Shown: positions 1 to 49,768 of the stretch, piece after piece | Position numbering within the stretch: the stretch's first letter is position 1 | Layout of the letters: each line of letters begins with the position of its first letter | Source: a virus | Length of the DNA stretch: 49,768 nucleotides | Virus record (IMG/VR): IMGVR_UViG_3300032148_000003 | Coordinates: 1 to 49,768 of that record | Reading direction: 5' to 3' (one strand) | Notes under the pieces: model-generated | Databases searched by the model: none | The model's input: only the letters and a program-made list of their open reading frames with translations | Told to the model about the DNA's origin: nothing | Program-made: the position numbers and the translations under genes

Positions 1-125
1 AGTTATGTTGTCTATCAGCTTATTGTCATTATAAATTAAGTAGATACAATTAATCTACACAGTTAATGATGGATTCTTTTGAAGGTGACGAAGATGAATG
101 GAATAAGCTGATAGACAACATAACT
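1..125. repeat. 24-bp perfect inverted repeat at the left edge
   Basis: Bases 1-24 are the exact reverse complement of bases 102-125, separated by 77 bases. The right arm lies inside the coding end of a short reading frame (66-140). The left arm starts at the first base of the window. Either this is a real hairpin between the fibre gene and the membrane genes, or a fold-back join produced during amplification or assembly. Confidence 0.9.
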
Positions 126-140
126 AAAGGAGAACCCTAA
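66..140 (+). CDS. Possible 24-residue acidic peptide or C-terminal remnant
   Basis: A short frame opens at one of two adjacent ATGs (66 or 69) and ends at TAA 138-140, immediately before the next ATG at 141. The product would be about 23-24 residues, acidic then basic, ending KLIDNITKGEP. An in-frame stop at 51-53 prevents extension to the left in this sequence. There is no clear ribosome-binding site. Its last codons carry the Shine-Dalgarno sequence (AAAGGAGA) of the next gene. It may be a genuine small gene, or the end of a longer upstream gene if bases 1 to about 60 are an assembly artefact. Confidence 0.3.
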   Translation: MMDSFEGDEDEWNKLIDNITKGEP

Positions 141-497
141 ATGCAACAAAGAATGGAATCACTGGAGACCCAGCTAGCCTTGATAAAGGCAGATGTAGAC
201 TCTATAAGAAACAAAGAACTACAACTGCCTGATTGGGTCCGTACTACTGCTATCGCCTTATTGTTTGCTGTATTTGCTCAGACAGTTACAGCAGTGTGGT
301 GGGCTAGTAATATTTCAACCAAACAAGAAGTCCTAGAGTCACGTATTAATACCAATACATCTTTTAGAATGGGTTGGCATGAGAAGCATGCTGAAGTTAT
401 GGCTTCATTGCAAAGACTTGAGATTAAGTTAGAGCAAATTGAGAAAGACAATAGGGAAATTAAGTCTGACCATAAAGGGAAGGTCTTTAATAATTAA
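141..497 (+). CDS. Single-pass membrane protein with coiled-coil flanks
   Basis: 118 residues. An N-terminal amphipathic segment (about 1-28) is followed by one hydrophobic segment at about 33-55 (WVRTTAIALLFAVFAQTVTA). The charged C-terminal part, about 75-110, has coiled-coil character (SLQRLEIKLEQIEKDNREIK). The start follows AAAGGAGA at good spacing. It lies 11 bases before a three-segment membrane protein that looks like a holin, so a role in lysis (accessory holin or inner-membrane spanin-like protein) is a reasonable guess from position and topology. No spanin lipoprotein partner is adjacent. No specific family was recognised. Confidence 0.7.
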   Translation: MQQRMESLETQLALIKADVDSIRNKELQLPDWVRTTAIALLFAVFAQTVTAVWWASNISTKQEVLESRINTNTSFRMGWHEKHAEVMASLQRLEIKLEQIEKDNREIKSDHKGKVFNN

Positions 498-508
498 GGA
501 CAAGTAAT

Positions 509-937
509 ATGATAACGATAATCACAAATATACTACCAATCATCCTAGGTTACATAGGGAAGTTTATGGCTATTAAGTCTAAAGCAGCCTCTGATAGCCA
601 AAATAGAATGATTGAGATATTAGGTGCCAGATCTGGTGCCAGACAGCAGGCTGTTGAACAGTCTAACAGAGAGTCCCCTTGGGCTGCTTTGAATCGAAGA
701 GTGATTATCTTTGTAATACTATTTTTAGTGGCCATATATCCTATTGCAGGTATATTTGGTATCGAAACTGTTATACCTGTCGTTACCAAAGGGTTCAGTT
801 TTCTAGGTATATTCAGTACCCCTGAAGAGGTTGAATATTTGACAGTTAAAGGTCTATTGAAATACGAAGAGATATTCGGATGGGCTACAATGATTATAGA
901 GTTCTACTTTGGAGCTCAATTAGCTAAAGCGAGGTAA
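509..937 (+). CDS. Putative holin (three membrane segments)
   Basis: 142 residues. Hydrophobic segments lie at about 1-20, 70-92 (VIIFVILFLVAIYPIAGIFG) and 120-140, separated by a charged loop (KSKAASDSQNRMIEILGARS). This architecture resembles the three-segment phage and gene-transfer-agent holin family. The ATG follows TAAGGACA, a weak Shine-Dalgarno sequence. It sits 11 bases after another small membrane protein and before a secreted HExxH protein, which fits a lysis cassette. Holin function is inferred from topology and neighbours; other membrane roles cannot be excluded. Confidence 0.55.
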   Translation: MITIITNILPIILGYIGKFMAIKSKAASDSQNRMIEILGARSGARQQAVEQSNRESPWAALNRRVIIFVILFLVAIYPIAGIFGIETVIPVVTKGFSFLGIFSTPEEVEYLTVKGLLKYEEIFGWATMIIEFYFGAQLAKAR

Positions 938-942
938 ATAAT

Positions 943-1935
943 ATGGGATATACATACGATAGAGATGGTAAAAGAACAGGGTACTCCCCTGGGAAGAAAA
1001 CCCTTTACCACGATAAAAGAGGTGAAGGTCATAACATGGGCTATGACGAGTACAAGGTCAGGAAGAAACTTGCTATAGAGGCTACTAGACGTGCAGATAA
1101 TGAAGATACAATAGCTAAGTCTAAGGCTGAAGAGGTTGCTTTCGTGAAGGCTGAGAATGCGAGAATTGCATATGATAAGGACTATCAAGAAGGTTTAGAA
1201 AGAGCTGAGACTGGACAGGCTTCACAAGCCCTAAGAGATAAGTATCTAGAGTTCTTAGCAGATACTCAGGTTAATACTAACAAACAAGAGGTTGATGCTG
1301 AGGGTGCAGAACAGTCTAAGTGGGAAGAGAATGAGATAAAGAAGGCTGATGTATTTGCAAAGCTGAAAGCCCAACAAGGGGCTAAGTATGCTGAAGAGGC
1401 TAGGATTAAAGAGGCTGCTAATAGAAGAGATTCTGACCTAGAGTTCTTCAAGCAAGAAACAAGTGGGTATGTTGACGATAGTGGGTTTAACCAAGATTGG
1501 ATTAACTCTGTCATTAACGATGCTGTGAATAAGGGTATTAAAGAAGATAAAGCAGCTACTCCTGTTTTTAAGGTAGGCGGTGGTGTGGGTAAAACCTTTA
1601 GTGGTGGTTCTCTTCAAAACGACTTCATTAGTCCTGCTTTGGACTTATCTGGCATGATGGATGTTATCAACGGTGGTGATCGGAGAATTCCTGATGTCAT
1701 TAATACTGATATTGGTGATGCCAACGTAGACTTCACCACAGCAAAGCAGAGACAAGCTGCTGCTGATAAGGCTAAACTTCTAGATCTGGGTGATTTTGAA
1801 GCTACTTATGATACCAACTTAACCTCTAATCACGGTGAAGATGGTTTCTACCTTAAGGGTGGTGAGGATGTTGATACTGAGATCGGTTATCAAAAGATGT
1901 TTGATTTAGACAAGTTTTTATATAACATTAAGTAA
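943..1935 (+). CDS. Hypothetical virion-associated protein, helical N-terminal half
   Basis: 330 residues, no family recognised. Residues about 20-180 are highly charged, rich in Ala, Lys and Glu, and predicted helical or coiled coil. The C-terminal part is Gly/Asp-rich, with a VGGGVGKTFSGGSLQ stretch near residue 210-225 that looks superficially like a P-loop but lacks the rest of an ATPase. The ATG is preceded by GAGGTAA. The gene lies in the late operon between the holin-like gene and the metallopeptidase-like gene, whose GTG start directly abuts this stop codon. A minor virion or tail role is likely from context only. Confidence 0.65.
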   Translation: MGYTYDRDGKRTGYSPGKKTLYHDKRGEGHNMGYDEYKVRKKLAIEATRRADNEDTIAKSKAEEVAFVKAENARIAYDKDYQEGLERAETGQASQALRDKYLEFLADTQVNTNKQEVDAEGAEQSKWEENEIKKADVFAKLKAQQGAKYAEEARIKEAANRRDSDLEFFKQETSGYVDDSGFNQDWINSVINDAVNKGIKEDKAATPVFKVGGGVGKTFSGGSLQNDFISPALDLSGMMDVINGGDRRIPDVINTDIGDANVDFTTAKQRQAAADKAKLLDLGDFEATYDTNLTSNHGEDGFYLKGGEDVDTEIGYQKMFDLDKFLYNIK

Positions 1936-2439
1936 GTGAAGTCTATATTAATAGCATTGACACTGCTAGTAACGAACGTGTTTGCATTAGATGACTTTGA
2001 CCTATATAAATATGGACCAGATGATAAACTAAAAGTTGAAAGGACAGCATTTGTATTGAAGTTAGTTTTCTACAAAGATAACGAAGAATTACAAAAATCA
2101 TTTGAGAATATGAGTAAGTATGATTTTGCCGTAAGAGCATTTACAATGGTCTCTAAAGAAAGTGACGTGTGTACGGTCCATGTAGTAGCTCCTAAAATAT
2201 GGGATGATAGAGAAGATTTAGCTATATTTGGACACGAAGTATATCATTGTACATACGCTAGTCATCAGAATTTGGGAGATCTTGAAAAAGAGGCTAATAA
2301 GGAAGTAGGGACAACTGATGAAGACAAGCTTCTAGAGGAAGACAGGATATTGGAATTAGAAGGATTAGAAGAGGAATGTGAGAGTAATACTAGATTTGAT
2401 TACATAACAGGCTGTAAAGAGTTACAAGAAACTAAATAA
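1936..2439 (+). CDS. Secreted HExxH putative zinc metallopeptidase
   Basis: 167 residues with a typical signal peptide (MKSILIALTLLVTNVFA, cleavage predicted near residue 17). The motif GHEVYHCTY at about residue 92-100 matches the HExxH zinc site of metallopeptidases. A third ligand is not obvious; the Glu-rich stretch at 110-140 offers candidates. Cysteines at about 75, 98, 149 and 160 could form disulfides in the periplasm. The start is GTG directly after the TAA of the preceding gene and in the same frame, with only a weak upstream ribosome site, so coupled translation or even readthrough is possible. Its place after a holin-like gene suggests cell-wall cleavage in lysis or entry, but this is inference. 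Confidence 0.6.
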   Translation: MKSILIALTLLVTNVFALDDFDLYKYGPDDKLKVERTAFVLKLVFYKDNEELQKSFENMSKYDFAVRAFTMVSKESDVCTVHVVAPKIWDDREDLAIFGHEVYHCTYASHQNLGDLEKEANKEVGTTDEDKLLEEDRILELEGLEEECESNTRFDYITGCKELQETK

Positions 2440-2452
2440 TAAAGGAGGCATT

Positions 2453-5400
2453 ATGCCATTTAATACTACCCCAGAGATAGACTTCTCTGCTATCGGTCTT
2501 ATTACAGACGTACCGCCTCACAGCCTGCCTCCTGGTGCATGGTCTGACTGTTTAAACATTAGACCTAAGGATGCTTCAGTACAGGGTGTTTTAGACTTTA
2601 AATCAGCTGGTATTAATCTTTTTGGACAACATAAGATTTTACAAACAGGCTCTTGTAGTATTGTGACTCATGATAATCAAGATGATTGTGAGGCTGCGAC
2701 ACCAACAGCAGGTGTTTGGACAGTTAACCCTATTGTCGAAGATAGAGATGATGCTATATTAGAATTGGCAGATTGGAAGGGAAGAATAGAAGTGGCTGAG
2801 GAAGACTTACAAGCTGTCGTAGATTCTACCGAAGACACCTTAGATGCAAAGCAAGAGATTCTTGTAGATGCACAACAGGTAGTTATTGATAAGAATGAAG
2901 AGCTAGATGAGGCTCAAGTAGCCTATGATATTCTAGACTCTTCACTGTACGACTCTTGGAGAGATGCTTTTGATATTGATGAAGCAGCTACCTCTGCCTA
3001 CACATTATTAGATGATGCCATAGACGATCAAACTACAGCTCAGGCTGCATATGATGCACTTAATACAGATGCTATTTATTACTGTAGTTCTTACGATAAT
3101 AATGATAACTGTGATACAGCAAACGGTGCTACAGAGACTGGTGCTAGAGTTGACAGAGATGATGTTAAAGATGATTTAGAAGGTAATAACGGTGCCCAAG
3201 AGGATTGGGATGATGCAGACAGTACTAGGACTACAGTGGAGACTAAGAGGTTAAATCTTAGAAATGCACAGATTGCTTTTGATACAGATCAACTTACATA
3301 CGATAACACTGACGTATTTGATACTGATGCACTAGATAGTGCTCAAATAGCCCGTGATGCATCTGAGTTGACCCTTGAGAATGCCCAAACAGCTTGGGAC
3401 TCACCGAGTAACCAAGATGATTTAGATGATTTAAATGATCTGGATGATGCATTAGAACTAGCTAAGGCTAACCTAGAAGTTGCAGAAGCTACCTATTCAC
3501 AAGTAGTCTTCGATACATTACGACCTGAATTATCAGACTTACAAGACTCAAATGAGTATCTTTCAGAGATAAGAAACATTTATGACTCTCTTTCTGGAGC
3601 TAAGAGTAATGTAACAGCTGCATCTGTAAACCACGATGCCTTTAAAGAGCTTATTGAAGAGAGAGAAGAGACACAAGAGGCCTCTGATGATCTAGATGAT
3701 GCTATTGCAGATGTCGGTGCTAAACAGACTACCTACGATACAGCGTTTGGGATTGACCCTGATTCACAAGATACAATAGATGCTTTATCGGCTTTAGATA
3801 TATCTCAAGGTGAGTTAGACACTGTAATGGAAGCTTACACTATAGATGCTACATTGGCAGAAGCCCTTGAACAGGCTAAGGAAAGATTAGATGATTCATT
3901 AGAGGTATTGCACGATTCACTATCCTCTTATGGTTCTTGTGATATTTCAGGTCACTCTAATAAAGAGTCTTGTGAAGGTAACGAAGGTGAGTGGTCTGTT
4001 GGTGAGTATACAACTAGTTCTTCTTTAGACACTGCTACCGCTACTCAAGTAGCTACTTTAGAAACTATTGTAGATGATATGCAAGAGTATCAAGACTTGG
4101 CTGATTTACTATTCAAAGAGAATGAACTAAGCCTTACTGGGGCTAAAGATGCTTTAGATTTAGCTGAAGAAGAGAAGGATGCTGCATACGATGCGTACCT
4201 TGCAGCTGTCTCCCCTAATGTGGAAGAGGCTTGGGACCTATATGAGATTAAACTAGAGGCTTATAATGAAGCCCTGGATGCTTATAACATAACAGCGGAA
4301 GTAACAGAGCCTGTAGCTTTAGAGATAAAGACAGACGCTGCTTCTGAGAAAACTAGTACATACGATGAGTATAGTGCAACAGAGAATACTGCACATAATA
4401 CTAATCTTACATTGAAGAGGGACGCTGTTGATGATATTAAAGATGAGATAGAGACTGCTGAAACTGCTGTAGATACCGCACAAGAGGTTGTGTCTACTGC
4501 ACAGGACAGTGTATATGAAGCAAGTGTTGGTAAAGTAGATCAAAGTATTTTAGATAGTTTTGATACTGCCACAGTTACACTTGAGGAGGCTATTAAGGCT
4601 TACCAAGATGCTTTAGTGGCTGGGGAACTAACAAGTCTATCGGACGCGACAGACACAAACATTTCTAATGGTCAGGTTATTGCTATTACTCAGTTCACAC
4701 CTGCAGGTAGTGATGGTCTAATATTGGCCTACATTGTCAAGGGGAGTGATGACGGTAAAGGTCATGTATTGATCTATGATGTGGATGATGGGGTTTGGAA
4801 CGATGTCACATCTGCTTCGGAGGAACATGTATTTACCTTTGATAATAAACACAAACCTCAAATATTTGTATTTAACGGTTGTCTTATTGTTAACCCTGCT
4901 ACAGACTGTCCGCCTTTATGGTGTGAGGCCTCTGTTTCGGCAGGTAGTCTTGTTGAGATGCCAGATTGGTTCAACGATAGATATAAAGAACCTGGTACGG
5001 ATGAGGTTCAATTGATTACCTTATCTGGTGTTCCTTTCAAAGGAAACTACCCTTCATTCTTAAGTGTTACTTTAGATGGTGAAGTTAAAGAATTAGACTT
5101 AGATGTTTTCTCTGACGATACCTTAGAAAATGTTGCAATAAGCCTAGCTAATGCTATTGGTTCTTATGCGGTAGCTTCTAATAACACAGTGACTATCACA
5201 TTCCCTTCTGACTATGGTAATGTACCATCTATCCACTCTGATTCTGGAGAATCTGGTCTTGTAGTTTCTATAACTACTGTAACTAAAGGTGTAGCCCCAG
5301 TTGGTACTCCATTAGTAACTAGAATACTAAGACCATTCAATAATAGACTTATTGCAATGAATGTCAAAGAGGAAAGAGACCCTGACACTGTTACTGATGA

Positions 5401-6358
5401 TGTATTTCTACCTATTGACTTCTTATGGTCGGGTAATATCAAGACACAAGGTACACTAGAGGGACTAGAATGGGCTATTTCATCTATTAATACAGCAGGT
5501 GATTCTTTCTTAACACAGACACCTGGTAAGATTGTAGATGGTATGCAGTTAGGTCCTTACTTTATGGTTTATAAAGAGGATGCTGTTATTCAGGCTTCTG
5601 AAACAGGTAATACTTTTGTATTGAACTTTAGATCAGTATTTGAAGATGACGGTCTTTACAGTAGTGGTTGTATGGCACCTATTGGTAATAATCAACACTT
5701 AGTTATTGGTAATTATGGTGTTTATATCCATGATGGTCAAACACAGAAACAACACATTGCTAAGGGTATCTTCCAAGATTTCCTATTCAAAGCTGTTGAT
5801 CCTGCAAGTAAAGATAGGTCTTTTGTGTTCCAACAAACTAGAGATAAAGAGATTTGGTTCTGCTTTAGTTCTGTTGGTAACACTAATACAGGTTGTAATG
5901 GTGCTTTTGTATACGACTATGAAGCTCAGAAGTTACATAGAAGAACTTTACCTGATGTTACGGATCTATATGAGACTGAGTTAGATGGTAAATTAGAGAT
6001 CTACGGTGCTACTAAGACTGGTATTCAGGAATTAGATCCTGAGGCTTATGTTAGTGGTGGTTGGTTTGAGAGAAGGAATGAAAGCCTTCAATCTAACAAC
6101 TTCAAGACTGTAACAGGTTGTAACATTAAATCAGAAGGTGCTGTTGATGTTTACTCAGCATCTAATAAGAATATCAATGATCTGGAGGTTTATACTTCTA
6201 CATCATTTGACCCTGCTGAGGACTATAAGGTCAACTTTAGACAAAACGGACGTTACTTATCAATAAAGATTGAAATGGTCGATGATAGTAATGAAGTTGC
6301 AATTAACCCTAAATTAACAACTATCTCTTTCGATATGAAGGAGACAAGCAGGAGATAA
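2453..6358 (+). CDS. Giant tail tubular protein B / nozzle (gp12-like) with coiled-coil insertion
   Basis: 1301 residues. The first 65 residues (DFSAIGLITDVPPHSLPPGA, then W.DCLNIRP) have the typical start of the podovirus tail nozzle protein. The nozzle-type sequence resumes at about residue 742 (ITQFTPAGSDG...HVLIYDV) and continues to the end as beta-rich propeller-like sequence. Between them lies a stretch of about 670 residues rich in Asp, Glu, Ala and Leu with heptad-like spacing, almost entirely predicted coiled coil. It contains three paired-cysteine micro-motifs (about residues 66-90, 209-230 and 493-515). T7 gp12 is about 790 residues, so the insert explains the excess length. The start follows AAAGGAGG. 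It acts at the distal end of the short tail. Confidence 0.8.
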   Translation: MPFNTTPEIDFSAIGLITDVPPHSLPPGAWSDCLNIRPKDASVQGVLDFKSAGINLFGQHKILQTGSCSIVTHDNQDDCEAATPTAGVWTVNPIVEDRDDAILELADWKGRIEVAEEDLQAVVDSTEDTLDAKQEILVDAQQVVIDKNEELDEAQVAYDILDSSLYDSWRDAFDIDEAATSAYTLLDDAIDDQTTAQAAYDALNTDAIYYCSSYDNNDNCDTANGATETGARVDRDDVKDDLEGNNGAQEDWDDADSTRTTVETKRLNLRNAQIAFDTDQLTYDNTDVFDTDALDSAQIARDASELTLENAQTAWDSPSNQDDLDDLNDLDDALELAKANLEVAEATYSQVVFDTLRPELSDLQDSNEYLSEIRNIYDSLSGAKSNVTAASVNHDAFKELIEEREETQEASDDLDDAIADVGAKQTTYDTAFGIDPDSQDTIDALSALDISQGELDTVMEAYTIDATLAEALEQAKERLDDSLEVLHDSLSSYGSCDISGHSNKESCEGNEGEWSVGEYTTSSSLDTATATQVATLETIVDDMQEYQDLADLLFKENELSLTGAKDALDLAEEEKDAAYDAYLAAVSPNVEEAWDLYEIKLEAYNEALDAYNITAEVTEPVALEIKTDAASEKTSTYDEYSATENTAHNTNLTLKRDAVDDIKDEIETAETAVDTAQEVVSTAQDSVYEASVGKVDQSILDSFDTATVTLEEAIKAYQDALVAGELTSLSDATDTNISNGQVIAITQFTPAGSDGLILAYIVKGSDDGKGHVLIYDVDDGVWNDVTSASEEHVFTFDNKHKPQIFVFNGCLIVNPATDCPPLWCEASVSAGSLVEMPDWFNDRYKEPGTDEVQLITLSGVPFKGNYPSFLSVTLDGEVKELDLDVFSDDTLENVAISLANAIGSYAVASNNTVTITFPSDYGNVPSIHSDSGESGLVVSITTVTKGVAPVGTPLVTRILRPFNNRLIAMNVKEERDPDTVTDDVFLPIDFLWSGNIKTQGTLEGLEWAISSINTAGDSFLTQTPGKIVDGMQLGPYFMVYKEDAVIQASETGNTFVLNFRSVFEDDGLYSSGCMAPIGNNQHLVIGNYGVYIHDGQTQKQHIAKGIFQDFLFKAVDPASKDRSFVFQQTRDKEIWFCFSSVGNTNTGCNGAFVYDYEAQKLHRRTLPDVTDLYETELDGKLEIYGATKTGIQELDPEAYVSGGWFERRNESLQSNNFKTVTGCNIKSEGAVDVYSASNKNINDLEVYTSTSFDPAEDYKVNFRQNGRYLSIKIEMVDDSNEVAINPKLTTISFDMKETSRR

Positions 6359-6361
6359 CCA

Positions 6362-8476
6362 ATGAGTTCTTTATCAAATACAGCCATAGAGATGAGACTT
6401 TCTCTTTTAGAGAGTGGTACCAATGGTTCAGGTGGTTCAGGTGGTACATCTTCAGAGGTAGTTTCTACATCTTCTGACGGAAGTACTATAACAGGGACTA
6501 ACTTGTATGTGGCTTACGCTACATCTGTGATTGATTCTGATACTTTCGGTAGGGTACGAGTACAGGCTTCTGTTCAGGGTTTTAGACTCTCTAGGGATAT
6601 AGCTTTTGATGAATCTGGTGATGTACTTCCTTGGGTTGGTCTACTAACATCTAGTAGTCCTTTCCAATCAGAAGACCCTGTTGATTATATCTGGTCAAAC
6701 TCTACAACTGAGTCTGTTGAGACAACATCGTCTTTTGAAAGATGGTACACCATAAACCCTGGATTAGCTGCCTTTATTGGTGACCCTGACAACCCTGGTG
6801 ATGGTATCTATTGGCAAAAAGTACCTACTAGTGGTGAGATACCTTCATCTGCCTTTTGGATGTCTGAGAGATATACAATCGGTGGTTCGACTACATCTTG
6901 GCAACTAAGACCTATGAGGGTCTCTGAGAACTTCTTACCTTTCGTTAAGTACTCTAAAATAGGTACCGCACCTATTCTTAATACAAGTACTTGGGACGAG
7001 GATGTAATCGAAGCTGTAGCAGACCAAACAGGACTACCTTACTCTAATATAAGAGAACTAGGTTATGGTACGGTTGTTACTATTGACTATGACGATGGTG
7101 CATCTCGTACAGGTATTTTAAAACAAGTTGATGGCTTGACTGTTTGGGATACCCCTGGTGAGATGATACCTGGTAACCTAGTTGTATCTGGTACTATTAC
7201 AGGTGATAAGATACAGGCTAATAGTATTACAGCAGACCAAATTGGTGCCAATGAGATTAATGCTAATCATTTAGAAGTAGGTGCTGTTAATGCACAAGCT
7301 ATAACAATTGATGGTAATATTCACATACAGACCCCTGAGGCTGGTTACTGTTTAAATGGTTCATACACAGACAAAGAATCTTGTGAATCAACCAATGGTG
7401 GTGGTGGTTCTGTTTGGAAGGAAGAGTATTCATCAGGCTTCAGTGCAGGAAACTTCACTACTGGTCATACTTCTTTCTTGTACCCAGATGGGTCCGCAGA
7501 TAGACCTCTACCTGTAGATTCAAGTATATTCTTAGGTATTGATAACTTAGAGGAGATTGCTGAAACTAAGTCTAAATTCTTCGTAGGTAACAGGGATGAG
7601 TACATCAGTTGGAATGGTAAAAAGTTGTCTATTGGTGGTAACATTGTAACCTCTGGTAATATTCAATCTATGGATGGTTCTAAGATTATCTTAGCAACTT
7701 ATAAACTAGATGGTAGAGACTCAGGTCCTGATATGTCTGCAAGAGTAGATGCCTGTATACCACCATTTACGGCTGCTGCCAATGGTCAAGTTATTGAGTT
7801 TGATATTGACATTTGGGAAGAGGTTTTTGAAAAGAACTTAGTACCTGTTGTTTGGGACACCAGTGTTCCTGCAAAACCTATGGATAACGGTTGGTCATTA
7901 GAATATGGTAAGTTAGGTGCTGATGAGAAGATGTATAGTGCACAGGCTAGTCCTATCTATGATGATGGCACTACCGATGACTTCTATAATAAACAGACGA
8001 TGACCGATTCTGATTGGTCACCTATCAATGGTATCTTTAATATAAGAAAAGTGGATTTCCCATATACAAACTTCCAACTAAAACTCTCTGTAAATCCAAG
8101 TTTCTCAACATCTGCAGTAAGTTTCAATGCGTTTGCAGGTGGACTGTCTGAGGACGTTACTATTGACTTAAACAGTACAGATGGTACTTCTGTAGACCTA
8201 TCGGAGTACGACTTCACTAAAGTAGAGTCTATACAAGCTACTGGTGTTTATGGGTACCCTATAGATGGTGACTACTGTATAGACCAGAACGATGACTCTG
8301 TACCACAGTACCCAACTAAGGCCTCTTGTGAGGATTATAGTTACATATGGTCACCACCTTGGCTTACTGGTGTTATGCCTGAGTTTGTGAGTACTAGTAG
8401 TCTTCTGATTCATGGTTTTAGTGGTACAGAGGAAGTTGGTGTAGGAAGAGTTACTATAACCGTGAAGGGTTACTAA
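6362..8476 (+). CDS. Tail tip / fibre-like protein
   Basis: 704 residues. After a Gly/Ser linker (GTNGSGGSGGTSS, about 20-32) comes beta-rich sequence. Residues about 275-320 hold the repeating pattern ITGDKIQANSITADQIGANE, characteristic of the central trimeric stem region of phage tail-tip and fibre proteins. Two paired-cysteine micro-motifs occur, at about residues 327-352 (YC...DKESCES...VW) and 637-663 (YC...TKASCEDYSYIW). The C-terminal part ends in a Gly-rich beta segment. It starts 3 bases after the nozzle gene, so the two are translationally linked. A host-recognition or tail-fibre role follows from composition and position; the exact family was not identified. Confidence 0.65.
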   Translation: MSSLSNTAIEMRLSLLESGTNGSGGSGGTSSEVVSTSSDGSTITGTNLYVAYATSVIDSDTFGRVRVQASVQGFRLSRDIAFDESGDVLPWVGLLTSSSPFQSEDPVDYIWSNSTTESVETTSSFERWYTINPGLAAFIGDPDNPGDGIYWQKVPTSGEIPSSAFWMSERYTIGGSTTSWQLRPMRVSENFLPFVKYSKIGTAPILNTSTWDEDVIEAVADQTGLPYSNIRELGYGTVVTIDYDDGASRTGILKQVDGLTVWDTPGEMIPGNLVVSGTITGDKIQANSITADQIGANEINANHLEVGAVNAQAITIDGNIHIQTPEAGYCLNGSYTDKESCESTNGGGGSVWKEEYSSGFSAGNFTTGHTSFLYPDGSADRPLPVDSSIFLGIDNLEEIAETKSKFFVGNRDEYISWNGKKLSIGGNIVTSGNIQSMDGSKIILATYKLDGRDSGPDMSARVDACIPPFTAAANGQVIEFDIDIWEEVFEKNLVPVVWDTSVPAKPMDNGWSLEYGKLGADEKMYSAQASPIYDDGTTDDFYNKQTMTDSDWSPINGIFNIRKVDFPYTNFQLKLSVNPSFSTSAVSFNAFAGGLSEDVTIDLNSTDGTSVDLSEYDFTKVESIQATGVYGYPIDGDYCIDQNDDSVPQYPTKASCEDYSYIWSPPWLTGVMPEFVSTSSLLIHGFSGTEEVGVGRVTITVKGY

Positions 8477-8492
8477 GAAAGAAGGAGAAGGG

Positions 8493-8951
8493 ATGTACGA
8501 TATAAGAATGTTAACACAAGATGAATGTTTAGACAGATGGGTCCACATTAAGCCCTACTTAGAGAAAGCTTTGGCCTACTCTAGGGGTGAGTGGACTTCT
8601 AATGAAATACTAAAAGAGATAATGGTTCAACCGCTATTATTTCACCTGTGGGAAATATCTAATAATGATAATAAAGTAATTGCTTTGGCAAGTACCAGAT
8701 CTATCAATTATGGGTCTTTTTCAACACTTCATATTATTACATTAGCTAATGTAGATACTGATGAAGAGGTTAGATGGGAAGACTATCAAGAGGAGGCTTT
8801 AGAGCCCGTTATAAAGATGGCTAGAGAGGCTGGTCTTGATAGAATTGAGTTTACAGGAAGAAGAGGTTGGTTAAGAAAACTTAAAAGTATTGGCTGGAAG
8901 GAACAATATATCACAATGGATATGGAATTAAAAGGAGAATCAGATGCGTAA
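8493..8951 (+). CDS. GNAT-like protein, probable T7 gp13 equivalent (internal virion protein A)
   Basis: 152 residues. The C-terminal third (ARE.GLDRIEFTGRRGWLRK, about 112-131, then LKSIGWKEQYITMDME) has the pattern of the last strands of GNAT acetyltransferases and of T7 gp13, where a GR.GW-type turn precedes a G.. helix-strand end. The length is close to T7 gp13 (138 residues), and the order nozzle, tip, gp13-like, gp14-like parallels T7. The start follows AAGGAGAAGGG. The end overlaps the next gene by 8 bases. Whether it acetylates anything is unknown; a role in virion maturation or DNA ejection is the likeliest reading. Confidence 0.6.
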   Translation: MYDIRMLTQDECLDRWVHIKPYLEKALAYSRGEWTSNEILKEIMVQPLLFHLWEISNNDNKVIALASTRSINYGSFSTLHIITLANVDTDEEVRWEDYQEEALEPVIKMAREAGLDRIEFTGRRGWLRKLKSIGWKEQYITMDMELKGESDA

Positions 8952-9690
8952 GATTACGACTGGAGCCACTTGGCAAATGACAGACGAAGGTATGTACTTA
9001 GAGGAGGAAAACTTCTACTTTGTACCTGAAGATGCAGATATTGCAGAATGTAAAGGTACTAAAACAACAACCTCAACCTCAAGTTACCCTAAGGAGTTCA
9101 TGCCTTACATAACAGAGGTTATGAAGAATGCTCAAGCAGCATACAATGCAGGTGATATGAGTAAGGTTGCCGACTTATCGACAGATCAACTAGAAGCCCT
9201 ACAGAGGGGCCGTGGTGCTGCTGATAGACAAGATCAGATGGCTGTAGAGTCTAGAGGTGCATTAGACCGTATCAAGGCAGATATGGGAGCTAGAGACACC
9301 TCTTCTGCCCGTAATATGGCTATGATGGGTGCTACTCAGGGTATGAACCAACTAACAGGATCAGCAGGTGCCTCAGGTAATCTGGGTGGTTCTAGACAAG
9401 CATTAAGTCGTATGGGTATTGAAAATGACTTAGGAAGATCTTTCTATGACATTGAGAACCAAGAGCTTAATAGACAAGCACAGGCTGCAGCAGGTTACCA
9501 ACAGGCTACAGGTGCTCAACAGGGTATTGAAACTATGGGTGCTCAGACATTAGGTCAGGTAGGACAGGTTATGCAATCTCAAGATCAGGCTCAGTTAGAC
9601 TCTATGCTTAAAGGCTTACAGAATATCTCAGGTATGTATCAAGGTATTATCCCAAGAGAGAACCACACTGTTCAAACTGGCGGTAAATAG
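8944..9690 (+). CDS. Internal virion protein, gp14-like
   Basis: 248 residues. It is rich in Gln, Ala, Gly and Met, with long predicted helices: TEVMKNAQAAYNAGD near 55, a stretch around residues 60-135, then repeated QAQAAAGYQQATGAQQ-type sequence (about 178-230). This composition and the position right after the gp13-like gene match internal core proteins ejected with DNA in T7-like phages. The ATG overlaps the end of the preceding gene and is preceded by AAGGAGAA. No enzymatic motif is seen. Confidence 0.6.
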   Translation: MRKITTGATWQMTDEGMYLEEENFYFVPEDADIAECKGTKTTTSTSSYPKEFMPYITEVMKNAQAAYNAGDMSKVADLSTDQLEALQRGRGAADRQDQMAVESRGALDRIKADMGARDTSSARNMAMMGATQGMNQLTGSAGASGNLGGSRQALSRMGIENDLGRSFYDIENQELNRQAQAAAGYQQATGAQQGIETMGAQTLGQVGQVMQSQDQAQLDSMLKGLQNISGMYQGIIPRENHTVQTGGK

Positions 9691-9692
9691 TC

Positions 9693-10433
9693 ATGCATGC
9701 TCTCAGTCAAGGAAGTGCTAATTATGCAAAAGGTTTCTTAAGTCCTCTCTCAGAAGGTCAGACTCATGATAACTTCTTTGACTCTAGGTTTCAAACGAAA
9801 CCTGTTAACTATGATAGGCTCATGCGTCCAGCTTGGGGAACCCCTGAGTATCAACAGTTTAAAGATAGTGGTCAAACATCCTTTATCGGGGATAATAATA
9901 TGCCCGACTTCAACCTAGGTAACTTCTTAGGTGAATTCTGGGGTGGTAAGACTACGTTTGGTAGTAATGCCCCTGAGCATAATACATTAGGTAGTAAAGC
10001 TCCTGAACATAATACCATTAACTACATGGGTGGGAAGGGTGCTGAAGATAAAGTTAAGACGAGCCCATTCGGTACACCAGTAGTCAACAACTTTAGTATC
10101 TCTGGTAATAATGTTAATAACACTAGGGCTAATACTGCCCTTGGTAACAACCAAGGCTTACTCGGTAACGGACCGAAGAACTCAATGGGTCTAAACGGTG
10201 AAAACCCTACCGCAGGGGCTGGTCCTTGGTCAGACGATTCAGGTTCCTACGGGACTGGTGATGGCAATACCTGGCATACTGATGACTACAATTGGAATGG
10301 TGATGGTGGTGATGGTGGTTATGAGGATTCGGTTGTCTCTAGCGTTCATAACCCTTCTGGTGAATATACTGAGACAGGGGATGATGATACAGGTGTTGAT
10401 GATGATAGTGATGATGATGATGGTGATGAATAA
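9693..10433 (+). CDS. Hypothetical virion protein with Gly/Asn-rich body and poly-acidic tail
   Basis: 246 residues, no family recognised. Asn, Gly and Ser dominate residues 80-200. A short internal duplication reads GSNAPEHNTLGSKAPEHNT (about 90-108). The last 17 residues are nearly all Asp and Glu. The ATG is 2 bases after the preceding stop with no good Shine-Dalgarno sequence, so reinitiation is likely. The disordered composition and place in the late operon suggest a structural or assembly factor. The acidic end could mimic DNA or bind a basic partner, which is speculation. Confidence 0.55.
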   Translation: MHALSQGSANYAKGFLSPLSEGQTHDNFFDSRFQTKPVNYDRLMRPAWGTPEYQQFKDSGQTSFIGDNNMPDFNLGNFLGEFWGGKTTFGSNAPEHNTLGSKAPEHNTINYMGGKGAEDKVKTSPFGTPVVNNFSISGNNVNNTRANTALGNNQGLLGNGPKNSMGLNGENPTAGAGPWSDDSGSYGTGDGNTWHTDDYNWNGDGGDGGYEDSVVSSVHNPSGEYTETGDDDTGVDDDSDDDDGDE

Positions 10434-10445
10434 TGGAGAATAATA

Positions 10446-10958
10446 ATGCCTGAACAAGAAAGTAGAAAACTGTTTTATACAGTCGCTGGCAAACTTGCAG
10501 AAGAGAAGAAACAAATGGAGGCCATACTTGCCCAAGGTTCCCAATTTAGTACCGAAAAGGGTACAAATACGAACCCTGGTTCTAGGGAAATCCTACCACC
10601 TGGAGAGGCTGAGAAGGCTGGTATGGAGCTGTTATCTGGAGTGCTTGGTAACCTATTTAACAGTGCTAAAAGTGGCCTACAGGGTGTCTTAGGTGAGCAA
10701 AACCCAGAGTTCCAAGCTTACAATAATACTGATAAGGTGAAGGCTTATAAAGAGCACCCTTTTGCAGTTAAAAACCCTGGTAATAGACCCTTAGAAGGTC
10801 CTTTAGACAAACATGGTCATTATGAGTCCTTTGAGTTCAGTTGGCCTGATGACACACCTGATTGGGTTAGGAGTGTTGGTGGTAAGGTAGGTGAGGCATT
10901 TATGAAGAATGGTGAATTAGCTGCAAGAGCTATTTACAATGAACTATACAATAAATAG
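10446..10958 (+). CDS. Hypothetical virion protein carrying the RPLEGPLD motif
   Basis: 170 residues. The N-terminal half is helical and charged. Residues 113-128 read NRPLEGPLDKHGHYES (bases 10782-10829) and recur almost unchanged in the 383-residue protein at 15200-16351. Upstream of the motif both proteins also carry KAY and Asn-rich sequence, and downstream both have a Trp-containing segment (DTPDWV here, EIPAWG there). The shared block suggests a common docking or fold element among virion proteins of this phage. The ATG has a modest upstream GGAGAA. Function unknown. Confidence 0.6.
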   Translation: MPEQESRKLFYTVAGKLAEEKKQMEAILAQGSQFSTEKGTNTNPGSREILPPGEAEKAGMELLSGVLGNLFNSAKSGLQGVLGEQNPEFQAYNNTDKVKAYKEHPFAVKNPGNRPLEGPLDKHGHYESFEFSWPDDTPDWVRSVGGKVGEAFMKNGELAARAIYNELYNK

Positions 10959-10967
10959 GAGAGTATT

Positions 10968-11441
10968 ATGAATTTTATGAACGATCCTATGTTTAAGCAA
11001 AAGCTTAAAGAGTTATTTGAAAAGAATGTAGGTACTGGTAATATAGGTGGTGAAAAAGGTCCTTTTGGGGATACAAAAGCAACACCACCACCGTCACCTA
11101 CTGCACCACCACCTCCAACTACAGATATGTTGGATCAACAAGATGAAGTGCTTGAGAACGGTATAAAAGATGTCGGTTCTCTATCTAAAGCAGTCAACAT
11201 GGGTCCAACAGAAACACCTGCTGCCTTATCTAATAAACTAGAAAGTAAGGTGTTTACAGAAGGTGGTCCTACAAGTGTTACACAGAATATGGGTGAAATA
11301 ACAGTAGACCCGAATGTAGCTAAAGCCACTATAGCAGACCCAGCTAAGGACTCTAGAATGATGGCCGATGCTCAGGGTAATACCAGAGAGGTCTTGAAAG
11401 ATATTGACTATATGGCTATCTTTAAAATGTTAATGGGTTAA
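10968..11441 (+). CDS. Hypothetical late protein with proline-rich linker
   Basis: 157 residues. A helical N-terminus (MFKQKLKELFEKNVG) is followed by a Pro/Thr linker (ATPPPSPTAPPPPTTD, about 43-58) and a mostly disordered remainder ending in a short hydrophobic helix (DYMAIFKMLMG). Start preceded by AGGAGAG. It lies 9 bases after the previous gene in the late operon. No family recognised. A flexible linker protein of the virion interior is plausible from composition and position. Confidence 0.55.
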   Translation: MNFMNDPMFKQKLKELFEKNVGTGNIGGEKGPFGDTKATPPPSPTAPPPPTTDMLDQQDEVLENGIKDVGSLSKAVNMGPTETPAALSNKLESKVFTEGGPTSVTQNMGEITVDPNVAKATIADPAKDSRMMADAQGNTREVLKDIDYMAIFKMLMG

Positions 11442-11471
11442 GGTGAATAAACAACAAATTAGGAGAAATAT

Positions 11472-14255
11472 ATGAGTTCATGTAAAGACTTATGGACAAG
11501 TGCCATTATCTATGATGCTGAGGGTAACGAACCAATCACTAAAGAGTCATGTGAGCTATTAGGTGGTTCATGGAGTGCTACAATAGAAGTACCTGTTGTA
11601 CTGAACGATGAGACAGAAAGTCTAGGGCCTATGACCTTACCAGGGTCAGATGATGGGACATTAATCACCCTAGACAGTATTGTAGAGGATGAGAAACAGG
11701 CTGCTATAGATGGATTAATAGCAGAACAAGAAGCAGAGGACTCTAAGTCTATCATGAGTAAAGGTGGTCTAGAAGACATGTTTAAGACTGTCACAGACAA
11801 CGATAATGATCTGGAGAAGATCTCTGGTGAGACCCTTGACGGTGGTAAGTTTGAGTTCAAGAACAACAGACCTAATAAAGATGCTAGTAACAACCAAGTT
11901 ACAGCGTCTACACCGTTCGTTGCAGGTACTAATACAGAAGGCCAAAAAGAGGCTGCAAAAGGTATCCCACAGGCTGTCGTAGACTTCCTAAGCGGTGGTA
12001 CAGTAGGTACATCATACTCAGGAGGACCTACACAAGACCAAGTGGGTAATGTACTAACCCCTACTCCTGAACAAGACATATCTGCATTATTACCTATATT
12101 AGAGCCTACAATAGACCCTACATTAGACCCCTCACAGGCCCAAATTGGACAACCTGTGGACGATAGTCAGTTTGTTGAGACAATGGATCAACAGCTTAAT
12201 AATCAAGGCTTAAACGATCAAATGATGGCCCCTATGGGTGGCCCAGAAGAGGCCCCTTTAGACCTTATGCAGGCCTTTACCCCAGAAGAAGTATTAGAGT
12301 CTCCTGAGGATGTTATTGCTGCTTCACAGGGTATTCCTTTCGCAGAGCAACAGGTGGTGGAGACTGAGACGGTAGACTTATCAGAAGATCAGGTTTTAGA
12401 GATCGTAGAGAGTCCTGAATTAGCTACGGCTAACTTAGAGAAGGCATTAGTTAATACAGGTGAGATTGATAACCCTGTTGCTATTGAAGCTGTTAATGAC
12501 TTTGTTGCTAAAGTAGATGAAGTTGCACAGGCATTAGCTGATGGCAGTATTGAACTACTTAGTGGTGCTTCTGAAGCTGCAGAAGGTGCTCAGGAAGTTA
12601 TTGCTGAAGCAGGTGAATGGGTTGCTGATGAAGTCGGTAATGCCATTGACCAAGCAGGTAATGTACTTGCTGAAGCAAGTGAATGGGCAGAGGATGAGTC
12701 AGGTAGATTACAGACTTTTGCTAAAGCCGTAACTATTGGTGCAGGTGGTTTAATAGCTGTAGCAGGTGAATGGGTTGTCGATGAAGCAGGTAATGCTATC
12801 GATGAAGCAGGGGCTATTATTGCCGAAGCAGGAGATTGGATTGAAAATGCTGCAGGTGAATTAGAAAGTACTATTAGTGAAGGTATAGATAGTGCAAGTG
12901 AGACAGCAGGTGAGCTAATTGCATCTGCAGGTGAATGGGTGGAAACTGACGGTGGTGAGCTTGTTGACCAAGCAGGTAACATGATTGCTGAAGCAGGTGA
13001 GTGGTTACTAGACACTGCAGGTAATGCTGTGATGGCTATCGTAGGTGCTCCTGTCGTGGCTGCTGAAGCTCTTTTTGACGGTGTTACTGGTTTATTCTCA
13101 AGTGAAGAAGAAGCTAAAGGTGCTAAAGACAAGGATGCTACATCTTGGATTGCTGACCTAATGGCAGGCTTTACAAAGTTGACAGGTATTACAAGTCAAG
13201 AGATTATGAGAGCTTTATTGCTATATGCAGGTTCTCGTCTATTCGGTTACAGTGCTCATGATTCTGCTCAGTTTGCCTTTAAGGGCTTTGCTGATGGTGT
13301 CCAAGATGATTGGACAGCACAGATGAAGGATCATACTTATTGGAAGAAAGAAGTAGCTAAGATTGATGCTAAGTACAAGGGTAATATGGACTCTGTTGGT
13401 CATAAGAGAGAGATGGCTGCCTTACAGACAACTGTAGGTAACAACAAGGACACATATCAACAGAAGAGAGATTTAATAACCTTCAAGAATACTGGTACTA
13501 TAGGTGTAGAAGGTGCTAAAGGTGAGATTAAGAAGGTAGTTAAACAATCTGCGGTTGATGTAGATGCAACAGAAAAGGTTCGTACTGCAGCTAATGAAGA
13601 GTCAGATAGTGCTAGAACAGAACAAGCTAGAAATGCCCAACTAAGAGCTCAACTTGATGAAATAGAGGGTGAGTTCGGTACAGGTGAGTGGTTTGGTAAT
13701 CTTAAACAAGCTGCTAGATCTATCTTTACAGAAGTATTTGGTGCAGGTGCAGTTGAAACAGCCACTGGTGAAATACTTTTCAATAGAACTATTATTGAAG
13801 TTCTTAAGTTCATCAGTCAAACTAAGGGTGCTATCTCTGAGAAAGAGATGAAAGTATTTACGGAAGCCGCTATGGGCCGTATGAAGTCTCCTTTAGGTTT
13901 GAAGTTGTTACTTGAAACTTCAGATAGAATTGCAGATTGGAAAATTAAGTACAGTACTGCTCTTGCTACCTATATTGATGATTGGAAGTCAGATCCTAAG
14001 AAAGGTAATGGACTTTCTCCTAAACCTGAAAAGATTACACTGTGGACTAATGCATACCATAAAGATAATATGCTTAAATTACCTACAGCTAAGATGTTAA
14101 TGTACTCTGAAGGTGATGATGCCTATGTAGCTACTATTGCTAAAGCAGATTCTAAAGTAGTCCTAGATAGTATCTTTGAAGGTCAAGATATGTCTAATTT
14201 ATCTAATGATGTTAAGCAGGCTTATATCAGTAGGGTTAATAAAGGTTTTAAATAG
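11472..14255 (+). CDS. Large virion protein with tandem AGEW repeats
   Basis: 927 residues. It begins with a paired-cysteine micro-motif (SCKDLW...TKESCELLGGSW, residues 3-34). Residue 179-188 is GTSYSGGPTQ, shared with the protein at 14265. From about residue 370 to 520 there are imperfect repeats of about 20-25 residues around AGEWVADEVGNAIDQAGN, acidic and amphipathic. The C-terminal third (about 560-927) is helical with basic stretches. Its size and place among the last genes of the late operon fit an internal virion or ejection protein (T7 gp15/gp16 position), but neither family's motifs, nor a transglycosylase signature, are visible. Start follows TTAGGAGAAA. Confidence 0.65.
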   Translation: MSSCKDLWTSAIIYDAEGNEPITKESCELLGGSWSATIEVPVVLNDETESLGPMTLPGSDDGTLITLDSIVEDEKQAAIDGLIAEQEAEDSKSIMSKGGLEDMFKTVTDNDNDLEKISGETLDGGKFEFKNNRPNKDASNNQVTASTPFVAGTNTEGQKEAAKGIPQAVVDFLSGGTVGTSYSGGPTQDQVGNVLTPTPEQDISALLPILEPTIDPTLDPSQAQIGQPVDDSQFVETMDQQLNNQGLNDQMMAPMGGPEEAPLDLMQAFTPEEVLESPEDVIAASQGIPFAEQQVVETETVDLSEDQVLEIVESPELATANLEKALVNTGEIDNPVAIEAVNDFVAKVDEVAQALADGSIELLSGASEAAEGAQEVIAEAGEWVADEVGNAIDQAGNVLAEASEWAEDESGRLQTFAKAVTIGAGGLIAVAGEWVVDEAGNAIDEAGAIIAEAGDWIENAAGELESTISEGIDSASETAGELIASAGEWVETDGGELVDQAGNMIAEAGEWLLDTAGNAVMAIVGAPVVAAEALFDGVTGLFSSEEEAKGAKDKDATSWIADLMAGFTKLTGITSQEIMRALLLYAGSRLFGYSAHDSAQFAFKGFADGVQDDWTAQMKDHTYWKKEVAKIDAKYKGNMDSVGHKREMAALQTTVGNNKDTYQQKRDLITFKNTGTIGVEGAKGEIKKVVKQSAVDVDATEKVRTAANEESDSARTEQARNAQLRAQLDEIEGEFGTGEWFGNLKQAARSIFTEVFGAGAVETATGEILFNRTIIEVLKFISQTKGAISEKEMKVFTEAAMGRMKSPLGLKLLLETSDRIADWKIKYSTALATYIDDWKSDPKKGNGLSPKPEKITLWTNAYHKDNMLKLPTAKMLMYSEGDDAYVATIAKADSKVVLDSIFEGQDMSNLSNDVKQAYISRVNKGFK
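12580..13035 (+). repeat. Protein-level tandem repeats of about 20-25 residues (AGEW...DEAGNAID)
   Basis: At least five degenerate copies of a unit like AGEWVxDEAGNAIDxAG lie in one frame inside the 927-residue protein. The DNA copies have diverged at third positions but keep GCAGGTGAATGG-like blocks, consistent with old duplication and selection on the protein. Conserved Trp spacing suggests one side of an amphipathic helix or a solenoid. Confidence 0.75.
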
Positions 14256-14264
14256 GAGACCATT

Positions 14265-15197
14265 ATGGCAGGAATGACAGTACAAAAGGGTGATTTCAAG
14301 ACTGAAATGACCCCCATTTACAACCAAGAAACAGGTCAAAGTGGTTATGTAAGTTCTTATCATTTAGACAGAACAAATAGAGGCATACCTGTAGAACACC
14401 TGATAGTGAGAGGTATTGACGGTAAGAAGATTGGTTACTTTGGTGAGAATTGGACTACAGATGTACCTACAAATGATGTAGAGACTGAAGAAGAGGCAGT
14501 TCGTGATCTTACAGACTTAGACGGTAATGTCCTTAAGTTTGGCGGTGAAGTACCTAAAGATCCTATAAATATCAGGTCTATAGGCACCTCTTATATAGGC
14601 GGACCTACACAGAGAGACTACGGTAAGAAGAGTGGTTTTGAAGAGATTAGAGATCGACTTGAAGAAGGAGTTGATAAGGCTAAAAGCACCTATGATGGTA
14701 TGTCCAAAGAAGGGCAGATAGGTACAGGTATCTTAGCAATAGCTGCAGGTGCATATGGTGCAGGTAAGTTAGATGAATTCCTTAAGAACAGAGTTGCTCG
14801 TGAGGCCTTAATGAAGAGGTTAGGTATAGTTGACGCTAGTAAAATAAAGGGTAGCTTTGAGTCTTTAATGGATCAGATGCCTGAGGCCTTTAAAGGTCAT
14901 AACTTAAAACCTAGTGACGTAAGTATTAAAGATAATTTCTTTGACTATAGTCATATGGGCGGTGGTCCTAAGTTCTCAGGTAGTGGACCTTTTGGTGCCT
15001 TTCCTAGTGAACCTTTTAAAGGTCCTAACTTCAAACCTAACCCACTAGATTACGATCATATGGGCGGTGGTCCTAAGTTCTCAGGTAGTGGACCTTTTGG
15101 TGCCTTTCCTAGTGAACCTTTTAAAGGGTCTGGTGCTAAGATTAAAGGTAAAGTAGGCTTGGCAATTGAGTTACTCAAACAGATGATGGGGAGATAA
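14265..15197 (+). CDS. Hypothetical virion protein with duplicated Gly/Phe/Pro segment
   Basis: 310 residues. The N-terminal 110 residues look folded. Residue 107-116 is GTSYIGGPTQ, nearly identical to the motif in the preceding 927-residue protein. A Gly/Ala hydrophobic stretch (GTGILAIAAGAYGAGKL, about 152-168) could touch a membrane. Near the C-terminus, the segment HMGGGPKFSGSGPFGAFP is present twice through a 72-bp exact duplication. The start has AGGAGACC upstream. Function unknown; a structural or ejection role follows from the operon. Confidence 0.6.
   Translation: MAGMTVQKGDFKTEMTPIYNQETGQSGYVSSYHLDRTNRGIPVEHLIVRGIDGKKIGYFGENWTTDVPTNDVETEEEAVRDLTDLDGNVLKFGGEVPKDPINIRSIGTSYIGGPTQRDYGKKSGFEEIRDRLEEGVDKAKSTYDGMSKEGQIGTGILAIAAGAYGAGKLDEFLKNRVAREALMKRLGIVDASKIKGSFESLMDQMPEAFKGHNLKPSDVSIKDNFFDYSHMGGGPKFSGSGPFGAFPSEPFKGPNFKPNPLDYDHMGGGPKFSGSGPFGAFPSEPFKGSGAKIKGKVGLAIELLKQMMGR
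14951..15127 (+). repeat. Two exact 72-bp direct copies, 105 bp apart
   Basis: Bases 14951-15022 are identical to 15056-15127. The period of 105 bp equals 35 codons, so the duplication stays in frame. Exact identity including third positions indicates a recent duplication or ongoing conversion, within an otherwise diverged gene. Confidence 0.95.
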
Positions 15198-15199
15198 TA

Positions 15200-16351
15200 A
15201 TGAGAAGACCTACTGAAAACGAGCTTGCCCGTAGGAATGCCGTTAAGAATGCTAAAATTGTTATGGATCGTCAGGCTGACCTTGCTGCTAAGAAGGTTGG
15301 TTTTGAAAGCTTTCTGAAAAACAATAAGGCTGCATTGGCTCAGGATTTTTGGTATAAAAACACAGGGTCCTGGTTACCAGCCGATCACATCAGCATACAA
15401 AGCATCTTAAAAGATGATAAAAGGATGCGTAAGCTTGCTAACGATTTCGCTGATCATGAAACAAACACACATGGTGGTTGGAATTGGATTGCCAAAGGTG
15501 CCGATACATTGTTTAATAACACATACACCAAAGATGGTGCGTCAGGAGGTGAACAGAATGAAAGGTTTAAGGCTTATAATAAAAGTAACAACGCTGGTAA
15601 CCACACCTACAACAGACCATTAGAGGGTCCCTTAGATAGACATGGTAATTATGAATCAGGGGCTAAAGAGAACTACCTAGATCTATTGAAAGCTTCAGGG
15701 GAGATACCTGCGTGGGGCACAGGCTCTAGGGATTTGAAGGAGAAGTTGGATGTTCTTGCATATGGTGCAGGATCCACTCTTCTCCCTGGTACGGCAGCTA
15801 TAAAGGTGTTTCAGGGTATGTCCAAGACTGTACCTATAGTTAAAAAGGTAGCGGATTGGGTAGCTAACAATAAGAAGAAAGTTATTGGTACGGCTATAGG
15901 TGGAAGTCCTTTAATATACGATGGTCCTTTTAATATCATGGATCAAGCACACGATGTTAAGTTTGGTATACAGGATGATGACCAAGAATATACTACTAGA
16001 CGTGATAGATACCACACCAAGAGACCTAAACAGGAAGTATCTTTTGGAAAACTAATTGACGATACTAAGGATACTTATAAGTCCATAGGTGAGTTAGCAC
16101 AAATGCCCTTTGAAGAAAATCCTAAAGAATTTACTATGGTGGATGATAATAAGAAGGAGTATACTTTCCCCTCACGTTACCAAGCAGTTGAACATGCTAA
16201 AGGTTTATTGAGCTATCTTGAGGATGAGAAACAGGCTGGTAAGGATAAGCATATTCTTGATGCTTACAAAACTGCTATAGCTAACAAGATGACCACACAG
16301 GATTATGATAGTTGGAAAAGAGACTACCAAACAGGACAGGAGAATAAGTAA
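15200..16351 (+). CDS. Hypothetical virion protein, second carrier of the RPLEGPLD motif
   Basis: 383 residues. The helical, basic N-terminus (about 1-60) precedes the motif NRPLEGPLDRHGNYES at residues 138-153 (bases 15611-15658), shared with the 170-residue protein at 10446. Residues about 190-215 (AYGAGSTLLPGTAAIKVFQG) and 230-245 are hydrophobic or glycine-rich and may insert in a membrane. The C-terminal 120 residues are charged. It begins 2 bases after the preceding stop and its last base overlaps the next start region. A role as an ejected internal protein is possible from these features; no family was recognised. Confidence 0.6.
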   Translation: MRRPTENELARRNAVKNAKIVMDRQADLAAKKVGFESFLKNNKAALAQDFWYKNTGSWLPADHISIQSILKDDKRMRKLANDFADHETNTHGGWNWIAKGADTLFNNTYTKDGASGGEQNERFKAYNKSNNAGNHTYNRPLEGPLDRHGNYESGAKENYLDLLKASGEIPAWGTGSRDLKEKLDVLAYGAGSTLLPGTAAIKVFQGMSKTVPIVKKVADWVANNKKKVIGTAIGGSPLIYDGPFNIMDQAHDVKFGIQDDDQEYTTRRDRYHTKRPKQEVSFGKLIDDTKDTYKSIGELAQMPFEENPKEFTMVDDNKKEYTFPSRYQAVEHAKGLLSYLEDEKQAGKDKHILDAYKTAIANKMTTQDYDSWKRDYQTGQENK

Positions 16352-18000
16352 TGGCGAAAATACGCAGAGCATTAGACATGATTAAAGGGGTAAAACCTAC
16401 AAAAAAAGAGATTGCCAAAGGTGAAAAGGCACTAGATGCTTGGAATTCTAAAATGGCTAGTGATTTAGCAGAGGAAGAAATAGAGAAAAGCCTAGCACAG
16501 ACCTTAGGTGGTGCCATTAACAAGGGTGTTAAGAAGACAGCTACCTTAGACGTGCCTGGAGGTAGGGGTATTAAAAAGGGTGTCGCACACGCTATAGCAG
16601 ACCCTACAGCAATTAAGAAAGAGATACAAGATACGACTGGAGAGGCTTTAACAGGAACTAAACGTACAGATACAAGTGAGATTATAGTAAAAGATCCTGA
16701 TGTAGTTATTGCAGATATGTCTCAGTCTTTAAAACAAGGCAGTAAGGATATATCACAAAACTTCAAAGATAGCTTTGACAAGTTAGATATGGATCTGGGT
16801 TTCAAAGGTAATAAGAAGACAACTGACAGACTTAGAGCTCGTTGGGTTAGAATAAACAAAGACCACGGTGTAGATGTAACAAAGAAGAGTGCAAACCCTT
16901 TAATGAAAGACTTTGAAGTTATTATTGGTAAGATGGAATCTGGTCAAATGTCAATGTCTAGGGGTCTGAGAAAACTGAGAGCTAAGGCAGGACAAGCAGA
17001 ACATAATAATAAATCAGGTATTGGTAAGAATGTAGATCAGAGACTTGCTGGTTCAGATGATTTCTTAGCTAAGTTTAATAAAGACGTAAGAAATGATTTC
17101 AACAACCACGCTAGTCGAGTTGGTATTTCAAGAAAAGATTCTGAATTTATGAATGAAGTTGCAAGAGTAGATAAGGCATATACTGACCATTTTTCTATTA
17201 AGAACAACAAGAAAATACAGAGGGCCCAAGTAAGGGACTCTGACGGTAAGGCATATATCAATGACATACTTAACGATGCAGATAACTCACCTAATAAACT
17301 TAAAGAGTTTTTAGATGATATGGAGCAGATGGGTAAAGACATGGGTGATCCTACCTTTGCTAGTAAACAAAAGGAATTGATGAGAGAGATTGTTAAGACT
17401 AAACTTCTATCTTCTAACGATGCCTCTTTAAACATGTTTGGTAAATACATGACTAGTAATTCTGGTGTAAAGACTCTTAAAAAGTTGTGGCCAGAGATGG
17501 CAGATGAATTAGATGGTTTCGGTAAGATGTTCAAGGATACCAAAGAGATACATGGTCAAATCACCCAATGGGGTGCTAAAGTCATAGGTATAAGTTTAGC
17601 GACAGGTGCTGGTACTCTTTTTGGTGGAATTGGAGGTGGTGTAGTTGCAGCTACTGCTGCTATGAGTATTCTTAGAGCTGCTAAATCTCCTGCATTCAAC
17701 CGATTTGTCCTAAGACAGTTCTCAAACAAACCAATGCCACAAGGAAAGGCTAGAGAGTGGCTTAGTAACTTTATAGAGAAACAAGGGTCTAAGTTAGGTG
17801 TTAATGCATCAGCAGAGGACATCCTTGCCTCTATGACAGGTTGGACTACCTTAGGTGGTGGTGCAGCTATCGGGGGCTACTCAGCAGGAAAAGAGGTAGT
17901 AGATAGGAGAGTTGATGCCGACTTTGAGAAGGCTAAACTAGGTAATAAAACACAACAACAACTAGACTCCGAATTTGAGAAGGCTCTTAATTCACAATAG
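16351..18000 (+). CDS. Hypothetical internal virion protein with glycine-rich membrane-like segment
   Basis: 549 residues, the last gene of the rightward block. Most of it is charged and helical. Residues about 410-445 (GISLATGAGTLFGGIGGGVV and following) form a Gly/Ala-rich hydrophobic segment, with a second Gly-rich patch near 500 (TTLGGGAAIGGYSAG). Such segments are common in podovirus ejection proteins that cross the host envelope. The start is an ATG after AGGAGAATA. The gene ends 10 bases before a strong bidirectional terminator. Functional assignment is by position and composition only. Confidence 0.6.
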   Translation: MAKIRRALDMIKGVKPTKKEIAKGEKALDAWNSKMASDLAEEEIEKSLAQTLGGAINKGVKKTATLDVPGGRGIKKGVAHAIADPTAIKKEIQDTTGEALTGTKRTDTSEIIVKDPDVVIADMSQSLKQGSKDISQNFKDSFDKLDMDLGFKGNKKTTDRLRARWVRINKDHGVDVTKKSANPLMKDFEVIIGKMESGQMSMSRGLRKLRAKAGQAEHNNKSGIGKNVDQRLAGSDDFLAKFNKDVRNDFNNHASRVGISRKDSEFMNEVARVDKAYTDHFSIKNNKKIQRAQVRDSDGKAYINDILNDADNSPNKLKEFLDDMEQMGKDMGDPTFASKQKELMREIVKTKLLSSNDASLNMFGKYMTSNSGVKTLKKLWPEMADELDGFGKMFKDTKEIHGQITQWGAKVIGISLATGAGTLFGGIGGGVVAATAAMSILRAAKSPAFNRFVLRQFSNKPMPQGKAREWLSNFIEKQGSKLGVNASAEDILASMTGWTTLGGGAAIGGYSAGKEVVDRRVDADFEKAKLGNKTQQQLDSEFEKALNSQ

Positions 18001-18004
18001 TCAT

Positions 18005-18055
18005 AAAAAAACCCCAGATAAGTCCAATTAAGGACCCGTCTGGGGTTTATTTTTG
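18005..18055. terminator. Bidirectional intrinsic terminator between convergent blocks
   Basis: A stem AACCCCAGA (18010-18018) pairs with TCTGGGGTT (18039-18047), with an inner GTCC/GGAC helix. An A-run precedes it (18005-18010) and a T-run follows it (TTATTTTTG), so it can terminate transcripts from both directions. It lies between the end of the late genes and the end of the leftward replication genes. Confidence 0.92.
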
Positions 18056-18256
18056 TTAAATGTCACTCGCTCTAAATGCTGATATTCTAAGACTCTTAAT
18101 GAGTCCTAAAATAGTCACCTCTAACTCTTCTACCATACCACTTTCAAACTCTGTACTATCTTCTGTTGTGTTAAACTTAACCTCATTGTAAATAGTAACT
18201 GCTGTATCTAATGAGTCTGCAATAGACTTAACTAGACTCCCTTTATTTTCTGACAT
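18056..18256 (-). CDS. Small acidic hypothetical protein
   Basis: 66 residues, acidic, predicted mostly helical, with a hydrophobic C-terminal third (VTILGLIKSLRISAF). It is the last gene of the leftward operon and its stop abuts the bidirectional terminator. The start is preceded by AGGAGAAAG at good spacing, supporting that it is real. No family recognised. Confidence 0.6.
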   Translation of the reverse strand: MSENKGSLVKSIADSLDTAVTIYNEVKFNTTEDSTEFESGMVEELEVTILGLIKSLRISAFRASDI

Positions 18257-18310
18257 TCTTTCTCCTATTATAAATAATAACCAAGCAACCTGGTAGGTTA
18301 TATATCTCCT

Positions 18311-18712
18311 TCACGTCTTCATACATAAAACCTCTCCTATATTGTCCTTAGTAAACCACCTAAAGTTGTTCTTAACAGCCCACTCCCTGTGGGTCCTCTT
18401 GGTACCGTCCTTCCTCACCTTTGCATTAGGCATTGGTGTCTCTGGGTTGTAAAATAGAAAGATCAGCTCTACTCCTTCGGGTAAAGCCTTTCTAACCCAT
18501 ACATACTTAGAGGCTTCGGATGAATCCATAAATCTTCCCTTAGCCTCTATCAGTATCTCACCTGTCTTAAAGTCAGGTTGGTATGTATGTTCCGTTGTAT
18601 AAGGGATACGATCTGGGTGATAATCACAACTCTTAAGTACTGTATCCCTTAATTCCCCCTCCCACTTAGAGTCTGCCTTTCTGGCACCTTTCCTCCACCT
18701 TCTATTCCTCAT
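18311..18712 (-). CDS. T7-type endonuclease I (Holliday-junction resolvase)
   Basis: 133 residues (T7 gp3 is 149). The PD-(D/E)xK nuclease core is visible: an N-terminal Glu in SKWEGELRD, then TYQPDFKTGEILIEAKGR with the catalytic Asp, Glu and Lys. In T7 the enzyme cuts branched DNA and helps degrade host DNA and resolve replication concatemers. The N-terminus is strongly basic (MRNRRWRKGARKADSK). Its ATG overlaps the end of a 55-residue gene upstream. Lying at the distal end of the replication operon with PhoH fits DNA metabolism. Confidence 0.9.
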   Translation of the reverse strand: MRNRRWRKGARKADSKWEGELRDTVLKSCDYHPDRIPYTTEHTYQPDFKTGEILIEAKGRFMDSSEASKYVWVRKALPEGVELIFLFYNPETPMPNAKVRKDGTKRTHREWAVKNNFRWFTKDNIGEVLCMKT

Positions 18713-18869
18713 GTTTAGCTATCTCTCTGATAAGCTCATTAACTAAAGCCTGTATATCTTCGATAACATATACATTATCTGGTCCAAACATATGTTTCTT
18801 CATATCCTCTAGTTTAAAGCTAATAGCCTCTAACTTAATAGAACATTCTTCTTCTGTATGATATAACAT
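18702..18869 (-). CDS. Small hypothetical protein (55 residues)
   Basis: This frame fills the gap between PhoH and endonuclease I exactly. Its ATG (18867-18869) shares a base with the PhoH stop codon and its TAG (18702-18704) overlaps the endonuclease start by 11 bases. The product is acidic and helical (HTEEECSIKLEAISFKLEDM). The tight overlaps support translational coupling. No function recognised. Confidence 0.65.
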   Translation of the reverse strand: MLYHTEEECSIKLEAISFKLEDMKKHMFGPDNVYVIEDIQALVNELIREIAKHEE

Positions 18870-19570
18870 TAAAATCCCTCCCTATGAACCATGTACTTAG
18901 AAGTAATATAAGCCTTAACAATGCCACTTCTAACAATATCCTCCACCTCAAAACTAGTCTCGTCAAACCAATTACCCATACTCTCTAGAACCTCTACAAA
19001 CTTGTAAACGTCCAGATCCTTAGCTTTGGTTAAGTCAGTTTGAAAGAAGTCACCACAGAAGAGTATCTTGGAACCCTTACCCAACCTAGTAAGAATACTA
19101 TCGGCCTCATGGGCTGTAAAGTTCTGAAACTCATCTGCAATAACAATTGTATGATCTAACGTAACACCTCTAACATAAGAAGTAGTTAAGAAGGTAATCA
19201 AACCGTGTTTCTTAAGTATCTCATATGCATCTCCTCTACCAAATAAGTTAGTACAAACTTGCTTATAAGGCAACTCATAAACCTCCCCCTTCTCATCTAA
19301 ACCCCCTGGTAAGAAACCTAAGTCCCTAGTAGGTACAGCAGATCTAACAATAACAACTCTATTAATATCATTGTTTAGTGTCATTTCCTCTAAAGCCTTG
19401 TATACAGCTAAGAAGGTCTTCCCTGTACCTGGATAACCAATTAGCAACTGACTTTTACCACTGTCGTATCTCCTAAAGAAATCCTCCTGTGCATCTGTCA
19501 TTGGTTGTATATCTCTAAGTTTTAAATTCAACCTAGCAACTAAATCTGAACCTCTCTTTTTTCTACTCAT
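18869..19570 (-). CDS. phoH: PhoH-like ATPase
   Basis: 233 residues. Walker A GYPGTGKTFLAVYKALEE (about 39-56) and Walker B IVIADEFQNF (about 135-144) are both present, with the PhoH-family order and length. The surrounding signature RAVPTRDLGFLPG-like sequence (VRSAVPTRDLGFLPGG here) is typical of PhoH. The family is a P-loop ATPase related to the helicase superfamily 1 core and is common in marine phages, often without a proven role; RNA metabolism or phosphate stress have been proposed. It overlaps its neighbours on both sides, in the replication/nucleotide operon. Confidence 0.93.
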   Translation of the reverse strand: MSRKKRGSDLVARLNLKLRDIQPMTDAQEDFFRRYDSGKSQLLIGYPGTGKTFLAVYKALEEMTLNNDINRVVIVRSAVPTRDLGFLPGGLDEKGEVYELPYKQVCTNLFGRGDAYEILKKHGLITFLTTSYVRGVTLDHTIVIADEFQNFTAHEADSILTRLGKGSKILFCGDFFQTDLTKAKDLDVYKFVEVLESMGNWFDETSFEVEDIVRSGIVKAYITSKYMVHREGF

Positions 19571-19779
19571 TAGTGATCCTTTGTACTTAAATTAGTAACA
19601 TTAGTCATAGACCAAGTGTCTAAATCCCACTCCCTTTTAACTATGTCAAAAAGTGTTAAATAACATAAAGCTAAAAGCTCGTCCTCTTCATCAATTGTAC
19701 CATCTGTTAAGGTGACAGCCCAATACTTAGCCACATCCTTTAAATCTAAATTGGTTATGATTCTCTCGTCTTCTTCCAT
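19570..19779 (-). CDS. Small acidic hypothetical protein upstream of phoH
   Basis: 69 residues, acidic, helical, with Trp residues (VAKYWAVTLTDGTIDEEDEL). Its stop codon overlaps the PhoH start. Upstream lies GAGGAAGTAATCT with a usable ribosome site. No family recognised. Its conserved-looking overlap suggests it belongs to the same translational unit as phoH. Confidence 0.6.
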   Translation of the reverse strand: MEEDERIITNLDLKDVAKYWAVTLTDGTIDEEDELLALCYLTLFDIVKREWDLDTWSMTNVTNLSTKDH

Positions 19780-19796
19780 AGATTACTTCCTCACGT

Positions 19797-20126
19797 TTAT
19801 ATGTAAACGTCATCTTCCAGCCTCTTGTTATACAATTTTAAGTTCTTCTCCTTCTCTTCTTTAGTAGGATTATTCATTATGTAATCATCATGTGGTGGGT
19901 AGTGGATACCGTCATTACCATTTTGTCCTATGATTCCTATTCTATCATCATCATCGTCCCAAGTCTCACCTAACTTACCAAACTCAGCAGCATACTTGGT
20001 ACCACCTACACGTATCATATTAGTACCTTCCTTAATGGCATGATTAATACCTATCTTAGCAAACATAGCAACCTCTGAATCATTTAGCTCTATAAACAAA
20101 CCACTGTCATCTTCTTTTATATCCAT
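19797..20126 (-). CDS. Hypothetical protein with Asp-rich loop
   Basis: 109 residues. The first half (ELNDSEVAMFAKIGINHAIK, then IRVGGT) is folded-looking. The centre is very acidic (GETWDDDDDRIG) and the C-terminus is helical and charged. It begins 3 bases after the stop of a small coiled-coil gene. No family recognised. Confidence 0.6.
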   Translation of the reverse strand: MDIKEDDSGLFIELNDSEVAMFAKIGINHAIKEGTNMIRVGGTKYAAEFGKLGETWDDDDDRIGIIGQNGNDGIHYPPHDDYIMNNPTKEEKEKNLKLYNKRLEDDVYI

Positions 20127-20129
20127 ATA

Positions 20130-20285
20130 TCAACTCCAATAATTTACACTATCCTTTCCTTGTTTTCTTATTATTCTACAGAGGTCTTCATATCTAAGAC
20201 TCAGTAGTTTGTTCTCATTCTCTAAGTTCTTCAACTTGTTTTCTAATTCCCCATAAGTAGGAATCTCAGGTATATAATCATTCAT
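20130..20285 (-). CDS. Small coiled-coil protein (51 residues)
   Basis: A reading frame with a good ribosome site (GGAG, 8 bases before the ATG at 20283-20285). Residues 12-40 have leucine-zipper spacing (GELENKLKNLENENKLLSLR). It fills the gap upstream of the 109-residue gene and nearly abuts it. No further function can be assigned. The 100-odd bases beyond its start, up to the next gene at 20390, hold nothing recognisable. Confidence 0.6.
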   Translation of the reverse strand: MNDYIPEIPTYGELENKLKNLENENKLLSLRYEDLCRIIRKQGKDSVNYWS

Positions 20286-20389
20286 CCACCCATCTCCATA
20301 GTTCCCAAAAACCCCAAAACATAAGTGTTACAGAGGTCAATTGTATAACAAAGAAAATCACCCAATACAAAACCTGTTTAAGGAAGTGC

Positions 20390-20608
20390 TTAGTCAACCT
20401 TAGACCTGTCATAATAAACATGCCTCACAGTTCTATCGCTGTCCTTACTCACACCCTCCATAACGGTCTCTACATTATTCCTAGGGTTGACATAGTCAGT
20501 GTCAACAGTAGCTAACTTAACTCCTTTCATTGGTGGTCTGTTAGTTAGGTGTACCCTGTTACCAAAAGTATCAGTACCAAGGTCTTGGTTCATAGGTTTC
20601 TCAAACAT
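20390..20608 (-). CDS. Small hypothetical protein
   Basis: 72 residues, hydrophilic, with no recognised family (NPRNNVETVMEGVSKDSDRT). The ATG overlaps the end of a 36-residue membrane protein by 8 bases, so the two are probably coupled. The composition suggests a small soluble protein. Confidence 0.55.
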   Translation of the reverse strand: MFEKPMNQDLGTDTFGNRVHLTNRPPMKGVKLATVDTDYVNPRNNVETVMEGVSKDSDRTVRHVYYDRSKVD

Positions 20609-20711
20609 CAGGTGCCTGTCCCCATATCACTGCTGCAATAACAACAGCCACAACTACTGTAGTCTTAATAATCTTCTTATTCTCTTCAAATAACTTCTTT
20701 AACTCATCCAT
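20601..20711 (-). CDS. Small single-pass membrane protein (36 residues)
   Basis: The sequence has a charged N-terminus (MDELKKLFEENKKIIK) followed by one hydrophobic segment (TTVVVAVVIAAVIWG). The ATG (20709-20711) follows AGGAGATAA, a strong ribosome site. It sits between a lipoprotein and a 72-residue gene and overlaps the latter. Its pairing with a small lipoprotein is reminiscent of envelope proteins acting together, but it is too short for a classical spanin. Confidence 0.65.
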   Translation of the reverse strand: MDELKKLFEENKKIIKTTVVVAVVIAAVIWGQAPDV

Positions 20712-20712
20712 C

Positions 20713-20898
20713 TTATTTATCTCCTATAAGTTCTATATAAGTAGTAACTGATCCATCCTCATGTATCTCATAACGATATGAATTTGTATTTGTTACTACC
20801 TTCCAACCATTGCCCACCCTTTCTTTTATATCATAGTGGACACACCCTGCAAGCATAACAACACTTGCTAATACTACTATTCTCTTTACCATCCCCAA
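20713..20898 (-). CDS. Small lipoprotein
   Basis: 61 residues. The N-terminus is a signal peptide ending in a lipobox (VVMLAGC, Cys at residue 19), so the mature protein would be about 43 residues anchored to a membrane. The mature part looks beta-rich (GWKVVTNTNSYRYEIHEDGS). It overlaps the end of the RNR small-subunit gene by 13 bases. Lipoproteins of this size can be outer-membrane spanins or superinfection-exclusion factors. Its place in the replication block rather than the late block argues mildly for the latter. Confidence 0.7.
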   Translation of the reverse strand: MGMVKRIVVLASVVMLAGCVHYDIKERVGNGWKVVTNTNSYRYEIHEDGSVTTYIELIGDK

Positions 20899-21839
20899 CT
20901 ATCTCCTTCTAATCCTGCAGCAGAGTAATCGGTAACCGTCCCTTCAAAGAAGTTCTTGAAACTATCCCCTGCTACAATCCAATCAACCCACTCTAGTGGA
21001 TTATCCTTTACACCCCAATTAGGTTTTAGACCTAACTGAATTAGCCTTCTGTCAGCTAAGTATCTGATGTAAGTTTTGACTTGATCTTTTTCAAGACCTT
21101 CGACACTTCCCATTGAATAAGTAAGATCGATAACTTTGTCTTCCAACTCAACAGCTTCTCTAAACATTTTGTATATATCTCTCTTAAACTCGTCTGTAAC
21201 GATTCTACGATGTTCATCTGTAAACTCCCTAAATAGTTTAGTCATACCTTCGACATGTTTTGTTTCATCTCTGATAGACCATTCAACAACTTCGCACATA
21301 CCCTTCATCTTACCGAATCTTTGATAATTCAATAACATCACAAAGGCCGAGAACAACGACATCCCCTCATTAACACAAGTTTGTGCCATAGCCTTTCCTA
21401 GGCCATGTAGTGTACTTGTATCATTATCTTGCATAAACTCAATCTTCTTAACCATCTCTTTATATTCAAGAAATGCAGAATATTCACTATCGGGAAAACC
21501 CAATGTGTCTGTAAGTAAAGCATACGCTCTCTGGTGCGTCCCTTCCCTATTAGCAAAAGATAACAACATATTACGTATCTCGTTGTTCTTAAACTTAGGG
21601 ATAAATAAGTCACAGTAGTTCTGTGCTACTTGCACATCTGATTGTGTAAACAACCTTAAGATCTGGGTAATATGATTCTTCTCAACCTTACTGATAGTAC
21701 CATTCTTCCATTGATCTACATCTTCCTGTAACTTTAACTCCCAAGTACCCCAGTGGATCTTCTCATGATCCTCAGCCATTTCCATAGCCCAAGGGTACTT
21801 AAAAGGCTTATAAAACCTTGATTCCTCCATTGTACTCAT
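20886..21839 (-). CDS. nrdB: Ribonucleotide reductase small subunit (class I, NrdB-like)
   Basis: 317 residues. All metal ligands of the R2 fold can be placed with exact family spacing: Asp68, Glu99, His102, Glu158, Glu192 and His195. The radical tyrosine is Tyr106, four residues after His102 as in E. coli. It should form the di-metal tyrosyl-radical cofactor and pair with the large subunit encoded just upstream, supplying deoxynucleotides for phage DNA synthesis. The C-terminus is acidic and aromatic (SAAGLEGDSWGW), as expected for the tail that docks on the large subunit. The start is preceded by AGGAGTTAAT. Confidence 0.95.
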   Translation of the reverse strand: MSTMEESRFYKPFKYPWAMEMAEDHEKIHWGTWELKLQEDVDQWKNGTISKVEKNHITQILRLFTQSDVQVAQNYCDLFIPKFKNNEIRNMLLSFANREGTHQRAYALLTDTLGFPDSEYSAFLEYKEMVKKIEFMQDNDTSTLHGLGKAMAQTCVNEGMSLFSAFVMLLNYQRFGKMKGMCEVVEWSIRDETKHVEGMTKLFREFTDEHRRIVTDEFKRDIYKMFREAVELEDKVIDLTYSMGSVEGLEKDQVKTYIRYLADRRLIQLGLKPNWGVKDNPLEWVDWIVAGDSFKNFFEGTVTDYSAAGLEGDSWGW

Positions 21840-21847
21840 ATTAACTC

Positions 21848-23629
21848 CTATCCACTACAACTCATACACTCATCACTTTCTACAAAGTCCTGTAGTGCTA
21901 CTCTCTCTACCTTTTGTCCTACTTGTTCAGCAGTATGTCCTGTTGAAGTTCTTAAGTAGTACAGACCCTTAAGCTTATCTTTCCAAGCCTTAAGATGTAC
22001 CTTATTAACTACAGCCTTATCACTGCCAGCAGGGAAGAATAGATTAACACTCTGACCCTGACAGATAAACTCCTGTCTTTGTGCAGCATGCTCAACAACC
22101 CATTCCTGGTCTAACTCAAAGGCAGTCTTAAAGACATCCTTCTCCCAATCAGTCAAGTAATCTAACTGTTGTACCGAACCCTCATGGTGGATAATGTTCT
22201 TCCACTCCTTAGCAAGCCAATCTTGATCCTTACCTAGTCTAAGTCTATGTTCTTCCATGACCTTATCTAAGTGCTTATTCTTAATCAAATGAGCACCTAC
22301 TCTAGTCCTATGTGTAAATGCATTAGACTTGAGTGGCTCTATTGAAGGTGACGTACCTAAGATCATACCACTGTTGGCATTCGGTGCCACGGCCAGCAAG
22401 TGCGAGTTACGCCTACCTGTTCCTTCACCATACAGGTATTCCCCTCTAGTAACCGCCAAGGCCTCCGTGCACATAACAGCCTGCTCCTTAATTGTCTTAA
22501 ACATACGTCTGTTATGACTTGTAGCCATACCACTCTCAAAGGGTACATTCTTCGATTGTAGGTACGAATGGAACCCCATTGCACCCAACCCTAGACTACG
22601 TTCAGTAACTGCCGAATGAACGGCCTTCTTGAGCACCTTAGGGGCATCGTTGATGAATGAAGTCAGTATATTATCTAACATAGTAATTAAGTCACATACT
22701 AAAGATGTGTCTTTCCATTCATCAAACTTTTCAAGATTGACAGAAGACAAACAACACACCGCCGTTCTTTTCTCATCTGTTGGTAAATGAATTTCATTGC
22801 AGAGATTCGAGCCTTTAATCGAGAGACCATGATCTTTTAAAGCTTGCGGAAGATGTCTGTTAGCTTCATCAATGAAGTTAAGATACGGTTCACCCGTCCT
22901 GAAACGTACTTCGAGAATCCTCTGCCACAAATCTCTAGCAGAAACCACATCCCGTACAGAGCCGTCATGGGGATCAACAAGATCCCACATACCACCAGCA
23001 ATAACGGTAGACATAAAATCATCAGTAATATTGATAGCATTATTAAGATTAAAGCACTTACGGTTAAGATCCCCTCCCGTAGGGACTCTAATGTTAAGAA
23101 ACTCGATAATGTCTGGGTGACTGACTGCCATATACGCTGCATAACTTCCCTTCCTTGTTTGACCTTGTTTATAAGCTGTCATTGCTGAATCAGCTACCTT
23201 GATGAATGGTATTGGTGACGGTGCCTTATCACTTACTGCACGAACATCTGACCAATGGCCCCCGACCCCACCGCCTTTAACACTGAGCCAAGCCAATTCT
23301 GATTGGTGGTCAATAAGACCATCAAGAGTGTCAGGTATGTAAGAGAGAAAACAAGAAATAGGTAATCCTTTAGCTTGCTCTCCTTCATAAGGAGCGTTAG
23401 ACAATACAGGGCTACTAAACATAAACCAACCGTTAGATACAGCATCATATAACCTCTGTGCTAGACTTAAGTCACCATCACAATAGGCCACTGAGGCTCT
23501 AGCGTAGGCCTCCTGTGGACTCTTCTCATTTCCCCTTAGATAGTACCCTTTGACAAGCTCCCTTGCCTGCTCAGACATTACCTTATCTCTAGTACGATCT
23601 ATAGTTATCCCTAAGTATTCAGTCTTCAT
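21848..23629 (-). CDS. nrdA: Ribonucleotide reductase large subunit (class I, NrdA-like)
   Basis: 593 residues, short for the class. The active-site set is complete: Cys93 (ISCF), the NLCNE finger loop with Cys277 and Glu279, partner Cys292 (AVCCLSS), the YY pair for radical transfer (GLYYLRTS) and a C-terminal CMSC redox pair at 588-591. An N-terminal ATP-cone is absent, because the first residues go directly into the barrel region, so activity feedback by dATP through that domain is not expected. With NrdB it reduces ribonucleotides to deoxyribonucleotides. The start overlaps the stop of a small upstream gene. Confidence 0.95.
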   Translation of the reverse strand: MKTEYLGITIDRTRDKVMSEQARELVKGYYLRGNEKSPQEAYARASVAYCDGDLSLAQRLYDAVSNGWFMFSSPVLSNAPYEGEQAKGLPISCFLSYIPDTLDGLIDHQSELAWLSVKGGGVGGHWSDVRAVSDKAPSPIPFIKVADSAMTAYKQGQTRKGSYAAYMAVSHPDIIEFLNIRVPTGGDLNRKCFNLNNAINITDDFMSTVIAGGMWDLVDPHDGSVRDVVSARDLWQRILEVRFRTGEPYLNFIDEANRHLPQALKDHGLSIKGSNLCNEIHLPTDEKRTAVCCLSSVNLEKFDEWKDTSLVCDLITMLDNILTSFINDAPKVLKKAVHSAVTERSLGLGAMGFHSYLQSKNVPFESGMATSHNRRMFKTIKEQAVMCTEALAVTRGEYLYGEGTGRRNSHLLAVAPNANSGMILGTSPSIEPLKSNAFTHRTRVGAHLIKNKHLDKVMEEHRLRLGKDQDWLAKEWKNIIHHEGSVQQLDYLTDWEKDVFKTAFELDQEWVVEHAAQRQEFICQGQSVNLFFPAGSDKAVVNKVHLKAWKDKLKGLYYLRTSTGHTAEQVGQKVERVALQDFVESDECMSCSG

Positions 23630-23835
23630 TTAAAATCCCCAGGTTCTATTCTTATATCCAACATCTCTACACCCTCATCATCATAGCTAGACTCATATGT
23701 GAGCCTCCCCTCATTGTGCATCTGTATGGCATCTATCAATCCCCTATCGTATGCGTTGCCATTAGACCAATGTGTGTACCATGCACCTAATGCACATACT
23801 GCTACCAGTATCTCCCACATTAAACCCTCACTCAT
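23626..23835 (-). CDS. Small membrane-anchored protein
   Basis: 69 residues. An N-terminal hydrophobic segment (MWEILVAVCALGAWYTHW) is followed by NGNAYDRGLIDAIQMHNEGR, a pattern common in small phage proteins. The C-terminal part is acidic. It overlaps the large RNR subunit start by 4 bases and the upstream 58-residue gene by 8 bases. Function unknown. Confidence 0.65.
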   Translation of the reverse strand: MSEGLMWEILVAVCALGAWYTHWSNGNAYDRGLIDAIQMHNEGRLTYESSYDDEGVEMLDIRIEPGDFK

Positions 23836-24004
23836 AATCTCTCCCTTTATATTTTGATATTCTCTTGAAACCCATCTCTTTTAGAAGTTGTAATGTGGTC
23901 TCCATGCTGAGATATAACTCCCAGTCTTCACCACTCTCACACCTACCCTTCATATCAGACATACGTTCAAGTGCCTCTTCTATACATATAGAATCACTTT
24001 CCAT
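23828..24004 (-). CDS. Small hypothetical protein (58 residues)
   Basis: The ATG (24002-24004) shares one base with the DNA polymerase stop codon (TGATG arrangement), and its TGA overlaps the start of the next small gene. The product is acidic and helical (CIEEALERMSDMKGRCESGE). The overlaps on both sides support it as a real gene. No function recognised. Confidence 0.65.
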   Translation of the reverse strand: MESDSICIEEALERMSDMKGRCESGEDWELYLSMETTLQLLKEMGFKRISKYKGRDYE

Positions 24005-25968
24005 CAGTGTATCTCATACCAATTGTTTCCTATTTTAGAGCTACCATCCATTCTGCAGTAGAACCCTAAGTTTTTACCTGCTTCAGTGGCCGTCTCTTCT
24101 AATAATCTAGCCAACCTATTTGCATCGTCAGGGTGGCACTCAAAGTTCTGCTCGTCATGCATAACAGCAAGAAGATTACATCTTAATCCTTCTTTCTTAA
24201 TCCTCCTATCTGATACACACATCCACTCTTTAGTAAGTGTAGCTTCATCACCTTGCAACCTATAGTTAAGTATCTTGTGGGCGGAATCTACTTGTATCCT
24301 CTTACCATCTTGTAGTTTAATAAACTTCTTACCTGAGGCTTTGTACTGTCTCCTTAGATTGCCTATCAAGGTACCGAGGGCAGGTAGATTGTTAAGGAAT
24401 TTACTCTTAAGTTTCCTACCGTCTCTAGAGGTACCACCAACAATAGCTCCAATCTTAGCATCACCAGATCCAAACAACATTGCATAGATAAACGTCTTAC
24501 TGTTTGATCTACCGTTTGATCTCTCTTGGCTATGTAAGTCCCAACTTGGATCAATCAGACCTGCTGAGATACCATTGACAGTGTGTATATCAGTGCCTTC
24601 TGACTCTTTACCTGTAAGTACAGTATCGGCATAATCATCATCCTCCATTGCAGAGGCTAACAACCTTAACTGAGCAGAGGCTAAATCACAACCTACTAAT
24701 ACATCATTCCTAGGTGCTATAAATAACTCCCTCATCTCCCTACCGAAGACTGACTTAGCCCCTGGCACATTAACAAGCTTCCTGTGGGACATACGACCTG
24801 TAGCAGTACCTAATGTAAAAGGCACACACTCTATTCTTGAATCATCCCTCATGACACCTAACCAACCCTTATCCTCATTCTTCATATTAAGGATGGTGTT
24901 TCTTCTATGTCGGTAAATAGCATGTAGTGCCAGATCCTTACCAATGTCACCTTCAATAGACTCAAATGAATCCTCAGTAAGTTTGGCCGATGTTCTCTCC
25001 TTCTCACCATCCTCATTGATCTTCATATTCCACTGAGTAGGCTTCCACCCTTGAGTAAACAAGAACTTCTTTATCTCAGCAGTCTGGGTCATCTTAGTAG
25101 GTATAAATTCAACCCTACAGTACGGCCCACCTATTAGATGAACATCATCAGGTGATATATTAAACCACTTAGCTGTGTGACTGTGTACCTTCCCTGCCTT
25201 AGTAAACAAGTTCGTCTTGATGTCCCTCAGACGCTTAGAACCCAGATCAGAATCATAGATAATACCCTTAGTTTCCATAATGGTATTACACTCTTCGTTA
25301 GTTATCCAAGTGTCTTTACACTTAACAATGTTTGGCAGCAGGGGTTCTACTAGATTAGCTATTCTCTCTAACTCTCTATCTAAGAATTTAATATGTCTCT
25401 CGGCTAACCTTCTATTAAACAACCAACCATTCTTAACCTGTTGAGCACTAATAGATGCAACCTCCATCTCTCTTTGCATAGTCCTCTTAGGTACCTGAAT
25501 ATCCTTTTGTTCTTTAATAAGATGCTTATAGACTAGTACGTTAATACGTACATCCTCTATGCACCTGTGTAGCATACTAGGTTCCCACTTAGTCCATTGA
25601 TCTTGCTTAGGCTTAGGTACCCCAAAGTACTCACCCCAATTGGTTAAACTATGTCTACCAACTGAGTGCTTAAGTTTCCTATTGAAGTCCAACATTAGGC
25701 TAAGTAGATAAGTATCAATTAACTTACTATCAAACTTAGTACCGAACACCAGATCCATAACAGGTAAGTCATACATAATAATGTTATGACCTATAAGTGT
25801 GTCTGCTTTCTGTAGAAACTTAAGACCCTCATCGATGCCTTTATACTTCCTATCATTATCAGTGAATACATGAGTCTCTTGGGTATCCAGATCATAAGCT
25901 ACAATACACCATAACTTACTAACATCCTCAAGTAGACCGTTGGCCTCCAGATCAAATACTAACCTCAT
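24004..25968 (-). CDS. DNA polymerase, family A (T7-like) with 3'-5' exonuclease
   Basis: 654 residues (T7 gp5 is 704). The proofreading domain has DLEANG at residues 6-11 and GHNIIMYDLPVM near 60-71. In the polymerase domain, motif A is VGCDLASAQLRLL (about 423-435), motif B is RSNSKTFIYAMLFG (about 488-501) and motif C is HDE (about 606). The residue matching E. coli 762 is Tyr, as in T7. The residue matching E. coli 766 is Phe rather than the usual Tyr. It replicates phage DNA with the primase-helicase encoded immediately upstream. Host thioredoxin use cannot be judged. Confidence 0.95.
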   Translation of the reverse strand: MRLVFDLEANGLLEDVSKLWCIVAYDLDTQETHVFTDNDRKYKGIDEGLKFLQKADTLIGHNIIMYDLPVMDLVFGTKFDSKLIDTYLLSLMLDFNRKLKHSVGRHSLTNWGEYFGVPKPKQDQWTKWEPSMLHRCIEDVRINVLVYKHLIKEQKDIQVPKRTMQREMEVASISAQQVKNGWLFNRRLAERHIKFLDRELERIANLVEPLLPNIVKCKDTWITNEECNTIMETKGIIYDSDLGSKRLRDIKTNLFTKAGKVHSHTAKWFNISPDDVHLIGGPYCRVEFIPTKMTQTAEIKKFLFTQGWKPTQWNMKINEDGEKERTSAKLTEDSFESIEGDIGKDLALHAIYRHRRNTILNMKNEDKGWLGVMRDDSRIECVPFTLGTATGRMSHRKLVNVPGAKSVFGREMRELFIAPRNDVLVGCDLASAQLRLLASAMEDDDYADTVLTGKESEGTDIHTVNGISAGLIDPSWDLHSQERSNGRSNSKTFIYAMLFGSGDAKIGAIVGGTSRDGRKLKSKFLNNLPALGTLIGNLRRQYKASGKKFIKLQDGKRIQVDSAHKILNYRLQGDEATLTKEWMCVSDRRIKKEGLRCNLLAVMHDEQNFECHPDDANRLARLLEETATEAGKNLGFYCRMDGSSKIGNNWYEIH

Positions 25969-25979
25969 AATTCCCCCTA

Positions 25980-27659
25980 TTAAAATTCACTAAGTACTTT
26001 GTACAACCTCCCTGTAACCTTGTCATACCTAGACTTACCTGCAGGGCCAATAGTCCCTGAGAATCTATTCTTAAGTACATAAATCTTAACCTCTTGCCTA
26101 GCATCCTCTGTGTCAGCATGTTTGTTTCTAGAGAAGGCTATAGTCTGCATAGAGATTTGTTTAAGTGAACCAGACCCTTTCAAGTCATCCTCAGTAACCT
26201 CAGCACCTGCCTCAAATGATTTACTACCAGAAGGTGCCTTCCTTAAGTGTGATACAACACCAATCCATACATCATGCTTCTTACATAACTTAAGTAAGTC
26301 AGACATAACTTTGTCCATAGCTTGATTTTGATTACCATCTACCTCTGATATGGCCATAGTGATATGGTCTAAGTACAACCACTTACAACCGAGAGCTACC
26401 ATGTACTCCATCTTAATCATAAGAGAATCATCAGATACAGAACCCTGGTGATCTAATAAGGTTAATCTACCCAACCCCATAGTCTCATCCCAAGCCTTCT
26501 TACCTTCCTCTCCTTTACGATCAAAGTCTGAGTCAGGTAGATAGATAGGTTTATTGATATGAATGCCTACAATCCTATCCATCGTCTCTCTGACACTCTC
26601 CTCTAAGGACACAATACCAACTTGGTCATTAGTAGTCATCAGGAGGTGGTAGATGTCTTCCTTAGAGAAAGTAGACTTACCTGCACCTGTACCTGCTGTG
26701 AAGATAGTCAACTCACCTGTACGTCTACCATATGTCATGGCATTGACATTGCCGAAACAATCAGGGTAAGGTACTGAGTCTTCTCTTTTATCCTTAATAA
26801 ACTCTTCATAAGTATCTTTAGAGTTGATAATACCTGCAGGTGAGTACTGTTTAGCTTCCCATACGGCATTACTTAACTCTTTATCTTTACCGTTCACAAG
26901 GTAGTCAGATGCATCCTTACCGTGTTTACCAAGTTCGGCTATATAAGCTTTACCAGTCCTAATCATCTTAGCACAATGGTAACTTGCCTCTCTCCCCTGT
27001 TCATCAGCATCAAACATAATAACAACTTTATCAAAAGAGTTGACATACTCTAAGTTAAGTGCTATCTGTTTCTTAGCACCACCCGTGCCGTTGATCACAC
27101 TAACGACAGGGAAGAATCTTTTGTACTTCTTATAAAGTATTGTTTGGTAAGACATTGCATCTAAAACACCCTCAGTGATAACCAACATATTCTTTGATGT
27201 TGATACATCTGCACCAATAAGTTGCTGTGCATTATCTACACTACCAATACCTATAAACTTCTTACTATTCACATCCCTTCTTTGATAACCACCTATTTGG
27301 TTATTCTTACCTAACACGGGGTAGTAGTGATACTTAATCTTTCTATTGTTATCGTATCCTACTTTTACTCCATAAATCTCTGATATAACTTTAGGTATCT
27401 TCCTATCTTCAAAACCTCTAACCTCAAAGTCATTCTTAATATCATTTACCGCTTCTACGTCCTCAAAATCTGTTGTCACTGTAGGTGCCTCCCACTTATA
27501 GCTATCTTTATATTCTTCTATTCTTGACTGCTGACATGAATAACAGAAAGAAGTAATCTTATCTCCATTATCGTAGTAAGCCTTTGCATCAGATGAATCA
27601 CATCCATCAAAATCACAAGGTTGCCCCGACTTCAGTAGTTTCCCTTTATCTTCATTCAT
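25980..27659 (-). CDS. Primase-helicase (T7 gp4-like)
   Basis: 559 residues, close to T7 gp4 (566). An N-terminal zinc-binding domain has two cysteine pairs (PCDFDGC and FCYSC, residues about 14-42). The TOPRIM primase core shows ITEGVLDAM and VVIMFDADEQG (about 160-225). The helicase has Walker A GTGAGKSTF near 325 and Walker B KWLYLDHI near 425. It unwinds DNA as a ring and primes the lagging strand. It lies between SSB and DNA polymerase, the expected replisome order. A terminator hairpin stands just upstream, between it and the SSB gene. Confidence 0.95.
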   Translation of the reverse strand: MNEDKGKLLKSGQPCDFDGCDSSDAKAYYDNGDKITSFCYSCQQSRIEEYKDSYKWEAPTVTTDFEDVEAVNDIKNDFEVRGFEDRKIPKVISEIYGVKVGYDNNRKIKYHYYPVLGKNNQIGGYQRRDVNSKKFIGIGSVDNAQQLIGADVSTSKNMLVITEGVLDAMSYQTILYKKYKRFFPVVSVINGTGGAKKQIALNLEYVNSFDKVVIMFDADEQGREASYHCAKMIRTGKAYIAELGKHGKDASDYLVNGKDKELSNAVWEAKQYSPAGIINSKDTYEEFIKDKREDSVPYPDCFGNVNAMTYGRRTGELTIFTAGTGAGKSTFSKEDIYHLLMTTNDQVGIVSLEESVRETMDRIVGIHINKPIYLPDSDFDRKGEEGKKAWDETMGLGRLTLLDHQGSVSDDSLMIKMEYMVALGCKWLYLDHITMAISEVDGNQNQAMDKVMSDLLKLCKKHDVWIGVVSHLRKAPSGSKSFEAGAEVTEDDLKGSGSLKQISMQTIAFSRNKHADTEDARQEVKIYVLKNRFSGTIGPAGKSRYDKVTGRLYKVLSEF

Positions 27660-27674
27660 ATTTTCCCTCAGACA

Positions 27675-27715
27675 TAAAAAAACCCCACACCTAAATAAAT
27701 AGATATGGGGTCTTT
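27675..27715 (-). terminator. Intrinsic terminator downstream of the SSB gene
   Basis: Read on the minus strand, ACCCCA (27711-27706) pairs with TGGGGT (27687-27682) and is followed by a run of seven U (27681-27675). It stands between SSB and the primase-helicase gene, so it probably attenuates the SSB transcript, giving SSB more mRNA than the downstream genes. Confidence 0.85.
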
Positions 27716-27734
27716 ATTTATATTTTATCTATAC

Positions 27735-28280
27735 TTAGAATACATCCTCTTCAACTACAGCTTCTTTAATTGCTTTAACAGAAAATTCACTTCCTGCTTC
27801 CTTTTCAAAACCGAATTCATCAGAACCATCCGATCTAACATAAGGTACCAAACTAGTTACTACTACATTTGCAAGACTCATTGACTGTCCCTTCTTACCG
27901 TTATATGACCAATCATATATAGTATATGAGACGTGTCCCTTAGAACCATTACCAATACCTACAGTACTAGTGTCTAGTGGTTCCATCTTACCTGCTTCGT
28001 TCAAGATGAATGCCCCTGGTGGGATCAAACTCTTACCATCTTTAGATATGGCTAACTTGTTGACATTAATTTTATACATGCCAGTTTCGTTACCATCCTC
28101 ATCTTCAACTTCTTTCAAGTTACGGATAAGTTTGTCCTTCTTCAAGGCCTTTGCTGTATCTTTATCTACATGTGCAGTCACAGTCCAAACCAATTTCTCA
28201 AATGATTCAGTTGGTTTGGCAGGATCTACCGAACACCAATGTAACTCTACATCTCTAAGTACTTTCCTTTCTTGTGCCAT
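27735..28280 (-). CDS. Single-stranded DNA-binding protein (T7 gp2.5-like)
   Basis: 181 residues. The length and overall pattern fit gp2.5-type SSB. The acidic C-terminus ending in phenylalanine (AIKEAVVEEDVF) is the hallmark tail through which gp2.5 contacts polymerase and helicase. A candidate phage promoter lies about 80-100 bases upstream and a terminator just downstream, so it can be made in excess over the rest of the operon. The start follows TGAGGAATAAAG. Confidence 0.85.
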   Translation of the reverse strand: MAQERKVLRDVELHWCSVDPAKPTESFEKLVWTVTAHVDKDTAKALKKDKLIRNLKEVEDEDGNETGMYKINVNKLAISKDGKSLIPPGAFILNEAGKMEPLDTSTVGIGNGSKGHVSYTIYDWSYNGKKGQSMSLANVVVTSLVPYVRSDGSDEFGFEKEAGSEFSVKAIKEAVVEEDVF

Positions 28281-28360
28281 CTTTATTCCTCACGATTATT
28301 ATTATATTATTTTAAATGCAGCAACCAACTAAAGCTGTTCACATACTTCGTTAGTTATCT

Positions 28361-28380
28361 GCAATGGTGAGCCAACCCTA
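28361..28380 (-). promoter_or_regulatory. Candidate phage RNA polymerase promoter (leftward, before SSB)
   Basis: On the minus strand the element reads TAGGGTTGGCTCACCATTGC, one of seven copies with the invariant core TGGCTCACC. It is between the exonuclease and SSB genes. The eight or so bases after it (AGATAAC) match the copy at 29241-29260. Confidence 0.75.
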
Positions 28381-29211
28381 CTAAGTCCTTTCGTAGCAAG
28401 CTTTAGGGATTTCCCACATTTCACCTTTCTTCTGACGTATATACAGAAGTCTTCCTACCTCAAGTAAAGACTTTTCCCAAGTCTCACCATATTGGTTTCT
28501 ATATTGGTCGGCTATATCAGCCCACCTATTAGTAGAAGGTTCAAGTAATTTCTTAGTCTTGACCTTTCCTAATCCGTTAATTCCTGGAATATTATCTACT
28601 CTATCACCTAATATGAATTGATACTGTAGATGATACTCAGCCTCTTTCTCATTGACCCAATCTAAATAGTCAGTCCTAAAATCATAATGCCACCCTGGTA
28701 CAGTCCATAGATCTTTATCAATAGTACATATACATGTATCCTCTGTTTGATCTATACCTAATAAGTCATCAGCCTCCTCATTCTCACTTACCTTGGCCTC
28801 ATACTTAGTCTTAAGATACTTCCTAATGTCATGGTACTGATCTGGTTTCTCACTTGATCTGGAACCCTTATAAGGTTGTAACTTAGCTACATCATTTCTA
28901 AAGTTAGTATGACCTGAGATGTACATCTGATACAGGGTACATTTAGCCCTCTTAACAATCCAAGCTATCCTCTTATCTAATGCCTCCAGTGTTTCCTCTA
29001 GGGGACTACACCATTCCTTCTTTAGCTCTACATTAAAACCTTCAGCAGCTTGGGTGAATTGTGACATCTCTTTAATGAAACTATTACAAGCTGTCTTAGT
29101 ACTCTCGGTAGTTAGTATGTCCCCACTGTCATTCTTTACTACCCATTCTTTATTATGTGCCGACCAACCTAATTGGTAAACCAACACATCACCATCAATT
29201 AATGCCTTCAT
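28381..29211 (-). CDS. 5'-3' exonuclease (FEN/T7 gp6-like)
   Basis: 276 residues. The acidic metal-binding clusters of the FEN family are present in order: LIDGDVLVYQ at residues 4-13, NEEADDLLG near 139-147, TIDKDLW near 157-163 and LGDRVDNIPGI near 200-210. The last is followed by a helix-hairpin-helix-like GLGKVKTKKLL. In T7-like phages this enzyme removes RNA primers and degrades host DNA. It is the first replication gene after the RNA polymerase region and has its own candidate phage promoter upstream. Confidence 0.9.
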   Translation of the reverse strand: MKALIDGDVLVYQLGWSAHNKEWVVKNDSGDILTTESTKTACNSFIKEMSQFTQAAEGFNVELKKEWCSPLEETLEALDKRIAWIVKRAKCTLYQMYISGHTNFRNDVAKLQPYKGSRSSEKPDQYHDIRKYLKTKYEAKVSENEEADDLLGIDQTEDTCICTIDKDLWTVPGWHYDFRTDYLDWVNEKEAEYHLQYQFILGDRVDNIPGINGLGKVKTKKLLEPSTNRWADIADQYRNQYGETWEKSLLEVGRLLYIRQKKGEMWEIPKACYERT

Positions 29212-29240
29212 TGAAACTCCTCTAATTTCTGTTTGTTATC

Positions 29241-29260
29241 TGTAATGGTGAGCCAACCTT
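29241..29260 (-). promoter_or_regulatory. Candidate phage RNA polymerase promoter (leftward, before exonuclease)
   Basis: On the minus strand it reads AAGGTTGGCTCACCATTACA. It shares 9 core bases with all other copies, and beyond the core it continues GATAAC like the copy before SSB. It lies about 30 bases upstream of the exonuclease start, in the gap to the divergent plus-strand gene. Confidence 0.78.
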
Positions 29261-29269
29261 AAAATAAGC

Positions 29270-29297
29270 TTGACATATTAGAAAGTGATGATATAAT
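29270..29297 (+). promoter_or_regulatory. Sigma70-type promoter, rightward
   Basis: TTGACA at 29270-29275 and TATAAT at 29292-29297 are both perfect consensus boxes, separated by 16 bases. The predicted start is near 29304. It points at the plus-strand secreted-protein gene about 240 bases away, so host RNA polymerase could express that gene early and independently of the phage enzyme. Confidence 0.8.
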
Positions 29298-29299
29298 TC

Positions 29300-29485
29300 A
29301 CTTGTCTTTGGTTTATTTTCACCTTACGGGGTTTGGTAGAAAACAGAATCAATTTGATTTGTCACTAACGTAGAGGGGTGACAAGAGATAGGTGAGAAGC
29401 ATATAACAGTAGAGGCCTACCCCGAGGAACCACTAGTAGCGACTCACCCATTTCCCTCATTCAGTACACTATATTAGAGGAGTCT
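29300..29485 (+). ncRNA. Structured leader or candidate small RNA
   Basis: Nothing is coded here, but the sequence can fold. TTGTCAC (29359-29365) pairs with GTGACAA (29378-29384) in a 7-bp hairpin. GGTGAG (29391-29396) pairs with CTCACC (29443-29448), closing a loop that contains GTAG/CTAC. It lies between the sigma70 promoter and a phage promoter, so it would be the 5' leader of the secreted-protein mRNA or a separate RNA. GGTGAG could instead pair with the CTCACC of the downstream promoter region. Folding was judged by eye. Confidence 0.4.
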
Positions 29486-29490
29486 TATAT

Positions 29491-29512
29491 AGCTGGCTCA
29501 CCTATAGAAGGG
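29491..29512 (+). promoter_or_regulatory. Candidate phage RNA polymerase promoter (rightward, before secreted-protein gene)
   Basis: The element reads AGCTGGCTCACCTATAGAAG then GG. After the core it has TATAGAAGGG, the closest of the seven copies to the initiation region of known T7 and SP6 promoters. It is 28 bases upstream of the ATG at 29540. Confidence 0.8.
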
Positions 29513-29539
29513 AACAACTTTTAACTTTAGGATAATATA

Positions 29540-29842
29540 ATGAAAAAACTAGCAATAGCAGTATTAACTGTAGCAACAATGGGTTCAGCATCAGCAGGAT
29601 TCTTTGACAATAACAACTTCACACCTTGGGGTAACAACCTGAACAATGGATATGCAGAAGACAACGGTATCTTCTCATACAACCCATACTCATACTTCAA
29701 CCCACGTTGGTACATCAAAGAAGCTAATAACTTCATGAATGAGATCGATGAAGGTGGTGAGTACCAACCAAAGTCTAACCATAACTTCCCTGCTCAATAT
29801 GAGAATGGAAATCAGGTTACATATGGTTATAAGTATAAGTAA
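29540..29842 (+). CDS. Secreted Asn/Tyr-rich small protein, lone rightward gene in the replication block
   Basis: 100 residues. A clear signal peptide (MKKLAIAVLTVATMGSASAG, cleavage near 19) leads to a mature part rich in Asn, Tyr, Phe and Gly with no Cys (PWGNNLNNGYAEDNGIF, then YNPYSYFNPRWYIKEANN). Its codons favour C-ending AAC, TTC and TAC, unlike most neighbours, as expected for high expression or a host origin. It has both a sigma70 and a phage promoter, and AGGATAA before the ATG. The composition recalls sulfur-globule and other Asn/Tyr-rich envelope proteins of sulfur-oxidising bacteria, but I cannot confirm homology. It ends 7 bases from the convergent RNA polymerase gene with no terminator between. 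Confidence 0.75.
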   Translation: MKKLAIAVLTVATMGSASAGFFDNNNFTPWGNNLNNGYAEDNGIFSYNPYSYFNPRWYIKEANNFMNEIDEGGEYQPKSNHNFPAQYENGNQVTYGYKYK

Positions 29843-29848
29843 TTAAGA

Positions 29849-32131
29849 TCAACTGATGATGTAGTTAGCATGTAATACTTCATCGTCGGTTACATCTCCA
29901 TAGATAATATCAGAGTCATCAGATCCCAAATCCTTCAATATAGAGGATAAAGTACTTGGCCCTATAGTATCTATGAAGATCATCTTAAACTCGTCAAATA
30001 GGGTATCTACGTGACTCGCAGGGACACTGAACTGGTCATGTATCATCATGAAGTCAGTGATCCCAATGCGGCCCAACTTGGACAAGACCATAGTCATGAG
30101 AGAGGCATCAAGTGAATGAACAATATTAGCTGAGATGCCTGTCTTATGTCTTTTTCTTAGAATACCCTTATAACCGAAGGCGACTGTTATCATCAACCTC
30201 CTATCTCCAAACCTTACTCTTAATCTCTCAGTATGTATTCGGCCATAACCTTGAAATGCTGTAAAGTTAGTAGGAGTCTTCCAAGATAAGTAGACATCCT
30301 CAGCTTTCTTAACTGCATCACATGCTGTCTTTTGGAATACTTTAAGTGTGTTTGCTTGTGGTGGGTAAGCCCCATCTTTACCGTCAAGTGCTTTGAAGAT
30401 ACATCTAGACAAAGCCTTAGTGTCTTTAAATTTCATGTTCGTGAAGGCATCAGAGCCAAACGTGCCTCTATCGTTGTACAACTGGTATCTGATACAATCT
30501 TCACCTGCTGAGTAATAGTAGGACATACATGGTCTTTTGGTGACTTTCCTAGATCCATATTCTATGTAATCATTAAGTTGAAATGCAGTAACGAGATTCT
30601 TATCCATCTCTTTTTCATCTTCTACATCCTCAAACTTATCCATCATCTTATACATATTATTAACGGCAACAGACCAAACCTCATCATAAGCATCACCGAT
30701 TTCTCTAGTAGGATGTTGTATAACATTAGTATCTTGACAACCATTTCTATCCCTAGTTAAGAATGACAGGATCTGGAGGCCAGAATTGGTAGCGTCTAGC
30801 CCAACAGGGATTCTACATTGCCAACCCTCACTACCATTCTCTTTCAAGTCTACAAAAGCTATAGCACTTGCTAAGAATTGCCACTTAGTCTTCTTCTCAC
30901 CCTGTAATCTCATGATTAAGTCAGAGTTAAGAGGGTCTTCAACAGCATGCTTAATAGACTCATAATTATCATAGACCCAATCAACTCTATCCTGCTTAGA
31001 CAACTTATCCATACCTGCACAATTAGCTACGTGGTAGGCCAAGTGAGCCTCTACATTCTCTGACCATTCTTGAGGATTAGCAAACTGTAGTAGAGCCTTA
31101 GAAAGATCACTACCTGTAGGCTCTAACCACTGTTGCATAGGATAGAATCTACCTCTACTGTCTAATTGAAAGTCAAAGTGGAAAGGCTTATCTAATGAGC
31201 TTCTGCTTCTTTCATTAATAATAGTAGCCTTCTTAAGTACCATATTAAATTCTCTTCTCTTAGAGTGTGCAGCAATTATCTTAATCAGAGGTTCAGACCT
31301 CTCTGTATACCAATCTTTAGCCATCTGTTTAGATAACTTATCTAAGTACCTACTATTAATACCTTGAGCCAAAGCCCACTCAGCCTTCTTATCTTTAACA
31401 AAGTCTTCCTTGTTCTTGATCTTCATTAAGTCACAGATAGATTCAGTAACCATAGATTGTGATATTTCCTCAGGTATCCAACAGTGGTCACCCTCTTGCA
31501 TAAGTGAGACAGTCTTAAGTATCTCCTCATTAATCAAGAAAGGAGTACTACCATAGTTATTGAGAGCCTCATAGACATGGGGTATCTCTTGCTTAGAATA
31601 CTTCCCATCCCACCCAACAGGCATCCTCTTAACAATAGAATTAACACCCTTCCAAGGCTTATCCCAAGGTGTGTAGTGGTCAGTAGGAAACTCCCCTAAT
31701 GATTCATCAGAATTAAGTATAAGCTTAAGAAACTCATCACAAGCAGGCTCTAAAGTATACATCTCATTCTTACCACCTATCTTAATAGGTTTAGCTAATC
31801 TTATACAACCACATATCTGTAAGAGACCAACAGCCTCTATACCAATCTTAATTAATTCTCTCTTCTTCTTGTAGTTACCACCAAAAGTAAGCTTAGACAT
31901 CTTCTCACCCTCTAAGTGTAGTAACTTAGTACCGATAGACTCACCAATACTAACTAACTGCTCTCTATTAGCAACCCCCTTAACAACAGCCTCTAATATA
32001 GTATTAGCTAACTCTTCTCTATCACCCTCATATCTTCTTAAGTACTTACATAACGGAGAAGGATTATTCTTAGCCTTCTGTGCTATATTAATCTTATCCA
32101 CTAACTTATATAAAAACTTCCTATCAATCAT
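29849..32131 (-). CDS. Single-subunit DNA-dependent RNA polymerase (T7-like)
   Basis: 760 residues, shorter than T7 (883). Motif A is GLDATNSGLQILSF (Asp near 445), motif B is VTKRPCMSYYYSAGED (near 528-543, keeping the Lys and the Tyr equivalent to T7 Lys631 and Tyr639) and motif C is MMIHDQFSVPA (near 697). The palm and fingers are therefore intact. The N-terminal domain is reduced by about 100 residues. The segment between AFGYKGIL and NIVHSLD, where T7 has its promoter-specificity hairpin, is about ten residues shorter. The C-terminus lacks the T7 FAFA foot. It should transcribe from the TGGCTCACC elements found around it. Start follows GAGGGGAATTAGTT. Confidence 0.95.
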   Translation of the reverse strand: MIDRKFLYKLVDKINIAQKAKNNPSPLCKYLRRYEGDREELANTILEAVVKGVANREQLVSIGESIGTKLLHLEGEKMSKLTFGGNYKKKRELIKIGIEAVGLLQICGCIRLAKPIKIGGKNEMYTLEPACDEFLKLILNSDESLGEFPTDHYTPWDKPWKGVNSIVKRMPVGWDGKYSKQEIPHVYEALNNYGSTPFLINEEILKTVSLMQEGDHCWIPEEISQSMVTESICDLMKIKNKEDFVKDKKAEWALAQGINSRYLDKLSKQMAKDWYTERSEPLIKIIAAHSKRREFNMVLKKATIINERSRSSLDKPFHFDFQLDSRGRFYPMQQWLEPTGSDLSKALLQFANPQEWSENVEAHLAYHVANCAGMDKLSKQDRVDWVYDNYESIKHAVEDPLNSDLIMRLQGEKKTKWQFLASAIAFVDLKENGSEGWQCRIPVGLDATNSGLQILSFLTRDRNGCQDTNVIQHPTREIGDAYDEVWSVAVNNMYKMMDKFEDVEDEKEMDKNLVTAFQLNDYIEYGSRKVTKRPCMSYYYSAGEDCIRYQLYNDRGTFGSDAFTNMKFKDTKALSRCIFKALDGKDGAYPPQANTLKVFQKTACDAVKKAEDVYLSWKTPTNFTAFQGYGRIHTERLRVRFGDRRLMITVAFGYKGILRKRHKTGISANIVHSLDASLMTMVLSKLGRIGITDFMMIHDQFSVPASHVDTLFDEFKMIFIDTIGPSTLSSILKDLGSDDSDIIYGDVTDDEVLHANYIIS

Positions 32132-32165
32132 AACTAATTCCCCTCTTATTTAATTATATTTATGT

Positions 32166-32185
32166 AGCTGGCTCACCATTAGAAG
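32166..32185 (+). promoter_or_regulatory. Candidate phage RNA polymerase promoter (rightward, beside RNAP gene)
   Basis: It reads AGCTGGCTCACCATTAGAAG. It points away from the RNA polymerase gene into a non-coding gap and then antisense into the early operon. The predicted transcript begins right at a long inverted repeat (32181-32267). Confidence 0.75.
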
Positions 32186-32267
32186 TAACTCTGACTAGAC
32201 AGTCATCATAGTTGCATATCACTACCCCCCTATTATGTGTGTTGCATAACAGAGTTGGGTTACTTCT
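32181..32267 (+). ncRNA. Candidate hairpin RNA from a phage promoter
   Basis: AGAAGTAA (32181-32188) pairs with TTACTTCT (32260-32267) and CTCTG (32189-32193) pairs with CAGAG (32250-32254), leaving a 5-base bulge (TTGGG). Inside, TGCA..CAC can pair with GTG..TGCA. The RNA would start exactly at the stem's 5' arm, because the promoter's ATTAGAAG supplies it. No coding frame is seen in 32132-32462. A GC hairpin at 32451-32463 could end the RNA. Structure and transcription are predictions. Confidence 0.45.
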
Positions 32268-32296
32268 CTAACAAAGACCCTAAAGGATCAATAACC

Positions 32297-32320
32297 AAGG
32301 TTGGCTCACCAATAGAAGGA
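32297..32320 (+). promoter_or_regulatory. Second rightward candidate phage promoter in the RNAP-upstream gap
   Basis: It reads AAGGTTGGCTCACCAATAGA then AGGA. It lies 131 bases after the first copy, in the same orientation and outside any gene. Transcripts would run through the 11-bp repeats and the hairpin at 32451 toward the early genes in antisense. Confidence 0.75.
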
Positions 32321-32415
32321 TACTCTATATTAGACTATACTAGCTCAAATGCTATCGTATTAACCCCTACTTACTACATTACTACATGACCTCTTAAACC
32401 AAACACTAAGAAGAT

Positions 32416-32440
32416 CTATAATAGACCTATAATAGACCTA
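32416..32440. repeat. Tandem 11-bp repeats (CTATAATAGAC)
   Basis: CTATAATAGAC occurs twice in tandem (32416-32426 and 32427-32437) and begins a third time. Related 11-bp repeats (CCACAATAGAC) lie at 38193-38225, in the other large regulatory gap. Confidence 0.8.
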
Positions 32441-32450
32441 CTGTATTCCT

Positions 32451-32463
32451 GCCCCGAAGGGGC
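32451..32463. terminator. GC hairpin, possible terminator or attenuator
   Basis: GCCCC-GAA-GGGGC forms a tight 5-bp hairpin touching the stop codon of the small leftward gene. On the plus strand it is followed by TATTCTTTG, a poor U-tract, and on the minus strand by AGGAATAC. It may weakly terminate the rightward RNA or protect an mRNA end. Confidence 0.4.
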
Positions 32464-32663
32464 TATTCTTTGTGGTTAGTACTACTTGACTGTATTGGTG
32501 AGCCAGCTACCCCTGACGGAGTAACTAATTGAAATTCAACATCCATCATAGCAATCAACTTGATGTATGAGGTTCTGTTTAGTCCCATCTTAGATGCCTT
32601 TAGATCTAATTGCTTAAGTGTCTCTGTTGGTAATTTTAAGTTTACTTGTTTCATTTGGTTCAT
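32463..32663 (-). CDS. Small ribbon-helix-helix-like DNA-binding protein
   Basis: 66 residues. Residues 5-40 (QVNLKLPTETLKQLDLKASK, then MGLNRTSYIKLIAMM) follow the ribbon-helix-helix pattern: a short strand, then two helices with GLNRTSYI at the turn. Such proteins are small dimeric repressors. The C-terminal 20 residues are low-complexity, and their codons contain a minus-strand phage promoter copy (32491-32510). The start overlaps the preceding gene's stop (ATGA). It is the last early gene before the RNA polymerase gene and could regulate nearby transcription. Confidence 0.65.
   Translation of the reverse strand: MNQMKQVNLKLPTETLKQLDLKASKMGLNRTSYIKLIAMMDVEFQLVTPSGVAGSPIQSSSTNHKE
32491..32510 (-). 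promoter_or_regulatory. Candidate phage RNA polymerase promoter upstream of the RNAP gene
   Basis: On the minus strand it reads GTAGCTGGCTCACCAATACA, inside the 3' end of the ribbon-helix-helix gene. It points at the RNA polymerase gene about 360 bases away, so the enzyme could amplify its own expression. Confidence 0.7.
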
Positions 32664-32839
32664 TGTGTGTATTCCTCTGTTGTACCCTTGAGTACGTCTG
32701 TGTAAAAAGGTAGCTTAACAGTACCCAATCTAATCTTCTCTGAATTAAAAGTAATACTACCATCTTTCTCTGTTGCACCGAAGGTAGTAACCTTTACTTC
32801 GTTATCTCTTCTATAAGTTGTTTTTACTTTATAAATCAT
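32660..32839 (-). CDS. Small early hypothetical protein (59 residues)
   Basis: The frame begins at ATG 32837-32839, overlapping the previous stop, and ends in a TGA that overlaps the next ATG (ATGA). The product is basic and beta-rich (MIYKVKTTYRRDNEVKVTTF, then KIRLGTVKLPFYTDV). Linked overlaps on both sides support it. No function recognised. Confidence 0.65.
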   Translation of the reverse strand: MIYKVKTTYRRDNEVKVTTFGATEKDGSITFNSEKIRLGTVKLPFYTDVLKGTTEEYTQ

Positions 32840-32958
32840 TTATTTAATCTCCATTCATTAGAAGCCCCTGTTGGGGCAAGTTTAAAGGTATCTTTATTAT
32901 ACTTCAATTGTAGTCCATTAGAAGAGTCTTCTTCGAATTCTCTAGTTAAATTAGTCAT
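32836..32958 (-). CDS. Small early hypothetical protein (40 residues)
   Basis: ATG at 32956-32958 overlaps the stop of the 142-residue gene and its TGA overlaps the next start. The product is mixed charged (TREFEEDSSNGLQLKYNKDT). Real by context, function unknown. Confidence 0.6.
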   Translation of the reverse strand: MTNLTREFEEDSSNGLQLKYNKDTFKLAPTGASNEWRLNK

Positions 32959-33386
32959 CATAATGCCTTATTCAGTAAAGCCCAATGACCTAAGGGGTCA
33001 AAGTACATTCGATCTTTTATCATCTTACTAACCTTGTTATACTCTTCATCACGACCCTCCCTAAGAGGTGAGAATATCTTCTTACTGTTACCCTTCATAG
33101 TGCATAACCTACCACCTGCTGTAGTTGATTTGCATGTAGTGTTGTACTTCTTTGCTAAGTATGCCGCAAGAGTCTCAGCCGTCCACCTAGAGCCATCGTC
33201 TAGTGTGTACTCTATTCTTGAGTCTTTTCTAGTCGGGCTTAGTTTCTTGTAGACCTTACTTGGGTCCGTGGATGATTGAAGTCTAGACCAACAAGTACTC
33301 TTAGCCCAATTCAATTCCTTAACCATATCCTCTACTGTTGTAGTAGAGCCATCGTCTAGTGTATATACGTGTGTTTTAGAGTTCAT
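32958..33386 (-). CDS. Early protein with duplicated YTLDDGS domain
   Basis: 142 residues containing two related units. The first (about 7-50) starts VYTLDDGSTTTVEDMVKELN and the second (about 58-110) starts EYTLDDGSRWTAETLAAYLA. Each is a short strand followed by a helix and a basic stretch (STCWSRLQSS, TTCKSTTAGG), a layout resembling small winged or helix-turn-helix DNA-binding units. It overlaps the upstream 60-residue gene by 11 bases. DNA binding is inferred from layout and charge only. Confidence 0.6.
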   Translation of the reverse strand: MNSKTHVYTLDDGSTTTVEDMVKELNWAKSTCWSRLQSSTDPSKVYKKLSPTRKDSRIEYTLDDGSRWTAETLAAYLAKKYNTTCKSTTAGGRLCTMKGNSKKIFSPLREGRDEEYNKVSKMIKDRMYFDPLGHWALLNKAL

Positions 33387-33558
33387 TAGACTTCTCCGTA
33401 TACTTTGTCACATCGGGCAGTGGGTTGTGGTAAGTACTATTCACCATCTTACTCTTGAAGCAGTAACCTTTGGCTAACTTCAGTACTGATTCACCCGCTC
33501 TAATCTTCATCATTGTTACTTTCTTACATATATTAAACTTTCTATTTATTCTATTCAT
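33376..33558 (-). CDS. Small basic early hypothetical protein
   Basis: 60 residues, basic (MNRINRKFNICKKVTMMKIR), overlapping the next gene's start by 11 bases. The upstream sequence AGGATATGAAATG provides a ribosome site. Function unknown. Confidence 0.5.
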   Translation of the reverse strand: MNRINRKFNICKKVTMMKIRAGESVLKLAKGYCFKSKMVNSTYHNPLPDVTKYTEKSNEL

Positions 33559-33584
33559 TTCATATCCTCATCTGCATAAAACTA

Positions 33585-34673
33585 CTAAAAACTCAAACAT
33601 TGTTGTATCCCTTTATTGTTATAACCACTTAAAGATTCGGTTACCTCATAAGATTCACCAACTCGATCAAACACAATACCCTTTAAGATATGTACTATGA
33701 CATCACACGTCATGCCATTCCCCAACATTTTGTACCTCTGTGTGTTGCTGACACCTTCAGTATAGTTATCGGGTACTGTCTGCAGTCTCTCACATTCTAA
33801 AGGTGTAAGCTTGCGGTACCTCTTCTCTGATACTAATACCTTTGGCTCTCTATGACCACCACCCATTGTAGTAAGTGTTGGTGCTTTCCCTGTCTCAGCA
33901 TAGACACGTTTGATTGATTGATTACCTTTGATGTCTGTTGCTGTTGCTACATGGTGACAAGTGGAGTCCTTGTTAAACTCTCTTGGCTCACATGGTCTCA
34001 AGTCTACAACACCATAAGGCACGCCCTTATACTGTACTGCTACGATACAACTAGCTTTACCATCTAAAGGGTTCTTATGGTAGTCAAACCTTGGCTTACC
34101 ATTACGTAGTCTACCCATATAGTCTATTGCTTTATCCGATAGATAAAACTTAGGATCTGGAGACTTCTCTAGTATGTCACCTAGTACAATCCCTTTATCC
34201 TCGGGTTGTGTAATAGGTAAGTTAGTCCAATAGAGTCTGTTGCGATTCTGACCACTAAGTAGTGAAGAGTTAATCATTACAGGTGCTACACCTAATTGTT
34301 CTGATATGACATCTTGAAATTCCTTCTTCATACGTACATTCTCTAGTAAGAAGTACTTGGGCTTCAGTTCCTTAAGAAGTCTTACGTATTCAAAGAATAA
34401 GGAGCTTCTAGGGTCGTCAAAGTTAAGTTGTTTACCTGCAAAGCTAAAGCCTTGACATGGTGACCCACCCATTAGTAAATCAATAGGTGGTAAGTCATCT
34501 GCTATGACCTTTGTTACGTCACCAATATGTTTGGTATTAGGATAGTTTTTCTTAGCTATCTCAATAGCCCACTTATCAATCTCTGATGCGTAGTAGTTGT
34601 CAACTTGGATACCTAGTTTGTCTAGTGCGATTTGACCGCATGACATCCCGTCAAATAGTGATAGTACGTTCAT
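33585..34673 (-). CDS. DNA (cytosine-5) methyltransferase
   Basis: 362 residues. Conserved motifs appear in order: I (LSLFDGMSCGQIALDKLG, residues 4-21), IV with the catalytic cysteine (GGSPCQGFSFAGKQ, near 74-87), VI (ENVRM), VIII (QNRNRLYWT) and IX-X (LTPLECERLQTVPDNYTE, then RYKMLGNGM). It transfers methyl groups from SAM to cytosine C5. The target is set by the variable region, about 175-275, which cannot be predicted here. No restriction endonuclease is adjacent, so it probably protects phage DNA from host restriction. Its start overlaps the stop of the upstream gene (ATGA). Confidence 0.95.
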   Translation of the reverse strand: MNVLSLFDGMSCGQIALDKLGIQVDNYYASEIDKWAIEIAKKNYPNTKHIGDVTKVIADDLPPIDLLMGGSPCQGFSFAGKQLNFDDPRSSLFFEYVRLLKELKPKYFLLENVRMKKEFQDVISEQLGVAPVMINSSLLSGQNRNRLYWTNLPITQPEDKGIVLGDILEKSPDPKFYLSDKAIDYMGRLRNGKPRFDYHKNPLDGKASCIVAVQYKGVPYGVVDLRPCEPREFNKDSTCHHVATATDIKGNQSIKRVYAETGKAPTLTTMGGGHREPKVLVSEKRYRKLTPLECERLQTVPDNYTEGVSNTQRYKMLGNGMTCDVIVHILKGIVFDRVGESYEVTESLSGYNNKGIQQCLSF

Positions 34674-35233
34674 GATTTCCTCGTTGATTGTTTTGTTAAG
34701 TAATCCATCTTATCACCGTAAGTGTCTTCAGCGTATTCATCAAGGTTTAACTCAAAGTCAGTAACATACTTTCCAACATTATCATTAACCTTATCCCAAG
34801 CTATTTCACTCGCTTCGTCTTCATCGAATGCATCTACTGTCACTGATTCACTAGTCCAATCAATATAGAATGAAAAAGATCGTTTACATTGATGTGGTTT
34901 GGCTTGAGATTCAAGGCATTCACCATCTTCATTAGTCTTAATACATTCAAACTCTAACTCTTTATTACATCGACCGCAGGTGACCTCTGTTGCTAACCAA
35001 GTGGCTACTTTAGTACCACCTGTTATGTCATTAGCATTTTCCATTGCATTGACAAAGTTATCAGTAAGTAGGAATTCTCTATCTAAGTCATCTGTAGTGC
35101 CATTGGCAATAGCATCTATGTCATCTGTCTTAATCCCTAGACTATCCATGTATCTATATAAGTTAGTCAGTTTAGTATCTTTAATAATCACCTTCTCAGT
35201 GATTGACTCTACTCTTTTAATTAAGTCTTGCAT
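34670..35233 (-). CDS. Hypothetical early protein with cysteine-rich centre
   Basis: 187 residues. The N-terminal half is helical. The centre has CGRCNKELEFEC and two further cysteines (GEC, QCKR), enough for a zinc ribbon. The C-terminus is very acidic (VDAFDEDEASEIAWDKV). It overlaps the methyltransferase start by four bases. No family recognised. Confidence 0.6.
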   Translation of the reverse strand: MQDLIKRVESITEKVIIKDTKLTNLYRYMDSLGIKTDDIDAIANGTTDDLDREFLLTDNFVNAMENANDITGGTKVATWLATEVTCGRCNKELEFECIKTNEDGECLESQAKPHQCKRSFSFYIDWTSESVTVDAFDEDEASEIAWDKVNDNVGKYVTDFELNLDEYAEDTYGDKMDYLTKQSTRKS

Positions 35234-35235
35234 GA

Positions 35236-35517
35236 TTAACCCTCCACCTTGTAGTAAGTACCATCCGCACTAATTCTAAATATAGTGCCTAGGTTGATTG
35301 TTCTGTATTCACCCTTAGTAGCTTCGTATACAACCTTATAAGAGTTACTTTTATGTTCTACCCTGTTGACACCACCTTTAAGTTTAGACTTAACACCTAA
35401 TCGGCAAGTCATTGACCTAAGTGTGCCGTCCTTCTTGGTGAAGTCAACAGTAAAGAAACGACCATTAGTGCTGTTAATTAAGTTAAGTAGTTTAGTTCTA
35501 TTTATTGTTTCGATCAT
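35236..35517 (-). CDS. Widespread small phage protein (NGRFFTV-KKDGT family)
   Basis: 93 residues. The pattern NGRFFTVDFTKKDGTLRSMT then CRLGVK, ending in YRTINLGTIF, is one I recognise as recurring in many unrelated phages as an all-beta small protein; its function is unknown. Overlapping starts and stops tie it to the early operon. Family recognition is from memory of the motif, not a search. Confidence 0.65.
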   Translation of the reverse strand: MIETINRTKLLNLINSTNGRFFTVDFTKKDGTLRSMTCRLGVKSKLKGGVNRVEHKSNSYKVVYEATKGEYRTINLGTIFRISADGTYYKVEG

Positions 35518-35675
35518 TTTTCATCCTCATGTATTTGTTTATCATATTGTTTACCACAATAGTCATCATAACTTTTGTACCCCTTAAGTTGATAGTGTTT
35601 ATCAAGTAAGTCACCTAATGATACCATGTCATCTATAAGTTTGGTATCTATTTTATCCTTTTTATCTATATTCAT
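35514..35675 (-). CDS. Small early hypothetical protein (53 residues)
   Basis: ATG at 35673-35675 directly follows the stop of the upstream gene (35676), and its TGA overlaps the next ATG. The product is charged (MNIDKKDKIDTKLIDDMVSL, then KGYKSYDDYCGKQYD). The sequence upstream of the ATG (TTGGTACTTAG) lacks a strong ribosome site, so coupling is likely. Confidence 0.6.
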   Translation of the reverse strand: MNIDKKDKIDTKLIDDMVSLGDLLDKHYQLKGYKSYDDYCGKQYDKQIHEDEK

Positions 35676-35933
35676 CTAAGTACCAACCATTGTGTATTTG
35701 CCTACTTTTTGTTGGTTGTGCTTTCTATATCTAGTGCTTATTAAGTCCACCATAGTGTCACTGTAATGACGTTCAATGTCACTATCCATAGTTTCATAGC
35801 ATTTGATTGTGTTAAGTTTATCGTAACAATCTAAAGTATCAGCACTCACAAACACATATAGATTGTCTTGTAAGTAGTTATAAGTAGCTTGCTTATCTAT
35901 TAAGTTTTTCTGTTTCTTGTTTAGTTTTCTCAT
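35676..35933 (-). CDS. Small early hypothetical protein
   Basis: 85 residues. A basic N-terminus (MRKLNKKQKNLIDKQATYNY) is followed by a mixed region with Tyr and Asp (VDLISTRYRKHNQQKVG). It is the first gene after a 265-base gap. Function unknown. Confidence 0.55.
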   Translation of the reverse strand: MRKLNKKQKNLIDKQATYNYLQDNLYVFVSADTLDCYDKLNTIKCYETMDSDIERHYSDTMVDLISTRYRKHNQQKVGKYTMVGT

Positions 35934-36198
35934 TGTTAGTTACCTCTAAGTATTAAGTATTAAGTAGCCCTGCTGCCAGATCTGGGCGGTTTTATCCGTT
36001 ACCTCTAATCCTATGATCTGGAATACAAGCTCCATATTTGCCCATATAGGCGTTATTATTGTTTATCCTTGTATTGGTATTGCTTTTGATTAATCGTATC
36101 TGTTTACCCCCTTATTGATTGTTTATTTATATAATAGCACTCTCAGTTAATGCCATTATATAAAGACTCAAAAATACCCCATTTAAGGGGCAACAGTA
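35934..36198. other. Intergenic gap within the early operon, with a terminator hairpin at its right end
   Basis: 265 bases with no gene of credible length. At 36176-36190, read on the minus strand, GCCCC-TTAAAT-GGGG is followed by TATTTTTG, a short intrinsic terminator for the 67-residue gene. Two copies of TTACCTCTAA (near 35939 and 35999) are present. I see no good sigma70 pair or TGGCTCACC element, so what starts transcription beyond the hairpin is unclear, unless it leaks. Confidence 0.6.
36176..36190 (-). terminator. Short intrinsic terminator or attenuator in the early operon
   Basis: A 4-5 bp GC stem (CCCC/GGGG) with a 6-base loop, followed on the minus strand by TATTTTTG. The stem is short, so leakage is expected. 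Confidence 0.5.
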
Positions 36199-36402
36199 CT
36201 AAAAGATTGACTGTTTATAACTTTCAGATATAGGCTTGTAAATTGCTTCACCTATGGCATAAAACAAATCATCAAGCCCTTTGCCTGATAAACCTGTAAT
36301 CATTGCTAACTGCTCTCTTTGTCGCCTCTCATTGAACGATGCATCATGCACTAACATATGTATGTAATTATCCGTGCATTCTTTGAGTTGTTTGTCTGTC
36401 AT
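36199..36402 (-). CDS. Small early hypothetical protein
   Basis: 67 residues, helical, with QREQLAMITGLSGKGLDDLF in the middle, which resembles a short helix-turn-helix-like unit. The ATG follows AGGGGCTTACA. Followed closely by the hairpin at 36176-36190. Function unknown. Confidence 0.55.
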   Translation of the reverse strand: MTDKQLKECTDNYIHMLVHDASFNERRQREQLAMITGLSGKGLDDLFYAIGEAIYKPISESYKQSIF

Positions 36403-36518
36403 TGTAAGCCCCTATAAGCTCGATAAAATCTGTCATCATCAGTATTAAGGCGATAAGCCCCTAATAGACGGCAAAGGGTAAAAAGAGGTTAAACCCTAAA
36501 CCGTTTCGACTGTTTATA

Positions 36519-36632
36519 TTATATTAGTGGGTCTACCCATATTAGATAAACTGTAAATGCATACAATGCTAATACGGTTAGTGTGAATAGTATTGCCACG
36601 TTAACTAGTGTTTCAATTACATTGATTTTCAT
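36519..36632 (-). CDS. Small membrane protein (37 residues)
   Basis: The ATG (36630-36632) overlaps the stop of the upstream gene (ATGA). The product is almost entirely one hydrophobic segment (LVNVAILFTLTVLALYAFTV). Small early membrane proteins in phages often affect host envelope functions or exclusion, but this one is not assignable. Confidence 0.6.
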   Translation of the reverse strand: MKINVIETLVNVAILFTLTVLALYAFTVYLIWVDPLI

Positions 36633-36877
36633 GCTTCAACCTCCATCATAAACTCTACTGCATCCATTGCTGAACCTGTGCACAGTCCACCATCTACAGG
36701 TCTCATTATTCGAGCATCAACATCATCTGTTAAGAGCCCATCATCACTAATTTCAAACACTTCTACCATGTAACCACCTTCAGTTTTGTTTATTTCGTAA
36801 AAGTCCCAATCGAAGAATGCGACTTGCCCTTGTTGCTCTAATATTAAAGCGTGAAATCTTTTTATGCTGTTTGTCAT
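36629..36877 (-). CDS. Small acidic early protein
   Basis: 82 residues, acidic (EVFEISDDGLLTDDVDARIM), with a Trp/Phe-rich N-terminal half (QVAFFDWDFYEINK). The start is preceded by AAGGGGATAAC. It could be a DNA-mimic type inhibitor by charge alone, which is a guess. Its stop overlaps the next small membrane gene. Confidence 0.6.
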   Translation of the reverse strand: MTNSIKRFHALILEQQGQVAFFDWDFYEINKTEGGYMVEVFEISDDGLLTDDVDARIMRPVDGGLCTGSAMDAVEFMMEVEA

Positions 36878-36886
36878 GTTATCCCC

Positions 36887-37159
36887 TTAATTTATGTATA
36901 CATCGAAGTGTGTTGCATATCTATGTGGTAAGTTTTGGTCGAAGTATCTCGGGTTATGTCCCTCTAATATCGCCCACTTTTTACGCTCACCACGCGCCAT
37001 TAGTCTCACTCTCATAATTGGTATGTGTCTACATTCTCTAGCGTATTTGTTATTCTGTCTAACCAATTCTTTTAGTTTAATTAATCTCTTATCGTCTTTA
37101 GTGTTAACCGTGAAACGGTAAGCCATTGTTTCGATTCTACCTGTTTTTATATATGCCAT
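36887..37159 (-). CDS. Small basic early protein (90 residues)
   Basis: I place the start at the ATG of MAYIKTGRIETMAYRFTV (37157-37159), which has AAGGGGTCA upstream. A longer frame would overlap the previous gene without a ribosome site. The product is strongly basic (RLIKLKELVRQNNKYAREC, then MRVRLMARGERKKWAILEG), suggesting nucleic-acid binding. No family recognised. Confidence 0.6.
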   Translation of the reverse strand: MAYIKTGRIETMAYRFTVNTKDDKRLIKLKELVRQNNKYARECRHIPIMRVRLMARGERKKWAILEGHNPRYFDQNLPHRYATHFDVYIN

Positions 37160-37172
37160 TGTTGACCCCTTA

Positions 37173-37829
37173 TTAGTGTTTAAAATATGATACTGTTTCG
37201 ATCGATTTATCCCAACATTTACGGCATGACCCACATTTACCGCCATTGTCAAAACTTCTACACGTTGCATCGTCTTTATTAGTTACTACCGTTGATGTGT
37301 GGCTGTAAATAGGTGGTTTGCCGTCAATCATTGAACCGCTCAAGCGTATGATTAGGTTTTTAGGTATTGAACCACTAAAGTTTTTGATTAGTTCACTCTC
37401 TTTAGTTGGTAACCAAAACCTCACACTTGGATTATCAACCGCTATTTGTATAATCTTATTGAAGTGTTGCAAGTTCTGAATATCCCCTGCATCATGCCAT
37501 CTGAATACCTTTGATGTGGTTATGCTCTTTTTATTGCGTATCAAGTAGTTAAATGCATCAACCCACTGTGGTCCCTTGATGGTCTCTAGTCGCTTGTATT
37601 GTGATTGTATGATTTTCGGATACCTTGTATAGTTACCTTTCAAAGCATAACACGTTGAACAAACTGAGCCTTTTATTAGTCTAAGCCTTGACCCCTTATT
37701 ACACTCTTGTGCAGGGATTGAGTAAGATGCACTAGGCATTTTAGAGGTCTCAGTTAAGCCTCCTATCAATGATAGTGCATGTTTGATTGTTGTTATTGGT
37801 GTTGTTAGATTGTTTGTTAATGTTGTCAT
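37173..37829 (-). CDS. Cysteine-rich GP88-like phage protein
   Basis: 218 residues. Motifs include GSVCSTCYALKGNYTRYP (about 54-71), SKVFRWHDAGDI (near 106-117), VRFWLPTKESEL (near 136-147) and a C-terminal CRSFDNGGKCGSCRKCW. These match, as far as I remember, the phage gene product 88 family, whose arranged cysteines and HxxGD-type block suggest a metal or Fe-S site and a barrel-like fold. Function unproven. It is the second gene after the early sigma70 promoter, so it is expressed at the start of infection. Confidence 0.6.
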   Translation of the reverse strand: MTTLTNNLTTPITTIKHALSLIGGLTETSKMPSASYSIPAQECNKGSRLRLIKGSVCSTCYALKGNYTRYPKIIQSQYKRLETIKGPQWVDAFNYLIRNKKSITTSKVFRWHDAGDIQNLQHFNKIIQIAVDNPSVRFWLPTKESELIKNFSGSIPKNLIIRLSGSMIDGKPPIYSHTSTVVTNKDDATCRSFDNGGKCGSCRKCWDKSIETVSYFKH

Positions 37830-37831
37830 GT

Positions 37832-38005
37832 TTATGCTACTTTATGAGTTAATGTTACAATCGAGTTATCATTAATACCATTATCTTTTAATAACTCCAA
37901 TAGCTTGACGTATGTTACATTTCTTATTGTGATTATCTCACTAACCGTCGTTACCTTATATGTCATTTTTACCGTGTAGTCTTCTTTGTGTGTTGCTTGT
38001 CTCAT
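37832..38005 (-). CDS. First early gene: small basic protein (57 residues)
   Basis: ATG at 38003-38005, preceded by AAAGAGGTTACAC. The product is MRQATHKEDYTVKMTYKV followed by a Thr/Val-rich, partly helical sequence. It is the first gene after the strong leftward sigma70 promoter (start about 28 bases downstream of the -10 box), the usual place for host-takeover proteins. No family recognised. Confidence 0.65.
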   Translation of the reverse strand: MRQATHKEDYTVKMTYKVTTVSEIITIRNVTYVKLLELLKDNGINDNSIVTLTHKVA

Positions 38006-38038
38006 TGTGTAACCTCTTTGTTGTTGTGTTAGATGCCT

Positions 38039-38066
38039 ATTATATACCTCTTTTATATACTGTCAA
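38039..38066 (-). promoter_or_regulatory. Strong sigma70 promoter for the early leftward operon
   Basis: Read on the minus strand, TTGACA (38066-38061) and TATAAT (38044-38039) are exact consensus hexamers with a 16-base spacer. An AT-rich stretch lies just upstream (TATTTATATAAATATG), like an UP element. It would let host RNA polymerase transcribe the early genes, ending with the phage RNA polymerase. Confidence 0.9.
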
Positions 38067-38495
38067 CACTTATTTTACATATTTATATAAATAAACTATA
38101 CAACACGCTGAAGCCCTTACTACCGTTGGGCTATGGGTCGCCCCATTTTTTACCCACTATAATCACCCTGTCGCACATATATCGCAATTAGCCCACAATA
38201 GACCCACAATAGACCCACACTAGCCACCTTAGTCCCCACCTAGTACCACATTAATCTCTCGGCAGCGTGAAGGGGCCTACCTTGGACGATTGATGTTGAC
38301 CCCTATGGTAGGCTACCCTAGATAAAGAAGTCCCCTATATGGTCTACTGTGGTAGTTTGAGGGGGTGTCCGAATGTTTCACGGTACCTATATATTAACAT
38401 CCCTTAAATAGGCTTGGTTTAAACGAAGGTGGGGCAGCAGGGTAACTTTAGTTAATTCTTAAGTCTAAAAAATACCCATATATATTTTATATACT
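38067..38495. other. Divergent control region between early and late operons
   Basis: About 430 bases with no credible gene. It contains AT-rich DNA next to the early promoter, tandem 11-bp repeats at 38193-38225, several GC-rich blocks (GGGTCGCCCC, GAAGGGGCCTACC), and an AT stretch (CCATATATATTTTATATACT) just before the late promoter. Such a mix, between divergent promoters, is a plausible place for an origin or packaging signal, but no direct evidence is seen. Confidence 0.5.
38193..38225. repeat. Tandem 11-bp repeats (CCACAATAGAC)
   Basis: CCACAATAGAC occurs at 38193-38203 and 38204-38214, followed by a diverged third copy (CCACACTAGCC). It closely resembles the repeats at 32416-32440. 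Confidence 0.8.
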
Positions 38496-38520
38496 AAGGT
38501 TGGCTCACCATTAGAGACTC
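38496..38520 (+). promoter_or_regulatory. Candidate late phage promoter
   Basis: It reads AAGGTTGGCTCACCATTAGA then GACTC, pointing at the first late gene 77 bases downstream. It is the only promoter-like site seen for the rightward structural block. An AT-rich stretch precedes it. Confidence 0.8.
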
Positions 38521-38596
38521 CTTATAAAACTGAGAGAGTTTTCTTACTTTTAATAAGATTAATAAGGCTGGTGATGGCTTTTAACGGAGATATAGT

Positions 38597-39541
38597 ATGG
38601 GACTTTTTAAAGGAATAAAGTGGTTATCAGAGCAGGGAGCTAAAGATCCCCATATTAGCAAAGAGGGTTTCTCTATCGGGAACGATAAAGCCTTCGATGA
38701 ATACTTCCTTCAAAGCAGAGGTGCAGGTGCACGAGAAGCTGTACCAACACAGTTCTCCCCAGTAGTAACCAACAAAGTCACAGGTAATCAAACACCTAAC
38801 TTTGTAGACCCAACTAAAGTCGTACCACCTACTCCTGCTGAGATAGAGGCAAAGCTTGTAAGTAGTCATTTGAATAAACCTAAATCAGGTCTCGCTAGGT
38901 CTCTAGCTGAACTGTCAGAGGGTAGACTTACATCACAATCTATTACAGAAAGATGGAACACTTATTTTAAGAAGCTAAGAAAAGCAGGTGAACCATTACC
39001 ATCAAACGAAGAGTTAATTAAGATCTTTAGAAACCCTAAGCATCCTCTTCATAGTCAATTCTACGGGGACATTAAAGTAAAGCCTAAGTTCTCTAAAGGT
39101 GCTAACACTTACTTAGAAAGACAAGGTTTATTGAAACCAGAGAATAATAAGAAGGGTTACAGTAAATATCAATTGATGAATGATAGGTTCTCTGGTTCTG
39201 ATTGGGATGCCAATAAGTTCAGTGATCTAGTTGAGAAGAATACTGTAGATGGTTTAGGTATTGATTTAATCGATAGTCCTGATCCTGTATTTTTAAATCT
39301 AGGTGGTAAGAAATATATACAAGGAGATAATGTATTCTTCTTAGCTATGAAAGACTTAGGTGTAGATGCTAGTCGTGTAAGACAGCATTTGAATAGATCT
39401 GGTTTAGATACTAAAGATTGGGTTAGTTTATCCGATGAATTACAAAGCTACATAACCAAAGGACAAGTAGGCCGTAGGGCACCAAGACACCTTCGAGAGG
39501 AAGTTACAGCCTTGAGGCTTGTTAAAGATTTAGGAATTTAA
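38597..39541 (+). CDS. Hypothetical late protein, first gene of the late operon
   Basis: 314 residues, no family recognised. It is hydrophilic and basic, with a Pro/Thr-rich stretch near 75-85 (DPTKVVPPTPAEIEAK) and a folded-looking C-terminal half (NVFFLAMKDLGVDASRVRQH, about 248-267). Start preceded by AACGGAGATATAGT. Its first residues (MGLFKGIKWLSEQGAKD) are amphipathic. As the first gene after the late promoter it may be needed early in assembly or be an ejected protein. Confidence 0.6.
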   Translation: MGLFKGIKWLSEQGAKDPHISKEGFSIGNDKAFDEYFLQSRGAGAREAVPTQFSPVVTNKVTGNQTPNFVDPTKVVPPTPAEIEAKLVSSHLNKPKSGLARSLAELSEGRLTSQSITERWNTYFKKLRKAGEPLPSNEELIKIFRNPKHPLHSQFYGDIKVKPKFSKGANTYLERQGLLKPENNKKGYSKYQLMNDRFSGSDWDANKFSDLVEKNTVDGLGIDLIDSPDPVFLNLGGKKYIQGDNVFFLAMKDLGVDASRVRQHLNRSGLDTKDWVSLSDELQSYITKGQVGRRAPRHLREEVTALRLVKDLGI

Positions 39542-39542
39542 T

Positions 39543-40145
39543 ATGAGTAGAATAAACAAGATGCTTGAGTACCTAAAAGAACTAAAACTAGAAACAAAAG
39601 CTGACAACTTAAGACACAACGATTGGTTAGAAGGTTTTGGTACTAAGCAGGGAGATCAGATTCATACTAACACACAGGTTAAAAAGGATATGGTCGATCA
39701 GATGAATCTACCTGAGGATGGTGCTTTTCGTACAGACCCTAACTCTGGTGTACAGATACCTACTACTAAATTTGAGAATGATGCTAGAATGTTAGGTATT
39801 GAAAGGAATATAAACACACCTTCATTAGGTAACTCTAGAACATCTATAGACAATAGTATAGCTGAGTGGGCTGCTGAACAAGCTGCTTATGATGCAGACA
39901 GAGAAGCTGCTAGATTAGCTGGTATAAAAGAAAGATGGTTAGCTAGAAGAGCTGAAGCTAAGAAAGCTGCTAGATTAGCTGGTGTAAAAGAAAGATGGAA
40001 GGAAGATGCTTTAAAGATACTTAAAGAGAAAGAGGAACAACTGGCTAGAAGAACTAAAGACTCTGGTGCTGTAAAAAGAGAATACACAGGTAATCAAGAG
40101 TTTGACATTGGTCCAGATGGGTTTATTATACCTACTAAGAAATAG
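39543..40145 (+). CDS. Hypothetical late protein with duplicated basic helix
   Basis: 200 residues. The C-terminal half contains a duplicated segment AARLAGIKERW / AARLAGVKERW, produced by a 35-base near-identical direct repeat (39904-39938 and 39964-39998) with a 60-base period. The helices are strongly charged (RRAEAKKAARL). It starts 1 base after the previous stop. Function unknown; nucleic-acid contact is possible by charge. Confidence 0.55.
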   Translation: MSRINKMLEYLKELKLETKADNLRHNDWLEGFGTKQGDQIHTNTQVKKDMVDQMNLPEDGAFRTDPNSGVQIPTTKFENDARMLGIERNINTPSLGNSRTSIDNSIAEWAAEQAAYDADREAARLAGIKERWLARRAEAKKAARLAGVKERWKEDALKILKEKEEQLARRTKDSGAVKREYTGNQEFDIGPDGFIIPTKK

Positions 40146-40154
40146 GAGTTTACT

Positions 40155-40475
40155 ATGAGTCATAAGAACGGAAGACCTCTTTCTGAAAACTTCAAAGGAG
40201 GACAGTGGGGTCCATCGTTTACCGAAGCTATCAAGATATGGAATCAAGATTACTACGGTAGGGGTGTTGACTCTTCTGTACTAGAAGGTACCCATGAGTG
40301 GGATAACCTAGAGGCTAAGAAAGCTAAAGAGAAGAAGGATGCTTGGAAGGCTAAACAAGATGCATTCACCAGACGTGCCATACAAGCAAAGGCAGATGCC
40401 GCTAAACGTAAGGCAGGTGTTGGCCAAGAGTCTTGGACTGATTGGTTTAGTAAGTTTTTTAAATCGAAGGAGTAG
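40155..40475 (+). CDS. Small hypothetical late protein
   Basis: 106 residues. The N-terminal part (SHKNGRPLSENFKGGQWGPS) is extended and the C-terminal half is a Lys/Ala-rich helix (KAKEKKDAWKAKQDAFTRRA) ending in a basic tail (WFSKFFKSKE). The start follows ATAGGAGTTTACT. No family recognised. Confidence 0.55.
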   Translation: MSHKNGRPLSENFKGGQWGPSFTEAIKIWNQDYYGRGVDSSVLEGTHEWDNLEAKKAKEKKDAWKAKQDAFTRRAIQAKADAAKRKAGVGQESWTDWFSKFFKSKE

Positions 40476-40478
40476 TAT

Positions 40479-40931
40479 ATGGCGTATGGAGATAGAGATA
40501 AGTTAACAGCGACAGCTGCTAATGGAACCAAGTATGACCCTGATAGATTCTATGAGACTATCAACGGTAATGTAATGTGTAGAGGTAAAACCTTTACTGC
40601 AGGTAATGCTAAAGAGATGCAAGTTCGCTCTGTAGAGAGTAGAATATTATCTAATAAAGTAAAGAGGGCTGTAGAAGCCTTCTCTAAGCAAGGTGCTGAT
40701 GCTCCTCCTGCTTTAGAAGTAATGAAAGCTGTTATGTTGTCACAGTTGGCTAATGAGGACCTAGACGGTGCTCTTAAGACTGCTGCGATTGTTGCTGAGT
40801 TCGAGACTCCTAAGTTGAGTCGTAGAGAAGTAGAACAACGTACTATAGAAGTAAGTGAGATGTCCATAGATGACATTGATAAAGAACTAGAGGAAGTTAA
40901 CCTTAGATTGGTTAATGAAGAAGATTCGTAA
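40479..40931 (+). CDS. Probable small terminase subunit
   Basis: 150 residues. The C-terminal part (VMKAVMLSQLANEDLDGALK, then AAIVAEFETPKLSRREVEQR and IDDIDKELEE) matches the helical organisation and wording of many podovirus small terminases, where a paired helix is followed by an E-P/L-S-type linker and a short acidic end that contacts the large subunit. It lies one gene upstream of the large terminase. Start preceded by AAGGAGTAGTAT. The call rests on pattern and position. Confidence 0.5.
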   Translation: MAYGDRDKLTATAANGTKYDPDRFYETINGNVMCRGKTFTAGNAKEMQVRSVESRILSNKVKRAVEAFSKQGADAPPALEVMKAVMLSQLANEDLDGALKTAAIVAEFETPKLSRREVEQRTIEVSEMSIDDIDKELEEVNLRLVNEEDS

Positions 40932-41008
40932 GCACTCCTTCAATAGACGGTGGGCTATGTTTACGAATCCCACCACCTAATTAAAACAAAGAAGACCCCT
41001 ATAAGGGG
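40925..41008 (+). other. RNA hairpins after the probable small terminase gene
   Basis: TTCGTAA (40925-40931, including the stop codon) can pair with TTACGAA (40961-40967), and GGTGGG (40949-40954) with CCCACC (40969-40974); the two pairings interlock. A further hairpin CCCCT-ATA-AGGGG spans 40996-41008. None has a U-tract, so these are more likely mRNA-processing or stability elements than terminators. Confidence 0.45.
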
Positions 41009-41023
41009 CAATGGAGATATATT

Positions 41024-41599
41024 ATGGGTAAATTAAAAGGTATTCTAGCTGCAGGTGCAGGTGCTAAGAAGACTCTGAAGAGTGCAGATGTAGATGCATT
41101 CGGTCAATTTAAAGGTAAGATTCAGAATGCTATCGATGAGATAGATAATCCCAAGGGAGGGTTTGAGGCTGACGTGATTCCGAAGGCTAAGAAGAAGCCT
41201 AAAAAGAAGAAGAAACTTACTGCTGAACAACAGAAGCTTAAAGAGCTCGAAGATGCAAATAAAGGTGCTGCTGAAGATATTTCCAAAACTGATGATGAAA
41301 TTGCTATTGAGATAGCTGAGAAGGATCTGGGTCTTGGTGGAAACCTCTACGATCAACAAGATTTTATGGTTAAGGTTGAGAAGAAACTCACTAAGAGAGG
41401 AGAGAATGCTCTGAAGAGGAAGAAGGCTGCTAAGGCTGAGAGAGCTAGAAAGAAGGCTATTAAGGATGCGAAAAAGAAAGATCCATCCCTATCCTCTAAA
41501 GGTATTAGAGAAGGGACCTCAATTTCTACACCTAACTCTGTCACTGTTGCTGAGAGAAACAGACAGAAGATAATTAAGGATAGAAATAAGAATAAGTAA
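41024..41599 (+). CDS. Lys-rich hypothetical protein before the large terminase
   Basis: 191 residues. It has a very basic central stretch (KAKKKPKKKKKLTAEQQKL, about 50-68) and a second basic region (KRKKAAKAERARKKAIKDAK, about 126-145), with an acidic helix between (AAEDISKTDDEIAIEIAEKD). Such composition suggests DNA or RNA binding or a disordered assembly factor. Start preceded by AATGGAGATATATT. Function unknown. Confidence 0.6.
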   Translation: MGKLKGILAAGAGAKKTLKSADVDAFGQFKGKIQNAIDEIDNPKGGFEADVIPKAKKKPKKKKKLTAEQQKLKELEDANKGAAEDISKTDDEIAIEIAEKDLGLGGNLYDQQDFMVKVEKKLTKRGENALKRKKAAKAERARKKAIKDAKKKDPSLSSKGIREGTSISTPNSVTVAERNRQKIIKDRNKNK

Positions 41600-41623
41600 C
41601 ATTAAGATTTGAAGGAGTCTAAT

Positions 41624-43276
41624 ATGGAAGGATTAGTTAAAGATACTAAAGAGTCTAAATATAGACAGTTAGAGTTAAAGAGAGAGATTCTCAAAAGAGA
41701 GAAAGATAAGAAGTACATTAGAAGTTTTAAAGAATTTGCTGAGGACAACCTACGTATCATTACTAAGGATGCTTCAGCAGGCTATGTTCCCTTTAAGTTT
41801 AATGAAGCACAGAGAAATATTGATAAGGCTATCAGTGAACAACTAAAGAAAACAGGTAAGGTTAGGGCTCTCATACTGAAAGCTAGACAACAAGGTATAT
41901 CAACCTATACTGCTGGGAGGGTCTTTTGGAAGACTTTCTACACTCCCAACACTAGATCGGTTGTAATTGCACATGATAGTGCTACATCAGATGCTTTGTT
42001 CACAATGTCTAAGAACTATATTAATGAGATGCCTGATAGTGTAAGACCTGAGTTAGTGAAGTCGAATGCAAAAGAGATTAAGTTCGCTCACAATGATTCA
42101 GGCTACCGCCTATATACTGCAGGTTCTGCAGAGGCAGGTAGAGGGACTACCCCTACCATCCTACACGCCTCCGAGTGTGCCTTTTGGCAACATGATGAGA
42201 AGATCTTGGCAGGATTATTCCAAGGTGTTTCATCTTCAGATGGCACAGAGATTATATTAGAATCCACAGCGAATGGTGCCAGAGGTGCCTTTCATAGACT
42301 GTGGAAGTCTACTCTGAACGGAGATACTGACTACATAGCTATATTCTTACCGTGGTTTTTGACCAGCGAATATAGAGCCAAAGCCCCTGAGGGCATGGAA
42401 CTAGAAACAGAAGAAAAGGATATTATTGAGAAGTATGATTTGGATATTAACCAGATCTATTGGAGAAGACTTAAGATTGCCGAATCAGGTGAATTGAAGT
42501 TTAGACAAGAGTATCCTGCTACTGCCGAAGAAGCATTTATTGTTTCTGGTAATAGTGTATTCGATGGTGAGAAACTAAATAAACTAGAAGTAAAGCCTGC
42601 TAAAACCAAGAGGTACTTAGACACAGACTTATCTACTTGGGAGGTATCCCCTGATGGTCCCCTAGAGATATGGACAGCCCCTGATTTTGAAAGTAGATTT
42701 ATCATAGGTGCTGACGTAGCTATGGGTGTAGGACAAGATTACAGTGTCGCTACTGTCCTTAATAAGGAAAGAGAAGTGGTTGCCCTATACAGAGATAACC
42801 GTATTGACCCTGCTGCCTTTGGCCAGTTATTGTTCTACTTAGGTAGATACTATAACAATGCCTTAATGGCTGTAGAGTCTAATAGTATGGGTATTGCTAC
42901 TCTGCAGAAACTAAAAGAAATGAAATATGTCAATCTATACTTTCAAACTAAGGTTGCGAATGTTTCTAAAGAAGAAGGTACTAGATTAGGTTGGAGAACT
43001 ACACAAGCCTCTAAACAGTCTATTATTAGTAATCTAAAGAATTGGGTTGAGAATGATGATATTGCTATCTACTCAGCTAAGATTGTTAGTGAGCTGAAAG
43101 ACTACGTATCTAATGAACAAGGAAAGACTAATGCTATCCCTGGGTCTCATGACGATACAGTAATGGCTTTAGCAATCACAGCAGAAGTGTGGAGAACACA
43201 CGCTGATAGGCTAACCAATGAGAAAGTAAGTTTTGAAAACATGTGGACTGAACAAGAAGAGAAGTCCTGGATATAA
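41624..43276 (+). CDS. terL: Large terminase subunit
   Basis: 550 residues from the ATG at 41624, chosen because GAAGGAG lies 7 bases upstream; a TTG at 41609 would add five residues. The ATPase has a Walker A-type KARQQGIST (near 85-93), a Walker B-type ILHASECAFW, and coupling motif ESTANG. The nuclease has IIGADVAMGVGQD (Asp near 361), MAVESNSMG and GSHDDTVMA, the RNase H-like metal site. It packages DNA into the prohead and cuts it. Portal follows 15 bases downstream. Confidence 0.93.
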   Translation: MEGLVKDTKESKYRQLELKREILKREKDKKYIRSFKEFAEDNLRIITKDASAGYVPFKFNEAQRNIDKAISEQLKKTGKVRALILKARQQGISTYTAGRVFWKTFYTPNTRSVVIAHDSATSDALFTMSKNYINEMPDSVRPELVKSNAKEIKFAHNDSGYRLYTAGSAEAGRGTTPTILHASECAFWQHDEKILAGLFQGVSSSDGTEIILESTANGARGAFHRLWKSTLNGDTDYIAIFLPWFLTSEYRAKAPEGMELETEEKDIIEKYDLDINQIYWRRLKIAESGELKFRQEYPATAEEAFIVSGNSVFDGEKLNKLEVKPAKTKRYLDTDLSTWEVSPDGPLEIWTAPDFESRFIIGADVAMGVGQDYSVATVLNKEREVVALYRDNRIDPAAFGQLLFYLGRYYNNALMAVESNSMGIATLQKLKEMKYVNLYFQTKVANVSKEEGTRLGWRTTQASKQSIISNLKNWVENDDIAIYSAKIVSELKDYVSNEQGKTNAIPGSHDDTVMALAITAEVWRTHADRLTNEKVSFENMWTEQEEKSWI

Positions 43277-43291
43277 AAATAGGAGATTATA

Positions 43292-45349
43292 GTGGCAGAA
43301 AAAGGTGAAAGCAAGATAAGCGAAATCACAGATGAAGAGTTGACTAGCATTATCGATACTTATGTAAACCAAGCTGCAGGTGGCCTTACTACAGGTTCTG
43401 AGTTGTCCTCTCAAAGAGAAGATGCTATGGATTACTACACACAACAACCGAGAGGAAGACTAGCACCTACGGGTGTCTCCTCAATAGTTACGTCAGATAC
43501 AATGGAGATCATTGACGCATATTTAGCAGTCATCTCTGAATTAATGTTATCTAATAGTAAGATTGCAAGATTCAACCCTAAGGATCCCTCAGAGTCTCAA
43601 GCAGCTAAATTAGCTTCCGAGATTACTAATGATTGCATCTTCTCAATGAACAATGGTTGGGTAGAGTTAAACACTTGGATTAAATCAGCTCTTCTATTCA
43701 AGAATGCTACTATTCGTTGGAAGTGGGAAGAGAAAACTGAATATGAATTTGAAGAGTATGAAAACCTATCACCTGTTGAATTAGATTCAATAACTTCAGA
43801 TCCTAATATTGAGATTGTAGAGTTAGTATCTCAAGAATCTGAGGGTATGCAACAGGACTCTAATTCTGATGGTATGATTCCACCTCAACAAGTAGAGTCA
43901 TACAACTACGTTAAGATTAGACGTGCTATTGATAAGTCTAAGATTGTTCTAGAGAACATACCACCTGAAGCTTTCTTGATTGATAAAGACTCTACAACTA
44001 TACAAGACGCTAAGTACATTGGTATTCAAACAGAATATACACTCTCTGATCTAAGAGAGATGGGTTTTAAGAATGTAGATGATATATCTGATGAAGGTAG
44101 CACCAGAAATGGCTATACCAATGAAGACTATACTAGACAAGCACTTAACGGTACTTCTTTAGCAGGCTTCAATAACGAAGACCCTGAAGATGCCTCCATG
44201 AGAGAAGTCTACGTAACTGAAAGTTGGTTAAGAGTAGATAGAGATGGTGACGGAATTGCAGAGCTAAAGAGAATCATTAGTGTCGGTAGTACTATTCTTC
44301 TAGAGGAAGATGCTAAAAGTGTACCTATAGCTTGTTTAAACCCAATTGAGATTCCTTATGCCTTCTACGGTCTTTCTATGGCTGACGCTTGTAAGGGAGC
44401 TACTGAGGTTAAGACAGCTATCACTAGAGGTATCATCGAGAATGTATACTTAACGAACTACAGTAGAATCCTAGCAGATCCTAATACGGTAGACTTCAGA
44501 GCCTTACAAAGCCCTGAGCCCCACCAGATCATACCTACTAACGGTAACCCACTGAGTGCTGTACATCAGATACAACCATCTACTATCTCCCCCTCATCAT
44601 TCTCTCTATTAGAGTTTATGAACAATGAGAAAGAGACTGCTACTGGTATGTCTAGAACAGCCCAAGGTATTAACTCTGACCTATTTAAGTCAGGTAATGA
44701 TGCTAATAAAGTAGCTATGATTGAACAAGCGTCTCAGAAGAGAATTGCTTATATCGCTAGAAGATTTGCTGAGACAGGTTTTGCCGATATGTGTAAAGGT
44801 GTCTACAGTCTTATATTAGACAATGCAGAATCTGTACTATCTAACTACTCTTACTACAACTTAACACCTGATATGCTTAAACCATTCAACAGCCTAACTG
44901 TTGATATAGATGTTGGTTCTAACAGTAGTACTAATACTAAAGAGAATATGAATGTTCTTATGTCTCAGATTATGCCTGCTTTATATCAGACACCTGAGTC
45001 TAAAGGTATCATTAATCCTGCTGCTCCATTTAACATTGCTAAACAAATGTTAGAAGCTATGGGTATTGATAACTGGCCTGACTTCTTAGTTGACCCTAGT
45101 ACGCCAGAAGGTCAACAACAGTCACAAGCAGTACAACAACAAGGTGAACAGGATAAACAAGAAAATCAAAGATTAACTGCTGTTGAAGAGCAGAAAGTCA
45201 TGATTGAACTTGAAAAGCAGAAGGTTGAGATTGAAGCTAAGATTGCTAAGATGAAACTAGAAGAGAAGAAGTTTATTCATCAAGTTGCTAAGGATAAGGC
45301 TGAGGTTGCTCTAGAAGAGTCTCAGAAGAGACCTGTAGGGATTGGTTGA
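43292..45349 (+). CDS. Portal protein
   Basis: 685 residues. Size, position directly after the large terminase, and the run RRAIDKSKIVLENIPPEAF, then FLIDKDSTTIQDAKYIG, match podovirus portal proteins of the P22/SU10 type. The C-terminal 80 residues are Gln/Glu/Lys-rich coiled coil. It forms the 12-fold DNA gate of the head. The start is GTG with AGGAGATTATA upstream. Its stop nearly overlaps the next start. Confidence 0.85.
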   Translation: MAEKGESKISEITDEELTSIIDTYVNQAAGGLTTGSELSSQREDAMDYYTQQPRGRLAPTGVSSIVTSDTMEIIDAYLAVISELMLSNSKIARFNPKDPSESQAAKLASEITNDCIFSMNNGWVELNTWIKSALLFKNATIRWKWEEKTEYEFEEYENLSPVELDSITSDPNIEIVELVSQESEGMQQDSNSDGMIPPQQVESYNYVKIRRAIDKSKIVLENIPPEAFLIDKDSTTIQDAKYIGIQTEYTLSDLREMGFKNVDDISDEGSTRNGYTNEDYTRQALNGTSLAGFNNEDPEDASMREVYVTESWLRVDRDGDGIAELKRIISVGSTILLEEDAKSVPIACLNPIEIPYAFYGLSMADACKGATEVKTAITRGIIENVYLTNYSRILADPNTVDFRALQSPEPHQIIPTNGNPLSAVHQIQPSTISPSSFSLLEFMNNEKETATGMSRTAQGINSDLFKSGNDANKVAMIEQASQKRIAYIARRFAETGFADMCKGVYSLILDNAESVLSNYSYYNLTPDMLKPFNSLTVDIDVGSNSSTNTKENMNVLMSQIMPALYQTPESKGIINPAAPFNIAKQMLEAMGIDNWPDFLVDPSTPEGQQQSQAVQQQGEQDKQENQRLTAVEEQKVMIELEKQKVEIEAKIAKMKLEEKKFIHQVAKDKAEVALEESQKRPVGIG

Positions 45350-45350
45350 T

Positions 45351-45587
45351 ATGAGTTCTAAGAAAGCAGAGAATATATATAGGACTATAGGTGGGGGGTT
45401 AGGTAGTATCACTGAAGCCCTCGAAGCCCTCTCATCCTTACAAGATGCTAATATTAAGATTAGGAAAAAGAAGAAGAAAGACCCAACTTTAGATGATATA
45501 CTTAAGAGAGATGGTGTATCTAAGATGGATTCTGATAGTTTTAATAAATGGTTTAAGAAGTTTATGAAGGTAAATAAGGAGAAGTAA
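45351..45587 (+). CDS. Small basic late protein
   Basis: 78 residues from the ATG at 45351, just after the portal stop (TGATATG). Its centre is very basic (IRKKKKKDPTLDDILKRDG) and its end is NKWFKKFMKVNKEK. No ribosome site other than coupling to portal. Function unknown; head completion is a guess by position. Confidence 0.55.
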   Translation: MSSKKAENIYRTIGGGLGSITEALEALSSLQDANIKIRKKKKKDPTLDDILKRDGVSKMDSDSFNKWFKKFMKVNKEK

Positions 45588-45833
45588 ATGGACGTAATCG
45601 AACTAGGAGCCAAATCTAGGCTTATAGTAGAAAATGATGCATTTGACTTTGTATTTGATAGTGTGAAACAAAGCTATCAGACGGCTTGGTCAAAAACAAC
45701 ACCCGAAGAGGGTAACTTAAGAGGAAAATTATACTCTACAGTTATTGCCTTAGAGGATGTAAAACGGGAACTAGTGAAGTTTGCTCAAGCTGGTTTAAAT
45801 GAAGAATTAAGAAGGGAGAGGGATGATGAATGA
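45588..45833 (+). CDS. Small late hypothetical protein
   Basis: 81 residues, mostly helical (LYSTVIALEDVKRELVKFAQ). Start follows AAGGAGAAGTAA, whose last three bases are the stop of the preceding gene. It overlaps the next gene by 11 bases. Short proteins of similar helical character in this position occur in related podoviruses; role unknown. Confidence 0.6.
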   Translation: MDVIELGAKSRLIVENDAFDFVFDSVKQSYQTAWSKTTPEEGNLRGKLYSTVIALEDVKRELVKFAQAGLNEELRRERDDE

Positions 45834-46017
45834 AGATTATAAAAAGGGTATTGATAGGTTTAAGGAATTAGAGACCTCTTTACTTAGAGACATTAACCTG
45901 TACACAGGAACTGGACGTGCTAGACAGTACGCTCAAGACCTGTTTGCAACACAAGAAATAATTAAGACATTAGAAGCTAAAGTTGCACCTGTAACTAATA
46001 AAGCTTCTAGTAAATAA
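45823..46017 (+). CDS. Small late hypothetical protein
   Basis: 64 residues, helical (KGIDRFKELETSLLRDINLY, then RARQYAQDLFATQEIIKTLE). Overlaps the preceding gene, with GGGAGAGGG upstream of its ATG. Together with its neighbour it forms a conserved-looking pair of small helical proteins between portal and scaffold. Function unknown. Confidence 0.6.
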   Translation: MMNEDYKKGIDRFKELETSLLRDINLYTGTGRARQYAQDLFATQEIIKTLEAKVAPVTNKASSK

Positions 46018-46036
46018 CTTTTAGAGGGAACTAAAA

Positions 46037-47074
46037 ATGACTGAAGATAATACTGAAACTACCCAAGATATGGATGTTAATAGTGAAATTCACGATGAGC
46101 TGCTGAACACCTTAACGGATGACTTCTTCCAAGAAGATCTACCCGAAGAGGATGATGAAGGCACAGTGGAAGCTGATGAGGAACTAGACGATGCCTATGA
46201 TGCCGAGACTGACGAAACTGAAGAGTATGATGAGGAAGATGAATACGAGACTGAAGATGACGATGCTGAAGAGCTACCTGAGTCTGAAGGAGAGCAAGAC
46301 GAACTAGACATGGACTACAAAGTCCCTATCAAGATTGATGGGGAAGATGGGGAAGTATCACTAGATGAACTTGTTCGAGGTTATCAAACGAACCAACATG
46401 CCAACAAGAAGTCAATTGAAGCAAGTGAGAAGATTAAACAAGCCGAAAGTCTTTTTAATGAGTATACTGCCTTAAAGACGCAGAATGCTGAGTTACTTAG
46501 TGGTCAAGTCGATCAGGATCAAGCACAACTTGATGCCTACGATAAGAAGATTAAGCAACTGATACTTGCAGATGATGTTTACGATTTACCTAAATGGCAG
46601 GAAGCCAGACGAATAAAGTCTCAACAATTGGATGCTAAAAGATCCGAACAAGAGAAGCTTTCTTCTGAGGCTAATAGGGAACAAAACGAACAACAACAAG
46701 CCCAATTTTCACAACAGAGACAAGGTGCTATCGATGCTTTAGATCAGGTTATGCCTGGTTGGCAAGATGGCTATGATGATGTTGTAGCTTGGGCTGCTGA
46801 AGACTTAGGATTTCCTGAGTTTGCAGAAGTGCTAGACCCTAGGGTTGTGGCAATGATGTTCGAGTACAAGAGCCTGAGGGAAGGTGGTAAACAAGCTGCA
46901 AAGAAAAGACTAAAGACACCTACGAAAGGTGTTAGAGCTAAAAAATCTCCTAACTTAAAAACTAAACAAGCTAAACAACAAGGTAACTTACGTGATAAAG
47001 TACTCTCTGGTAAAGGTAATGAAGGTGATGAACTTTCATTCCTAGAGGGACTTGCGAATGACTCCTTGGGGTAA
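46037..47074 (+). CDS. Scaffolding protein
   Basis: 345 residues. The first 90 residues are extremely acidic (EEYDEEDEYETEDDDAEELP). They are followed by VPIKIDGEDGEVSLDELVRG, a signature frequent in phage scaffolds, then long Gln/Glu/Lys helices and a basic C-terminus (AKKRLKTPTKGVRAKKS). Directly upstream of the capsid gene. It guides prohead assembly and is then lost. Confidence 0.8.
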   Translation: MTEDNTETTQDMDVNSEIHDELLNTLTDDFFQEDLPEEDDEGTVEADEELDDAYDAETDETEEYDEEDEYETEDDDAEELPESEGEQDELDMDYKVPIKIDGEDGEVSLDELVRGYQTNQHANKKSIEASEKIKQAESLFNEYTALKTQNAELLSGQVDQDQAQLDAYDKKIKQLILADDVYDLPKWQEARRIKSQQLDAKRSEQEKLSSEANREQNEQQQAQFSQQRQGAIDALDQVMPGWQDGYDDVVAWAAEDLGFPEFAEVLDPRVVAMMFEYKSLREGGKQAAKKRLKTPTKGVRAKKSPNLKTKQAKQQGNLRDKVLSGKGNEGDELSFLEGLANDSLG

Positions 47075-47099
47075 CGCTTAAATTATAGGATAAAATACA

Positions 47100-48092
47100 A
47101 TGGCAACATTTAAAACCGAAGCCTCGATAGGTAACAAAGAGGATCTAGCTAGTTTCATTTCGATGATTACTAGAGATGAGACTCCTTTCGCCTCATCGAT
47201 TGGCAACACAAAAGCAAAAGCTGTTTTTCACGAATGGCAAACTGATGAGCTAGCAGCACCTGGTGCAAACGCTCAATCTGAAGGAGCAGACTACAATAAT
47301 ACAACTACTATAGCAGCTACAGTTCGTTTGGGTAACTACACTCAGATTCTTGCTAAAGAAATCAAAGTATCTAAGACATTAGATTCAATTTCTAAAGCTG
47401 GTCGTGCATCTGAATTCGCATACCAAATGAAGAAGAAGGGTACTGAACTTAAGCGTGACTTAGAGCATGCCTTAGTTGGTGCTCGTCAAGTATCTAATGG
47501 TACTGGTGGTCAAACATCTGCTAACAATCTATCAGGCGGTGCTAACACAGGTCGTACTATGGGTGGTGTTCAGTCATGGATCAACGGTACAAGTACTTTT
47601 GACCAAGAAACTGGTGCAATGCTAACTGGAACTGCTGATGGTACATCAGTGGCTGCAGCAGGTACGGCTGATGGTGCATTCTCATTGAGTGCTGTAGATG
47701 AAGTAATGCAAAAGATCTATGAAGAAGGCGGTAAAGCTGGTACTCTAATGATGGGTCCTTCTGTTAAGAGAGCATTCTCTGCAGCAGCAGTAGGTACTTC
47801 TGACGTTAGACGTAACATCGATGATTCTGGTAAGTTACGTCAATCAGTTGAGATCTATGAGTCTGACTTTGGTGCAGTTAAGGTAGTTCCAAACTACGTT
47901 ATGGGTCTTGGTGATGGTGCATCTGACATCATTGTTTATGATTCAGCGAACTGGTCTTTAGCTACTCTTCGTCCATTACACAACACAGATGTCGGCCAAA
48001 AAGGTGACTCTACTGTTGGTATGATGGTTGAGGAAGTAACACTACAATGTAAGAATCCTGCTGGCAACGGCTTGATTGTTAACGTAGCGTAA
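47100..48092 (+). CDS. Major capsid protein (SU10/DUF5309-like)
   Basis: 330 residues. The N-terminal part (TRDETPFASSIGNTKAKAVF, then HEWQTDELAAPG) and NTGRTMGGVQSWI match the pattern of SU10-type major head proteins (DUF5309), an HK97-fold family. C-ending codons are more frequent than in most neighbours, fitting very high expression. A classic terminator follows. Because its polymerases are T7-like, the capsid type is a notable mix. Family assignment is from motif recognition. Confidence 0.85.
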   Translation: MATFKTEASIGNKEDLASFISMITRDETPFASSIGNTKAKAVFHEWQTDELAAPGANAQSEGADYNNTTTIAATVRLGNYTQILAKEIKVSKTLDSISKAGRASEFAYQMKKKGTELKRDLEHALVGARQVSNGTGGQTSANNLSGGANTGRTMGGVQSWINGTSTFDQETGAMLTGTADGTSVAAAGTADGAFSLSAVDEVMQKIYEEGGKAGTLMMGPSVKRAFSAAAVGTSDVRRNIDDSGKLRQSVEIYESDFGAVKVVPNYVMGLGDGASDIIVYDSANWSLATLRPLHNTDVGQKGDSTVGMMVEEVTLQCKNPAGNGLIVNVA

Positions 48093-48110
48093 CTGACCTG
48101 ATCTAAAATT

Positions 48111-48133
48111 GGGGCTTTAGTTAGCCCCTTTTT
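48111..48133 (+). terminator. Intrinsic terminator after the capsid gene
   Basis: GGGGCT (48111-48116) pairs with AGCCCC (48123-48128), a 6-bp stem with a 6-base loop, followed by five T. It likely gives partial termination so that capsid mRNA exceeds that of downstream tail genes. Confidence 0.92.
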
Positions 48134-48150
48134 AAATACAAGGAACTCAT

Positions 48151-48438
48151 ATGAGTAAAATTATCGACAAGTACGATGACAGGGGACTGGTCCTAGAACA
48201 AGATGCCACAGCCTATCTAGACTATGCACAGGAGGCCAGAAAGGCAGGCGTAGACAGGAAAGCAAACTTTAGAAGTTTTGCTATTATCCCTGACATTGTA
48301 GCTGTGGATATTTTTACAAAGTTCGGGATTGACATTAACAACCCTGAAAATACACAAGTAGAACTAAATAAGTTTAAGAAGATTATTAAGGATCACTACC
48401 CTTTACTTCTGACAACCAACATTAACAGAGGTGGATAA
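48151..48438 (+). CDS. Small late protein between capsid and adaptor
   Basis: 95 residues (DDRGLVLEQDATAYLDYAQE near the start, FAIIPDIVAVDIFTKFGIDI in the middle). A protein of this size often sits between capsid and head-tail adaptor in marine podoviruses. Start preceded by AAGGAACTCAT. Function not known; a head decoration or completion role is possible. Confidence 0.6.
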   Translation: MSKIIDKYDDRGLVLEQDATAYLDYAQEARKAGVDRKANFRSFAIIPDIVAVDIFTKFGIDINNPENTQVELNKFKKIIKDHYPLLLTTNINRGG

Positions 48439-48440
48439 CA

Positions 48441-49181
48441 ATGGCTATAACAAACCAACAAACACTTAGAGATACTATCGAGGATTGGTTGAATCGTGCA
48501 GATTTAACTACACCTCAAATTGATAGTTTTATCTCAGCAGGTGAGAGTAAGATTTACGATGTCTTAAGAATCCCACCTTTAGAAACAACGGTAGAAATTG
48601 AATTATCTAAATTTGATGATTTCTCAATACCGTCTGACTTTATCGAAGCTATTGATTTTAGAAAAGTCAACAGTACTAATAACTTTACAATTTTAAATAG
48701 AACTGACCCTAGGGTTCTATATGATGATTCAAAACCTGTAATACCTAATGCATTTGCAAGAGAACTAGATTACTTTGTAATCACTGGTTCTACAGGTGAG
48801 GTAGTTACAAGTGGTACTTATCAATTAAAGTACTACAGATACTTACCATCTATCGGTGAAACTTATGACAATGGTTCTGTTTTTGAAACAGATGAAAATA
48901 CTTGTGATTCACTGTCATCATCAACTTATGACTCATCAACAGGAGAGTGCACTATCACATCAGGTGATGTTGAGATCGTTACTTATTTAGTTAATGGTGA
49001 TCCAGATCTGGTCTTATATTCCTCTCTGTGGGTAGCTTCTGACTTCTTAAATGATGACGAAGGCTCTATGAGATACTCTAAGATGTTCTTTGAGAAGGCA
49101 GATGCTATATCAAGAAGGAGCAATAAGTCCGAGATGTCTGGTGGTAATATCACAATCAAGTTACCGCGTGGGATAGGTTAA
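48441..49181 (+). CDS. Tail tubular protein A / head-tail adaptor (gp11-like)
   Basis: 246 residues. The start (LRDTIEDWLNRADLTTPQID, then SFISAGESKIYDVLR) has the characteristic helix pair of podovirus gp11-type adaptors, and the C-terminal helix region (SMRYSKMFFEKADAISRRSN) completes the fold. Between them lies a beta domain that includes a cysteine pair (CDSLSSSTYDSSTGECT, near 154-170). It sits 2 bases after the preceding stop and just before the collagen-like fibre gene. It joins portal to the tail nozzle. Confidence 0.8.
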   Translation: MAITNQQTLRDTIEDWLNRADLTTPQIDSFISAGESKIYDVLRIPPLETTVEIELSKFDDFSIPSDFIEAIDFRKVNSTNNFTILNRTDPRVLYDDSKPVIPNAFARELDYFVITGSTGEVVTSGTYQLKYYRYLPSIGETYDNGSVFETDENTCDSLSSSTYDSSTGECTITSGDVEIVTYLVNGDPDLVLYSSLWVASDFLNDDEGSMRYSKMFFEKADAISRRSNKSEMSGGNITIKLPRGIG

Positions 49182-49199
49182 AAATTATAGGAGACTCTT

Positions 49200-49768
49200 A
49201 TGTCTAAATCTTTTTATACGAAGGGAGTACAACCTACTGCTGTAAACAAGAAATCTTCAGGATTTTTTAGAGGTAAGGCTACAAATGTAGCAGGTGAGAC
49301 TGGTCCTACAGGTTCACAAGGACCACAAGGTGATACAGGCCTTACAGGTTCACAAGGTATACAAGGTGTTATTGGCTTAACTGGTGCTACAGGTAGCACA
49401 GGTAGTACAGGTCTTACGGGTTCACAGGGCATCCAAGGTATTCAGGGTGATGCATTCACACATTCAGACTTCACTGCTTCACAACTAACAGCACTAGCAT
49501 TTACACATGCTGATTTTACAGGTGCTCAGTTGTCAGCATTAGCTTTCACTCATGGTGACTTCACTGCTACTGAGTTAGCAGCATTAGCCTTTGTACATGA
49601 TGACTTTACTGCTTCACAATTAGAAGAATTAGCATTCATACATTCAGATTTTACTGCTTCACAATTAGCAGCATTAGCTTTCACGCATTCAGATTTTACT
49701 GCTTCACAACTAGCAGCACTAGCATTTACACATGCTGATTTTACAGGTGCTCAGTTGTCAGCATTAGC
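49200..49768 (+). CDS. Collagen-like tail fibre, N-terminal part (runs off the right edge)
   Basis: At least 189 residues, no stop before the window ends. After about 30 N-terminal residues, likely the attachment segment, come Gly-X-Y triplets ([20 protein letters not shown], about 33-84), which form a collagen-like triple helix. From residue 85 there are seven tandem 15-residue units of the form [15 protein letters not shown]. Start follows AGGAGACTCTT. In tail fibres, similar F.Y.DFT..QL..L blocks normally alternate with collagen triplets; here they are stacked. The rest of the gene is missing. Confidence 0.8.
49489..49768 (+). repeat. 45-bp coding repeats with an exact 55-bp repeat at the right edge
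   Basis: Seven 45-bp units encode FTHxDFTxxQLxALA. The last 55 bases (49714-49768) are identical to 49489-49543, and they differ at the base just before (G versus A). The window ends exactly where this exact repeat ends. Confidence 0.95.

Follow-up and report, generated by a model that had tools for sequence, protein, structure and literature searches.

An uncultivated marine phage with its own T7-type RNA polymerase carries seven copies of a short directional element, and these are very probably the promoters of that polymerase. The window, the whole stretch of 49,768 nucleotides analyzed here, is the single IMG/VR record IMGVR_UViG_3300032148_000003 (positions 1-49,768). No near-identical record was found among 50,697 phage genomes, and the relatives are few, some of them out of the same samples; L009 and L010 were counted once. 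A single sequence, L012, encodes a polymerase 59% identical to that of the window, and relatives at ~38% polymerase identity include L016 and L024.

The polymerase is identified by both sequence and fold, and its alignment to the T7 enzyme shows that the residues at T7 D537, K631, Y639 and D812 are kept. No relatives of it were found in a search of bacterial and archaeal genomes.

29849..32131, minus strand: T7-family single-subunit RNA polymerase, 760 aa (PHROG 414, E 2e-99; Pfam RNA_pol, E 6e-44)
30161..30244, minus strand: predicted specificity loop, a beta hairpin of residues ~630-657, from the T7 RNA polymerase alignment (model strands 630-641 and 644-657)

The virion genes are of the SU10/phiEco32 type, and no tRNA was found. 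Membership in the T7-like phages (Autographiviridae) was considered and rejected: the polymerase is present, but genes lie on both strands and portal and capsid are SU10-type.

The earlier note had placed seven copies of the element in the window, and exact matches to the core, TGGCTCACC, were found at all seven places, inside extended elements of ~22-27 bp. With at most one mismatch allowed, TGGCTCACC had 16 matches versus 7.3 expected, a count that no shuffle reached. A 27-bp matrix, trained solely on 24 distinct sites of relatives, ranked exactly these seven sites first in the window, at 39.4 to 23.0 bits, with the next site at 9.7 bits. The matrix maximum in Markov-1 shuffles averaged 9.3 bits, and 20.0 was reached in 1 of 60. 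The predicted promoter elements are as follows.

28354..28380, minus strand (core 28366-28374): leftward class, before the block of SSB (gp2.5-like), primase-helicase, DNA polymerase and RNR; 39.4 bits; kept in L112, L008, L009 and L113, with an altered form at the same junction of L012 (6927+)
29235..29261, minus strand (core 29247-29255): leftward class, ahead of the gene for the exonuclease (28381-29211); 39.3 bits; kept in four relatives, with the L012 type in its place at L012 6052+
29488..29514, plus strand (core 29494-29502): rightward class, before the small ORF 29540-29842, facing the polymerase gene from its 3' side; 30.4 bits; kept in four relatives
32163..32189, plus strand (core 32169-32177): rightward class, leading copy of a tandem pair, facing noncoding DNA with the polymerase gene behind it; 33.9 bits; kept in four relatives, with an L012 counterpart at 3783-
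32296..32322, plus strand (core 32302-32310): rightward class, downstream copy of the tandem pair, likewise facing noncoding DNA; 34.6 bits; kept in four relatives
32485..32511, minus strand (core 32497-32505): leftward class, over the 3' end of ORF 32463-32663, where it would drive the polymerase gene; 23.0 bits
38495..38521, plus strand (core 38501-38509): rightward class, before the late genes (terminase, portal, capsid); 35.2 bits; kept in L032, L033 and L034, with an L012-type counterpart in L035 at 677

The sequence classes described in the earlier note were recovered. Two subclasses precede the core, AGGT or GGGT versus TAGC, and two follow it, TAGA versus [G/A]CAG. The latter divide by strand at 31 of 31 sites in the window group (TAGA at 19/19 rightward sites, [G/A]CA at 12/12 leftward sites); L012 is not strict in this respect. 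The proposed likeness to T7 and SP6 promoters is borne out by the start segment, TATAGAAG. Six of the seven copies are intergenic, as had been reported, the exception being 32497(-), which overlaps the 3' end of ORF 32463-32663(-). That each copy heads a transcription unit is only partly right: 32169(+) and 32302(+) have the RNA polymerase gene behind them and point into ~280 bp without a conserved ORF. Three features count against a promoter function: in the leftward class C takes the place of the G expected as first base, which makes its start ambiguous, a single copy (38501) would serve about 29 kb of late genes, and the 32497(-) copy was found in L112 only among the relatives.

Comparison of the relatives strongly supports the assignment of the elements as predicted promoters of the phage polymerase. 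In relatives with 84-95% polymerase identity, the same element occupies the matching gene junctions. L012 keeps the junctions but carries TTCGCACCTATAG there, in multiple copies, and the ~38% relatives carry TATGACATCTTATAGAG-type elements, seen at the junction after the polymerase gene. For L016 and L024 it was this junction that revealed the promoters, a search for 20-base repeats having failed to rank them first because their copies are few. The predicted specificity loop shifts together with the promoter core across the relatives; at least four further promoter types, each with its own loop, exist beside that of the window. The claim that the elements serve the phage's own polymerase could have failed this test; instead, the element is the same at 84-95% identity and is replaced, along with the loop, at 59% or ~38%.

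The tandem pair differs from the other copies in what lies downstream. The ~85-nt segment after 32169 is predicted to fold along its whole length, beginning with the predicted first base; its end stem was found nowhere but at this site, in L012 as well as in five sequences of the window group.

32182..32266, plus strand: predicted noncoding RNA; the 10 bases that begin at the predicted +1 pair with the 10 at the other end
32451..32463, plus strand: terminator-like hairpin, GCCCCGAAGGGGC then TATTCTTTGT, from a consensus scan; a possible end of the tandem-promoter transcripts, and a weak one because such hits are as many as in shuffles

In the end stem 100% of cells are paired, compared to 31-56% for slides, and four pairs are compensated in L012. 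The stem starts exactly at the predicted +1, at 32182 in the window, in two promoter backgrounds. The argument for an RNA is built on the end stem and its compensation because folding energy alone is not unusual in the window (z -1.4; L012 is unusual, z -2.6). A coding role for the segment was rejected, since its frame of 50 aa does not stay open in L008, L009 or L011. Assignment to a known RNA family was likewise rejected: a search with Rfam 15 covariance models gave no match in the window, including 32182-32266, at E up to 5, and in L012 just two matches, both sub-threshold. In the ~38% relatives, no end-paired RNA of this form was found downstream of the promoters; hairpins of other kinds do occur there. 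We consider there to be about an even chance that the tandem promoters make a dedicated, conserved and structured phage RNA of ~80-85 nt, its first base paired with its last and its apex C-rich, which was kept while the promoter sequence was replaced. Such an RNA would belong to a new class among the small RNAs of phages and might act as an origin primer or as a regulator.

In T7 the primary origin consists of two promoters in tandem next to the gene for the polymerase. It is conceivable, if somewhat unlikely, that the pair at 32169/32302 is mainly a replication origin at which the phage polymerase makes RNA primers, the stem being a primer-processing or DNA element and not a free RNA. The pair and its spacing are retained in all relatives with the region (+1 to +1, 133 in the window, 108-115 in relatives and 140 in L012). 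Against an origin, GC skew tracks gene direction only and does not turn at the pair. An origin here competes with the free RNA alone, not with the promoter assignment.

The promoter assignment itself has three competitors. The elements could be operators bound by a repressor of the phage or by another DNA-binding regulator, such as the ribbon-helix-helix-like product of ORF 32463-32663. This ORF does have a weak repressor-like match (PHROG 4738, E 8e-4) and several copies are intergenic; yet the element is directional rather than palindromic, ends in a T7/SP6-like start segment, faces genes at coding junctions and changes together with the polymerase loop, which makes operators very unlikely. 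Still less probable is use of the elements by host RNA polymerase with a phage-supplied sigma factor or activator. According to PMC8948821, phiEco32-like phages employ a phage sigma factor, and the virion genes here are of that type, but this phage encodes a T7-type polymerase instead, and the elements lack a -35/-10 layout while true 12/12 sigma70 promoters sit elsewhere. The last, that the copies are dispersed repeats or chance matches without regulatory function, can practically be dismissed: scans of all viral contigs with a 17-base motif found just one strong copy in each contig outside the family, as chance in a large collection predicts, while copies within the family are orthologous and oriented, lie mostly between genes, have stayed constant as their flanks drifted and, in L012 and the ~38% relatives, are replaced as a set.

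With the elements read as promoters of the phage polymerase, two perfect sigma70 promoters would complete a T7-like cascade.

38039..38066, minus strand: host-type sigma70 promoter, TTGACA-N16-TATAAT, 12/12 match, toward the early genes and the polymerase gene
29270..29297, plus strand: host-type sigma70 promoter, TTGACA-N16-TATAAT, 12/12 match, toward ORF 29540-29842; kept in L112, L113, L114 and L008

At first, host RNA polymerase would transcribe the leftward early genes together with the gene for the phage polymerase, with 38066(-) as the most likely promoter. The phage enzyme would then bind the GG(T)TGGCTCACC-type core via its specificity loop and open the adjoining W-W-T segment, with transcripts predicted to start 4-5 bases past CACC. 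The leftward copies (WWT[G/A]CAG) would drive the replication and nucleotide genes. Of the rightward copies (WWTAGA), that at 38501 would be the one promoter of the late genes, another would serve the small ORF 29540-29842, and the tandem pair upstream of the polymerase gene would make the noncoding RNA.

This analysis yields a full map of predicted promoters, open to test, in an uncultivated phage combining T7-type transcription with an SU10-type virion. The five polymerase/promoter types, in which loop and promoter change together, may aid in decoding promoter choice by single-subunit polymerases and could serve as orthogonal parts for expression. A predicted noncoding RNA that outlasted a change of promoter poses the question of what use the phage has for a short end-paired RNA.

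T7 promoters fall into two classes by their start, class II for the middle genes and class III for the late ones. The system described here shares with T7 the single-subunit polymerase family and fold, repeated ~20-bp promoters with a CTCAC core and TATAG start, and two start classes. It differs in that the core TGGCTCACC has one extra base between CTCAC and the TATAG start, and in the low identity of its polymerase. Further differences are a gene set spread over both strands, the tandem noncoding unit, the SU10-type virion and a late region with just one predicted promoter. The start segment of the SP6 promoter is also TATAGAAG, whereas its recognition core differs. A promoter set was likewise found by genome scan for the divergent polymerase of EM1 (PMC9596486, TCAGAAGTCACACTATAA); its recognition core differs, and its promoters were shown to be active in vitro, those of the window being predicted. 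Unlike the T7-like phage LUZ100 (PMC10134795), the window shows poor conservation of the predicted promoter that precedes the polymerase gene (32497-), and its predicted noncoding RNA is both short and structured and adjoins that gene. The nearest catalogued portal protein (41%) belongs to the Roseobacter phage CRP-7 group (PMC6918029), which also has a distant T7-like RNA polymerase and differs in gene order and in its cobalamin-dependent RNR; that paper mentions no promoters. With a T7-family polymerase encoded, and gene junctions that carry several nearly identical directional elements of ~20 bp, the predicted promoter set itself is a member of an already known kind of system, the T7-family polymerase promoters, and the RNA attached to it is possibly a novel phage RNA.

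The gene at 29849-32131(-) encodes a T7-family RNA polymerase (PHROG 414, E 2e-99; Pfam RNA_pol). The protein matches T7 RNA polymerase in the PDB by sequence, and T7 RNA polymerase is also the best fold match of its model (E 4e-23; model confidence is modest, pLDDT 60). The catalogued phage relatives listed as best share only 25-27% identity with it. All seven copies of TGGCTCACC that an earlier note had read as a promoter family for this enzyme lie at the positions given there, and are named here by core start and strand:

28366-, at the head of the block of SSB, helicase, DNA polymerase and RNR genes
29247-, leads the exonuclease gene
29494+, leads a 100-aa ORF whose start resembles a signal peptide
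32169+, first of a tandem pair upstream of the polymerase gene
32302+, second of the tandem pair
32497-, predicted to drive the polymerase gene itself; shared with a single relative only
38501+, leads the late genes

Both members of the tandem pair face away from the polymerase gene, toward DNA in which no reading frame is conserved. The proposal that each copy heads a transcription unit thus fails for these two as gene units, and holds there only if the units are noncoding.

Scored with a 27-bp matrix trained on 24 distinct sites from relatives, window sites excluded, the seven copies reach 39.4, 39.3, 35.2, 34.6, 33.9, 30.4 and 23.0 bits. The next-best place in the window scores 9.7 bits; Markov-1 shuffles gave a mean maximum of 9.3 bits, with 20.0 reached in 1 of 60. 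A 22-bp matrix trained on window sites alone retrieves the orthologous copies from eight related loci (24-32 bits), plus a single further weak match there (16.7 bits); other phage loci totalling 0.79 Mb yielded only four weak matches (<=17.0 bits). As far as contigs reach, the same element occupies the same junctions in relatives L007/L112 (polymerase 95% identical), L008 (89%), L009/L010 (84%) and L011 (90%): before SSB, before the exonuclease gene, downstream of the polymerase gene and facing it, and in two copies upstream of that gene, facing away. The late copy, 38501+, is kept in L032-L034. The element stays constant among relatives while flanking sequence drifts. Two other recurring sequences were seen. 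CTATATTAG stands ahead of promoter 29494 (29464-29475) and again behind promoter 32302 (32326-32336), and is invariant in all aligned relatives. ATAGACC repeats come in pairs, spaced 11 bases apart within the window (32421-32438, 38198-38215); they lie close to the tandem promoters and upstream of the late promoter, and occur in relatives too (L008 85-96, L033 2274-2295, L023 3782-3844).

More distant relatives carry other elements. In L012 (polymerase 59% identical) a different common element, AAGTTCGCACCTATAG, lies at the homologous tandem-pair, exonuclease and SSB junctions (3783-, 3643-, 6052+, 6927+), and L035 has the L012-type AACTCGCACCTAAAG before its late genes, the only promoter-like element found in its 38.5 kb. 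After the polymerase gene, relatives at about 38% identity have TATGACATCTTATAGAG (L013-L022, L024 and fragments), TATATCATCTAATAGGG (L023, with three exact copies) or TATGACATCATATAAGAG (L025, with two copies). The predicted specificity-loop segment, aligned, reads RLRVRFGDRRLMITV or RLRVRFGEKRIMITV in the window and its 84-95% relatives (the window group), whereas that of T7 polymerase is RLNLMFLGQFRLQPT; it is RINVKFGKAKKDVTV in L012 and RVNCMFASRPVKLSY, RVNCSFAGKLVQLSY or RVNCTFAGKAVKLSY in the others. Positions aligned to T7 N748, R756 and Q758, which are base contacts in T7, are constant within the window group and differ between it, L012 and the ~38% relatives. This set-wise replacement at homologous junctions, with the loop segment differing too, argues that the elements are promoters of the phage polymerase, and is hard to explain otherwise. 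The promoter-like element before SSB in L012 overlaps a terminator-like hairpin (6926-6970; GCATAC...GTATGC, then a T-run), so that a single stretch may serve both as the end of one unit and as the start of another.

Start regions were compared at 31 sites in the window and close relatives, counting bases after CACC; the sites go back to seven orthologous loci, which leaves few independent cases. Position 3 is T in 31/31. Positions 4-6 are A-G-A at all 19 rightward sites and (G or A)-C-A at all 12 leftward ones, so that the proposed strand-linked classes hold in the window group; the rule is not absolute, because the leftward L012 copy 6052+ reads TATAG. The first transcribed base of the rightward class is most likely the G at position 5, where the RNA stem described below also begins; for the leftward class, positions 4 and 6 are both candidates and the choice is undecided. 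By analogy with T7, the rightward class would be of late type and the leftward class of middle type.

Two perfect sigma70 promoters were identified in the window, 38066(-) and 29270(+), the latter kept in four relatives. The natural reading is that a host-polymerase early phase would be followed by phage-polymerase phases. The window, an entire IMG/VR virus record, has its structural genes from 38597 to the right-hand end, oriented rightward; portal and capsid genes are of SU10 type. The late block probably continues from there into the left end of the record, because the L035 homologues of the genes at window positions 509 to 14255 lie downstream of the portal/capsid genes, on the same strand. 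The genome is mosaic (41609-48092 with 18311-32131), combining SU10-type portal/capsid genes with T7-type replication genes, RNA polymerase, RNR and PhoH. The early region includes a C5 cytosine methylase gene (33585-34673) and a GP88-like gene (37173-37829), and in the product of 32958-33386(-) the first 40 residues weakly match Ren-like exclusion proteins (E 5e-8). The 100-aa ORF, 29540-29842(+), has no family match and is conserved in relatives; it is preceded by both the sigma70 promoter at 29270 and phage promoter 29494, and is convergent with the polymerase gene, which its transcripts would enter antisense.

Behind 32169+, the segment 32182-32266 hardly differs between the window and four relatives. 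The ten bases at its start, counted from the predicted +1, pair with the ten at its end. A similar stem joining the two ends over such a span was seen at only one other site, the homologous one in L012, where eleven pairs from exactly +1 are followed by a T-rich tract. In a six-sequence alignment, pairing holds in 46/46 countable cells of the ten-pair stem and four pairs are changed on both sides in L012, which is one sequence; the alignment ends were placed at the stem ends, and the stem barely varies within the window group. Sliding the partners by 1-3 columns left 31-56% paired and no pair changed on both sides. Each arm has lost three bases in L009, where the outer eight pairs are still formed. 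TCACTA and a C-run in the apical part are common to the window group and L012. We put the chances that this segment is a dedicated RNA at about even. In the ~38% relatives, strong hairpins directly follow other copies of phage promoters (L016 2555-2600, L018 1470, L024 1137, L025 6337-6403); these may be leader structures or additional noncoding RNAs.

The predicted noncoding RNA is a novel lead. Since the T7 primary origin is a tandem promoter pair adjoining the polymerase gene, a role as origin primer is the leading idea for it. Promoter sets of single-subunit phage polymerases are themselves already known, as in T7 and SP6. Those of EM1 (PMC9596486) and LUZ100 (PMC10134795) are of the same kind. 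Among the papers listed by a literature search for TGGCTCACC, no phage promoter with that core was seen, so the present set would be a further case of this known kind.

What the first reader, a model, noticed from the sequence alone, without database searches (positions are those of the whole stretch)
29270..29842. Secreted Asn/Tyr-rich protein with its own dual promoters, embedded antiparallel in the replication block
A single rightward gene sits between the RNA polymerase and exonuclease genes, all leftward. It has a textbook sigma70 promoter, then a phage promoter, a good ribosome site, a signal peptide and C-ending codon preference, all signs of strong expression in early and late infection. 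The mature protein is Cys-free, Asn/Tyr/Phe/Gly-rich, of a type seen in sulfur-globule-like and matrix proteins. It looks like an acquired moron or auxiliary gene acting in the periplasm or at the cell surface.
Basis: partly seen in the sequence, partly recalled or inferred. Interest (0 to 1): 0.78.

Follow-up and report, generated by a model that had tools for sequence, protein, structure and literature searches.

The report
Phage-borne sulfur-globule-type host protein gene
A virus that probably infects SUP05 sulfur-oxidizing ocean bacteria carries, behind its own start signals and a new-looking folded leader RNA, a copy of a small exported protein that almost only sulfur-storing relatives of SUP05 make, which suggests that the virus interferes with the host's stored-sulfur granules.

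Summary
The 100-aa rightward gene (29540-29842) lies between leftward exonuclease and RNA polymerase genes, with a perfect sigma70 promoter, a phage-type promoter, a signal peptide and C-ending codons. Orthologues sit at the same place in five related viral contigs and at another place in a sister genus. A profile built from bacterial proteins alone finds the phage protein at E=2e-22. Those relatives are a secreted Asn/Trp/Tyr-rich family of the SUP05 family (Pseudothioglobaceae), present in 46 of 50 genomes with dsrA and 3 of 33 without. All phage copies form one clade. In 'Ca. Thioglobus autotrophicus' EF1, which stores sulfur in periplasmic globules, the gene lies in a tandem of similar secreted proteins. 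Best reading: a host-derived sulfur-globule-envelope-type protein used by phages to act on the host's sulfur store. Homology and acquisition are shown; globule location and effect are inferred. The protein is hydrophilic, repeat-free and not tested against A. vinosum Sgp proteins, so I do not file it as an Sgp.

The parts
29234..29255 (-). phage-type promoter for the leftward exonuclease/replication genes, divergent from the finding
   Evidence: TGGCTCACCATTACAGATAACA, 0 mismatches; 6 sites in the window against 0.11 expected
29270..29297 (+). sigma70-type (host RNA polymerase) promoter
   Evidence: TTGACA-16-TATAAT, 12/12; conserved in all 5 sequences aligned
29305..29453 (+). conserved structured leader RNA (P1 hairpin, P2 hairpin, possible P3 stem, pseudoknot)
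   Evidence: 19 pairs, 97% of cells paired, 6 pairs with changes on both sides (1/500 shuffles) on 5 sequences; covariance-model hit 148.6 bits; no Rfam match; none in SUP05 genomes
29318..29340 (+). P1 inner helix (29318-29323 with 29335-29340) and its 11-nt loop
   Evidence: 4 of 6 pairs show changes on both sides
29327..29331 (+). pseudoknot 5' strand CGGGG in the P1 loop
   Evidence: pairs with 29420-29424; one G-C to A-U double change, one mismatch in L004
29358..29385 (+). P2 hairpin (29358-29365 with 29378-29385)
   Evidence: 8 pairs, 100% paired, one U-A to C-G double change
29411..29434 (+). most conserved leader block AGAGGCCTACCNNGAGGAACC(A/T)CT; holds pseudoknot 3' strand CCCCG 29420-29424
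   Evidence: in the viral collection its core occurs only in this phage group, apart from two chance matches
29469..29492 (+). CTATATTAG...CTTATATAG hairpin upstream of the phage promoter; counterpart just before the gene in the sister genus
29494..29515 (+). phage-type promoter for the gene
   Evidence: TGGCTCACCTATAGAAGGGAAC; 3 mismatches to the window consensus; invariant TGGCTCACCTATAGAAGG core in relatives
29529..29532 (+). ribosome-binding site AGGA, 7 nt before ATG
   Evidence: sequence
29540..29842 (+). gene for the secreted 100-aa Sgp-type protein
   Evidence: host-only profile E=2.3e-22
29540..29596 (+). predicted Sec signal peptide (MKKLAIAVLTVATMGSASA)
   Evidence: inspection; the same architecture in all homologues
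29660..29749 (+). conserved core DNGxFxYNPYxxxxPRWYxxExxNxxxExD
   Evidence: 13 invariant columns across 24 phage and host proteins, nearly all in this core
28381..29211 (-). neighbour: 5'-3' exonuclease
   Evidence: phrog_107 E=4e-50
29849..32131 (-). neighbour: single-subunit (T7-type) RNA polymerase
   Evidence: PF00940 E=6e-44; phrog_414

Best explanation
The gene is a host-derived auxiliary gene of podoviruses that probably infect SUP05 (Pseudothioglobaceae) sulfur oxidizers. Shown here: one common phage clade homologous to a secreted Asn/Trp/Tyr-rich protein family found, within the SUP05 family, almost only in dsrA-bearing genomes; purifying selection in two of three pairs; and conserved expression signals. 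Inferred: host RNA polymerase makes the transcript from the sigma70 promoter early, the phage polymerase adds more later, and the protein is exported by Sec to the periplasm. There its conserved core (DNGxFxYNPY....PRWY..E..N...E.D) lets it join the host's related proteins at the surface of periplasmic sulfur globules. Most likely it keeps the globule wall supplied, or remodels it, while host expression is shut down, so that stored sulfur stays usable as electron donor during infection. The phage version lacks the long Asn/Pro-rich tail of the host proteins, so a wall-loosening effect is also possible. The conserved leader RNA probably controls this transcript; how is unknown.
For: Host-only profile finds the phage protein at E=2e-22 among 3,429 viral reading frames and gives no convincing second hit in the window. 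Host orthologues with the same core. Phage clade single, support 100/99, attached to the SUP05 sequences. In the family, present in 46/50 dsrA genomes and 3/33 without dsrA (Fisher 6e-15, not corrected for kinship). EF1 (contig length equals the published genome) has it in a tandem of secreted N/W/G/P-rich proteins; EF1 stores sulfur in periplasmic globules and has four putative sgp genes (PMC6509183). dN/dS about 0.15 and 0.20 in two of three phage pairs. Two relatives come from metagenomes 3300001680 (Kilo Moana) and 3300001681 (Abe); PMC8190135 lists Kilo Moana and Abe as Lau Basin samples.
Against: No experiment places the host family on globules, and which EF1 genes were called sgp could not be read (supplement not available). 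The protein is hydrophilic (GRAVY -1.3), whereas A. vinosum SgpA-C are described as extremely hydrophobic (PMC10386293), and it lacks proline-spaced repeats. Of the dsrA-bearing genomes sampled elsewhere in the class (113 outside the SUP05 family), only 4 have a detectable distant relative. No Pfam, NCBIfam or PDB match. Phage host inferred only from homology and habitat.
Confidence: 0.52

Rival explanations
1. Envelope or surface role unrelated to sulfur: the host family is a periplasmic or outer-membrane matrix protein, and the phage copy changes the envelope to block superinfection or protect the infected cell.
For: Signal peptide and early-type promoter fit an exclusion gene; the host family is low-complexity and tandemly duplicated, as surface proteins often are. 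Phage copies diverge fast and the coding sequence appears swapped between lineages.
Against: Presence follows dsrA within the SUP05 family, which a general envelope role does not predict, although shared ancestry could also give that pattern. No membrane anchor, lipobox or outer-membrane signature is evident.
Confidence: 0.27
2. Dominant-negative action on the sulfur store: the short, tail-less phage protein caps or poisons globule-wall assembly so that stored sulfur is released and burned by the host's reverse Dsr pathway for phage replication. (A sub-case of the sulfur-globule reading.)
For: Phage proteins keep the core but lack the host C-terminal N/G/P-rich tail. SUP05 phages are known to carry dsrA and dsrC, which push the same pathway (PMC4164917; PMC8190135).
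Against: Truncation alone does not show inhibition. The window phage carries no recognised dsr or sox gene among the genes scanned.
Confidence: 0.2
3. The real unit is the leader RNA: an early trans-acting or cis-regulatory phage RNA driven by the sigma70 promoter, with the secreted gene an independent passenger behind its own phage promoter.
For: The sigma70 promoter, P1, P2 and pseudoknot are conserved, while the coding sequence behind them has been exchanged. One relative (L004) has a terminator-like inverted repeat between RNA and gene. In the sister genus the gene lives without this RNA in the contigs held.
Against: Only five sequences in about three classes; the window leader alone is not unusually stable (z=-0.5); no terminator is evident in the other relatives.
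Confidence: 0.25
4. Virion or lysis protein of this phage group.
For: Present in all members of the two phage genera whose locus could be read.
Against: Sec signal peptide, bacterial homologues outside prophage context, no PHROG match, not in the structural block in the window genus.
Confidence: 0.03

Closest known systems
Secreted DNGxFxYNPY..PRWY family of SUP05/Pseudothioglobaceae (e.g. 'Ca. Thioglobus autotrophicus' EF1, L081:7916-8248; Ca. Ruthturnera, L045:4995-5348)
   Same: Signal peptide, Asn/Tyr/Phe-rich mature part, the whole conserved core, E=2e-22 against a host-only profile.
   Different: Phage proteins are shorter (83-100 against 102-132 aa), have a different Lys/His-containing tail instead of the Asn/Gly/Pro-rich tail, and start the mature part with GFFD rather than FW/FF-N.
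Sulfur globule proteins SgpA-D of Allochromatium vinosum
   Same: Small, Sec-exported; the host family goes with reverse Dsr and with a globule-storing organism.
   Different: Hydrophilic, no proline-spaced repeats, no homology tested; no localization data.
Sulfur auxiliary metabolic genes of SUP05 phages (dsrA, dsrC, soxYZ)
   Same: Host-derived gene aimed, on this reading, at the same sulfur-oxidation pathway, in phages partly from the same plume metagenomes.
   Different: Those encode an enzyme subunit or sulfur carriers; this would be a wall protein of the sulfur store. No report of a phage-borne one was found in the open-access library.
Long structured 5' leaders (riboswitch-like or trans-acting RNAs)
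   Same: About 150 nt with two hairpins and a loop pseudoknot ahead of a gene.
   Different: No Rfam match even at E<=5 apart from chance; restricted to one phage genus, absent from SUP05 genomes.

Membership tests
SUP05 secreted DNG/PRWY protein family | sequence homology over the core | tested here: met
   host-only HMM E=2.3e-22; hhalign probability 99.5%
SUP05 secreted DNG/PRWY protein family | N-terminal signal peptide ending AxA | tested here: met
   by inspection of the alignment only; no SignalP available
SUP05 secreted DNG/PRWY protein family | Asn/Gly/Pro-rich C-terminal tail (common in the host proteins, variable; not treated as defining) | tested here: not met
   phage tails are short and charged; a phage sub-clade rather than an ordinary member
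Sulfur globule proteins (A. vinosum SgpA-D type) | Sec signal peptide and small size (11-13 kDa for SgpA-C) | tested here: met
   mature 9.6 kDa; definition from PMC10386293
Sulfur globule proteins (A. vinosum SgpA-D type) | extremely hydrophobic | tested here: not met
   GRAVY -1.3 (phage), -1.6 (EF1 orthologue)
Sulfur globule proteins (A. vinosum SgpA-D type) | repetitive sequence with regularly spaced prolines | tested here: not met
   no repeats in the 81-aa mature part, 5 prolines not regularly spaced (inspection)
Sulfur globule proteins (A. vinosum SgpA-D type) | homology to SgpA, SgpB, SgpC or SgpD | not tested
Sulfur globule proteins (A. vinosum SgpA-D type) | bound to sulfur globules in vivo | not testable with these tools
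   needs fusion microscopy or globule proteomics
Sulfur globule proteins (A. vinosum SgpA-D type) | host lineage oxidizes stored sulfur with reverse Dsr | tested here: met
   host family in 46/50 dsrA genomes and 3/33 without; EF1 stores periplasmic sulfur (PMC6509183)
Phage auxiliary gene / moron | own transcription signals and acquisition from a bacterium | tested here: met
   sigma70 and phage promoters conserved; phage clade joined to bacterial homologues
Phage auxiliary gene / moron | dispensable or patchy among related phages | tested here: inconclusive
   absent at this locus from more distant relatives L007-L026 and no profile hit in them (L022 excepted, it is part of a near relative), but those contigs are fragments
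Known RNA family or riboswitch | match to a curated covariance model | tested here: not met
   Rfam 15: only a chance hit, snoU31b 17.9 bits against a cutoff of 37

The most novel reading that the evidence does not exclude
Phages of SUP05 bacteria carry their own version of a protein of the wall around the host's periplasmic sulfur globules, and so steer the build-up or use of a storage inclusion during infection, under control of a previously undescribed pseudoknotted leader RNA.
Probability: 0.4. Interest if true: 0.78.

Novelty: new variant of a known kind. Interest (0 to 1): 0.62.

Why it matters
Sulfur genes known in SUP05 phages (dsrA, dsrC, soxYZ) act on the oxidation chemistry. This would be, as far as the searched library shows, the first viral gene aimed at the physical sulfur store and, more generally, a virus-borne structural protein of a bacterial storage inclusion. 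SUP05 bacteria dominate oxygen-minimum and plume waters, so phage control of when stored sulfur is used would bear on sulfur and dark carbon budgets. It also gives the uncharacterised SUP05 protein family a test: EF1 is in culture. The leader adds a candidate phage RNA class.

Tried and rejected
Direct searches with the single protein (INPHARED phages, viral contigs, Pfam, PHROGs, NCBIfam, PDB) found nothing, so absence of homologues was first considered; searching the syntenic gap of RNA-polymerase relatives and then with an alignment solved it. Composition artefact rejected: a host-only profile gives 77 bits to this frame and under 8 bits to any other window frame. AlphaFold on the 8-row alignment was uninformative (pLDDT 46, one helix 55-69), so no fold search was made. 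Two extra matches to the leader motif in other viral contigs were chance. Leader RNA in host genomes: only weak hits, best E 0.02 per genome. P3 as a covarying stem: arm-swap energies did not separate native from swapped pairs cleanly, so it is not counted as evidence. Co-occurrence outside the SUP05 family (4 of 5 against 113 of 365 dsrA-bearing) is too weak to use.

Full report
What is there. The window is a 49.8-kb viral record of a podovirus with single-subunit RNA polymerase, primase-helicase, DNA polymerase, exonuclease, ribonucleotide reductase, PhoH, portal, scaffold and capsid genes. Between the leftward exonuclease and RNA polymerase genes lies one rightward gene, 29540-29842, 100 aa. 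In front of it lie a perfect sigma70 promoter (29270-29297, one of two 12/12 matches in 28-39 kb), about 200 nt of leader, and a phage-type promoter (29494-29515; six such sites in the window, 0.11 expected). The codons end in C twice as often as in 21 other genes (49% against 25%, p=1.6e-4). All points of the observation are confirmed.

Relatives in phages. Searching with the RNA polymerase and exonuclease gave contigs with the same arrangement: IMGVR 3300023481_000007, 3300003514_000034, 3300001680_000750, 3300001681_000434 and 3300002242_001627. In each, the gap holds a rightward gene for an 83-84-aa secreted protein with the core DNGFFGYN...EMWEPRWYVKEADNFLNE. Phages with more distant polymerases (L007-L021, L023-L026) lack the gene there, and a profile search of their fragments finds nothing. 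An alignment search found a sister genus (L037-L039; ribonucleotide reductase 81% identical). There the gene sits at the far end of the leftward block, with an extended -10 sequence, a CTATATTAG hairpin and a strong terminator of its own. The window's protein is closer to those copies than to the copies in its own near relatives, although its backbone is about 88% identical to the latter in DNA: the coding sequence has been exchanged. dN/dS is 0.15 and 0.20 in two pairs, and 0.47 in a third pair with few changes.

Relatives in bacteria. The genome scan gave one confirmed relative, in a Candidatus Ruthturnera MAG, a genus of Pseudothioglobaceae. Searching the 83 held genomes of that family found homologues in 51, often two or three in tandem. 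The alignment of 24 phage and host proteins keeps 13 invariant columns, including DNG, PRWY and flanking acidic/Asn positions. A profile from bacterial sequences only finds the window protein at E=2.3e-22 among 3,429 viral frames; the next window frame scores below 8 bits. All phage proteins form one clade (100/99) attached to the SUP05 sequences. The bacterial family is therefore the likely source of the phage gene; direction is inferred from the much wider bacterial spread.

What the bacterial family may do. In the SUP05 family it is present in 46 of 50 genomes with dsrA and in 3 of 33 without. The three exceptions may be incomplete MAGs: one has a dsrA fragment near a contig end. Shared ancestry, not only function, can give this pattern. 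In EF1 (contig of 1,512,449 bp, as published) the orthologue lies in a tandem of four secreted proteins between a methionine-synthase-like gene and HIT/ssb-like genes; a second cluster of four longer W/N/G/P-rich secreted proteins lies elsewhere (neighbour names are from the sequence by eye). EF1 has periplasmic sulfur globules and four putative sgp genes (PMC6509183). I could not learn which four these are.

How it most likely works. Early transcription by host RNA polymerase and later by the phage enzyme, Sec export, and assembly with the related host proteins on the sulfur globule. Shown: homology, single phage clade, expression signals, purifying selection in two of three pairs. Inferred: transcription timing, export, globule binding, metabolic effect. 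I favour supply or remodelling of the globule wall so that stored sulfur stays available during infection. An inhibitory, sulfur-releasing action and a non-sulfur envelope role remain open.

The leader RNA. From just downstream of the sigma70 promoter to 29453 the relatives share a structure: hairpin P1 with an 11-nt loop, hairpin P2, and a highly conserved block whose CCCCG pairs with CGGGG of the P1 loop. On five sequences 97% of cells pair; six pairs show changes on both sides, reached by 1 of 500 shuffles; sliding the partners removes the signal. P1 varies most and keeps pairing. The pseudoknot has one compensatory pair and one mismatch. The window leader alone is not unusually stable (z=-0.5). 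There is no Rfam match, and no convincing copy in 83 SUP05 genomes or in the sister genus contigs held. It is a good but thinly sampled candidate for a new phage RNA.

Membership. The phage protein belongs to the SUP05 secreted family as a tail-less phage branch. It is not filed as a sulfur globule protein: it is hydrophilic and repeat-free, contrary to the published description of A. vinosum SgpA-D (PMC10386293), and homology to those was not tested. 'Works like an Sgp' remains the best-supported functional reading.

Setting. Contigs from 3300001680 and 3300001681 are Kilo Moana and Abe (PMC4660358), listed as Lau Basin samples in PMC8190135, and hydrothermal-plume communities dominated by SUP05 are where SUP05 phages with dsr genes were described (PMC4164917). 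The host of this phage is inferred, not proven.

Noticed in passing
window 29305-29453 (+): Conserved leader RNA with pseudoknot between the two promoters; candidate new RNA family limited to this phage genus.
   Followed up: yes
window 28353(-), 29234(-), 29494(+), 32169(+), 32484(-), 38501(+): Six phage-type promoters with core TGGCTCACC, 0.11 expected; they define the likely recognition site of this phage's RNA polymerase.
   Followed up: partly
window 38066-38039 (-): The only other perfect sigma70 promoter in 28-39 kb; probably starts the leftward early transcript that converges with the rightward one from 29270.
   Followed up: no
L037:4681-4932, L038, L039: Sister phage genus carries the gene at the end of the leftward block with its own extended -10, hairpin and terminator; the window's coding sequence resembles this copy more than its syntenic orthologues (exchange between lineages).
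   Followed up: partly
L082 (EF1 131-140 kb), L050 (Ca. Ruthturnera): Second clusters of longer secreted proteins with GGSNxGPF repeats next to an isocitrate-dehydrogenase-like gene; likely further sulfur-globule candidates.
   Followed up: no
L092, L090, L093 and the 24 genomes of G300's group: Distant secreted relatives with CNPYDEWDPRYWMEEM and a YGG/PYG-rich tail in all 24 genomes of that group, near an RND-type exporter gene in the loci read.
   Followed up: partly
L089:657-1349 (-): A transposase-like gene lies directly beside the host orthologue in one SUP05 genome (G057).
   Followed up: no
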